This document shows positions 1 through 64,000 of a DNA stretch of 64,000 nucleotides, piece by piece. The stretch's first letter is position 1, and each line of letters begins with the position of its first letter. Both the position numbers and the translations under genes were made by a program. Under the pieces are notes generated by a model that saw nothing but the letters and a program-made list of their open reading frames with translations, ran no database searches and had not been told where the DNA came from. This stretch comes from Dromaius novaehollandiae (lineage: Eukaryota; Chordata; Aves; Casuariiformes; Dromaiidae), in assembly GCF_036370855.1 (NCBI RefSeq), contig NC_088098.1, positions 137,536,721 through 137,600,720 of the forward strand. Direction: 5' to 3'.

Positions 1-584
1 GAGATCTCTTTCCATTTTGGAAACAGGAGTGGAAGAAAGGCGTCTTGAGCAAGATACTCCTTTGTGTGGTGGTGTGAGAGGATCTTTTAAGACATCAACC
101 TGCCCAATTCTTCCAATGTATTTTGGGCCTCTTGGACTGCTCAGAGGGGAATGCTGGGACCTAGGACTGTCCTCTAGAAGTTTGTGCTGTGTAGTCAAGG
201 GGACTCTGCTAATAGCACACTGTAGAAGTAAAGGGGACTGCTTCTTTCTTGATGTTCTGCTTGCAGCTGCATCCTGGATCACTCTGTTTTGGTAGTTTCT
301 GTAGGCTTCTTCCAGGTACTCTGCCTCTTTTTCTAGTTCTTTAATTCTAGCCCTGGTTTGAGCCATACATTCCAGGTCAGAATCTGGAGAAGCACTCCGT
401 GTCTGCAGCTGCTGATGATAACCAGCTCTTGCAACAGCATTTCCCTTGATGACATCATTCATAATCTGAGTCTTCAAGAATGCACTATCCACATAAATAC
501 CCGGAGGTACAGTTCTATCATCAGTGAAGTCAATGATAGAGCGGTCAACAAATGAAGGCTTTGGATTCCGATACACTTCATTTT
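1..584 (-). CDS. OFD1: OFD1 exon 16 equivalent, partial (runs off left edge)
   Basis: This large exon starts after TTCTAG at 585 with [20 protein letters not shown]. It contains a further short coiled coil ([20 protein letters not shown]) and then a Ser/Pro-rich, probably disordered region with several S-P pairs. It is open to the window edge, where it encodes [18 protein letters not shown]. Human exon 16 is also the largest, at about 0.6 kb. Confidence 0.95.
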
Positions 585-3500
585 CTAGAACTACATGACC
601 AAGAATGCATGAGAGAGAGACATACAGACAGACAGACTCATAACTAAACAGAAAAATTAAGACAGCATTTAAATTCCAATTTAATCAAAATGATTTTAAC
701 ATGAAACTAATTTCAATTCTGAGAATTTAATGTAATCATTTAAATATATTTTTATGTGGCTGCATAAGTGCAAATTATGACTGATATTTTTTCATTATAC
801 ATTTCTCTTTCTCTTCAGGTAAAACTCTACCTCAGGTATTCATTCTTACTAAACAATTCTACAGAGCATGATTCCTTAAATTGTGATTTCTTACATTATA
901 ATTAAAAAATATTAGTTTCACCACTTTGGATTCAGTATATCCAATCATACTGTTAAAAGCGTGAGGGACTCACAGTCAGCCAGAAGCCTTAATAGATTGA
1001 TCATATTTAGATCTAAAAGAAATTCAGAACAAGCCACATCAGGCATACAGCATGTGGTTTAAAAGAAAAGTATTCCTCAAAAATTGTTAGTTAAATTTAA
1101 TGTTACTGTTCTGAGGCTGTGTGCTTCCTGGTTTGCTTTTGCATGTTTCAGTAAGCCCAGAATCTATAGGGCAGTATCCTTCTCCACAGAAATTACTACC
1201 TTCCTTGTATTCTACGTTACTTTGATGACAACATCCTTAACTCTGATGCAAAACAAAAGTTCACGCAATACTTTGTCATTTAATTAAACGCAAAATTATT
1301 TTCAAAATATAAATTTACTGTATTGACCCTATTCAAATTCCAATTACATATAATACCTACAGTTGCACCATATATGAAAATATATTTATTGGCCTAGTGA
1401 CTAAATATTAAGTATCGCATATACTGAACTACATGCAATATATACTGTATGTAATGTATACTTTACCTGTTTTGGTATCTGTTGTGCATAGCCACTGCAA
1501 AATTCAACTGCATAGTTTTAATTAAATTTACGTATCAAAACTTGAATTCATCTTGATATTAGAAATTTGACAGATAGGCATCTTTAGAACTACATTTATT
1601 AGGCAGACTTAACCGCTTTATGCAAATGCCTCTCTCTTCTAATGCCCACATGAGATGCTTAAGTTATCAGCCTTGACTACAACTGTCAAAAAGGTAGGTT
1701 TAAAATTGAGACACGATACAATTTCAAACTGATGATTCTTATTATGAACATTAAAGAATGAGAAAGTATTAAAACACAACATATCCACTTGAAAAAGGTG
1801 ATTTATGTTATCACCAAACATTGATGCCTTTATTCTGAGGAATAACATAAACAATAAAAAATGATAGTATTCAGGTAGGTATGTTTTCCTTTCTGCCTTT
1901 TGTTTACTCTTTAATTTTCTGTAAGGGAAGGAAGTTGTAGTCAGTTTGCATTTTAAACTGCATTTTTAAACAGACTGACTTAAAACTTGAAATCTATGCA
2001 CTGACCATATATTAGTTCCATGTAACCAAAGATCTTTTTAAGCCTCTGGAAATTCTTATGTTGGTTTGATAACAGCGCTTTATAAACGGCTTCTTTTGTA
2101 TGAGATACAAACCTGCCTGTGTTTGTTTCAACTGCAGTTTCAGTTCTTCAACCTGTACGTTTAACTTTCTCACAGTAGCTTCGGAGTCCAACAGCTGGGT
2201 CTTTAACTGGGCACAACGCTCAACCTAGATGAGATTGGGGGGAGGAGAAGGAGGGGCAGGGACACATAATCCAAATAAATAGAAATATCCTGACCTGCTG
2301 AATGCTTGTTTCTTTCTAAGTGTTTTTCAGGTTAAGTCAAAATATATATACAGAGTAAACCACCGAAAGTCAGTAGCGACAACTTAAAGGGTGGAAAAGA
2401 TTGACTTTGGATGTTTTTTTTTAAGTTGTTTACATAAAAATAAGTATAGTTCAAAGCATTTCAGTAACATTCAGAATGACATGCACACAAGGGTAAATGT
2501 TATCAAGATGACAGGAAGAAGAAGTATTCAAACTATTTAGATTAGAAAGAGTAATCTACCTCACTTTGTAGCTGCTTTTCCAAAAATTGCTTGTGACTTT
2601 CAAATTCATCCTGTTCCAGCTTTCTAGAATGTTCCATTCTTCTCAACTCTGCCTGGCAGGCCAGAAGCTCCGCTGAGGGCCGGGCAAGTTCTTTCAAGAA
2701 AGAGAAACACAAGATATTTAACAAAATGAGTGTTCACTTTTTTATAATACCTCTTTGAAACTTAAAACTGATTTGTTTTTGAGACCATAACAAGTCTTCC
2801 ACAACTAAATTTCATTTGAATAAAGTACTTTGGGATTTTTCTTTTTTTTTGGCTTTTATAAAGATCTCAAAATTTTTTTGGTATAGTCACTTAAAAACTA
2901 CACCAGGATTTTCTTATTCTGAAAAGAAAATACATATTCCTACCTTACCTAACTGGATGCACATCTCTACTCTGCCATAATCTCAGATGCACATTTTATA
3001 ACTGTAGTCAGGTGAGCCCTCAAAAAAATGGAAGGTTCTTCTTACCTTTACTAACCATACTACTGCTGTGAATGGAAATACTGTACTGTTTTTTTCAGAA
3101 GGTGAAAGGGACTATCTTAGTATTACCATTATTAGTTATCTCTTATTTCAGAATTTGTATTATACTGCTGTATTTAAGAAAATAAACATTTAATGTCAAG
3201 GATTTTCTAAATTAAACAAAGATAATACTATTATTTAAAGATGCTTTTCAAAAAACTAAGAAATGAAGTAGAGAAGGATTATATAGTTCACTCAAACTCA
3301 GGCAAAATGTTACAGCCTATCTGAAAACTGAACTCAGACATGAAGCTTTGTGATTCCATAAATAAGAGAAGGCATTAATCAATCATCAGACATAAACTAA
3401 GTCAAAAATTTAAGGAAGGAAAAAGAAATCTATCTGGGAGAAAAAAAAAACAGCTAGCATAAAACCAAGTTTTCAAAGCTTTTGGATGTTTTTAAGGACA

Positions 3501-6500
3501 CTTGCTTCGTTTTTTACAAACATAAATTCAGGTTTAGAGTGAAATACTAGTAAACATAATAAAAATAATTTGTTTTTATGAAAATTTCTAAACAAGTACC
3601 TGTAGAAACACATAAAAAAGAAATTTACAAAATCATTCACACTAACTGTCTTGGAGATGCTGGTGGTCACTGCGAGTCTCCTCCAGCTGTTGCTTAAGTA
3701 TTTTATTCTGCACTTGGAGCTCCAGTTTCTCCTCCTTTAGCAAGGGATAGTCTGAAACCTCTTTCAGTTTTTCTGTCAACAACTGATTCTGTTTATTTAC
3801 CAGCAGAACCTGGGCCTTCACTGACTCCAAATCCAGCTGCAGATAAAGAACATTTCAGAATCTTAAAAAGGTGCTTCCACTGAAAAACAAATCTGTATTA
3901 GTTAACAATGACTTATTTCATATTTTCTTTTTTGAAAATGTAGCTCAAACGCACAAATTAGAATACAGCTCTTCTAAATGCATGTTTACAATTACCTCAA
4001 GTTCTTTCTTACGTGAGATAGCTTGCTTCAATTCCTCCTTTTTTGAATTAACAGCAATGGATTCTTCATGCAAAAGAATAGCCTTCTCTGCAAGAGGAAT
4101 TACAAATGTTAAATTAAAATTTACAGACTGCTGCATTAAAAAATGGTATCAACAAAAAACAATTGAATTTGCTAAAACAAACATTCAGTTTAATTCAAGA
4201 TTTAAATGATTTTATATGTGTTTGTGTGTATATATACATTCCTTCAAAATTAAGTAAATTACTGTCTGCATACATGTATACATAAAAATACACACGCTTC
4301 ATCATAATTAAATCATAAATTCACATGCACATCATACATAATTTTTCCACATGACCCTGACTTAAAAGTCTAAATATGTTATCCATCCCAGCTGTCTTTC
4401 CTCAAGCTTCAGTTAAGCATCTTGTGCATGATAAATGTAGCAACTGGCAACCTTTCAAGGATACGGTACTAGACTGTACCAGACTTCAATCAGAGAACTA
4501 GCTGGTAGAACTTCAGAAGGAGCTGGGAAACCCTCTGCAAAAGGAGGATGCTTTTCAGCCTCCATGTGAAGTACCAGCTAATTGATTCCCACTCTATTCT
4601 GAACTGCAAGGAGTTGCTGACCTGTCCCTGGATCCTGCTATATGTTTTTCAGTATCTGCTTTGGCATTCTCTTTGTCACTTACACCAAACTGTCACTGTT
4701 ACCAAACTTTGGTTTAATAAAAATAGTGTTTTGAGGCCTCTTGGTAAAGGTTCTAGAAATAAACAACAGATATTTTATCTATCTCAGAGATGGTTACCTT
4801 TATTCTTTTTCTCATCTTCAGTAACTTTGCTGGTTCTGGCTATGTATTCTTCTTTCAGTTCAAGCTGATATCTAGAAGTAAAAACAGTTATGTATTCCCA
4901 AAGCACATGTGTGTGTGTGCGAGATGGGAAATTCCAAATTTTCCCAGACTAAACTATTGCCACACAATTATTTGTTGACAAAATTCATTCTCACAGGATC
5001 ACATAAACTGATGATGTATATTCCACAGTCTCCCTGGGTAATCTGTGCCAATACCACACTATCCTACTAATAAATTTTTTTCCCTAAGATCCAACCTCCC
5101 AAGCCACAATTTATGGCCACTGCTGCCCACCAGATTGTCTAGCACTCCCAAGCTACAAAATACATGAAAAATAGCTACAAAAAACGACTGAATTGAATTC
5201 AGATAGCTGTGGGTGCTATTATCTTTCAGCCTCCTCAACAGACTAAACAAGCTATGCTCTCTCAACCTTTCCTCAAAGCTCATGTCCAGTAGGCCCATAA
5301 CTATCTTGACAGACCCCGACTAGGCCCCGTCCAGTTTCTCCATAATTGTCTTGAATCGGGGAGCCCAAAACTGGGCATGGTATTCCAGGCGCAGCCTTCA
5401 GCAATACTTGAAGGGGATAACAACTTCCCTTAACCTGTTGGCCATTCTTCTCCTAAGGTAGCCCATCACACTGTGTGCCTTATTTGCCAGAGCGTGCTGC
5501 TGCATCATATTCAACCTGACATTCACTGTAACTCCCATGTCCCTTTCAGAAACACTGCTACTCAGCAAATTCATTTTCCCTATATGCAGTCACTTCATAG
5601 AGATATTTGGTCCCAAGTGCAAAATTCTGCACTTCTTGTTAAACTTCCTGAGATTTATATTGGCCCAATCCCCAAGTTTATCAAAGTCCCTCTGCGCTAG
5701 AACTGTGCCGTTTGTTATGGCAGTCTTTCCCCTCAATCAAGTGTCATGTGCAAATTTGCTGAGGATGCACTGTGTCATCATCCAGGTCACTGATGAAGGT
5801 ATTGGACAGTAGAAATCCCAGTACTGGCCCCAAGGGCTCTCTGTTTGTCATCAGTGACCAGCTGGTCATTAAGCACTGCCCAACTATCCATCGTTCAATT
5901 TTACTGAAATCTGCAAGAGCTAAGAGTACTCAGTGTTTTGTATGATTGGGACATATTAGACTGTAAATGTTACCAAATATCTCTATCCCCATCTTGTAAT
6001 TGTAAATGGCCCAGACCACTAAGATCCTTCTCTCAGTTGTGGAATTTAAAGCTTACTTAGTAATCAAAAAAAAGATTCCTTTTCTAACAAACATCATTAT
6101 TTCTACATACTAAATACTAGCTCTTCACTACTTCTCATCAAGGATTAATAAGGACATGGATTTTATCTACTTAAGCATTTGTAGAATGCCTAAAATATTT
6201 TATATGTTGATAAAATAAGCTAATCCTTAAAATACCTTCCTTTTCCTCAGCAGGCAAAAGCACTTACAAGCATTACTTGTAACTAGCAGTTATGGACTGT
6301 CTGGGTAAAATAAGGCATATGGGTTTAACCAAGGTGAATCAATTAGTTGCATTTTGTTGTTCTCTGTCCAAATAACTGAAATAACTCAGTTTCAGCTGAA
6401 GGACCATTCTCACCACAACCCACTCTTTACATCTTTCTTCTGTAATTTAAATGAAGATACACTAACACAGACAATACCTACTATTTACTGATAGCTGATA

Positions 6501-9500
6501 CTAACAGTTGATAGGTTGGCTTGCAAACAAATCATGGTGTATCAGCTATTTGGTTGATCTTCCTAACTGGAAGTGTGGTTCATGCCATCATGTAAGCATG
6601 AGCAATGATGTCCTGAGAGCACCTGCCTGCACTGAAGCATCAAGTAGCCCTCAAGTGACCAAAGCGCTCAAAGCACACATAATAGCAAAGTCAGTATAAA
6701 CCCACTGCAACACTTCAAAAGGGGTCACAGACAACATTGTCTAATTTCAAAGAGCAGTTCTAAGCAAATTCTTTGAAATTATGTTCAGACAGATGGAATT
6801 CAATAACAGAAGGTGATCTATAACACAGATACCCCAAAAGGAGGTGGGTGGGTGGGTGAGGTAAGAACCTATCTATCTATACTTCATATGGGCTACTGTA
6901 TCTCTCATCCCTTCTCCAAGAAACCTCCAACACTTCTTTAATGCTAACTTCACCTCCATGCCTTTTCCACATTCGTAACATGTCCAGTATTTAAATTCCA
7001 GTCAAAGGAAATCACTAAAACTGCTTGTATCTTCTTATCTAAACAAAAATTCATGTCACATCCCTTTCTCAGATAATAACACAGAATTTAAGTTACAAAA
7101 ACAATCTAACCTATGATTAAAAGAGAATTATTTTACATAGCAAGCTTTTTTTTTTTAACCTGACAGAACTGTCAGGTCTCACTAGCAAAGATATAAGCAA
7201 CAATGTAAACAATTCAAACTGATTAAAATAAAAACCTTAGTGCACATTTTTAAAGTCCTTGCTTTGTTACATTTTTGATTAATAAATTCTATAGAATGTA
7301 TTATTCTATTTTCATAGGAAATAATATGTGTTCTTTTAAGAAACAAAAGAAAAATTTACTTCAAGAGTTCACTCTTAAGCTTTTGGTCATAAGTCTCCTC
7401 TATGTTCTTCACAGCAACCTCCCGACGTCGAAGTGCATCATCAATAGTTTTATTTTTTTCTTCCTGAAGTTTCTGAGTGCTGAAATATTCATAAATATAG
7501 AGACAGCGACTAGTTATGAAGCCAAAACTTTAGGGTTTTTTTTTTAATAACATTTAGAAAACTCAGAAGGTAATGTCCTTGCTTGGAGAAATGTAGCAAT
7601 TTAAAATTATGATCAGAATCTGTCATTGTCATTCATTAAGAACAAGAAGAAGCAGCACACGCTGAATTGCCCTATTTAAAATCCAGCACCAATCTATTAT
7701 GCAGCTATCCTGGGGTAACCCTAGCTCAGTTTCCCACACTGGAAAGCCTTCAGGGAAGATACTGCAGAGCATGCTACTCTATCAGCACCCTCTGTTGGCT
7801 TGCTGAAAAACAAGCCTTTGTGATATTCTTTTCTCTTAAAAAAAACAAATGGCAAAGTAATGAAATTAAGCAGTATTGAAAACCTGGCAAAAAAATTGGT
7901 TATTATTTTATTTAACCAAAGAAAACCGATCTTATTAAGCACAACACTATAACAGATACTAATGGAAAAGCAGGATCACATGCCTCAGTGTTACAATTAC
8001 TTAATGTTCCCTCCTCCCCGAACTGCAAAGCAAACATCTGGTTCCTTGCCTCTGAAGCGATGCCACCCTATTTTGGTTGGATAAGGGGAAAAAAATAAAG
8101 CTTCTCTCTGTATGGGGTGTCCCTGATAAGAAAGGCAGATATACAATACTACTCAACACACATACACAACTCTTGGGATAGATAAAAATCTATTTCAACT
8201 TCATAAAAGCGACAGCATCTTGAAGCATGCTTTCCAGGAACAAAGAACAACATTTAGTATTGCATACGCCCATCAGTAACTCACACTTCAAATGCCTCGA
8301 TTCTTTGCTTCAATTCTGCCTCTCTGGTTCTTATGACTTCGATATCTTTCAGTAGAGTTTGTCTCTGAGCGTATACTTCCTTTGCTTCAATCTGAATGAG
8401 AAAATATCTTTAGTTTTACTGCACATTTTATACAGTATTTGCTGTTTAACATGTTGAAACTTTCAAGGAACTTCTTCAGGAATTGGTCTTATTCCAATAA
8501 ATATTATTTATTTATTCACAATTTGAAGTAACATGCAGAATCTAACGTAATTATATTTTTATTCCCATTATCCTAATGTTATTCTGAGTAAAAATGCCTT
8601 GGAAGGAGACATTACTGGCTATGAGTAAATGCGTTTCTTTTAAGAAATTGCACAGGTTTAAATTTACATAAAAGATTTTTTAATTATTTATTGAATAAAC
8701 CTGTTCAAACATCTCTTTTTTAACAAACAACTTTATGTTCTTCAAAAAGACAACAGTGAAAAAAGAAAGGCCAAATCCCTGATTAAACATGATTTGAAAC
8801 TGAACAGCAGATTCAACCAGCAGTCTTTTTACTTTCACAATTTAACTTATACATATTAAATAAACTGTTAAAGAAATCCAAGTGATGAACATGTTAATAC
8901 CAGAAGTCACATATCTTCTTACCAACAGAAAAAAAGAACTTCTATTGTTCTTAGGCATACAAGGCATTATTTCCCTCCAAAGAAAGACTAAGCGCATAAG
9001 GAAGAAAAACAAATGATGATTTTGCCCTATAGGTGCTCCTATCAAGTCTGCATGTCATGTGCGTATCTTGAAAGAATTATCTGCTATTTCCTGTGCAAAA
9101 AATAGATTTGTCAAGCTGTATTTCCTGGACATAAAATCATCTCAGTAAAGGGTTAAATGACCTTTTACCTTTAATACAAATATACTTCAACTCAGAGAGC
9201 TGCTGGTCTCTGTTAAGAGAGTATCCAGGTAAATGAAGGCGCAGAAGCTGACAAGAGCAACCAAATATCCATACATAACACTTGACAGATATGCTGATCC
9301 ATGTATTCTTTTTGAGTTACTGAATTAATTTCATGCCTAAAGAGGATTGATAGCATAAAATAGACAGTTATATACTGCAAGCTTCTAAGGACATAACCAT
9401 GAAAGAATTTCATAGAGCAGTGATAAAATGTTTAATTTTCAGAATGGAAGGAGGTCAATAGCAGAGTGCTTAGAGACCTAAATTACTGCTTCATTAATGA

Positions 9501-12500
9501 ACATCACGTGCTCTGAAAGGGGGGGGACACATGAGCAGGAAAGTGGTAACATTTGTGGATGAGTAAATTAGTTATATAGGAAGGTCTACTGCAGACAGAG
9601 GGGGGATGCTAGGTAAATGGGCAACAGAACAGCAAGCAAAGTATTCTATCAAAAACTGAAAAGTAATGAGAGTCTTTGAGAAGCAATTTGTTGTGTGCTG
9701 CATTAATGCTTATTACTCTGGCAAAAAAACAAGTGTTAACAGCCAGCCCAAAGGAGTAACTCATCAACACAGAGTGTTCAAAGAAAAGAAATAAGATGAC
9801 AGCTTGCAGCAAAGAGAAGAGCTACTGAAAATATTGAACATATTATGACATAGCACAATGGTATATCCACACCATGCAGACTATATATTCCATTTAGTTT
9901 ATAAATTCTCTCTATTAATAGGAAGAATTCTACTTCAACTAAATGCTGTGTTTTGGAATCAAACAAAAGTGAACGATCAAATCAACCTTCTATTAAAAAA
10001 TCTTCAGTTGTCTGAATTCAGAAAAGCTATTAAAATAGACTAAAGAGTATATATTACATTTCAATCCTAGCTTGCAGAACTGTTCCTGTTCCAGCAAACT
10101 CTACTTAAATATTTATCCATACGCATCTGTGTAGCTGCCAATGACGTTCCCCTATTTATGAGAACAAAAGTAAATTCAAAGTTTTCACTAATAAGCCAAA
10201 TAAGATCTGAATGTAGATCTACAAAGATCAAGGAACAGTTTAATCAACTCACTAAATCACTTTGTACTACATTAAAACATATATATATTTGGAACTTTAC
10301 CTCTTGTTGTTTTTGAAGCCTCTCAATAGCATTCTTTTCACGAGAAATCAGGGCTTCAGACTTGGCTTGATGTGTCCTTTCAAACTCACGCCGTAGCTCA
10401 GAGATTTCTTTTTGGGTTTGCACTTTCTCTTCTATTTTAATCTTTGCTATTTCAACTTGTTTAAAATGTTCTAGCTTTTACATAAAGGAGAAAAAGAGGT
10501 TTAAATAGGTCCATCTTCAAATGAACAGACAATCCTTCCTCAGACAATTTGAATTTTACTTTACTTTACAGGCTTATGAAGTAAAACATACTACAGGAGT
10601 TCTATCCTAACTGAAATTCAGCAGAAGCCACATTCTTTAATTCCTCCTTTGACAGGGTCTCTATTTTTGCCACTTTCCTAAAGAACTGTTTTTGACTGGT
10701 GATGCAATGAATGGCAGAAGCAAACTCATCCTGAATCACTCAGGAACACCAGAATTTCATTGAGACACAAAAAAGCGTAGCACAATGTGTCTCCACATAA
10801 ACCAAGTTACAGAAATGGAAGTCCTGAGTCACAGATTTGTAGAAAGCTTAAAAAAGCGAGGGCATACCAATAGTAAAGTCAATATCCTGCAAATACACAG
10901 AAGAGTTGCAGGGAACATGCCTTCACACAAAGCATTATGTGCAATATATGCAAGAACAAATAAAGAAGTATAAAAAAAATCTGGAAGAAAATAGAAAGCA
11001 TGCATACAATGGAATAAAAGAATAGGAGAAACAATGAGCAAAAGAATAAAGGGAGAATTACAGAAAAAATGTGAGACTGGAGAAAACAAGGAAGTTAAGA
11101 CAGGAAAAAAGCACAGTAGGGATGTCTGATCAAGGAATTTGGGTCTGTGGGCATAAATTTTGTGGGAAAGTTAAAAAAAAAAAACTGGTGAGACAGTACA
11201 GCCTCTACTGTACAAACACAACTTGGATTAGAAGTTGCTTATACTAATTCACTTCACACTGCTAAATAATCTATGTAAAGTTAAATAGATATAAATCACT
11301 TCTAAATTGAATTAAGATCCCAGTCTCCTTTGTGGCAACTGCTTTGCTTAAACTGAGAAAAACTTAACTACACACAAATTAACATGTTTTGCATTCTAAT
11401 AAGACAGCGCTGGGGAACAACGAATGAGTGAAGGTCGAAGATCAAATGCACTGGTTTTAGATTTAATTCTCCATCCTTTTATTTGTCTATCCCAATAAAT
11501 ACAGCTGAACTGATCTCTTCAAACAATTTATATGCATATGAGTGCCTTTATAAGTGCCTAAATATTCTAATTAATAACTAGTGAGTAAATCTTTCTAGCA
11601 CAGCATAAAAAAAAAAGTTCACCTTGACAGAAAACCGTGTAAAAAAACCTATTTAAGAGAACTGCAGTACATTCTCTCTGTTCCATTTTTCAAACTCAGG
11701 GACTAGGGATGGATTATGCAGCAAAAAAAGACTCTAATTTTACTCCCAAAGTGCAGGAAAAGCCTCCAAAAGAGCTCTAACTTTAATTATAGTAAGAAGA
11801 AAACCATAAATAATTAAAAATATTGCGGCTGTTGTGATTTTAAAGTTTCTGTTCGATGTTTTGAAATAGTATGCAGATTCTAACCAGTATCAAAAACTAA
11901 CTCAACTTGTACCTATCAAACTGTACAGCAGCAATTAGCTTTTCTTGGTCACTATGCATTATTCTGAAATTCAAGCTTCAAAATCTTACTGTGAAGAAAA
12001 GAAATATTATGACTAAGCAGAGTAAACTTTTCTCCATAAAACAAAACAAAGAAAATCAAAGGACAAATAAAATTTACCAAATTAAGAAAGAAAAAAAATA
12101 ATAAAATAAGATACATGTTTCCAAATTAACATCAGAGCAAAAAGCTTAAGAATCTGCATACGTCTAACAAAAAAGGGGAATGGAAAATATACATATGTAA
12201 CATCATCAAATTTACAATTGATATTGGAGTAACTTAGCCTTTTGTATTATTATAAATTACTATTAGACTGTTTCACTCCAGTTTTTATAATATTACAAGT
12301 TTAAGTTGCAAAGTAAAAATTAACAAATTTCTTGCTCAAATTGAATGACTGGAATTATACCTTTTGAGACATTTCTGCTTGAAGCTGCTTCTCTATTTCT
12401 TTTTTATATTCATGAAGTTTTACATCCAAAGATTCGTATTTCTGATGCTGGGGATAAGAGTCTGCAAACTGTTCATCAATCAGCTGAAGCTTCTCAGCTA

Positions 12501-15500
12501 TAAAAATTCATCATTTAAAAATAAATTAGTCACCATAGTTATCCTACCAAAGATTGTAAAGATTTTTCTCTCTGTATAAAGTTCCTGTATATGAGTAGGA
12601 CCATCACAGAAAGATCCGCATGGTACAACAGCTATGGTAGCACAGAAACGGCATGAAGTAATCCATGTAGTTACCATTATGTCTTCCAGAACATATTTCA
12701 AAACATAATATTAACAATCCATCTCAAATGTTTTAACTATCAGCTAAATACCTAGGAAAACATCTGAGCAAGAACAGAATTGTAATAGGACTTTAATCTG
12801 ATTTTAAGAAAGGTGAGAAAAGAATGTACTAGTGATAGGTTTAACCTTGATTATTACTTCAGGTTGCACATGAATAAATGATGAATGAACACCATTCATC
12901 CAATTTATTCATCCATACCATTTATCCAAAATTATCTGGGGAGCCTTGCCTGCAAAGGTTGCACTTACCAAGAGATTCCCTGTAAGGAGGCATTAAGCCT
13001 GTCTGAGTTTCTGTGTCACGGCTTTCCTTACTTAGATGATGCTCGATCAGTTCCGTTAAGATCTGCATAAGAAAACCTTTCAAGATCCAATATATTGGTC
13101 ACTTCTGATTTCATACCAAAGTGAATTTTCAAGCATATAACTAAAAAAACAATATCCACTAAACAAAGAAAACTCATCCAATTTACTAAAGGAATACAGT
13201 GAAAATTAAATAAACTCAATGCTAGTAAACTATTAAGATTTTTATTATAAGCATGTTCCGGTCCATCTCCTTCTATAAAAGCTGCCTTTTTGCTACTTTT
13301 CCTTTCATGCATTTCTCTCTCATTTCCAGGCTTGTCGGAGAGTGCAAATTACTACTACTTCAATTATGAGGATATTATGTAACAAGAGAAAAACAAGAGT
13401 TTTTAAAGATCAAGCCACTTCAGCCTGTATAATATAGTTAGCTGTCACCATACAGACATGGTAACTATTTCTTACAGAAAACAATGAAAAATTAACTAAA
13501 TCTTTAGCAAGGTATTGAAATACTCTATGCAACCTAACTCAGTCAGTTATAAATAAATCAAAACTGAACTCACCAACATTAGAGTGCAAAGCTTCCGAAG
13601 AACATTAGATTTAATATCTGATTACTGATTTCATACTTTTAAGTCATTTATTTTAGTTTGTAGGCGAATATTAACACTTCATCCACACCACAAATAAGAG
13701 TTGCATTATCCTGAAATACAATGTTTACTATCTAGATGAACTGCAAATTTCTTCAAAAAATCCTATTAAATCCAGATTATTCAATACTAATGTATACTCA
13801 AGGAATTTAAGTTTCTATTGCTCGTATTTTAATTAAAATGAAGCTGACATGACTATTATTGTGTGCATCATGTATAAACATCATATACCTTTTTTATTTT
13901 CCTTCTGAGTTCCCAAAGTCTGTAAGAAATAAAAGATGGCATTTTATCCAGCCTATTTCATCAAAAACTGTTACTCAAGTGTATTTTTTGAATCAAAATC
14001 ATTTTACCAATGATTTGTAAAGACTGGATTTTGGATTGATCCTGATTAATTGAAGAAGATCTTGCATAGTCAACAGCTTTGGGGGAAAAAGAAAGGAAAA
14101 AAAAGATAAATCAGAGAAGGTCAACTATCTTCAAAACATTTCAAATATGTAAGCCACTATTTTACACTGTTATAGAATAATGTTTTCCATCTAAGAAAGA
14201 TACATTTATCACCTTGTAAAATCACTTTCAGAGGCTTGCTGTCCTAGTAGCATGTTTACTATCTCCTTTATCTAAGATACCTGGCAGTCAGTGTGCAGTC
14301 TCATGACTGACTAAAGCTTGGAAGAGATGGTTGTATTTTCTCCTCAACCTGGACACATGCTCTTGCTGCTGTCCTTGCACCATTTCTAGCTACATCATAT
14401 AGAGCAGATCAGCTCACTAATACAAATGACAACTAACCACTCTGCAGTTCAGAAGATTAACTTTCACTTAGAAACATCTTCACCACATTATGAAGTAATC
14501 ATAGAGGGAAAACAAAGAAAGGGCAAGGACTGCTTTTTCCAGCCACAGCCTGTAGTTAGAACGGCTTAAACTGATTGTGAACCACACTTTCAGACAATTA
14601 ACTGGGCCAAAAAAAGAGGCTACCTTTAATCAGGATCAGTTCAAGTCGTCTGCCACATGGCAAAAAAAATGGTCATGGCAGACTGTGGCTGTGGTTGAAG
14701 TAAGTGTGACTTCAGGAGGCTCTACATCTTTCCAGAACAGCATCATTAGCTTATTGCCAGTTTAAAAGTATTTGTGAAAATAGCCCTGGTCAGAAGCTGC
14801 ACTGTCACAAGAGGGGATTTTCCAGTTATGCTGAAAGACTAATATTTGCAAAGCTCCCAAAAGTCTTAAAAGAAGTAAATTATTGAGCTTACCTTCTTCT
14901 TCTCTAATCCACTTTCTGGAAAGAAAACAGAAAGTGAATACTCATAGCCACATCTCTGCAGATGATCTGCCACCAAACTGTTGGAAGCTGTGATCAAAAG
15001 TGAGCCATGATCACTTGCAACAGTCTGTGGCTGAAGTTCTCCACTTAAAATTGGGTGCATTAGTTCATGGATTAGCTGGTTTCGGAGCTGTGTCTGGTAC
15101 AGAAAAGAAATTTTAACAATAGGTAAACAGAGAAAATGAGAGTTTTTATTTTCCAAAGACCACGGGGGTCTCATTGTATTTGTATCAGCTGTATTGCAAC
15201 CTATGTAACAGAAAGGGGAGAAGACTAATTTTGACAAAATTTGGACTGCTCAAGACACCATGGTTTTTTTCAACACTCACCAATGGTGCTACAGCGATGT
15301 TTGACTTTCCCTCAAAATACAGGACTGAGAAGAAATACTGTTTTCTGTCCAAAAACTCACATGAATACCATGCCAGTACTCTCCCTCCCCCCAGCTTCAT
15401 TTTTAATTAATGCTTTCCTGTTCTCCTTCTCCCTGTATTAAGTGAAGCCCATCTGATGTAGTTTCAGTTTCAGGTATGGTTGAAAAACTCCCAAGTCCTC

Positions 15501-17138
15501 TTCTAAGTCTTAAACCAAGAAGCTGCTAATTGTCTATCGAAAGTAGATAGTAAAACAGGAAATGCAATGTTTTTAATATCATCAGTTATTTTGCAAGGAA
15601 GCAAAAGTGTATTAATCAAAAAATCCCTACAGGCACTAATTATCACACAAATAAATACTCAGTAACAAATGTAATTTAATGATGTGTGTTACAATCGAAA
15701 AAGAAGTAACCTCAAGTCAGAAAGGAAAAACTGTAAGAAGAAGAAATAGTAAGTTTCATTCTGTAATTACACAGTTGTCTATAGTGTACTATAACATTGT
15801 GACAGAAATAATTAGTGTTTTAAGCTGTCAACAGCAGCTATGCAGCAGTGACAAAGTTTCTAAAGTTGATTAAAGAGACAGTGTGCTACCAAAAATGGGA
15901 TGAAACACAAAATGCTTACCAAAACCTACCACAGCTAAATCATATCAGAATACCCTGATATGTTAGCATGGCTTTTTTTTAGAAATAAGGTGGATAACAG
16001 AGAGAAATGAAGACACCTGACAGAAGGCTATAATCAGTGCCCTCAGTAACTTCTGCATTTGTCCAGCTTCAGCTAACTTTGACAAGAGACAAGGTTGTCT
16101 CAAAAATAAGCTGAGACTAGCAACCTCTTACAGGTCTTGTGACAAAGCACAGGTGGAAAACAGAGGGCTAAATCCTTGCCCCTACTAAGGGAAAGGGGGG
16201 CAAAAATCAGTTGTTATACAATTACTTTTTTTATAAGAGGTAACACTTGGCCATTCAGCACACATGTAGCTCCAGACCAACCAAGGCACGCGCTGTTTCC
16301 TAACAGCAGAGATAGTCAGACCACTGGGAAGTGGAGAGTATTCTCACTGGAAGATGCAAGAGTGTTTGCACGAATCCATAAGAAACCCAACTTCATTAGT
16401 TCTTCAGCTCAGCAAAGCAATAAAATATTTATTAAGATGAATAACCTTTCTATAACAAGGAAAATGAAGCACAAAAATAGATATGAATAGCAAGTCACCT
16501 GACAGACATAGTTAAACCAAATAAGATGAGGAATGGTTCAAGTACTGCAAGTTTGGTATAGCAATCACTAAGGAAGAAAACAAGCAGTCCTGAGGAAATT
16601 TTGGCTATAAGATTAACAGTGGTATTCTTAAAGAGTAGCTCATGATTTTTCCCCCTTTAATGAATTTAACATAAAAAGTAGGAGCTAAAAAAAATTTATG
16701 GTAACAAACAGACTTTGTGATCTAGGAAGTCCTTTCCAACCTGTATGCTTATCTATTCCTCTCCTTCCTGCCTGACATTCTTTGCAAACATGGAAATTCC
16801 AAAGGCCTTATAGAAACTATTAACCTTCCTGGCAAAGACTATGAGACCAGTCCACAACGAAAAGCACTTCTGTTTATTAAAAAAAAAAAGAATTCTGGCA
16901 GAAAAGCTGAATATGGATTATGCTACCCCCAAAACAGTACACGTGGGGAAAGTGGGAAACACACTTATTCATCACAAGTTTCACTGACTACTTTTAATGT
17001 TAGATAGTGCACCAAGAAACCCGCTGAAAACAAAACGCACACCTTAAGTGTATCCAATACACCTCTGTTCTTAAAAGTCTGATAGAGCCTTTTCCGGAAT
17101 TCATCTTGGGACAACGCCTGCCGCCGAGCCGAGGACAT
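1..17138 (-). CDS. OFD1: OFD1, centriole and ciliogenesis protein (5' three quarters; C-terminus outside window)
   Basis: OFD1 is a centriolar and centriolar-satellite protein that controls distal centriole length and is needed for primary cilia. Fifteen coding exons join in frame on the minus strand: 17138-17043, 15093-14893, 14076-14008, 13919-13889, 13076-12969, 12497-12361, 10474-10301, 8391-8285, 7479-7360, 4871-4798, 4087-3996, 3836-3647, 2690-2560, 2224-2113 and 584-1. They total 2,226 nt (742 codons), all with GT-AG borders. The product shows the [15 protein letters not shown] start region, a LisH motif at about residues 65-97 ([20 protein letters not shown]), long coiled coils at about residues 170-550, and a Ser/Pro-rich tail with SSRRLSSTP-like sequence at the window edge. 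Human OFD1 has 1,012 residues, so about 270 are missing at the C-terminus. Exon sizes match those I recall for human exons 2-16. Identification rests on remembered similarity and is very secure. Confidence 0.97.
585..2112. other. OFD1 intron, no other feature seen
   Basis: AT-rich intronic DNA. I see short AT-rich stretches and no element I can name. Confidence 0.7.
2113..2224 (-). CDS. OFD1: OFD1 exon 15 equivalent
   Basis: This 112-nt exon encodes [20 protein letters not shown] through LKQTQA, close to the end of the main coiled coil. The acceptor is ATCTAG and the donor GCAG|GTTTGT. Confidence 0.95.
2560..2690 (-). CDS. OFD1: OFD1 exon 14 equivalent
   Basis: This 131-nt exon encodes [20 protein letters not shown] through FLEKQLQSE. 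The acceptor is TGAAAG and the donor GAG|GTAGAT. Confidence 0.95.
3647..3836 (-). CDS. OFD1: OFD1 exon 13 equivalent
   Basis: This 190-nt exon encodes [20 protein letters not shown] through DHQHLQD, a strongly coiled-coil segment. The acceptor is CTGCAG and the donor GACA|GTTAGT. Confidence 0.95.
3996..4087 (-). CDS. OFD1: OFD1 exon 12 equivalent
   Basis: This 92-nt exon encodes [20 protein letters not shown] through SRKKELE. The acceptor is TTGCAG and the donor GAG|GTAATT. Confidence 0.95.
4798..4871 (-). CDS. OFD1: OFD1 exon 11 equivalent
   Basis: This 74-nt exon encodes [20 protein letters not shown] plus KKNK. The acceptor is TTCTAG and the donor AAAG|GTAACC. The next upstream intron (4,872-7,359) contains the CR1 fragment. 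Confidence 0.94.
5075..5910 (-). mobile_element. CR1 LINE 3' fragment, old and diverged
   Basis: The plus strand reads as the complement of the 3' part of a sauropsid CR1 retrotransposon. Recognisable blocks are the gatccaacctccc segment near 5,088, cagcctcctcaacagactaa near 5,230, ctcaacctttcctcaaagct near 5,262, ggggagcccaaaactgggca near 5,360, tattccaggcgcagcctt near 5,382 and catccaggtcactgatga near 5,780. It is heavily mutated and indel-ridden with no intact reading frame, so it is an ancient copy from reverse-transcriptase ORF2 into the 3' region. It lies inside an OFD1 intron in the same orientation as OFD1. The right boundary is approximate. Confidence 0.85.
5911..7359. other. OFD1 intron remainder, with GGGT run near 6,843
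   Basis: AT-rich intronic sequence with a short GGTGGGTGGGTGGG run at about 6,843-6,857. No gene is seen. Confidence 0.5.
7360..7479 (-). CDS. OFD1: OFD1 exon 10 equivalent
   Basis: This exon has 120 nt. It encodes [20 protein letters not shown] through KLKSELLK, with the last lysine codon split. The acceptor is ATTTCAG and the donor GAA|GTAAAT. Confidence 0.94.
8285..8391 (-). CDS. OFD1: OFD1 exon 9 equivalent
   Basis: This 107-nt coiled-coil exon encodes [19 protein letters not shown] through RIEAFE. Two donors are possible four bases apart in sequence context; AAGT|GTGAGT is the better match, keeps the phase and gives the human exon size. Confidence 0.94.
10301..10474 (-). CDS. OFD1: OFD1 exon 8 equivalent
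   Basis: This 174-nt phase-0 exon encodes a Glu/Lys/Gln-rich coiled-coil segment ([17 protein letters not shown] through [10 protein letters not shown]). The acceptor is AAAAG|CTAG and the donor GAG|GTAAAG. Confidence 0.95.
12361..12497 (-). CDS. OFD1: OFD1 exon 7 equivalent
   Basis: This exon has 137 nt, starts [17 protein letters not shown] and ends in AEMSQK. It marks the start of the long coiled-coil region. The acceptor is TTTATAG and the donor AAG|GTATAA. Confidence 0.95.
12969..13076 (-). CDS. OFD1: OFD1 exon 6 equivalent
   Basis: This exon has 108 nt and encodes [19 protein letters not shown] through PPYRESL. It is one codon longer than I recall for human (105 nt). The donor is CTTG|GTAAGT. 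Confidence 0.93.
13889..13919 (-). CDS. OFD1: OFD1 exon 5 equivalent (31-nt micro-exon)
   Basis: This very short exon encodes [10 protein letters not shown] plus the first base of a glycine codon. The acceptor is TTACAG and the donor is AAG|GTATAT. Size and phase agree with the 31-nt human exon as I recall it, and skipping it would shift the frame. It is too short to be found by open-frame length. Confidence 0.9.
14008..14076 (-). CDS. OFD1: OFD1 exon 4 equivalent
   Basis: This exon has 69 nt in phase 0 and encodes [15 protein letters not shown] followed by KSSLYKSL. It is bounded by AAAG|CTGTTG and TTG|GTAAAA. Confidence 0.95.
14893..15093 (-). CDS. OFD1: OFD1 exon 3 equivalent (LisH motif)
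   Basis: This phase-0 exon of 201 nt encodes residues 33-99. It carries the LisH dimerisation motif ([20 protein letters not shown]), the segment in which many human disease variants lie. The acceptor is CCAG|ACACAG and the donor AAG|GTAAGC. Confidence 0.97.
17043..17138 (-). CDS. OFD1: OFD1 first coding exon (human exon 2 equivalent)
   Basis: This exon encodes residues 1-32, starting [14 protein letters not shown] and ending DTLK, with donor AAG|GTGTGC at 17042. The exon itself seems to begin at 17153, after a strong acceptor (T-run then CAG). In the acceptor's frame a TAG lies 9 bases before the ATG, so translation cannot enter from an upstream exon and must start at 17138. From memory, human OFD1 instead begins with a few codons in a separate first exon. 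The upstream non-coding exon must lie in the CpG island; I could not fix its donor. Confidence 0.9.
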
Positions 17139-17575
17139 CCTGCCCTATGACACCTGAAAAAAACTTTACTGACTTCGAGCTCGACCCACAGGCAGCGCGA
17201 TGGCGCGCTCCCAAGCGCCCCCAGCCACCCTCTTCCGCAGCCCGAGGAGCTGCCGGGGGCGGCCTCCTTGCACCCCAACTGCCGGCTGCTGCCCGCGCTG
17301 CTTCGCGGGGCACCTGGAGCGGGGGGCTTCCCAGGGCGATCGGTCCGAGGCGCCAGGGCCAGGCCGGGGCCCAGGGCGGCCACCTCCCCCGCCTCCGGCA
17401 CCAAGGCGCTCTGTGGCGGGCAGGGCGAGGCCGCCCCCGGCGCCGGACCCTCCCGGAACGGGGCGGGGAATTCATCGGGACCCGCCGGGAGACCCACCAC
17501 CGCCCCCCGAGCGGACCCGCCACCTGCCCGCGGCTCAGCCGTCACGGGGCGCCCGGCGGCGGCGGCGGCGGCGGC

Positions 17576-17585
17576 TCTCGCGAGA
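17576..17585. promoter_or_regulatory. TCTCGCGAGA box 1 (BANP-type motif)
   Basis: A perfect 10-bp palindrome TCTCGCGAGA followed by GCTGG. This motif is known as the methylation-sensitive binding site of BANP and activates CpG-island promoters. Identification is by exact match; occupancy is inference. Confidence 0.75.
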
Positions 17586-17631
17586 GCTGGCAACGGCCGC
17601 TCCCCCGCCGTTGCGGAGAGCCTCGAGGCAG

Positions 17632-17641
17632 TCTCGCGAGA
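17632..17641. promoter_or_regulatory. TCTCGCGAGA box 2 (BANP-type motif)
   Basis: A second perfect copy 56 bp from the first, again followed by GCTGG. The pair sits where the two divergent transcripts are expected to begin. Confidence 0.75.
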
Positions 17642-17701
17642 GCTGGTAGCGGCCACCACCCCCCGGCCGCTGAGCTATTCCGGCATTGGTAGCGGCGCTG
17701 G

Positions 17702-17821
17702 AGCGTTACGGGGGCGCGCCGGATGCCGAGAAGAGTGCTTCCGGGAGGCCGTTAGGAGCCGTTGGAGAGCCTGCGCCCGGGGTAGGCGGCTGGGCCCGGG
17801 TGGCTCGCCTGCGGGTACAGG
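17702..17821 (+). other. TRAPPC2: Probable TRAPPC2 5' non-coding exon (approximate)
   Basis: A non-coding first exon is expected because the ATG exon has an acceptor-like upstream border. Within the island a donor-like TACAGG|GTAAAT gives an exon end at 17,821. Another candidate is CCCGGG|GTAGGC near 17,780. The 5' boundary is a guess; only RNA data can settle it. Confidence 0.35.
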
Positions 17822-18577
17822 GTAAATCTGTAGCTCTGCCGCCTGTTGCGAGGGCAGCCACAGCGGAGCTTGGCCCTCCCCCTGGAGACGGCAGCCCTCG
17901 GCAATAGCGAGAGGTGCTGCTGCTGCAGGCCCGAGAGCGTGGGGGCTCAGGACGTTGTGGCGCGGCGAGGAGATCCCTGACGCGGTTTTTTGTCTCCTCC
18001 GGGTAACTGTGGAGTCGCTAGGGATGGGCCGGGCCGGGCCGCGGCGTCACTGCCCCTCAGAGCTCGTGGTGTCTCGCCTTGAGTCGCTGCTGTTGGGTAG
18101 CGGTGGGGCCTGTGCCACGCTGTGCGAGGGAGGGCGGTGTAAGCACAGACAGCGGTGGTGGTCTTCATCTCCATCCGTTCCCCCTTTTACTGCTGGTATG
18201 TAGGATTCACAGGAAGAAAAAGATGAAGATATTTTTCAGAGACTGATTTACGATGTTTTTTCACGTGATCAATAACATCTAAGTCACCGGGAGTGCTGTC
18301 GGTAGATAAATTGACTCATCTTCACTTCTAGAATAAGAGTTTTTAGGTAGTAGTAATTAGAATCACTTTCAGATGATGAGAGGCTTTCCATTTTTTTTCC
18401 TTGTTTTAAAGTAGAAATATGCCTACCTAAGCAAATGATTACGTTTTTATTCAACAGTAAATGCGAATAGGAAGTATGTTGGCTGATTTTTAGGAGCATT
18501 TTGAGATGCATTAAGAGTTTGTATGTAGCATCGTTAGTAAAGCATGTATATCTTTTTCATAAGGAACGTTATTTTGA

Positions 18578-22526
<3,949 letters not shown>

Positions 22527-22671
22527 ATAAATAAATTTCCGAAGTGAGTGCTTTCTCGCACCTTTCTGATTACTTGAACTGTAGTACTTTTGGTTAGTTC
22601 TCAGCATGTCTGACACTCATCTTTCTGAAGATTGACAAATTGGATGCTGAAGAAGCTTTTTTGCTGATACA

Positions 22672-22677
22672 AATAAA
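22672..22677 (+). terminator. TRAPPC2: Likely TRAPPC2 poly(A) signal
   Basis: AATAAA lies about 146 bases after the stop and is followed within 40 bases by T/G-rich sequence. Two overlapping AATAAA copies also sit at 22,526-22,535, touching the stop codon, and further copies follow near 23,190 and 23,870. Longer 3' ends are therefore possible. Confidence 0.5.
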
Positions 22678-22699
22678 AACAACCTAGCTTCTCTGGTTA

Positions 22700-25600
22700 A
22701 AAGATGTATCTTAAGAAGTTTCCATTTATATCTTATGAAAAATTGTTTAAAAATGTCAGGCTGAGTAGGTACGCTTTGAGACATATGGGTGTCAATGCAT
22801 ATGCAAAATTTAAGCTTCTTTATAGAGGGTGGGAGGAAATCGGTTCTAAACGCAAAAGATGTCTTTCATTCATGTGATTTAATATGAGCAAAAGGGAATT
22901 TTTGACTGTTTGGCCTAAATGCTTAATTTTGTTATAAAGCTTTCTACTTATAGTCATTAGCTGGAAAACTTACTCTGGAGAATATCAGACTAATTTTACC
23001 CCTCATGGTATTAAATCAGGTCTGTATCAATATTGTAATATATGTATATAAAGGAATGAGAGGGTATCAGCAAAGCTCTGCAGTGTTATCTTCTGTCTTT
23101 CAGCAAGTTCTAAAGCTTGAAATTGCAAATTACAAGATTTTTAGTGCAATACATATTTAGCTGCAGTGTTGTATCAGTGAAATGAGTGAATAAAGTAGAC
23201 CAAAACAGTTCTGTTTCCCTTGACTTTCAGTCAAATTCACAGGTAGAAAAAAATGCTAATGTACATGTTTAAACCCATCTTTACTGTGCAACTCTATGTG
23301 CTGACGTTTCCAAAAGCATTATTTGGCCCATCTGGCTACTATTACATTATGAATTGTGGTTAGGGACTCTTTTGCAAAACTTGCCAGCATTCCAAAATGG
23401 CAATTTAGCAAATACACATCTAATATTTTCATTCATTTTACAATCTTTTAAATAGTCTGTTTCTTTTTCCAGCAAAACTGTGTAAACTATTTTCTTGTAC
23501 CTTTTGTTTAAATGTCCAAAAAGTACTTTCTAGAACAGCTTGCCACTTCCTTTGGAAATTACATTTTGCATAGTCTGTATGACTTAAACAGCCATGTGAA
23601 TAGGTGTTTTAAGTGTGCAGTCAGTCATTATTTCTTTGTAATGTATGCTTACTGCTAAATTGTCACTGTAAAATATACCATGAAAAAAAGCAACAAGATA
23701 ATATATTAAGATCCAGATATTCACCTTAAATAAAATGTGATATGATGAGGTACGGATGCCTGTTGAGTGTACTTGAAATGATTTAAGAGAAAATTAGATG
23801 TCCATTGGCTACTTTTATTGGAGGAATAGGAAATGAAGATGGGAATACTTCTCTGTAGTAGTATTTAATAAAACTGCATCATACAGCACTTTGATAGTGT
23901 CACCTAATCTCATGTAAATCAACTGATTCTTGATAGATACATACATGAAATCAAGAGAAACACTTGAGGTAAAGCATTTGTATTTAAACAGTAGGAACCA
24001 TTTAGTTGGAGCTTGTGCTGTTTTCTACCTCTTCCCTCAGCATGGATTTAACTGTACTTTCACTTAAATAACTGACATATACAATGTTTTTAAGTTTCTT
24101 AATTAGAAATTAATAGCTGTTGAAAATAAAAATTACCATACTTGCAGGGATCTAAGAGTGAGAAGTTGTAAGAGAACATTTTTTTTTAAATCCAGGTAGC
24201 AGCTGATTGGAAATATACTCACTGTAAAGGCCCACTGAGGAAATACTAGTGTTAAGTAGTCATTCATGTGATAATGAGAAGGTAAAAATAAAGGATTAGT
24301 GCTGAGAGTTTGTCACTTAAAGACTGGGATAATTGTATTCTTTGCTGTCAGTAGAGTAGGAACTTTTTATAAAAGAGTATTTTATCCCTTATTTCCTAAG
24401 GCAATTAGGCAAATGATGCCTATTCTCATGGTTTCCACACCTTAACTCTTCCAGTTTTATTCTGAAACTAAGAATGGTGAAGGGGAAGGTAGGTCCCATA
24501 AGCTTTAATGAAAACAGGCTGTTAGTGGCTGTGGAGGGGGAGAATTACAACCTAACTCATTTGACTAGTTGTTATAGTATTTGTAGTGGGGAACTTTATC
24601 TTATGACAGAATTTCCAAGAAACCTGGTTAGGTCTCTCTGTGATTCCCCAGCATATAGAGCAAAATTTGTTTTGTGTTGTCACTTTCTGCAATAAGCTGG
24701 AAGACTGCTAGCTGGAAACAACAGGTGGAAGACTTAGTTGTAATCAAAATCACAAATCTGCTCTAGCTATGAAACAGACAGTTCTGGCATGCATCAGGCA
24801 GTGTATTTCCAACACTATGAAGGTAAATGGACAGGGCAGAAGAGATACCTCCTCTGCAAGTATTAGGTACATACCCAAGCTCAGGCTTGGACATATGACT
24901 TCAAGTGAAGGCACTTATCAGTTGCAGTATGAAAAAGTAGTAGATAACCTGTATTTTGGAATAAGGGAAACAAACAAAAAAACCAGCATTGGTTAGAGGG
25001 GCTAGAATTGTTCTGTAACATACAAAAACAAGCATAAGGAAGTGACAACAAGCTAAGATCATGAACCAGCCTTAACAAAACTAAACTGGAAATACAGTTC
25101 CTAGAGTCAACTTCCTGCAAGGTTCTGTTATTAAAGAATAGTTAACTAGTTAACAGTCTGTCATAGATAACAGAGTCAACTTAGAGCTAGCGCTGTCTGA
25201 GGAACTATACAGCCACTAAAATAAGGAGCAAACTGGTTCTCACAGCAGTCTTGTGCTCTTAGCATCTATCTAATATGTTGTAACATGAGCTGTTAGCTGT
25301 GCCCTAGCTATTGTACAAAGCTTGAAGTGTAGGTAGAAATGCAGTCTCTTCCCCCCCATCCCTATTTTGGGTCTGTTTTAATATGCATAGCTTTCACCAA
25401 TCTATTTGCATAACAGTGTTTTTACTTTCAGGTTCCTTTTTTTGAGGATGTTCTACCAGGGCTGCTTCTCTAACTTTCTTGCTCCTCTTCTTAAAGGCCA
25501 TCTGGAATTTTGCATACATATCCTGTAGTATGCTTTGTCACTTTACAGAACCCTAACTGTTTCTAACAAGACCCCTAGTAGTTAAGCTACATTAATAGTG

Positions 25601-28234
25601 GAATTGAAACATAAGCCACAAGCGCCTGCCTTATCTCCATATTGAATCATAGATGCTAAGCCTTCACAAAGTATCAGAGTACATATTTATTATTAATACC
25701 AAAAACTTTATAACATTTATCCACATTTGCTTGTTATAGAATTTCTCCCTCCTCACCCCCACTTCTCTAAAGTACTCAATAGTCTCCCTCTCAGACCAAT
25801 TCCTGACTTCAACACAACTGCTGTACTGTTCTATTTAATATAGCATGTAAACCCCCTTTATCTTTATTAACCAGTTTTGTGATTAGTATACAACTGCAGT
25901 GCAGCAGTTCCTAGGGCAAAAGTAATAAATAAAACTTCATACAATGTAAGCATATTAAACCTACTTCTCAGTTTGCCAGCTTGGTGGCTGTGTTTTCCCC
26001 TTTTTCCTTTCTATATAATGTCACAGTTAAGAACTGTTAGGCACAGAAAAGCCCCCTTGATCTTTGCTAGTTTTACAATAGTTCTCATCCTTAATCTGTT
26101 TCCTTTTAGCAGTCTCACTGACTTGAATTATATCTACAGTACCCAAGTCATGCTACCTTTATCTACTATTACTGTTTTGTTTCAGCCTTACCTCTGTGAA
26201 TGTGAAGGTTAAAAGCAGCTTTAAGTAGTGAAGTATAGGTTTACTTTACAAGAACAATTTCATGGCATTATTTTAGTAGCCCCCAAAACAAGCCCCCAAC
26301 AATCTTAGTTTTTAAAGCTTTTTGTTATCTCCGTGTAAAATTAGAAGACTGCAGTTAAGATTCTCTTTCCTCACAGATCTTTCAGCCATTGACTACAAAT
26401 CTAATCTAAATATGACATAAATAGCAGCTCAACCTACACTTAGCAATTAGGTAACTAAAGCTTAAAAAAGAAAAAACAAAAAAGCTCTCTTGCAGTATAT
26501 GTAAAACTGTCAGAATAACATTGTACTAAGTCTGTGAGTACAAAGATGTCACTTCTTAGCAGAAGCCAATCTATGGAATAAAACAGTCCTGGAGAGGTAC
26601 AAGTAAGAGTACAATACATCCAGAGCAGAAAAGTGTATTAAAAGCTACAAGAAGAGTTTGTTTTGCAAGCTTTACTTTCACGTAATTACACCTGGTACAG
26701 AATTTGAACAGATACGTTAAGAGAAAACTCCTGCAGTTACTGTATGTTTAAGAAAGCTTTTCCCATGTTAGGAAAAGAGAGTTACTCTATAGCAAGTAGA
26801 GTCTGTGTAGTTTAGTGAATAACATGGTGTGTCCTATAGGCCTCTGACTTCTGTTTGAAGTCTAAAATGCAAGTACAGAAATGCCTGTTAGCAGTCAGAC
26901 TACACATTGAAACGAGCACACCATCAAGTTTGTTCTTACAAGCATACTGTGAGTACTACTATTCTTTTGAGAGCCAACTTTAAACAACTCATCATACAAA
27001 TATTCTACCACTGAACTGCAATGGAGACCCTCAAATATCTGCATTACTTTATGGAGACTGTCCATTAAATGTGGAACTTATTTCTGTTCATCATCCTGTA
27101 ACAGGTACAGTAATATTAAAGACATTGGAATTTTTAATTTCAGATCCTACAATGGCAAATTAAATAAGGATCAAATTCAGCTGAAGTGTTAACTACAGGT
27201 ATTTACTTACACTAGAGCTAAAAAGCTGTCACAATCTACTATAAGTCAAGAGCTTCCTGAGTTCTATGTATTGCCAATCCTTAATTTCACAGTACAGAGA
27301 TCACCAATAAACACATTCATAGCTCAGGTGAACAGGACCAAGACGACTGGAATTTAACTTTAAACTAGAAGTCCTCTGATAAATTTGTCATAACTTGGAT
27401 CCCCCAAAGAACTATTAAGAGCTTTCCAAATAAAGCATATGTTTTTCATAACTAAAATTGTTGCAACTTCAGTTATCCAGTTTTTACCTGATTGATCAGA
27501 AGCATGCTAGAATAGGAGTTAAGGCAGAGACATGTACTAACTTTAGAAGTCATAAGTATTTTGCATTAAACTGCTGGGCAAATTAGTACAACTTTAGAAT
27601 AGTAAGTGAAGGGAAAACAAACATTAAGTATGTAGGATTTTTTTCCCTACCTTAAAACCTACATAAAGTCTAGTGCTGTTAGGCAATTACAGAAGACCCG
27701 AAGGAGGATTATAGTAACTTACAATTAAAAAAAACAAAAAACAAAAAAATCATGTTAGAGATTAAGTACAACTCACATTGAAAGGAATGTAATGAGACTG
27801 ATGTTTTTAATATCTAGCATTGTTATGAAACTTTTAGTGAAACAAAAATGGAATGCTGATTCCATAAAAATATATACACATATATAAAAGTTTCTTTGTA
27901 TCTGAATTCCAGAACCATTTCTCCAAAGTAGTGCTTCTAGAACATTCAAGTTTTAATTATATTCAAAGTATTTATCATTTGATTAACTTGGCAAATTACA
28001 TTCTTATATTAGTATATTTTTACTTGACACCTTACTAAACAAAAGATGTCACTAATTCAGTAATGGGTCACTCATGAGTGGAAGTTTTTCGTATGTTCCC
28101 CTTCGCTCCCCCAAGAAAGCAGCAGAGTATTACAACTTTAATAGTAGAGTGGAACCCATTTGTTATATATCACACCTTTCCAATCTTCTTATAGAGCAAG
28201 CTAGTCAAAAGTAATTCAGCAAAAAAAATTTAAG
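22700..28234. other. Convergent 3' region between TRAPPC2 and RAB9A
   Basis: About 5.5 kb of AT-rich DNA holding any extended TRAPPC2 3' UTR on the left and the RAB9A 3' UTR on the right. Open frames here are short and unconvincing. I see no transposon or RNA gene. The first AATAAA on the minus strand after RAB9A is at 25,868-25,863; earlier ATTAAA variants occur, for example at 28,142-28,137. Confidence 0.6.
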
Positions 28235-28840
28235 TCAACAACAAGATGAATTAGGTTTCGGTTTCCGATGAAGGTTTACTGTATCTGTTTGAATAAAGTG
28301 ATCTGATCTATCTTCAGAGGCTAGAACTCTTCTGACAGCTTCCTCAAAGGCTGCTGCAACATTAGTGGCATCTTTTGCACTGGTTTCAAAATAGGGATGG
28401 TTGCCATTATTTCTGCACCAGGCTTGGGCTTCTTCTGTAGACACTTGCCTTTCATTAATATCAACTTTGTTACCCAGTATTACAAATGGAAAACTTTCAG
28501 GCTCCTTGACATCTGCATAATAAATGAATTCTTTCTTCCAGTTGCTTAAGTTCTGGAAACTTTGAGAGTCATCCACACTGAAAGTAAGCAGGCAACAGTC
28601 AGAACCTCTATAGAAAGGAGTCCGCAAGCTCCTAAAACGTTCTTGACCAGCTGTGTCCCATATCTGCATTGTAACAAAGTGTCCATCCACTTCCAAATCT
28701 TTATTTAAGAACTCCACACCTATTGTATGGAACAGCTGTGCATCAAACTTGTTAGTGACATATCTGTTCATAAGCGAACTCTTCCCAACTCCACCATCTC
28801 CTAGCAGTATTACTTTAAGAAGTGATGATTTTGCTGCCAT
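28235..28840 (-). CDS. RAB9A: RAB9A, Rab GTPase of late endosomes
   Basis: Rab9A directs transport from late endosomes to the trans-Golgi network, including recycling of mannose-6-phosphate receptors. The 201-residue product is complete, the usual length, and almost identical to human. It has the P-loop GDGGVGKS at residues 14-21, switch-I Thr39, WDTAGQE at 61-67, NKVD at 124-127, ETSAK at 152-156 and a double-cysteine prenylation end (Cys200-Cys201). All coding sequence is in one exon. The exon begins at 28,874 after a TTTGCAG acceptor, giving 34 bases of 5' UTR before the ATG. RAB9B is the main alternative, but RAB9A fits the sequence and the neighbours. Confidence 0.97.
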   Translation of the reverse strand: MAAKSSLLKVILLGDGGVGKSSLMNRYVTNKFDAQLFHTIGVEFLNKDLEVDGHFVTMQIWDTAGQERFRSLRTPFYRGSDCCLLTFSVDDSQSFQNLSNWKKEFIYYADVKEPESFPFVILGNKVDINERQVSTEEAQAWCRNNGNHPYFETSAKDATNVAAAFEEAVRRVLASEDRSDHFIQTDTVNLHRKPKPNSSCC

Positions 28841-28874
28841 TGTTATGGGAATGGATCCTCCTGGTTTTCTAGAC
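28841..28874 (-). other. RAB9A: RAB9A 5' UTR in the coding exon
   Basis: Untranslated bases between the CTTTGCAG acceptor (AG at 28,876-28,875) and the ATG at 28,840. They show that at least one non-coding exon lies upstream. Confidence 0.8.
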
Positions 28875-31570
28875 CTGCAAAGATTAAGAAACTGTTAAAA
28901 AGCAGAGTCCTGAAAGAGTGAGCAGAAAGTTTTAAACACACTTACACACATGAATATCTAGGAAAATGTTAATTAAAATCCACCATCAAGTGTCACGTAC
29001 AAAAATAGGAGGACTATGCTAAATAGGTAAGGTGTAGATATTTACAGCAAGAGATCTTTTCCACAGACTGCAGTCTGCATGGCAGTAAAAGCAGTACACT
29101 GCATGAATTACTGGACTGTCACTTAAAATACTTGTCCTCATAAATCTGAAGATCTTAAGTTACAGCATAATCCTCCAAAGTTTGCACAGAATAGAGAACA
29201 AATTAGATGAATGCAATGATTCATTTACATTTACTGAAAAAAAAAATCTGTCGAAGAAAGAGGAGTGAGGATTTTGTAGAGTGCATGCCTTTATAACTAG
29301 TCATTTCAACCCCATATTTCATCAGCAAAGTTATTTTAATATATAAAAGTGAAAGAGAAGCTTTAGGAATAAAGCAGGACACTATCTATTATACTGTAAT
29401 TACTGCTGCACTTTACCCTGAGTTGTGACCAAGCAAGGAATTTTAAATCAGCTCCCAAGGAACACAGTAATCTACAGACCAAATGCAAATGCCATAATTT
29501 TGGAAGTCACATGGCTAGCTTGTTTTATTAGATAGTATTGGTACACAAGCATTCAGCATTTTTGCGAGCATGCTGTATACACTGGTGCTGAAAGAAATAC
29601 TACCATTACAACTACTACAAAAGCAAATTCTCTGCTGCTCCTTTAAATGGTACTCAAGGAAAAGGCTAAACACTGAAGCCAAGTCTACACCAACGGTTCA
29701 GTTAATAGTTAAACACTTCCCCTAGAGTAATTCAAAAAGCCTTGAAGTGCTGGTAGAGAGTCCGGCTGCCAGTATAGGGATGGTAAATTAGTGGCAACAA
29801 TGACTTTTCTTTTTTTTTTTTTTTTAGTTAGTTAGTTCATTGGTATTTTTGCCTGCCCAAGGTTTGCCCTCACTACACCAATAATTTTACAGTAACACTG
29901 CAAAAATAGAAAAATAAAGTATTTTAACCCTGGGGGTAAAGCTTCATTTTGAAGAGCCCAAACTTAAGTGGGTTTTTTTGTTTGTTTTTTAAATGAGAAC
30001 TGCTGTTTCAGTATCTACCTGACACTGAAAGAGCTCAAATTAATTCAAAGTAGGCTTCTATTAAAATAGTGCCTATTTAAAATGGAAATAGGTCATAAGT
30101 AGCCTGGCTCATCCTTCTCTGAAGGAAGGAACATGGTCTTGCTAGTTGTGATTAATGTTACTGGTATATACATCACCTGTGGAGTACGGTTATAGAATTA
30201 GTACCTGATACAAGCTGGCATATGAATCATATGATGTATGCTGCCTTAGAATCAAGGCCTGCATTAGAAGCTGAGAATTTCAGGAATTCTTTCATCTCCG
30301 GCTTTCCATTGTTGAATATTTGTTAGACACAATCTACAGCAAGGTGTTTATAAGAAATGCTTTCAAAATATAAGCGACAGTGACTGCTTCCAGTAAAAGT
30401 TCATTCAGAACAAGTAAGTTTATTCATTCTTGTACTGCATAATTAAAAACAATGTTTATAAAAATCTTCAATATTTGTACAAAGCTTACATCACAACAGT
30501 ATTGGGAAAAAAACTGCTAAAGAGCTACAAGTGGATTCTTTAGTTACCTTTCACAGAGCTACGGGATAATTGCTATGGCTCATGACATAAGCATGTACCA
30601 TTTTACATACATGTAAACAACAGCCTTACTACAATCACTGGACTATTTACATATGTTTTCCAGGTTCATGCTGAAAGTCTTTAAAATGCTCCAGTGTCTC
30701 CATTTATCTCTTAATTCCTGCTATTAGTTAAGGTTAAGTTATTTGACCTACTCCATTATATAGTAACAACTTTTTAATAAAATAGTGTGTTTGCGAGAAC
30801 AGAGGATACTGGATATTTCACCGTTTCTCCACTTCAGTGGATGGAAAAGATACAATTTTTTTTTCCTCTTCTATTGAAATCACAGCTTCTCTAAAAGACA
30901 AAATGTGAATAAGCAACCAACTTACATTCTTCAGACTGGTACTATGCACTTGTTTCTTTGGCTTCTACATTAAAGAATTGCACTTAGACTATAGTTAATA
31001 CTATGAAATTATCCATGAAGCCACATTTGAAACAAATCACAAGTAAGGAAACTGTTAAACAATATCTAGTATTTGTGTGCATCTGGAACCTGAAAAGTTA
31101 ACTTATACAGTTTAAGCTACATGGAATTTACAGCAAGATCTAGGAGATTGATGACCACAAAAATACTTACAGAGTAACTGTCTGCCCAGTGAAAGTCAGC
31201 CACGTAAACTATTAAAAGCATGTCAGACTAGAACCAAACTGGTGCAACTTTAACACAAAGGCTATAGAAGCAGTCTTCACAGTACTGATAAGCAAGTATC
31301 TCAATATGATGTTGCAAGCAACATCACTTTCCAGTACATTCAGCTTCCGCAAGTAGAAGCTGTCAGGTTCAACCAGCACTTCATATTTTTGTAAAGTTTT
31401 TAGTTTGAAATAAGTAGGAGGTATGTTCAGTCCTTTAGGCATATGCTTAGAAGCCTCACCTGAAGCTGCACAGAAGCATATTTAAAGGCAAACTTAAGTG
31501 TGTATGTTTTGAAGCAGCAAAGACTTTATATAACTACAGACAGCTTCTGTTGACTATATAACCAACTGTT

Positions 31571-31608
31571 ACATGTATTTAATCATTTGTATACATGTAT
31601 TTAATCAT
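31571..31608. repeat. 22-bp tandem duplication, 1.7 copies
   Basis: acatgtatttaatcatttgtat is followed directly by acatgtatttaatcat. A small local duplication inside the RAB9A intron with no evident function. Confidence 0.8.
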
Positions 31609-34600
31609 CTAAAGCATTTACATGATTTAGAGTATCTGCAGGATCAAGACAATAGTTTCAGCACAGTGGGCTGCTGCTGTACTTCCCCTCCCCGCCCCGA
31701 CATCTTGAAAGAAGTTATATTTTAAAAAGATTACTTTTTGTAATTAAGTTTTCTAAATTACAAAGCCCTAACACTCCAAAGACCAATGAAATAAAACACT
31801 TAAGTCATCTGCAGGATTAGTGTTACTCCTCCTGTTACATACTAAGTTCATCTGTATTATGCTTTGGGGAGAAGCATAAACCTGTCAACATCTGATACCA
31901 TATTTGTGAAGATTTATTACCTTAATTGTTCAGTTTAAATCATCATTCAGCATCTGAAAACAAAATGAAAGCTTGATTTCCAATCTGTATCTCATTGTTT
32001 TAACGAACATCAGGAACTGCAAAACACCATAGAATTACAGTTTATCACACAATGAGAAATAACTGGAACAAATATCTATTAGCTTAATGCAAAATAGTCT
32101 CAAAACCTAATGCACAAAGGAGTCTGTAAACAGAAGATTATCTCCCCTCACATCCCCTATTGTTTTAATATTTAACCCCAAACAAGAAGTCCAGAACAAA
32201 AAAGTCAAAAGCAGCCCCACTATGGTCCATTTTGATAGCAATTTCTGAATTTCCTCCTCCAGCTTCTAAGGAATCAATCTCTTAGACCACTGACTTCAGT
32301 ATTCCTTTAAATACAGGGAACACTTTCTACTAAAATATTATTTCTAACACTATCACACACCAGCAGCCAAGCAGTAATTTAACTGTCTCCTCACAGAATC
32401 TCCCCTTTAAATGGTGAATGGCAAGTCTGAAACACTTCTATTAGCAGTCTGAACATTTGATGGCAAGACTGAAAACGGCATACTAAGTCACCTCAGAAAA
32501 ATCAGTTCCTGTTACAAAAATTTTTGATTTCTAGCCCTTCAAAGGTTAGGCAGACAGATGGGACAGGGCAAGTGCGTCTCTGTCTTTATTTTCCTGATTC
32601 CATGATGGCAGCTTCAAAGCTGCCTGTTCACTTTGAGGGCAATTACCTCTTTTAACATTTAGGTACTGAGGCAACAGAAATAGATTCTTTCTCTAGAAAA
32701 CCATAGCAGTAACATGTAAGCCTAGTCTAGGAATGTCATTTTTATTATAAAAAAGTCATTAAACAGATTTAGGAGGACTTGCTTACACCAGAGAACATCA
32801 AAGGCTGCAAGAGGACAGTTATGTGCTGAACTCAAGCTTTGTCTACAGAAACGCACTGTTAGCCAACACAGTAATCACACTGTAGCTATGGTGCCAGCAA
32901 GGTACAACCTCACTTAAAACTATTACATCAACAGAGCAAGTTGAACCGATTTACAGTTCCACCTTTACTGGAGTGATACCAGGCACAGCAACAGACCAGA
33001 AAACACAGCAGCTTAATTTTTGCAGCAAGTCAGTTTTTTTGTTTGTTTGTTTTTAAATAAACTCCAGAAACTGGATTTGTTGCAACTGGACCACTGAATT
33101 CCTCCAGTATTACTGAAGAAAGAAAACAGAAGTAAGACACACTTCAAATTTTCAGACTATTGCTTCTCCAGCTGTACCTGCTTTCTATCATCTCTAGCTT
33201 GAAAACAGGCAAAAAAACTATTTAGTTTGCCATTTTCAGCAAACGGTTGCTACATAAATCACTTGCTATATGAAATAAAGACTAAACTCAAAGGCTTCCC
33301 TCAAAATATGTGGTGCTCAGTCTTTGAGGCCATTCTTTAAAGAATTTTCTTAATAAGCCTTCAGTTCTCCAATACCTGCTTAAAATTAAAGTTGTTAAGG
33401 AGTGTCAGTTGACTTGGAGATGGCGACAAATGCAAGCTAAGGCAGACTCAAGTTCGTTCCAACCAATCACACTTGTTTCACACATTCAGCCTACAGACCC
33501 GCTTAAAAGAAGACCACCTTTGTCAAACATTTAAGAAGAAACACTATATTTCAAAATATAGAGCCTTTTTACTGACAAGTACTCACAATTAGCAGTTCCA
33601 TAACACTGACAATGTTTCATAACTTCTTATGAATTCTCAAATTTACACATTAAACACATTATCAGCTTTGAAGCTTATTCGCAGTTTTCTTTACTAAGTC
33701 ATCTTCATCTGTTAAGCCACAAATATCAGACATTAATAGTTTAGAAAAAAGACACCAACATTTCAAATATTTCTTCTGGAAGAAAATACTTCCCCTGTGA
33801 TAACAGTATCAATTTACTCTCTCATAAATCACTTTTTCTTAAAGCTAACTTAAAGCTTTTGACAATATTTATGATTTTAATATGGAAAAAGTTGTTTTCT
33901 GTGGGTTGGTTGCAATAGCTCATCACATAATGACACAACTTGCTTCTCCATAGACTATCTGAAAATCACAAGAACTAGCAGAGTTGCAGCAACAGGGGCA
34001 GAATCCAGAACTAGTCAAGTGTTGAAAACTACTTTACACTCAATGTTAGTGTGGTTTTTACATCCCAAAGCCCTCAGTTACTACAGCATATTTATACTCA
34101 TCAACTACAGCAGATCTGCAAGTTTCCAAAAAGCTGAAAAGAAAGCACAGAAGCAAGTTTATCCTTTTCTTCCTCTACTCAGGCCATTCATTGTTCATGT
34201 ATTTAGAAGAAATTGGCCCATGAGAAACACTATAACAGCTGTTTTGCAAGACATGTTTGACCTTAAAATACATTTTTTTTTAAATTAAAAGGGAGGAAAC
34301 ATACAGCATTTTCACTTAATTTCTGTATGTTTTGTACTTTTGAATGCATTACAAGCTTGTACACGACACAGCCCTAAAACTGACCTTCCCTCCATAGGGG
34401 ACCTACATAAGAGCTATGTACTAATAATACTCCTTCACTAATGGCCTGACATACTCAGTGGCATCTTTCTCGAGAAACCTGGAAGCTCTTTAATCGGATG
34501 GCTTGACCTATTAAGATTCTAGTATCTTGTAAGCCTTCCTTCCTTTATATGCGATTCTGCTACTGCACAACTGTGAAAATAGTTTGGGTGTTGGATAGAT

Positions 34601-34701
34601 TTTGATTAATTTGATGACAGGTTATCAGAGACCTCCCCCCCCCCCAATCTTCCTTCCTTCTGAGTTGTCTCTAGCTCCAACTAGACTACATATACCTTAT
34701 C

Positions 34702-34824
34702 TAACACGGGAACGCCACTAACACGGGAACGCCACTAACACGGGAACGCCACTAACACGGGAACGCCACTAACACGGGAACGCCACTAACACGGGAACGC
34801 CACTAACACGGGAACGCCACTAAC
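34702..34824. repeat. 17-bp minisatellite, seven perfect copies
   Basis: The unit taacacgggaacgccac is repeated seven times without a single mismatch (34,702-34,820), followed by a 4-base partial copy. Each unit holds two CpG dinucleotides in an otherwise AT-rich intron. Perfect identity suggests recent expansion and probable length polymorphism. Confidence 0.97.
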
Positions 34825-37079
34825 TTTTGTAAGTATTTGTATTACAAACACAATTCAAACTAGCTTGACACAATAAAAAACAAACAAACAAAAATCAACA
34901 GAATGCACTGATAAAGTTGCACTCCCACTTTCCCATTACAACTCCATGCACACTGTTCCACCACACAGGGGAAATACTGGCAGTTAAGGAGATTCCCCCT
35001 CCCCTCCCACCGGCAACAAAGTGGTGTTTTGTCTCATATGTATAACCAAAAAAAAAAAAAAAAACCACACCTCAAAGAAACTCAAAAATGTTAAGTCCAA
35101 TGTAGTTCAGTGCTCTAGTTCAAACTGTTGCCCTGCCATGACTCAGGACTACGCAGGAAACAGCAGCCAAAAGCAGGAATTCCTCAAGTCTGCATAGCCC
35201 CTGGATCATGAAACTGTCCCAGCGTCTATTGCCAGATCACTCTACTTATCCGAACTCACATCTAACCACAAAACTAGATCAACAAAACTTCTCAGAAGAA
35301 ATACAGGCATTTATATCTCTGCTAATTTAATCTTGCAGAGACCTGGCCTTCACGTTCCATATCTTGTTCCCTACTTTCAAGCAGAATGGGCAGACCGTTG
35401 CTTTTTTTTTCCTGAGTTAACTAGTTTAGGTCTCTCAGCAGCTCCCAGCTGAACATCTCCCAACTGAAACATTCTGTTGTGTTCAGCCAACTCCAAAACA
35501 TCATTAGGTGCTGCTGGTCTTGCTCCAACCTTTATTTCTAAGAATTCGTGAGACCATGTTAATTGACATTCTCATTACAACCCACTTCTCTGTTACTGCT
35601 TCCACCCTCCCAGTCTCATCAAGCAGTTATTTCTGCTCATATGTGCTAATCTTTTTTCCCTTACACTAGTTTCCTCTTTCCTCCGGGGACTCTTAGCAAT
35701 AGAAGTCTGTATTGGTCAGACTACATAGTTATATTGGTAGGAATATGAATTCACAATGTTACCAAACCCCATCCCTAAGAAAGCAACAGTTATTTCTCAC
35801 TAAACCACCAGATTGTCTACACTGTAGAGAATTAAGAAAGGAGAAAAAAGAAAAGAAAAGAAGAGTATTAAAAAAAATTAAAACATTTGACATGCTTTTT
35901 TTTGGAAAGTTCTTACTCATTGTGAAATATTTATGTAAAGTTTCAGTCTTAAGGAGCTGAAAGATCTGTTTTCACAAGTTATTATTAAATTGGAAAAAAA
36001 ATACAGTTTGAAAAAAATCAAATGCCTCATTTGATCCTCAGCAATTTTTTTGCATATTTTAAAGTTTAAGAAAATTGATGGGTCATGTGAGCACTCAGAA
36101 GTGAATCATGCATGACCAGAGATCATCCTAAATTCTTTAATCCTCCTTATTTTTAACTTAATGGGAAAAAAGCTTTATTAAAAGTTAAGACAACAAACAG
36201 AACTCAATGCAACCTGAAAGACAAAAAGAGAAAAAACAAAAGAACAGCATTCAGTATAAATTCCACTTGTAATAGGGACACAGATGCAGTGCTATCCTTT
36301 GGTTAGGTTTCTCCAGGAATCAAGGTGCCAGAAAAAGTCTTATTTGGGTAAGTCCAGCAAACAGTTCTCCCTCCAGTCTGCCTTTACTGGTTGTTACTTT
36401 ATAAACCCTACTGCTCTAAAAATAAAATAAAATAAGGAAAAAAAGCAAAAAAAAACCCAGTATGGACAGTGACAATTTCAGTGCTGTACAACTTAAAAGA
36501 GTCAAGACAAATAAAAACACATGCTTATTTAGTAGAACTGTACAGAAGGGGGAAAAGAGAAGTAGGGTAGCAGATTCCAGGACACCTATCTGCAAACAAA
36601 TTAGTGTTTTGTTTAAATTCCAGAATAAAAAATTAGCCAAGGAGTTCCCTACTAACCTACCCCACTCAAATTAATAGAACTCAGTGCCCCCCACGCAGGT
36701 AGTTACATGTGATCTTGGTAGAGATGGCATTAAGATACTGCAAGAAAGCTGGTTTAAAAGGCTGCTACTTTTGTAACAGTCTGCTTTTCATTCACCTATT
36801 TTAAAGAAGTAACACTTAACATGAAATCTAGCACTGACATAAGAGACTGAACAATGCTAACCTACTGCTTTTGGCTCTCCGGCCACCGCAAAATGGAAGT
36901 TTGCATGGCCATCTACCGCGGTCACAAGAGCAACTGGCTGCCGCAGACAACAGAGCTAATTCATGCCGTCTATTCAGATCGAACTAACAATATGTTAACT
37001 ACACCGCTCAGCGTCCCCCCGGCAGCACAGAAGTGCCTCCTCCGCGCGCAGCGGCAGCACAAGGCAGTGAAGGGCTCTC

Positions 37080-38130
37080 CTTGCTTTAACCCGAGGGATG
37101 TTGCGGACGCAGGTACGAGGCCACGCTTCACCGGGCAGAGCGGGGACTGATCACGCGGCGGCCGGGGATCGCCCCGCTGGAGCTGCCTCTCCAGCGAGGC
37201 GCCGCTCGCCCGGTCACGGGATCCCCGATCACGCCACCTTCCCCCGCGGCGCGCACCAGGCTCGGGGAGCGCCCGCCGCCCGCCCACGGCTCCCGGCCAG
37301 GCCGCGCCGCCCGCCCCGACCGCGGCGCCGGCCCGCTGCCCCCGCGGGTTCGCACCGGCCACCACCGCGCAACGGCCGCGGCACCTGGCGGTGGGAAGCG
37401 GAGGGCAACCAGGCCCTGCTCGCCCCCCCCGCGCCCCCACGGCCGGCGGCGCTCGCGGCGCGGCGGCTCTGGCCGGTACACCGGCCCCGCCGCCCCGCGC
37501 GTCCCGCCGACCCCCGCAGCCGGCGGCGCTGTCCGCACCTGCCGGCGGGAAGGAGGGGATGGGGACCGCCGGAGGGAGAGCGCGAAGGACGGCCCTGCCA
37601 CGCCAGCCAATACCTGCCCGCGGGGTGGAGGCTGCCGCCAGTCTCGAGCCGCGGCTGCACCGCTACCCGAAGCCGCGACCGCTGCCGGCCACCGGAAAGG
37701 AAGAAACAACATGGCGGAGCGGGCGGGGGAGGGGGGGCGGGGCCACGTGGGCCGAGCCCAGCCGGCGGCCCCTCCCACCCGGGGCGGGGGTGTGGCTCGC
37801 GGCCCCGCCCAGGCGGGACGCGTGGGGGCGGGGCCGCGGGGGCGGGTCTGGGGCGGTTGCGCATGGCGCGGCGGCCGCTGGGCTGCGCCGTGAGCCGGGG
37901 GGCGGTGCGGCCCGGCAGGGCTACTCCCCTGCTGCCCCGGCCCCGCGTGGGGTTAAATAACCCCCGGCCGGGTGCGCGGGCGGCCTGTGCCCACGTCCTC
38001 GCGCTGCTGCCCGCGGCGCCAGGGAGCGGGCGGTTTGTGAACTGGACTGCGAGGAGCAGCCGGACTGACTGACACTTGTCACATCCTCCCTGGCCCCGCG
38101 CTCTCGGCGCTCTTCGTGTCCCTGGAGCGC
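37080..38130. promoter_or_regulatory. RAB9A: CpG island, RAB9A promoter
   Basis: A dense GC- and CpG-rich block about 9 kb upstream of the RAB9A coding exon. Near 37,691-37,718 lie CCGGAAAGGAAG (ETS type) and AACATGGCGGA (YY1 type). A CACGTG E-box lies at 37,744-37,749 beside several GGGCGG boxes. The long open frames on both strands are what very GC-rich DNA produces by chance. Confidence 0.8.
37614..37720 (-). other. RAB9A: Probable RAB9A 5' non-coding exon (upstream end approximate)
   Basis: On the minus strand GGGCAG|GTATTG at 37,614/37,613 is a good donor in the island, and the ETS and YY1 motifs just upstream suit a transcription start near 37,720. Joined to the acceptor at 28,874 it would make a non-coding first exon. 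Start position is inferred. Confidence 0.45.
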
Positions 38131-40084
38131 CTAACCTGAGGCCGAGATGCCCGGAGGTGGAATGACGGGTACAAACACACACCTAGTGCACTCACTTTAC
38201 GCCGCTTGCCGTTAAAGCAGAACATCGGGGGCCAGGGTGGGGCAAGCGCACCCAGGCGCAACCCGTGAGCTTTTCATCAACTGAAGATTCACTCTGGGAT
38301 GTTCTTAATTAAGCTTATTATCTAACTGCACTCATTTTTGACACGTTTATTGAAAGTAGCCACTCTGGAGAGGTGTGTACTGAGGGAAGCTCTTCTTTCT
38401 GGAAAGTATTTAGCAGAAATGTCTCAGGGCTGGCGATTCCCACGGAAGTCCCCATTTAGAATAAGTAGAATAAAACAAATGTCCCCTGTAAGGAGGGAAA
38501 AAATAGACTGGGATATTTTTGTTTGACCACCTGTTCATGACCAGAAAAAAAACCTTCTGGTCTTAGCAAGCTGCTATGTGGCACTTAGTATCAATAGGTT
38601 GATATAATAATGTAATAACATGATACAATAATAATGATAATGTTATCAATATATTGCCAGGTATCAATGCATGGCAACACTTCTGAGTTAGCGCTATTAC
38701 ATAACACTTAAAAGAAGATATTCTTCTGTTGTAAGAAGATACAACCTTTTTTGCTCTAGAATGCTCTGAATTATTATGCTTTAAAATTGCACCTTTATAT
38801 ATTAGTGGCAGTTGAGAGTTGTTTATTAATAGTAGTAGTATTAGTAGTATTAGTGTTATCTGCACCAGAGGCCCATATAGAGGCAGATTCATGATTGCAG
38901 GGCAGCTTCACTTTACTGCCAGAGAGATTTAAATATATATATCAACAAAAGAACTAAATACAATCTTGAAGGGTGCTGTTCAAAAGGAGTATTTAGTCAG
39001 ACACTGTTTCTGTAATCCCTCAGAAAAGGCCAACCTGACTGTAAGTTTCAACAATATTACAAGAAATAAATCTAAAGAGACTGGTGATAAGAGTATTCTC
39101 TGTGATTCTACAACACTGTAGAAGGTGGGGGCAAAATGTAAACAAAACCCAAAAAGCATTTATTTAAAGAGGTTTCCACATCATCACCAGCAATAGGTGA
39201 TTATAGACTTAAGGGAAAAGCGTTTGAGATACACCAGCCTGCTCTAACAGACTTCACATACAATAGAGGAGATGCACTGGATTTACCATTTGCACAATCA
39301 TCTCTTTTTGGATCGGATTTACAACATGGCCTAAGGAATGGAAAACAAGATTTCAGTATTATCAAAAGGAAATGCTTCCTACTGACAAGAGCAAGATTAT
39401 TAAAAGGCAGTCCATGCTAGAGGCAAATCTGATGAAAGGAGACCCATTCTTATTTAACAAAGCTGGACTTTAAAAATTTTTCAGTACTTTTTTCTTGGGA
39501 TCAGAATTTATCCAATGCTGAAGTATAATATGAGGATGTGCTGGGGGTAGAAAATGGCATAGCTAAATTATGATAATTGTGACATAAGTTTTGATCATTT
39601 ATGGTATTATTATGTGATTTGAAAAGAAAAAATAATCTGTACTTAGAAGTGGAGGAAATAATTATTTTGCATTAGTATCTTTTGGGATGAAGCTACCAAT
39701 TTTTGTTTTTTCTTCTTCTTGAGACGACCCATGTTCTCAGAACCTGGGCACATTTAGGGAAATTTTAAAATTCTAGTTAGAAACAAAATTCTTCTTCAAC
39801 TTATGTGACAAGATTTATCTTTATTTCTTTTATATTGGAACAGTAAATTAAAAAAGGAACATGGCATAATCATGGCCTGTTATTACTATGATTTTGTAGA
39901 GGTATTAATGGAGTTACTCTTATAGTTAAAATTAAGCATATAAAATTAAGCGTGCTTGAGGATCAGGAACTGAAACTGCTTTTTGCATCTCTTCCACCCT
40001 ATTATTAACGTGTATAGCAAAACAAATAGTTGCTGTAGAATGCGGAAAAACTCAAGAATGAATTATGTCCTTGACAGGCCTGTA

Positions 40085-40515
40085 ACTGTGCACCTGGAAT
40101 ACACCTGTCCCAGTGAAATACACAGCCCCAGTGTCGCGTGGGGCTGGGCAGGAATGCGCGGGGGCGGCCACCTTGGGATCCCCTTGTGCACAGGGGCCGC
40201 GTTTTGGCTCCAGCCCTCACTGGGGGGTTGCCTGCACCATGCAGCCTCCTCCATGCACCCCTGATCCCCACTTGATGCCCCGGACCGCCTTGGCCCAGCC
40301 TTGCTGCTGCGGGCTCCTCTGGTGATCACTGGACTCTGGGCTGGTCCTGATTATTGCCAGTGGGACAGCTCTGCTCTTCTCCTTCGGGTATCGGGGGACT
40401 GTGCCCCTTTTTACTGGATGCACCGCCCCAGGCTGCCTTGTCACCCTTGGCTGCTGGCCTGCCACCCCGTGCTAAGCAACCCACTCCTGCTGCTGCTTCA
40501 CAGGTGGGTGCATCG
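40085..40515. other. Isolated GC-rich block of unknown nature
   Basis: Roughly 430 bases of clearly GC-rich sequence with scattered CpGs, bounded sharply by AT-rich DNA. Several overlapping open frames of 70-90 codons exist on both strands, none recognisable. It could be a decayed transposon, an LTR-like remnant, a distal regulatory island or a non-coding exon. Confidence 0.4.
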
Positions 40516-40612
40516 GGAAGTTGATTTTGGACCAGAATAGATAATTGTTTTGATGTCACATGGGCTAGCAAATGGCTCAGAGTAACATCCCAATGGCAAA
40601 TAAAGGACATTT

Positions 40613-40632
40613 TGTGTGTGTGTGTGTGTGTG
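40613..40632. repeat. (TG)10 microsatellite
   Basis: Ten uninterrupted TG units directly after an AATAAAGGACATTT context. Confidence 0.95.
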
Positions 40633-42437
40633 TAAGAGAAAGTTCTGTATCAGCAGAGCTTGTGAATAATACTTTTTACCATCCGTAGTTGGCAAGGAGA
40701 CTTTGCCTCATCCTGGCAAGTGATGACAAGGCCTTAATAAAACATAACTTTGTCACCTCCTGGCTGAATTACAGCAGTACAAAATAAGGGGATATGAAGT
40801 CATCTGCCTTTACTGCTCTGGTAATACCAGAATACAGCAAGCCAGTCCCCAAGCAATCCAAGAAATTATCAAAGTGCTCTTGTTTTTTTTCTTATCTTAA
40901 GGCACTCAATGAACTGGGCCATTACACCCAAAAGATATCCTGAAGGACTGTGTTTCAACAAACGTGCTTCTCAGCCACAGCCTAATAGTGTTACCAGGTA
41001 AATTTTGTTCCTGAAAAAAAGTGGCTGTTTTTTTGTTTGAAGAGATACAGTTCTTGTCTTCAGTAACAAATTTACATGGCACAGCAGACTGAAATGAATA
41101 CATTTTAAATAAACAATAAACAGCACAACTTTACTTCTGGCTGGGAAAGGAAGAAAGAGGTATAAACAACAAATGGCAGCAGAATATTCCCCTGAAAAGT
41201 GCTATAATAAAGTAGTTGTGAGGGAGATATGAGAGGCCCTTAACAGACTGGAATACAATGGATCATGCAGTGAAACTCTTGGAACCAGTAGGAGTTTTGT
41301 CATTAATGTTAAGGAAGCAATATCAAGTCCTATTTATTAATAAAATACTTCTTCGTGTAATGTTTTTGCTTTTACATTAAAAATTGGGTGAAATTAATTG
41401 TGAATCTAGCTATCATCACCCTAAGCCACATATTACATGTCTTGCAGCTGTAGGCTGCTTATGCTTTGAGTGCAATCTACATCTAAAACCTTACTAACAA
41501 ATCATAGGATTCAGGAAGTAGCTGTGTACAAATTTACAGCCAGTGTTTCTGGAAAATTCCAGTGAAGACAAAGACGGACCTAAGCCTTACCCTGCGTACT
41601 CTGTTTGGAGTACCTCTAATGTCACCGTGCTGCTTTGTGGAGTAGCACCAGAGATATGCTAAACATCATACCAAAAATAATTGTCTGTGCTTCAAAAAGT
41701 TAAGAGATTTTTCCCATCAGGAACAAATGTAAAAAGGAAGTCTTCAACAACACAAAAAGAATCTATTTTTTGAAAGTTTTCCTTTTATTTTTGCTTCTGG
41801 ACTCTGACACTTCCTGTATTCCAGTTATCTGGACCCTCCTGGTGACGTGTATGCTGTGCACTTGCAAGTTGACATTTTAGAGCCATTTTGAGCCAAGGCA
41901 TACAGTCTTATCCAGTCAAACATTATAAGCCTGCTCTGTTACACAATCTAGGTAGGAACAGTATAACCTACTGACAAACCACAGCCAGGAGCAGTACTTT
42001 GCATAGTGAAACTAAGCCCATGCCTTTTCAAATAATAGCAGAAAGTCTGTATGATTTGAATGATTGTCTCTCTAACTCGGCATTGCACATCTGTAGCGCA
42101 TTCAGATACACGGTGACACGACAAATGACATCTGCTTTCTAGAAAACAGGCTCAGATACAAAAACAGATGGAAAAATGGATACAGTGGTGATGAACTGAG
42201 TTAGGTGAAGATAACAGCGTAAGATAAGACGATCAAGAAAGTAATACAATAATTGATCATTTCATATACAGTTTTATCAACTATTAAATGAAGTTATGAG
42301 CAGCACATTCATGAACATGAACTAGGCATACAGCGAAATTGAATCTGGACAAGTTTCATCAGCACTGGAACTAAGAAAGCCTGGTTTTGTACAGATTTGG
42401 GGCCTAACCATACTTGCAATGACTCCCATTCACCTTC

Positions 42438-42450
42438 CCCCCCCCCCCCC
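42438..42450. repeat. Poly-C run
   Basis: A homopolymer C tract of about 13 bases followed by GCCC; run length may be a sequencing estimate. Confidence 0.8.
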
Positions 42451-45400
42451 GCCCAATACATTCTGTTTTCTGCCACTATTCCCAGATCTCTTCCCTATCC
42501 CAAACTACTATCTGGGCAAGAAACAGCATATTCTGTGCCTGGTTTTAAGGTAATACCAACAACCCAGAAACTATGTGTGTGTTGATTAGGGGTTAGCAGC
42601 TCAAACAGAATAGGTAGCTCCAAGGGCTCTGTCTCTTTCAGTAAGAGCATAAATTCCTTTTGTTGTCGTGATTATTGAATTTCACAAAATTTACAGAAAT
42701 ACCCTCATCTTTTGATGTCTATCCTTGTTACAAGACTAGTTAGACAGCTATCAGGTTCAAATGTTACTGGGAAGAAAGACAGTGAAGGAATGCCTGCTCA
42801 TGTCTTAGCACCATAGAAAACTACTTAAAAATTCTGAATTTAGAATTGCAAGACTACTGAGAACTTGCTGTAAGAGTAGTAACTGCTGTCAATTCCAAAC
42901 GGATGAAAGAAAGTTTAAAGGATAGTTGCAAAGGGGGCATGGTTATAATTCATTTGACTATGTAGTTACTGACAATTGTTTTTGTATCATAAATAATGAA
43001 TGTAGTTGTTGGTAACTGGATATTGTTCTTCTCCAGTCTTAGGAGAAAGGAGTAGAACTGAAAGGATTGGAAAGCAAACCCTCTTGCTGCTGCTGCAGGT
43101 ACAGTTCACTCAGATCAGCATTGAGGCAAATGTGTTCAATGATCTAGAAAATTTCAACATAGCTACTGTTTATTCTTTAACTGCTCAGTAAACAGAGCTC
43201 TGTAGAAAACCTCAGTCATGTTAGAGTGCATAGCTTAACACTATACATTTAGTGACAGGCAGTTTAAAAGAAAATGATGTTTCACATTATGTCACAACTA
43301 TAGTATTAGGGCTAACTGATTTTACTTCTGAAACATATTCTGTCTCTTTAAAAGGCTGTTCATGTCTTTCAACATTTCCCTTCTCTAGGACAAAACTTGG
43401 ATAAGCCGTACATTACTGGAATGGCTTCAAAACCATCTGCAGACAAAAATTATGAGTGTCCACTCTTCATAGCTAAAATGAAGTGTCTTGCTACACAATG
43501 TTCTTACATTGTGCTGTACTAATGTACAGCTCTCAATAGGACCATGACCTCCAAAGCGACAGCACAGAATTCTGTGCTTACTGTGAACCACTGAGGTGTT
43601 TTCTTTTCTTATGGTTTTATTGAAAGCTAAATAAGATATTTTGCACAGAAGTAATTCCACATAAACAAACAGGTCTCTTTTAGGCATCAATTCCAGCACA
43701 CATGTAAGTGTTGGAAAGGTCAGATATGAACTGACTGGTTACACCTTTGAATACTGAGAGTCTGTCCTAATGCTTCAATACCTGTTTTACATTAGCTCAA
43801 TTCAACTACATTATTTAATTTTCACATGATAACATCTGAGTGATGCCACAGCAAATGACTTTGCTGAAGGTACTCATACTGTTAGCTTCAAAGAATGAAA
43901 AAGATTTTTCTTGTTTATACCGTTAGAATAATAGTAAGTATCACTCGTAATCAGGTTACACTATTTCCACCACTTTCAGATAAAAGCCTGTGTTATTTTT
44001 AGTCCTTGTTGGCTTTAATTCACCAACAGCTATTTTCTCATCTTATCTCCATAACTGCTTCCTCTGATGGCTCATGTGGCTAGAAAGCTCTAGGATAGTG
44101 TGTTAGCCCAGAGAAGCTGAGAAGCCTCAGCTGTGTTACGGACAGGTGGGTACCTCAGGCAGGTATTCAATAGGTTTCTCTGCTCGGCCAATGAATTTTA
44201 ACCCTGAACTGTAAAATGCCCATTATGTGTTTTGAAAAGATAGCGACATTATGCCACTACCACGTTAATGCCAAGTATGTGGTTTTATTATATTTGTAAC
44301 TTCCTTTGTGCTTAAAGTAGAACTTTGGCAATTTATTGACCCATTTCGCCAGCCAGCAAGTACTCAAACAAGGAAACTTCTACGAAGGTTATGTTTCCTG
44401 ACAGTGATACTGCTTTGCTGCAAGACCTAAACCTCTCAGGTAGGGCAGACGTATTTTTCACTGCATTTCTTTAGGTCCACAAGTTGACACATTCACATCC
44501 TCAGAAAACTAGAACTCAATGGAAGATCCACATTCTTTAACATTTAAGAATCCATAGTGAGTAAAAAACCAATGCAGAAAACAAAGTAGGGACAGAGTAT
44601 GAACATATTCTTTTACAGACACAGCTGCATACAATGCCCTAACTTGGGTGCTTCTAGCAACTGAGAAAAGCATCTCCCTGACTTCTCTTACATGCTCCAT
44701 TCAAAGTATTTGGATGGCTGATTTCTGGATAACTTTAAGCTTCCAAGAAAAAACAGGACTGATACTTGAGTGAGAAGAACATTAAGGGGGTATAAATTTT
44801 TCTGATAAATAGATCGTTCTATTATATACAGTCACTATTGACTCTGGAACAAAAAAGATTTATAAAAACTTTAGCTATTAAATTTCTTTCTATTCATACC
44901 CTCAGTTCAGAGGATTTTATTTTAAAAGACTGTTTTGCTCTTAAATGACTAAGTAGCATTAGTTAGTGGTTGATGTCCCTGTTCAAGAGAGGATATCCAG
45001 TCAGAAAGTGATTAACTTCATACCTTTATTTACTGAAGAAAGATAAATGTAATAATGGGTTTGCATAATTTCCTGAAATAAAACACTGTCCAATTCTGCA
45101 TGAATTTCTTAACAGGTGCAGTACATAACGTCTAACAGTGCAAGTCTGAGCTTCAGCCTGATAGACTGTGTCATGTCATTTGGACATGATAAGCAATCTT
45201 ACCCTATTTTTCCCCCCAATAATTATAAAAAGCTAAAACAGAAGTGCATTTTTGCTTTCATTTGCTAGCTGCCTTCCCCCACTCTTATACACCATTTTTT
45301 TGCTTTTAAATAACTTGGTTTGAGAGGTAATATCTTATGCTTACTTGCAAAAAGTGATTTAATTAAGGAGTGAATCCATGCTGAACATTTTGCAATGCAG

Positions 45401-45863
45401 GAAAGTATGTGAACTGCAGTTTTGTAAAGAGTTTACTTGCTATAAATTCATATTCTGTAAAAGAACCCTTGCTGAAGATAACTAAAATCCCAAGTAACCA
45501 GTACCTCTGTGGGGAAAAAAAAGAAAAATATTTTGCAGTATTTGGAATATTTGTAATGGATTTACTAGTGGATAGTCCTCTCTCAGCTATCACATTAACC
45601 ATTTTTTCCATTTTTGTTTTAAACACATTGACATACATATTTATAAAAAGAAATCACAGATTTGATCAAATCACCTTCAAAAACGACCTAGCAATCTTTT
45701 TAAACTGGCATCTTGCAATTTATTAGTTGCAGCATCTGCATAATAATAGCAGTACAAACTGTAAATTATACAGTTTCAACAGAGGTGCCTTCTCATATCC
45801 ATGTATCAGTATTTCAACATTTTGCAATTTTTGTTTCTAAATCACTTATTAAGAGTTACAGTA

Positions 45864-46952
45864 TTACAAACAGACCCATCTGCTATGATACCATTGTTCT
45901 CCACATGCATTACAAATAACGTAAGTCATCATTTGGTCATCTAGATTTGTGTTTCGCACCCAACCTGGAAGAAAGAGAGTTCCTCTGGCAATCATTGTGA
46001 CAGTGCAATCAAATTTTTCACAGCGCCTACACTTTATTTTGTTTGTCTGTGTGCCATTAATGACTTGTGGAAGCTGATGTTCTTGCACAGAAGATTCTGT
46101 ATACAGAGCCCTGAGCTGTTTCAGTTCATCACTGGCCATTTCCATTACTGTCATCTCAGCAAAGACCTTTGGACTCAAAGTCCCTGAAGAAAGGTTATGT
46201 TTTAAGTGACAACTTTTAGGGTTCTTCAAGTTAGAGATTTTGCTTCTGATGCAATTTTTATACTTCTTGTCATTTTTGGCATAAAGAGCAAAAATATGCT
46301 CTTCAATTTCTTTTGACAGCTCTAGCCATTTATTGCTTTCTTCTTTGTCTTTAGGAGAACTAGTCAAAGCTTTATAAAGAAGATCTGTGCATTTACATCT
46401 CAGAGCTTTCATGTGATCATGCTGCAAGCTTGCTTCATCAACAAGAGGTTTAAAATCTGCATTGTTAGTATGCTGTTCTTCAAAAGGAGAAAGCTGATGA
46501 TCCATGTTGCTTTCTGGGTCATTATATACCATATTTTTGGCAACACTTTGTGATGGGACCAAAATTTTAGAACTAGCAGCATCTAATACCTCCTGCTGAC
46601 ATGCTCCATCCAACAGTGACTGTTCTTTGGGAATCACACTGAGATGTTCATTGTCTTCTTCCAAATACACAGAATCTGACTTTTTAACTTGCATTGAGTG
46701 AACACAGTTATTCTTGTAAAGTGCTTTCCACCTAGATAATAAATGCTTTGCTTTCTTTTTCAACACTGCTGAAGGGCAGCTCTTGAGTACTCGGTATACA
46801 GCCTTGGCAGCTTCTGTCCCCTGAAGATATTCTATAGTCATATCAATAACTTCAAGCTCTTTAAGATGATTTTCAATATCTTGGAAATTATTCTCAGACA
46901 GTAGCTTTTCAATACAATGGGCTCTGTGCACAATATTTTTCTGGTCAGACAT
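45864..46952 (-). CDS. TCEANC: TCEANC, TFIIS-like elongation factor paralogue
   Basis: TCEANC is a little-studied relative of transcription elongation factor TFIIS (TCEA), presumably nuclear. The 362-residue frame is complete in one exon; human is about 350 residues. A TFIIS N-terminal helical (LW) domain spans about residues 5-80 (GTEAAKAVYRVLK, LLSRWKALYK). A low-complexity linker follows, then a TFIIS central-like domain at about 180-285 and a C-terminal zinc ribbon. The ribbon ligands are Cys308, Cys311, Cys347 and Cys350. The acidic tip that in TFIIS is Asp-Glu and drives RNA cleavage is Asp338-Asp339 here. The exon starts at 46,960 after GGCTTTCAG, so 5' UTR exons lie upstream; an in-frame ATG begins 8 bases inside. 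Confidence 0.93.
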   Translation of the reverse strand: MSDQKNIVHRAHCIEKLLSENNFQDIENHLKELEVIDMTIEYLQGTEAAKAVYRVLKSCPSAVLKKKAKHLLSRWKALYKNNCVHSMQVKKSDSVYLEEDNEHLSVIPKEQSLLDGACQQEVLDAASSKILVPSQSVAKNMVYNDPESNMDHQLSPFEEQHTNNADFKPLVDEASLQHDHMKALRCKCTDLLYKALTSSPKDKEESNKWLELSKEIEEHIFALYAKNDKKYKNCIRSKISNLKNPKSCHLKHNLSSGTLSPKVFAEMTVMEMASDELKQLRALYTESSVQEHQLPQVINGTQTNKIKCRRCEKFDCTVTMIARGTLFLPGWVRNTNLDDQMMTYVICNACGEQWYHSRWVCL

Positions 46953-46960
46953 TTTTAAAC
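46953..46960 (-). other. TCEANC: TCEANC 5' UTR stub and splice acceptor
   Basis: GGCTTTCAG precedes GTTTAAAA and then the ATG. The acceptor shows that TCEANC mRNA has at least one upstream exon, most simply from the CpG island at about 59.5 kb. Confidence 0.8.
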
Positions 46961-49900
46961 CTGAAAGCCAAAAAAAGTGTCATCACATTTACTACAGTTG
47001 TGTCATCCGTGAATTCATTTTTTTAATATTTTCACAAGGTTTTCTTTTTGTTGTATGCTATTTTACACTATTTTATTTGTATATATATCACTGGTTTTGC
47101 CAACTTTTTCATGAAGCTGTGTATAGTGAGCATGGCAAAAGCAAAATGCGGGGGAGCCTGAGTCCTGGGAATGTGCAGGTGGGTAAGCCAGTTTAACTTG
47201 TGAAAGGAAAATACTGGCGGGACAGAGAAGAGCCTAGGAACTTCTGCTGGGCTGGGGTTAACAATTTAAAAAGTAGGGCATGACACTAGTTTTTAAGGAA
47301 AAGCACGGTTTCTTGCCAAAATACATGGTTACAAAGACACTGCTTGTCCTACATTTTTTTCTATGCACGTACGCCAAATTAGAAGTACACAAGCAGATTC
47401 TCAACTACTGCAAGAACACAGGTAATTACACAATCACTCTGCCAAACTTCTGAGACTAGAGATAGATTTTACACAATGCTTTGTGCATTAATAGACTCCA
47501 GATCCACTGGACTACTGAGGAGCAACTGAGTTCTGAAATTCAGCATTTTTCACCAAAAGAGCCAGAGGAACATTTGCTGATGTTTAAAATCTAGATATTG
47601 CTAGTAAATGACGCCCTTTGCAAAGAAAAAAAAAAGAAAAAAAAAGAAAAAAAAAAGAAAAAAAAAAGAAAAAAAAGAAAAAAAGAAAAAAGCTTTATAG
47701 GCAACATAACTCCCCCTCCTCACACATATCTATAAGAAAAACATAATTTAGGGTTTTTACAGTACTGGTGTCAACAAACTGAGTTGAATAATAAATACTG
47801 TTTTCAGAGAATCAGTGTGTTTATCACACAAATTTATACAGTCTATTAAAAAATATGTCTAGGATCTACTGCTGTAACAGCTTTTTGAATAACATAACAA
47901 TGTCCTCAGGCTGGCAAATACACTCTGTACTAGCTTCCTGATAATCTTCAAGGGCAGACTTGTAAGTACATACTACGCTAATTTAAACTGAAAGCTGCAA
48001 TGACATGGAAGTTTACTGCAAAACCCAAATCCAATTGCTGCCATCTTTCTAGAATGCATATGTAAAGTAATCCTTCTCAGAAAAACTGACTTATGTCTCA
48101 ACTTTTGGGAACCCTTATTTAAATATCTTTTCCTATTCTTCACAGTTTTCAAGCATCTGATTAAAAATGAACTCAGTTAAAGTTGCAATGATACAGAATA
48201 TTAGAAAAAGAAAAAAAAGTGGGTCCAGAAAATCCATATGATAAGGTGATGTGTTTATTTTTCTTTTTTTTTCCCCCAAAACAGTCTGTCCTTGTAGCCA
48301 TACCCTAACTTAGCAAGATTTTTTCACAAATCCTATAAATGCTGAGATATTTGGCTCTCTCTGCTTTGTGTGTTTTTATTTTTTTTTAAACAAACACCAC
48401 AAGCTTCCATTTGATTTCTCATAACAAACACCTTAATTAAAATCAAAATTATTGGTTTTACAAGCCTAACTTTGAGTAGGGAATAACATGTAGCAAAGCT
48501 ATATTTTTTACAAATTTGTTTGTTGCTGCCACTCATCTCTACGACACAGAATCACATTCTTTGCCTTGACCAATAAACCAGAAGTCCATTTTTCTGTCAG
48601 TAAGCATTAAACAACTATTGATACATGCAGAAATTATATATGTGCATCAAGAACTACCCATAAAACATACAGAGTTTGAAAGTTTTAGAAAACACATTAT
48701 ATTAGTTTATACTAACATTTACAGCAGACAGATGAAATTACGTGGATTGCTTCTTCATTTCAGACTTTTTCTCAAGCCTTTGTTATTTCAACAGAATAAA
48801 ATTAAGAAGCTAATGTGGGAACGATATCTCATCAAAAAATGCTGACCTATTTTAGGTGAATTTTTCAGGCACCTGTTGAAGATGCCAGAGTTTTCAGGCC
48901 TTTAAAATAATTTCTATATATCACCATGACTTGATAAAAAGGATTTCTTTAGTTAATAAACAATAAGTAGCTGAATACATTTTATTGGAAACTGCAACGC
49001 TAAGGTTGGGAGCAACTCTGCAGCAGGTTTAAACAAGCAAGACTGACATAATCCACTGGATCTTGAGCCAGAAAACACATTTTGGTCCTTACACCACCCA
49101 TGACTCTCAAAAATACCTGAACCTTTCACTTGTTATGCAAGAGATCATGTGTTATTCCTCTTCCAACAGTTTCTCTTTACAGCTGCTAACTGAGAGGTGA
49201 ATCAGACTAGTAAACTTTTAACCAAGGTCTCTGACGTCACCCTCTCCCTTGCTGGCTCTGTCGTCATATTAGTTTGCTTATGAAGGCAGGGTGGTTCCAA
49301 AACAGTGATACCTACAAATTGCTACTTGCTATTTCTGTAACTTCTTAAAGGGTACAGACACTTCCTTGTGTATGTATAAAGCACCTCATACACCTATTGT
49401 CTTACAGTAATAACATTCTTAAGGCATCCCCCAGTGTATTCTGACTAGCATTAAATGAAAAGAAAAAGGGAATTTTAGAATGCAGATTCTCGTGGCTTTA
49501 GTAAGATTTCTTTTGTTTCCTTTTTAAAGCCTTTTGACACACAAAAAAACTTCTGCTTAGGACAATGTGCAAATTTACACAAAAAGTTTAGTAATAAAAA
49601 TTATTCTCCTGTTTGCCAAGAAGAACTGAATACAGAATTGAGTGGTGCGTTGTGAGCATAAGCATGTTCCTCTTTTGATAGGATTTAATCTTCTCAATTC
49701 ATACACAAAAATAGCATTTTGTCTGAAGTAGCATAAATCCTGATTCTACTCCAGAAACAATCATCAGCCAGCTAGAGACTGATACAAGGCCAGCTACACA
49801 TGTGTACATCTAAATGAACTTATAAGCATGCATCTTGCACCATCACTGTTTCCATGATGAAATCTCCCAAAAACAGGTGGGAGAAGAGATATGGCTGGAT

Positions 49901-52070
49901 AACTTGCACACTCTGCTGCCTTTGGTGACTACCAGCCCTGTTTGTTTTCTCTGTGCCAGAAATAAGTTAAAACTTTAGGTAGGGCCTCAAAGGTCTGAAG
50001 AAGAAGAGACAGAGTGAGAGACAGGGAGAAAGGATAAACCTACATACTGTTTCTACAATCAGGAACCACAGACCAACCTAACCTCAACAGCGAATGCTGT
50101 CTACATTCACTTAACCTGTCTTTACACAGCTCATTCTTGACTGATATTTTTGAAATCTTGTGAGACCTCAGTAATGGATATTACAGAAACAGATCTACCA
50201 GTCAGATATAGTTCCAGAAACAAAGAAACAAGATGCATTTTTCGAATATGTTAGTTGAACTTGACCCATCTTCATACCAAAATGTATGTATAATTGCATC
50301 TTTGCTCATCTGTTCTGCTGTAGGAACACAGAGAGCTCGTGAGAGTGGAAAGCGGTGTTCTCTTATGTAGGGCGGCTATCATTAACAGTAGCTAGATTCC
50401 CTGTTTCCCAAACACTAAGCAGCTTATGTTAGAAGATGATGACCTGCTGGCATTTACTGTTTTTCATGCAATTTAGGGCAGAGGTAGTGCCACTGTCATA
50501 TGCTCAACCAAAATGTTTTGCCTTGTGCCTTCGAATCAGCTCTGCTCCTTCTAATACACTCCACTTTAAACATATTTTTTTCACTTCTTGTACCTATACA
50601 CATGTATTGTATTGTGCTAAACATACTAGAAAAGATTACCTATCCAAATGCAAGATGAACTTATAAATTCTCACCATTTAGTACACAGTATGTAAGTTTA
50701 TAAAAGCTATAGGTTTGCATTTTTTTTTTAGGATGCATTTTTTTTTCTAATAGGCAAGTCTAAGACAACCTGTTTTTTTTAACCCTCTAGCAAATATATT
50801 ATAGGTTGTTTTGGACTGGATTAAATGTAGTATATACATTCTCCTTAGTATCTTTTCTCACATATACACTAAGGTAATAATTAAATTCTTGAAAATTTTA
50901 ACATTTTTGTAGTTATGCATTAACTTTTCCAAGTTCATGCAATGTTAAATTCAAGTACATAAAGGTTATGGAACAATTAAAGAAACAAACCCAAAACAGA
51001 ATATGGACCCTGAATTAGGAACAATGATTTAAAAACAATCTTAGTAATTCAATCACTCAATAGGCAATTCACATTTAAGGCAAAACAATCACTTCTTAGG
51101 AAAGGCTTTCCTCAATATGTATGATGAATAGTAAAGAGGCAGAACTGAGTGTCTCCCTTCAAAATTATTCAGCAAAGCTAGAAAGAATAATTGGAAGTCA
51201 TTGAAATATATGATAAGAACTGAATTGAATCCCATAATCAATGACTTTGTTGGAATGGGATATTCACTGGTAACTGGCCAAAGCACAAGAAATAGCCAGC
51301 AGAGAAACCACTGAATAAAGGTAATGTGCATCTTTATCTATGACGACAAAGACGTTTCTGTGGGGAAGGCAGTCTTGGAATGGCACTGGCTTTGTTGTGT
51401 GTACCTAGCTTGCACAGAATTTTCAGATCTTCCAATATGAAATGTAATACATACACAATATTGCGCTAACTACTCAACCATGAATTTCATCTCAGTTTCC
51501 AAATTAAAAGGCAATGTGGTCAGAAAAAAAATATCATTTGTACACTTTTTGCTCTGCAAATAAAGCAAAGACTGGATTTTAATCACCATGGTTGATGGAG
51601 AGTATTATTATACAGAACTAGAAATTAAACACAGATTCCTGTACTTACAAAGCACATATAAGGTTATGAAACAGTTCATTTTACTACTGCAGGCTTTTTT
51701 CAGAGGATGAGGTAGAGTTGTTCCCTAATACTAGGAAACCTGCAAAGCCTGTCATCTTAAGTCTAGATGTCAAGACCTCCTTTGCTTCTAGAATCAAGGC
51801 ACAACATGATTCCCCCAAATAATTGCAGAAAACATTTTTTTTCACATATTTGTAGGGAAGAACAAAGTATTACTGATGTGTGAAGTCAGTGCTAATACTG
51901 GAGTATATTTTCTACAGTAGTTCGCTTGGAACCAAAGGAGAACATGCCTCAGTTCTTTCCTGCTCAGACTCCCATTCCTTGAATGATGGTGTTTCTGCTG
52001 TAAAACAAGTTTTCTGTGTTTTGTAGAATGATGGCAAAGTTAAAAACATACAATCTATATTCTTCTCCCA
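46961..52070. other. TCEANC intron or intergenic DNA
   Basis: About 5 kb of AT-rich sequence between the TCEANC coding exon and the last exon of the candidate small gene. It holds an A-rich tract at 47,622-47,691 and several T runs. No coding exon is convincing. Confidence 0.55.
47622..47691. repeat. Purine (A)nG tract
   Basis: Seventy bases made of A runs of 5-10 separated by single G residues. It may be an expanded poly(A) tail of a lost retrocopy, but no retrocopy body is visible beside it. Confidence 0.9.
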
Positions 52071-52087
52071 GGTAGATGTTTGCTTGC

Positions 52088-52093
52088 TTTATT
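52088..52093 (-). terminator. Poly(A) signal of the candidate gene
   Basis: AATAAA on the minus strand, three bases beyond the TAA stop at 52,099-52,097. It would give an unusually short 3' UTR. Confidence 0.45.
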
Positions 52094-52096
52094 TTG

Positions 52097-52189
52097 TTAG
52101 CATGCAAAAAGAACAGCGGAAGTCCGTGGTGTCCAAGACAGTAGCCAGCTCTCCCACTGCCCACTGTTCCGAGATTTTAAAGTAATCTT
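52097..52189 (-). CDS. Candidate gene, last exon
   Basis: After a branch-like TATCTAAC and TAATAG, the frame reads KITLKSRNSGQWESWLLS then WTPRTSAVLFAC and TAA. A second AG three bases on (AAG|ATT) is an alternative acceptor that keeps the frame. The polypyrimidine tract is poor, so this exon is the least certain of the three. Confidence 0.45.
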   Translation of the reverse strand, partial: KITLKSRNSGQWESWLLSWTPRTSAVLFAC

Positions 52190-55100
52190 CTATTACGTTA
52201 GATAAACAAAATCCTTGTTTGAAATAAAGATTTACAAGTAGAGAGACTGAAATTTAAAACAGCTATACGTATTCTACAAGTATCTATCATTCTCTCAATT
52301 TCTCAGATGACAAAAGTGAGGCTTACAGGGTGAAATGACCTTCCTAACCTGGTTCAGTAAGTTACCTGCAGAATGAAAAATATAAGCATGACATCTCAAC
52401 CTACAAGCTCTACCTCTTTTATAACCTCACAGTCCTAATCAGCTGTTCATAATGTTGAACATTTGAGAACAAAGGTGGAATGAAGAGGAAGCAGAGAAAA
52501 GCCTCGAAGTTTTCTGAAGAGAAAGCAAGAGTTTCACAGAAAGCTAGCTGAAGTTTTAAAAGGTAAAATGTTACCACTTGAGGGAGCTGTAAAATAGCAG
52601 ACCCATGGAATCTTGTATAAAAGTGCATAATAAAGAACTCCAGGCTGTTAAGAAAAAAAGAAAACTATTTCCCTCTCTAGGACCTTTAAGACTGGCTATG
52701 GAGACTTCATACTTCTAAGGCACCCGTTTGCCTAAAGTTAGTCACAGCCCCTGTATGTCCCAAGGTGCTCGTATACAGACATGAGGGAAAGTGTGCACCC
52801 CTTATCTAGTCACTGTCCTGCACATTGCTCTTTCATTCATAAATCACTACCTGATTTAGTACTATTTGCCAAATGCTGAACAAACATTGGTAAAACTAAC
52901 CTAATCATGTACTTATACTCCTTTGGTACTCTGCTGTCTTGCTAGCTGAATAGGAAAGAAATACAAGAAAAAGGTGAGTATACATGTTCTTTCTCTGAGG
53001 TTATGAAAAGCATCATACATTTTTGTTACTGCATATCTACAGTAACAAGTACAAATGACAGTTTTGTGAAGTACAAAATAAACAGTCCCTACCTCTCCTG
53101 CAACTACACATGGCATTTCCATCCTGCTTAACTTTATCAATGCATGACAACATTCGCTTCTATTGAAAGTGTCTACTTGAAGGTTACAAGGTAAAGATTG
53201 ACTCACATTTACAATCAGATCCTCTAACGCTGCGCTGATGAGGTACTTCCTTGCCAAATCTTCAGTATCCTTCACGCTGTCTGCATGGTATACTGAGTCG
53301 CTTGTGTATACAAGAATACACGATGGCAAACAATCAAAAATTTGTAAGTCAATTTCCTCCTAAGAAAAGAAAGATCAGGTTGCCTCAGATTTGAAATGAC
53401 TCTCATACTGTAACAATACTAAATTAAAAAATTTAAAATCAATGAAATGACAAAAAAAGAAAAAAACTCAAGAAACAGCCTGAGACATTTGCTGCTAACT
53501 GCAAAGACAACCCTTGGAAAAAACAGTGCCTTCTGCAAACTCATTTGGGGCAAATGCCTCATCTCAGCAATATGCCTGAAACAATTCAAAGCCATAGCCT
53601 ACTCTGCCTTAGCACAGCTAACTCCCAGATATTCCAAGACAAACTCAATGCATCCAAGTGAGTCTGTATGAGTATCTTGAAAGTGTAGAGAAGACTGAGC
53701 ACCAATCCTCCTCTCCCTAACCTGAGATGTAGATGATTTTTTCCTCAAAATTATTCTATGTAATCAGAAGAAACCCAGAAAATAGGCAAGAAAAATATCA
53801 GAAGAGGCTGAGTTCTCCTAAAGGTGTAACAGATCTTCTACTAAAAATGTGGTCAATGCTATAGTTGAGATGCTGTGTAGCACAGCCCTGGAAACCCTGT
53901 ATTTCTTGCCTTGAGCAACCTAAATTCCATAAAAACAATGAAAATGATCAAACATTATTTCAAACTTGCAAACTAAAAGGAAATCAGAGACTTCTCACAG
54001 CCAGTCTCCAGACCTAAAAAACATTCCTTCATCCCATCTACAGTGGAAGAGCAGATATTAAAGATGTCACCAATAAATCATTTTCCTGCGCTTTTATTTA
54101 ATCTTGGCCAAAAAGCAGAGCTCTTCCTGTTTCTCAGCAGGACTGCTCCCCCCCACCCCAAGACTTCTGAACTTTACAGAGTTTCAGCTTCGAAGAAAGC
54201 CACATGAATACAATTGAGTTAATACAGTAATAACTGAGATAATACAACAGTACCGTTGCCAGATGTCCATGACCACTGTACACCTCATTGACCAGAACAG
54301 TCACCTCTTAGTCACAGATCTGGAAGAAGCAGAGCACATGATCTCAGCATTACTGCAAAACCATTCCAGAAATCTCTCCTTCACTTACAGAACTCTGTAA
54401 CTGTAGTACAAGAGGCAAAATGAACCTTCTGTTTCTCTGCACACAACAGAGTAGAATCACAGTGAACAAGACAAAGAAAATTATGTTAAAATAATTAATG
54501 TTATGTAAAATTATGTTAAAAAATGTAAAAACATTTTTAAAAACAAAAGGAAAGAGTATGTGAATACTAGGAAACAGTCTGATAGAGCAATAGTTTCATG
54601 CTGCATCACCTACGCTAAAGAGATTGCTTTAACTACAGTGGTGTTAGCTGGTCTGGATTTATACTGTCCCTAGTTGGATTTCTCTCACTGTATCCATTCT
54701 CTCATGGCTTTCTTTGCCAGAAAGGAAGTTTGCAGAGGAGAGACTGGAGGCTGTAGACTGCATTTATGTGAGGATGTACACAAAAGGCTAACTTTTATCC
54801 TGATTTGGAACTGCTTCCCTTAGAATCTGAATTTTTAATTAGAATAGAATTTCTATTTTCTAAAAAAAAAAAAATCAATAGACTGCATAACAAAGTCATC
54901 AAACCTCAGGGATCAAGATCAGTGTAGAGCTGTCAGCACATTTTTCTGATAAGATCAAACATACACGGAATTAACCAGGAAGGAAAATCTGCTGCCCTTA
55001 CCAGACTGCTTAGCCACTGTCTTCATTTGGAATCAGCATATATGCTGGAGCTCAAAAAAAGACTAAAAACATTACAGCTACACCTTGTGAATAACATCTT

Positions 55101-58100
55101 TGACTTTCCCCACTGGTAAAAACTAGCTGAGAAAATTATTTATGAATTTAACCACTTATGCTACAGCTGTTGCATTCTAAGAGTTCTAGTTGATGTTACA
55201 ATGAAAGCAGGCATCCCAACAGAAGTTTTATCTTGCTGAAGGTTTCTTTTAATAATTAGTTTAGAATTAAACTGATTCTCATTGGATGGTATTTTATCTT
55301 TTCCTGTATCTTGCCTGCCTCACCCATGTGAATTTTTCTACTGAACCGAGCGGTCATCTATCTGAATTAGGCAAACAAGATGCAGATTTTTACCTCGAAG
55401 CCTGAAAATATTACAGGTACTTAATTATTCCACAGATTCTAAATCTTTTAATTTCCATTATTCCAAGCATTGATATGCTTGTCTTTCTTAATATAATATT
55501 TTTAAGGAGCTAAAAAATGACAAAGTTTAGCTTTAACAAGTTACAGACTGCAAGGATCCAGTAGAGGTATTAGCTAATCTCTTTCATGACAAGATAGCTA
55601 TACAGATTCATAATCTATTCTAATACACTATGATTCCATATGGCAATAATAAAATGAATATGTAGTTCAGATAGACTTGTCATGAATTACTTTGTGTTTT
55701 TATATGCTTAAGATTTGCACCATTTCACACACAGAAACATTTACATGGTTTCTCTGATCTACAATCAGATGATTTTTTAAGTATTAAAATTATTAAAATT
55801 ATGTTTTCAAGTTTGGATGCAAGGTCCAACATATTTTCTAAAGGGCTCTCCATTTTTCCGTATGTTTGTGACAAAGCTGTATCGAAACTGGCAGAGAAAT
55901 ACCTTCTCTCAGTCACTTTTCAGGACTTGCCTGTATCAGGCAATAGCTGTGTCCAGTGGATGGGAATGTTGATTCTTTTCTCTGCTGGAGCTCCCAGCAG
56001 GCCAGAAGTCAAGCTTTTGACATAAGGAGCACATGTTCAAAACATGAACTATTACTTGGCCACAGATGACAAATATATATAGGAAAAGAAAAGTGATTAA
56101 TAAAATTTTAACAGAAGACTCAAATATGAATCAATGGTCACTAGCTATGGTAGGAATAGGGACTGTGACACATGTAATTTGCAAGAATTAATCTGACCTA
56201 CTAGAGCAAACATATTTCAAGGGGTTTATGTTTTTTGCATGCTGTATATAATTTTTCACAAATTGTAATTATTGTGATTATAAATTAACAGGCTCTCTTG
56301 CAAACTACACAGTATACCTTACCATCTGCACAAAAAAACAAGCTTAGCAGAAGCATCTTTTGCATTTTCCCAACATACTTGTCATGAACAGCAAAGCTTA
56401 ACCTGAAATAAGCAGAAAAATGATAGTTTTTCTCATGTCATTCTCACAACATCATCTACCCTAGCACCCAATTAAAACTTCACTGCCTGAAATTATTTCA
56501 TTTGCACTTCGTGGAATGATTGCTTCATATCCTAACATTCCCATTTTTTCCAACAGTAACAGATTTTAAAAGTAAATGAATTTTATTATTATTATTATTG
56601 TAAAATTTGAAAGACAAATTGAAGAACGATACTTCACTATTTTCTCACAGCAAGTGGATGCTATGAGCATTTTTCTCACTCAAAGAAGATACCAGGAGGA
56701 GACACCAATATTATTTACCCATGCTCAGTGTCATAGTTTATAAGTAAACTAATTTAATTCAACACAGGTTAGTCTCCTAAACTGTTCATCTGGATGGACG
56801 GAAACCATCAAATTCATACTTTCAATTGCTTAGGACAGTAAACCAACAGATAATTGTTGCAGCAAGGCTGCAACATCTTCCAGGGGAGTGGTGTTTTCTT
56901 TGAAATTAACTATATTGCCTCCTATAGGTAATGCTAACAGTTGCCATTCATGAAGCTCTCTGTCTCTCTCTTTACAGCCTTTTACCATTCACATCTTTCC
57001 TCCATAGCCAGAATAATGAGTTTACTTCTTCAGAAAAGAAAGCTGACACTATCATGTACAATATGATTCCAGAAACCAGTACTTCAAAAAATGAAAAAAA
57101 TACAAGCATTCTATTAAAACTTTAAAAGACTGACAATATGTACCATGTTTGCCTATAATGAAGTTACCTCCCCAGTTCCTGCTGAGCAGTAGATCTTTCC
57201 TTCACTATTTTCTAACTTTGCTTTTTTTAAAGCTGAATGAATGAGAAATGAAAAAGATTTTTTTTAACCTCTTACTGAACTGAAGTGCTTGCTGTGAGCT
57301 GCAGGTTTAAAGCTGACTTTTATGTGACAGACCTCATCTAACATTCTTGTATGTCTACTTATTTTTCAGTCTCCATAAATACTGCTTATACCCTCTTGCA
57401 GATGCACTTATTTCAAATCAGGGAGCCTCAATCTAAACGAAGCTTCCCTAAGGTATATCTCATACCCTGATTTCAGTGAGTTCCTACGTACGCACAGAAA
57501 TCCAGCAAAATAGACTGGCTTGCAGATAGGGGCCTAACTCGACAAATAAAAATGTACTCAGAGCAAGTTATATCTTTCCAAAGTACATGTGTTTGCCTAA
57601 TACTTTAGAAACAAAACATGAAACACTTTGGAGAGAACAAGTGATTCTTTCTTTAGGACACAATTCCTTGCTAAGATCTCTTTACAGTTAATTCTTAATC
57701 ATATATAGTTGCAAACAGACTTAAACTCCAGTACACTACAATTGAAGTAAAAGTTCTGTCTGCGTTGTCTTTTTATAACATACTCTGCTGAGAAAGTAAA
57801 TATAGTATAAAAGTTAAGCATATAAACAATAAAATCTGTCTTGTGAACTTTTGAGGGTGACTATGTATTTTTTGATCATTTTCCAGATGAACATAAACTT
57901 ATTTACTGCTCTAACATTCAATTTCTAGCTCACCCTTGGCTCAACGCTACTTCCATTTGCCATTTAGTTGTTGGGGATGTAGTTACATTTGGTATCACTT
58001 TACCACTCTGTTACAGGTTTTCCACTCAAAAATTATATAACTTTTTCCTTTTAGAAAAAAATACTCCTTCATATGCAGAAAAGCACATATATTTCTCAGT

Positions 58101-59541
58101 CTTTTACAGAGAAAGTAAATTATGCTACAAAGGATGATATTTTTAAGATGTTAATGACTTAAAAATCCTTCTGCTAAAATACTAAAACGAATGTTTAATA
58201 TACATAAAGTCTAAACGTTTGAGAGTCTTCAATGACACCTGACACCGACTGAAAATAAGAAAGATCTGACATACTTGAAATGAAATGGATTTTTAAGTCC
58301 CTGGTTATTAAAAATAATACTACACTGCAGAATTAAAGTGTGAACTCTTTAATTCCATTCTAAATTGATGGCAGCAATTGACTTATCTGAAGATATTAAT
58401 GCTGCACAGGAACTAACAGAATAAATCTCAAAAAAAAATTCCCACAGTACCACCATCACAGATACTCATCTTGCAGTTTCCAAGTTCAGCCTCTTCCACA
58501 GTGGGGATTATGGCCACTCATGATAAATCAGTAGAGTAATTACAACAGCACAGAGAAGCAGCACTGCCATTTGTATTTATACAAAACCTGCCAATATTTG
58601 CTTGACGTCAAAATCAACTGGAGGCAACGACTTGCGTGGAAGACTTTGGGAGCTGGTCTAACTGCCCCAGTGGCCAATCATCAGCGTTGTTACGGGGATG
58701 TCGGACAACTGCCTAAGAAACTAGGTGGAAATCTGACTACAAATTAGTCTGCAATCACTCCCATAAAAAAAGGTGGGCCAGCACAAATTTTGATTGCGTT
58801 CCAAAATACCACTCAGTAATCTGAGGAGCGTGCTAACTCCGTGTCTTTTTTCCAGACTCATCATTAAAACTTCCTCAGATCTGTTCCTCCCACTCCTTGG
58901 ACAAGTCCAGCTTTAGCTGGGTCCACTGCTGTGTTCCTTACAGGCAATTTTCTGCCCTCTTCCCAGTCTCCTTGGCACACCGAAGACGGAAAGGGAACAC
59001 TGACCTCCCTGCCGCCACCACCACTCCTCAGGAAACCGTTATCGCGCCACGTCGTCCTTCACCATCCCTCACCGTTTCTCCTTTGGCCTGCTCATGCTCT
59101 AAGCCCCGGGGGCCAGAGCCCGGGCGTGCCACTCGTGTCACCCCATGGGAGAAACGGCACCAGCCTCGCACCCCTGTCAACGCGCCACCGGGGGAAGCAG
59201 TGGGGACGGCTGCTGCCGGCAGGGGTGGGGGGCCGCAGGCAGCCATTTCGGGGCGCCAACACTCCGCGGGGGGGGGCCGCGAGACGCCATTTCGGGGCGC
59301 TCCGGGGGGCCGACCCCCCCCCCGCACCGCTCGCTCCAGCCGGTGCCCGCCGAACCTCCCCGCGGGCCGCGCTCCCAGCGCCCGCAGGCGGGGCGGTGCC
59401 TCCCCGGCATCAGCTTGCGGGCAGCGCGGGGGGAGCCCACATGCCTCCCTCCCGCGGCCCTGCGGAAACGCACAGCTTCACCACCCCTCCTCCCTCCCCC
59501 GCCCCGACCAGCGCCGTTACCTCTCCGCTGGGCCTCAACAT
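52097..59541 (-). CDS. Candidate small gene of unknown function (three exons, about 125 aa)
   Basis: I do not recognise this product. Three minus-strand exons, all in phase 0, join to one open frame: 59541-59521 (MLRPSGE), 53359-53093 (89 codons) and about 52189-52097 (29 or 30 codons plus TAA). The first two junctions carry good splice signals; the last acceptor is weaker. The protein has no signal peptide or membrane span. It is cysteine-rich (DCLPSC, ECCH, final FAC), with strand-like stretches (SCILVYTSDSVY, WESWLLSWTP, TSAVLFAC) and a helix-like middle (DLARKYLISAALEDLIVNVS). An AATAAA lies four bases after the stop. It may be an independent gene or an alternative product from the TCEANC promoter; if exon 2 joined the TCEANC exon instead, it would stop at once (GTT TAA). 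Confidence 0.55.
53093..53359 (-). CDS. Candidate gene, exon 2 (267 nt, 89 open codons)
   Basis: A strong acceptor CTTTCTTTTCTTAG precedes GAGGAAATT, and GGAGAG|GTAGGG closes the exon. The whole exon is open in phase 0 and starts EEIDLQIFDCLPSCILVY. It ends SRMEMPCVVAGE. The lack of any ATG at the start and the balanced residue composition argue for an internal coding exon rather than chance. Confidence 0.65.
53360..58950. other. Intron of the candidate gene or TCEANC 5' intron
   Basis: About 5.6 kb of AT-rich DNA between proposed exon 2 and the CpG island. A short (ATT)n run lies at about 56,582-56,600 and an ATGTTAA-rich stretch near 54,480. No further exon is convincing on either strand. 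Confidence 0.55.
59521..59541 (-). CDS. Candidate gene, coding part of exon 1
   Basis: ATG TTG AGG and four more codons end at a strong donor GAGAG|GTAACG inside the CpG island. Upstream on the minus strand lie CACTTCCTGT (ETS type, read on plus) and AAGATGGCGGC. The same exon could serve as non-coding exon 1 of TCEANC. Confidence 0.5.
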
Positions 59542-59589
59542 GGCGCCTCTCCCCCACACACTTCCTGTCCCTCTGCACGCAGCGCAGCC

Positions 59590-59600
59590 GCCGCCATCTT
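59590..59600 (-). promoter_or_regulatory. YY1 / TISU-type element AAGATGGCGGC
   Basis: An exact AAGATGGCGGC on the minus strand. Such elements bind YY1 and, near the cap, can act as an initiator with a very short 5' UTR (TISU). Its ATG opens a 20-codon frame that ends in TGA overlapping the MLRPSGE start (ATGTTGA). Confidence 0.6.
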
Positions 59601-59756
59601 GGCGGTGGGGAGGGCCGGGTCGGGTCGGGCCGGGCTGCGCGGGGTCAGGGCCGGCCCTCAGCGCCTGACGGGCCGGCCCGAGGTCGGCGCTTGCGGCAGC
59701 GTGCAGACACGGCGCTGTGTGCTCGCCGGGTGCGCGGGAGGAGCCCGGGCCGGGGC

Positions 59757-59804
59757 ATGGAGCTGTCCCTGGGTAGCGGTGCTTCAGCGCCGCTGTCAGA
59801 CGGG
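59757..59804 (+). other. Possible divergent plus-strand first exon
   Basis: ATG GAG CTG and 13 further codons end at a donor-like ACGGG|GTGAGC on the plus strand, at the outer edge of the island. It could begin a divergent transcript. I found no matching second exon before the window end, so a short non-coding divergent RNA is as likely. Confidence 0.2.
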
Positions 59805-59989
59805 GTGAGCATAGCCCAAAAGGGGTCCCTGTGTTCACCCCAGAGTCACTGCAGAAATGATCGTGCCCCTTAGAAAGCAATAGGAATAGAGGGGGAAAGA
59901 AAAGCTTTTCCATCATAAATGGCCTCAGGCAGGAGGCTTCTACTGATGTTCCCACCTCACAGCCCATCCAAGATTTTGGCATCGCTCTG

Positions 59990-60240
59990 TTTCAGTTTCT
60001 GAAATTGCCGTGCAGTGAATGGGGCACCAGGAGCGTCCCCACCGGGGCGGGCTGCCAAGGGCTGCTCCTCGGCGCCTTGGCCCCGCCACGCCTGGGGCAC
60101 CCAGCGTGGCGGCCGCAGAGAGCCCTGCTGCGCTGTGGCACCGGAGGCAAACCTTGCACACGGAGCTTGGGAGCCACCGGTTTTCCAGAAGGCAGGGAAA
60201 GTGCTTTGGCCCTGCTCTATCCGAAGCCTTATGGAAAAAT
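59990..60240. other. Secondary GC-rich block beside the CpG island
   Basis: A GC-rich shoulder separated from the main island by about 150 bases of ordinary sequence. It ends abruptly at GGAAAAATAG|GTAATG on the plus strand, which resembles a donor. No protein is recognisable. Confidence 0.3.
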
Positions 60241-63200
60241 AGGTAATGCATAATTTTAAAATTTAACCTCAGTGTCAGTATGTGCTTTCTCAAGCAAACG
60301 CAGGTAGAGAAAGAAGGTATGACACGTTAAGTAGGGTAATCTACATAAGTATCATAGCTGAAGCTAACAGAGAAGGGCAAAGCCACTGTAAACCTTCCCA
60401 TTTTCAACATGCTCCTCCATTACTTTTAGTATAACCAAGTAGTCTGTTGGATGACAAATTGAACTATCCATACGCACAGGGTTAAAGATAAGTATTATAA
60501 AACATACTTCATAGGGTAACAGCTTTTGGATATAATGACGTGCTGAACATATCTGATTCAGCAGTAAACATCTAAAAGTTAATGTATTTTAGTCAAAGCT
60601 AATATGTTTGTTACTGATTTTTTATTGCTGTGCTTTCTTCTTTCATATGTATTTTACAGAAGACATTCAAAGTGCTCACATAAAAAATTAATACGTCTAG
60701 TTGGTTCTGTTGCAAATGCAAAGGTGTATGGCTTTTTTTTTCTCAATCACAGTGGAAAATCTGGCTCATTTTTTAAGATAAGTTTTTAGTTTAAATTACT
60801 AGAGAGGCATGTGGTGCCCTCTGCAGACAGTGAAGGCTCCTATCTGAACTTAACTTTTCAAAGGCATTTTTCAACATGAATACCATGTAAGGCAGACACA
60901 CCTCTTTTTCCCTGCTTTTTTACATAATAAACATCACTAGTACTAATCACAAAGGGAAAAAAAACCCCAGCATTGTTGTATATGCTGTAAAAATGGTGTA
61001 AGAATAAGCAATTTATTAAATCATTGTAATGAACCAGTGAATCAGTGTTCTTTATTGCATACTATTAAAATGTCTTGAGCTAGCAGGGTCTGTAGAGTTT
61101 GAAGATGTAGACTTTTTATTAGTGCTGCAGCGGCTGAGTTATACACTGGTAACTGAGGAATCTTAAATGGTTGCTTATTTCATGTAATAATTAACTCTTC
61201 ACACAATTTATGTGTGTCAAGCTAACAAATGCATTAGTGATTGAACACATGGCATGATGGTTAGCATTGTTCCACATTGCTGCATATTACAGGCAAACGG
61301 AGACCACAGTTGAGATCTGGCCTCCTCTGTGCCTCATCTCTGTGACCCATACAGCAACAAAGTGTGGGACAAGACCTATCCCAAACAGTCTGTTGTTTTC
61401 AAGACAAAAAGAGATAAAGAATTTGGATGGAAGAGGTGACTTCCCAGACCCGTCTCAACAAACCCCTAGCAGAACAGGAACACAGTCCAGGCCTTCCAAG
61501 TCCAAATGCAGCGTATCATCCAAGGGGCTAGCTTGCATGTATTCATGTTTTTCTGCAGCATGCATATATCATGAACTTAGCAGCCACTATCATTGCAGTA
61601 TCTGAGACTTTCAGTTTATTCTCAGTTTGAGGGTCTTAAGAGAAAGCTCTTCAATGCTAGTTTTCTTTAAACTTTTTCTATCTGCTGAGATTGTGAATAT
61701 GGTTTGTAGAGGATTCTTTACACCCTCTGCTGAAGTGTGTTGCCCACCACAGACACAGAGCTCCCTTGGCAGAGAGAAGCACAAGAACTTTTTACTGTCC
61801 ATTCTTGGAATTGTAAACATTACCTCTTCAGAATAGCTCAGGCAAAATATGTTCTGTTGGGAAGGACTGACTAACAGGTGTTTCCTGTATAATCTCTAGG
61901 TACAAGCACTGGATCTGTGATTTGAACTTTCTAAAACCCTGTGCACAGGTAATGGTAGCAGCTGTTTCTTATGGAGTGGAACCAGGGAAACTTCACTGAA
62001 AATGTAAAAAGGAACTGTTTGGTCACTTGCTAAATAGGGAGGGAAAGTCAATTTCTGCTCCCAGTAATATCAGTATAAAATCAAAATGTCAGTAGAAATG
62101 TCAGTCAGAAATCAGATGAGTAATAGATTTACACAAATATGTCTGAGAACAGAATTTGTCCCTGTATCTTCAACAGAAAACTTGAACACTGAAGTTGTGA
62201 CGAATGATTAAAAAATACCCGTGCTTTCTGACTGAAAATCAAAGACAGGCAAAATTACAAATGCCATTATTAAAAATACTATTAATCCTACAAAGAACCA
62301 TAATCTTGTTTGATTTATATTTCATGCAGCCTTTTTTTAATACATTTGCATAGCACTGAAATGGCCATGGGATAGTTTCATACTCAATCTCCTTGATAAT
62401 ATGACTGTTTGCAAAGATAAAATGAGAGAGAGTTTCAGAATTATGGACATTTTCTGGCACAGGCTCTGAAACATTATTTTTAATATTGTGTTTCCTGCCT
62501 AGGAAGAATTATATGTCATCCTTGAAAAATCTAGAAAGCCAAAAATGATTAAGAGCAGTACTGACTGATTAAGAAGGGCCCCCAAAGTTCTTTGTGTTAG
62601 GGAAAGGATGTTGCTGGAATAGCAGGGCGAAAAGTGACAAGCAGAGACAGGTACTGTGAAAAACAGACTTTGGAGAAGTTGAAGGTGTGGGAGGCTAATA
62701 AGAAAATGTTTTCCATTGATTTTGAAGACTTCTTTCCAACAGAATTCCTCTGGGAATTGGCCTGATTGGCCAATAAGTTCATGCCTCAACCTGTCACTGG
62801 CAGATTTAATTTCTTTGCAATTTTTTCTGACTCCCAAATCCAACACACATTAGCCAGATGAGGCATCTGTCCTCTGACAGAGGAATGTAGATCAAAAAGA
62901 CAACTTTTGACTTTGCATGCAATTTGAGTGGAAGTATGCAATTATATATGTCCTAACATAAGGCCCTCAAATCATTTCCATCTTGTGTAGGGAGGCAGCT
63001 GGGATAGCAGCAAAAGCAGAAATATGCATTTTTAAAATGGTTTGTTTATTTGATGATTTAATAGATTGATTGACTTACCAAATCTTGTAGTAAGAGGATA
63101 CATTAATACGATTAGGGAGTAGTAAGACCAGGCACAAGCAAATATCCCTCATCCTGAGTTTTATCCCTATACCTGAGTTTTAGGTAGGCTTTCCTGTTTC

Positions 63201-64000
63201 TGCTGTGTTCCAATTAATGATCATTATTCTGTTCTAAGATTGCCTAATGTCAAATTTCTCCAGTGTTTTGTTATGTAGTGACCAGTTTGTTTCAGTGGGA
63301 GGCTATCATAACAAAATTTGTGCCTTGGGCTATTCTAAGTACTTGATAGATTGTATTGCCTTGTCTTAGCTCAGGGTAAGCCGTCACTATTCACCAGCCA
63401 TTATGACAATCCTGGTTATAGTATTAGTGGTTGAAAATGGTGTCTAAACAATGATGAAAATTTTCACCTGAGGAGAAGTATATGTGACTGACATTCTGCA
63501 CATGATGTTACTGTAGATTAGATCATGAGGATTGTTTTATCATATTCATTGTGACTGTATGAAGATAAGAGCAAAAAGGTACTAGCAAAGTTGTAGGTCC
63601 TTGTTGCTGAGACATCCTAAGTGTACAAAAACAGAATAGCTGGGACAGCTGGGGAAGATACATCATGTGGTATGTCTTACTACTTACCAAGCAGTTTTTG
63701 AACTGCTTAATGAATATTTTGACATGCGAGCACTTCCGTCAAAGTCTTAATTAGTCCTCGAAACTGGTATATAACATATGGGCTGTGAAGTCTCAGTGGA
63801 CCTGCACAACAGCTCCTATATTATAAAAGATTCCTTAGCTGTTTGAAGATGAAGGTGAAGGTTAGCTGGTTATCTGTCTGTCCCTTTAAACAGTCATTTG
63901 AAAATTATGAATATTATTATAAGGAATACTGTATGGTTTAACGAAAGACATATGGACTTCCTGCATTACTCACATCAATAAGGATTTCACCAAGCAAACC
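60241..64000. other. AT-rich intergenic DNA, no gene seen
   Basis: I see no coding exon. EGFL6, the expected next gene in vertebrate order, is not evident. Open frames of 60-115 codons have no recognisable sequence. Confidence 0.5.

Follow-up and report, generated by a model that had tools for sequence, protein, structure and literature searches.

A candidate cassette 5′ leader exon between a CpG-rich stretch and the TCEANC coding exon of Dromaius novaehollandiae

We analyzed a 64,000-nt window of Dromaius novaehollandiae DNA (GCF_036370855.1, NC_088098.1, 137,536,721-137,600,720, forward strand) in which a first-pass annotation had joined three minus-strand pieces into what it called an overlooked gene or an alternative TCEANC 5′ product. 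Our preferred explanation, to which we give about an even chance, is that TCEANC has exon 1 as its CpG-island first exon and can include exon 2 as an optional (cassette) part of its 5′ leader, and that exon 3 is no part of the transcript. Only exon 2 stands out beyond chance, and the whole three-piece model weighs less than exon 2 alone. Of the two proposals, the alternative product holds up for exons 1 and 2; the overlooked three-exon gene is not supported, and is probably not a gene. We class exon 2 as a probable alternative leader exon that carries a uORF, which is nothing out of the ordinary. The features discussed below are collected in Table 1.

Table 1. Positions of the features discussed, numbered from the first letter of the window
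Feature	Positions	Strand	Details
Exon 1, 3′ part	59521-59600	minus	CpG-rich stretch; donor GAG/GTAACG, score 7.3; two upstream ATGs
Exon 2, candidate cassette 5′ exon	53093-53359	minus	267 nt; 89 codons without a stop in phase 0
Exon 2 3′ end, frame 2	53093-53153	minus	ATG at 53153; joined reading MLSCIDKVKQDGNAMCSCRRGLK-MSDQ...
Proposed exon 3	52097-52189	minus	acceptors 52189/52186; stop TAA 52099-52097; AATAAA 52093-52088
TCEANC coding exon	45864-46960	minus	CDS 45864-46952; ATG at 46952
RAB9A (name assumed)	28235-28840	minus	Ras family by domain search
LisH-domain exon	14893-15093	minus	domain search

Splice signals of exon 2

The main ORF of TCEANC occupies a single exon and carries the Pfam domains TFIIS_M (E 1.4e-29) and Med26 (E 9.8e-12). 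Its acceptor (TTGGCTTTCAG/GTTTAAAAATG) is strong, scoring 11.3 on a consensus splice matrix, and in-frame stops precede the ATG in the genomic sequence; the coding exon therefore needs an exon upstream. A CpG-rich stretch at ~58.75-60.0 kb lies upstream of TCEANC, and we take it as the putative promoter. The segment at 59521-59600, within this CpG island, is probably the TCEANC first exon. Elsewhere in the window we take the Ras-family gene to be RAB9A and the LisH exon to be OFD1-like. A search of 46900-60300 against Rfam gave no match at gathering score.

We observed that exon 2 (TTTCTTTTCTTAG/GAGG ... GGAGAG/GTAGGG) has the attributes of a leader exon: it lies on the TCEANC strand, between the CpG island and the coding exon, and has good splice sites. 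Its acceptor (11.6) ranks fourth among the 898 AGs of the TCEANC 5′ intron and is as good as TCEANC's own, and its donor (9.6) ranks fourth among 767 GTs. An internal donor (AAT/GTGAGT, 53207/53206, score 8.1) would yield a 153-nt form. All of these scores come from a consensus matrix that was not trained on this genome. Splice signals had been reported for all three pieces; those of exons 1 and 2 are of exon quality (donor 7.3 for exon 1), but the acceptor of exon 3 is poor, scoring 0.6 at 52189 or -3.8 at 52186.

Acceptor-donor pairs separated by 60-350 nt were sought on both strands of the whole 64 kb window. At a summed score of ~21.2, exon 2 is the sole stop-free pair that reaches 200 nt. 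A shorter open pair (24528-24441) has an equal score, and the seven higher-scoring pairs are all closed, one of them being on the opposite strand within the TCEANC 5′ intron. Outside CpG islands, the next-closest open pair that is 200 nt or longer (15093-14893, 20.9) encodes the LisH domain, so the scan picks up a likely real coding exon. Among 200 dinucleotide shuffles of the intron, a pair as strong arose in 55, mostly closed; an open pair as strong arose in two at any length and in none at 240 nt or more. The fourth-ranked signals, the uniqueness of the open pair and its absence from the shuffles at this length argue for a leader exon. The 55 shuffles with a pair as strong and the seven higher closed pairs count against it.

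Exon 2 might instead be a chance open frame in the intron that is never spliced in, an explanation we regard as rather unlikely. Long AT-rich introns hold occasional strong splice-like pairs and long ORFs, and a coincidence of the two may simply have been found by looking. The unmasked window contains 145 stop-free stretches of at least 60 codons, the longest of 135, possibly including unannotated real exons. Set against this, two top-ranked splice signals enclosing an open frame are rare, as the shuffles illustrate. Further results that favor chance are noted below where they arise.

Exon 3 and the three-exon model

As described in the first-pass annotation, the three minus-strand pieces do join in phase 0, giving 126 codons with the acceptor at 52189 or 125 with that at 52186, and the stop does lie next to an AATAAA, 3 nt past the TAA. 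Exon 1 of the joined model covers 59541-59521 (ATGTTGAGGCCCAGCGGAGAG/GTAACG). The fitting phases, the stop and the AATAAA would suit a gene of three exons that uses a separate poly(A) site at 52093. We consider such a gene very improbable. Its exon 3 acceptors rank only 374th (52189) and 686th (52186) among the 898 AGs, and on the frame-specific codon score described below, the proposed exon 3 frame is anti-coding (-0.135): noncoding windows scored as high or higher in 1044 of 1188 cases and coding windows as low in 0 of 138. Exon 2 as a whole also lacks a frame-specific coding signal.

The choice of exon 3 is moreover one among many. Downstream of exon 2, 86 of 423 AGs lengthen the frame by 29 codons or more. 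With loose splice thresholds, the TCEANC 5′ intron holds one model as long that has an AATAAA near its stop, and 44 if this signal is waived, with up to 171 codons in exons 2 and 3. The selection of exon 3, with its poor acceptor, is thus arbitrary. A gain of at least 29 codons together with an AATAAA within 60 nt is offered by four of the 423 AGs, which form two adjacent pairs that include exon 3's own, so the AATAAA beside the stop is weak evidence. As a control, we counted three-piece models of at least equal length, with loose splice thresholds and an AATAAA near the stop. Of 100 dinucleotide shuffles, 3 yielded such a model. So did two of the eight other stretches of real window sequence examined (each 3.5-12 kb), namely both strands of 1-12000, a region that may hold real exons. 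The occurrence of comparable models in two of eight stretches also favors a chance origin of exon 2. With its poor acceptor, its anti-coding proposed frame and its arbitrariness among many AGs, exon 3 was judged spurious, a match most likely due to chance.

Another frame of exon 3 (DYFKISEQWAVGELATVLDTTDFRCSFCMLTK, 31 codons) scores 0.255 and is coding-like, with noncoding windows as high in 6 of 1105 cases. It requires phase-1 entry, which neither good exon 2 donor supplies, and the searches for families and for further copies in the genome gave it no relatives. We leave this frame as unexplained and do not count it as support.

Coding signal and relatives of exon 2

A raw codon score was dropped, having tracked G+C content and ranked CpG islands top. 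In its place we used the difference between a frame and the other five, which makes the score frame-specific and removes most of the effect of base composition. The training set comprised 17 sequences from the same genome (4378 codons, below 52% GC, no stops in the matched region): TCEANC, RAB9A and 15 family loci out of 60 (L004-L063), with 45 excluded because of GC or stops. The 15 loci are all kinases or GPCRs, some mutually related, and leave-one-out comparisons are not fully independent.

Exon 2 as a whole scored -0.015, like noncoding DNA. With leave-one-out, coding windows were as low in 2 of 41 cases (0 of 41 without it) and stop-free noncoding windows as high in 19 of 32. Its period-3 power of 1.23 is unremarkable (noncoding as high in 56 of 203, coding as low in 6 of 41). 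We found no support for the joined frame as a protein. Both scores fit a chance open frame, and the lack of a whole-exon coding signal also fits a leader exon. The two parts of exon 2 differ. Codons 1-51, up to the internal donor, are coding-like at 0.089 (noncoding as high in 22 of 282, coding as low in 35 of 77), a boundary chosen after the internal donor had been seen; this stretch counts against a mere leader exon. Codons 52-89 are anti-coding at -0.158, with coding windows as low in 0 of 109 cases and noncoding windows as high or higher in 633 of 665.

The first-pass annotation could match the joined protein to no family, and we likewise found no relative in Pfam, NCBIfam or the PDB. Matches to Pfam and NCBIfam were sub-threshold only: Ndh2_N (E 0.075), ABC_perm1 (E 0.11) and DUF5436, which at E 0.0065 and 17.2 bits fell short of the cut-off of 27 and consisted mostly of read-through past the donor. 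A PDB sequence search gave nothing up to E 10. In the bird's own 1.47-Gb genome, searched for copies of exons 2 and 3 with very common words skipped, no credible paralogue was found. As protein, exon 2 matched its own place and one worthless sequence (E 1.9, 33% identity, internal stop). The absence of relatives in these four sources is a further point in favor of chance.

A repeat or transposon origin was rejected for exon 2, which had one significant DNA match in its own genome, and for exon 3, which had one match both as DNA and as protein. Searches of viral contigs with exon 2 gave 13 pattern matches, none confirmed, and those of prokaryote contigs gave 89, also with none confirmed, as expected of vertebrate sequence. 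When viral contigs were probed with TCEANC to look for stray vertebrate DNA, 14 pattern matches came up, none confirmed.

Single-sequence AlphaFold gave a best exon 2 model with pLDDT 55 and pTM 0.45, the other four models lying at pLDDT 35-44. A control ORF from the window gave pLDDT 35 and pTM 0.26, a single control and too few for comparison. A Foldseek search of the PDB with the low-confidence exon 2 model returned 115 matches, none at E <= 0.001.

The TCEANC leader and known systems

The joined frame had been said to begin at an ATG in a CpG-island first exon. This ATG (59541, MLRPSGE...) does lie in the CpG-rich stretch, but it is not the first one there. Upstream at 59597, in a different frame, AAGATGGCGG starts a 20-codon uORF (MAAAALRAEGQEVCGGEAPC, then stop) that spans the claimed ATG, stops one base past it and has a better start context than the MLRPSGE ATG.

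The better partner for the exon 2 donor is the TCEANC coding exon, with its acceptor of 11.3, and we infer that exon 2, when included, would be spliced to it at 46960. Phase-0 entry into the TCEANC exon, from either exon 1 or exon 2, reads GTT TAA AA ATG, which together with the coding exon's need for an upstream exon points to a leader. On the predicted junctions, the MLRPSGE uORF has 97 codons with exon 2, 59 with the internal donor and 8 without exon 2, and stops 2 nt before the TCEANC ATG in all three forms. A leader lacking exon 2 would thus carry the 20-codon uORF and the 8-codon MLRPSGEV. With exon 2 included, the second uORF would be longer and more upstream ATGs would be present. Longer uORFs and added upstream ATGs are expected to reduce main-ORF translation, and exon 2 inclusion may make translation of TCEANC less efficient or dependent on leaky scanning or re-initiation.

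Exons 1 and 2 could also encode a uORF microprotein of 59 or 97 residues on a bicistronic TCEANC mRNA comparable to ASDURF-ASNSD1 or the SLC35A4 uORF. At local composition, a frame of 89 codons remained free of stops in 0.00145 of 20,000 simulations, a length that a mere leader exon leaves unexplained; one of 148 codons did so in 5e-5, equal to one run. The coding-like codons 1-51, the higher confidence of the best AlphaFold model than of the control ORF and the stop of the predicted frame 2 nt before the main ATG agree with a microprotein as well. We nevertheless consider it unlikely: codons 52-89 are anti-coding, the codon 51 boundary was picked after the donor was seen, no family or structure matched, a single control ORF is not enough for comparison, the remaining four models reached pLDDT 35-44, and the ATG is overlapped by the 20-codon uORF with its better start context. 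It is similarly improbable, by our estimate, that one splice choice on a bicistronic mRNA sets both a familyless microprotein of 59 or 97 residues and the translation of TCEANC.

A third use of exon 2 would be an alternative TCEANC N-terminus, starting at 53153 in another frame and adding 23 residues (MLSCIDKVKQDGNAMCSCRRGLK) before MSDQ, which is compatible with exon 2 also serving as a leader exon. The junction 53093 to 46960 keeps this frame open into TCEANC, and an in-frame stop lies upstream of its ATG. We hold such an extension to be doubtful, as noncoding windows match its coding score in 591 of 2029 cases and coding windows are as low in 33 of 180, four other ATGs precede the 53153 ATG in the predicted exon 2 transcript, and the canonical start already matches the TFIIS start (query 6-81 against TCEA1 4-79, E 2e-4).

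If the leader exon we favor is real, splicing would alter uORF length ahead of a TFIIS-like gene – an ordinary, testable case. Should the frame also prove conserved among birds, its product would be a bicistronic microprotein as yet without a name. More generally, phase-compatible joins are cheap finds in AT-rich introns, and splice ranks with frame-specific codon usage tell a good piece from a poor one.

Among papers naming TCEANC, none was on its leader or a bird product, judging by titles and the start of abstracts. A survey of bicistronic uORF-microprotein mRNAs (PMC13303939), whose examples include ASDURF-ASNSD1, MIURF-MIEF1, PYURF-PIGY and SLC35A4/STREMI, was not among the papers containing 'TCEANC' as a whole word.

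In common with the TCEANC 5′ leader, exon 2 sits on the TCEANC strand downstream of a putative CpG-island promoter and first exon, and the coding exon needs an upstream donor; exon 2 differs in that its place in a TCEANC transcript is predicted. The survey describes 14 transcripts kept after filters for conservation or purifying selection and for ribosome footprints, whereas the frame here was read from genomic DNA and shows no whole-frame codon signal. In other respects the predicted arrangement resembles those mRNAs: an upstream ORF precedes the main ORF on one transcript, with 59 or 97 residues here and 103 for the SLC35A4 uORF product, and the TCEANC main ORF is a single exon, as 50% of the downstream ORFs in the survey have no introns (PMC13303939).

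An alternative frame at the proposed third exon

Over the last segment of the proposed three-exon gene runs a reading frame, SLLVNLYFKQGFCLSNVIEDYFKISEQWAVGELATVLDTTDFRCSFCMLTK, that differs from the one read in the first-pass annotation. TTTCAG lies a short way 5' of it, the codon score is coding-like across 31/32 final codons, and the TAA stop falls within AATAAA. The region has a single match in the genome, and a Pfam search with the last 32 residues returned no family.

Features of the window (splice scores for the two sites of a pair)
Feature	Position	Strand	Remark
SLLVNLYFKQGFCLSNVIEDYFKISEQWAVGELATVLDTTDFRCSFCMLTK, frame over exon 3	52089-52246	minus	
Splice pair	52681-52973	plus	10.8 + 12.4, second highest in window
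Splice pair	54157-54319	minus	~20, TCEANC 5' intron
Splice pair	56323-56402	minus	~20, TCEANC 5' intron
AAGATGGCGGC in exon 1	59538-59600	minus	motif and upstream ATG
G+C-rich stretch	40100-40530		62-68% G+C in listed segments
Splice pair	40194-40503	plus	highest in window

Further splice pairs and a G+C-rich stretch

The two minus-strand pairs may represent additional leader exons. The plus-strand pair within the TCEANC intron, antisense to the gene, is closed in all frames; it may be an antisense noncoding exon, or else have arisen by chance. The top-scoring pair, also closed, lies inside the G+C-rich stretch, which stands apart from the three large CpG-rich stretches of the window.

Genome contigs

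Two contigs of the genome, C33 and C35, share many family matches with identical or nearly identical scores, most at offsets of ~13.7-13.9 Mb, as if they were two haplotype copies of one chromosome.

Upstream ATG and motif in exon 1

AAGATGGCGGC supplies a well-placed upstream ATG, from which a 20-codon open reading frame overlaps the start codon claimed in the first-pass annotation. The same element resembles the YY1 promoter motif.
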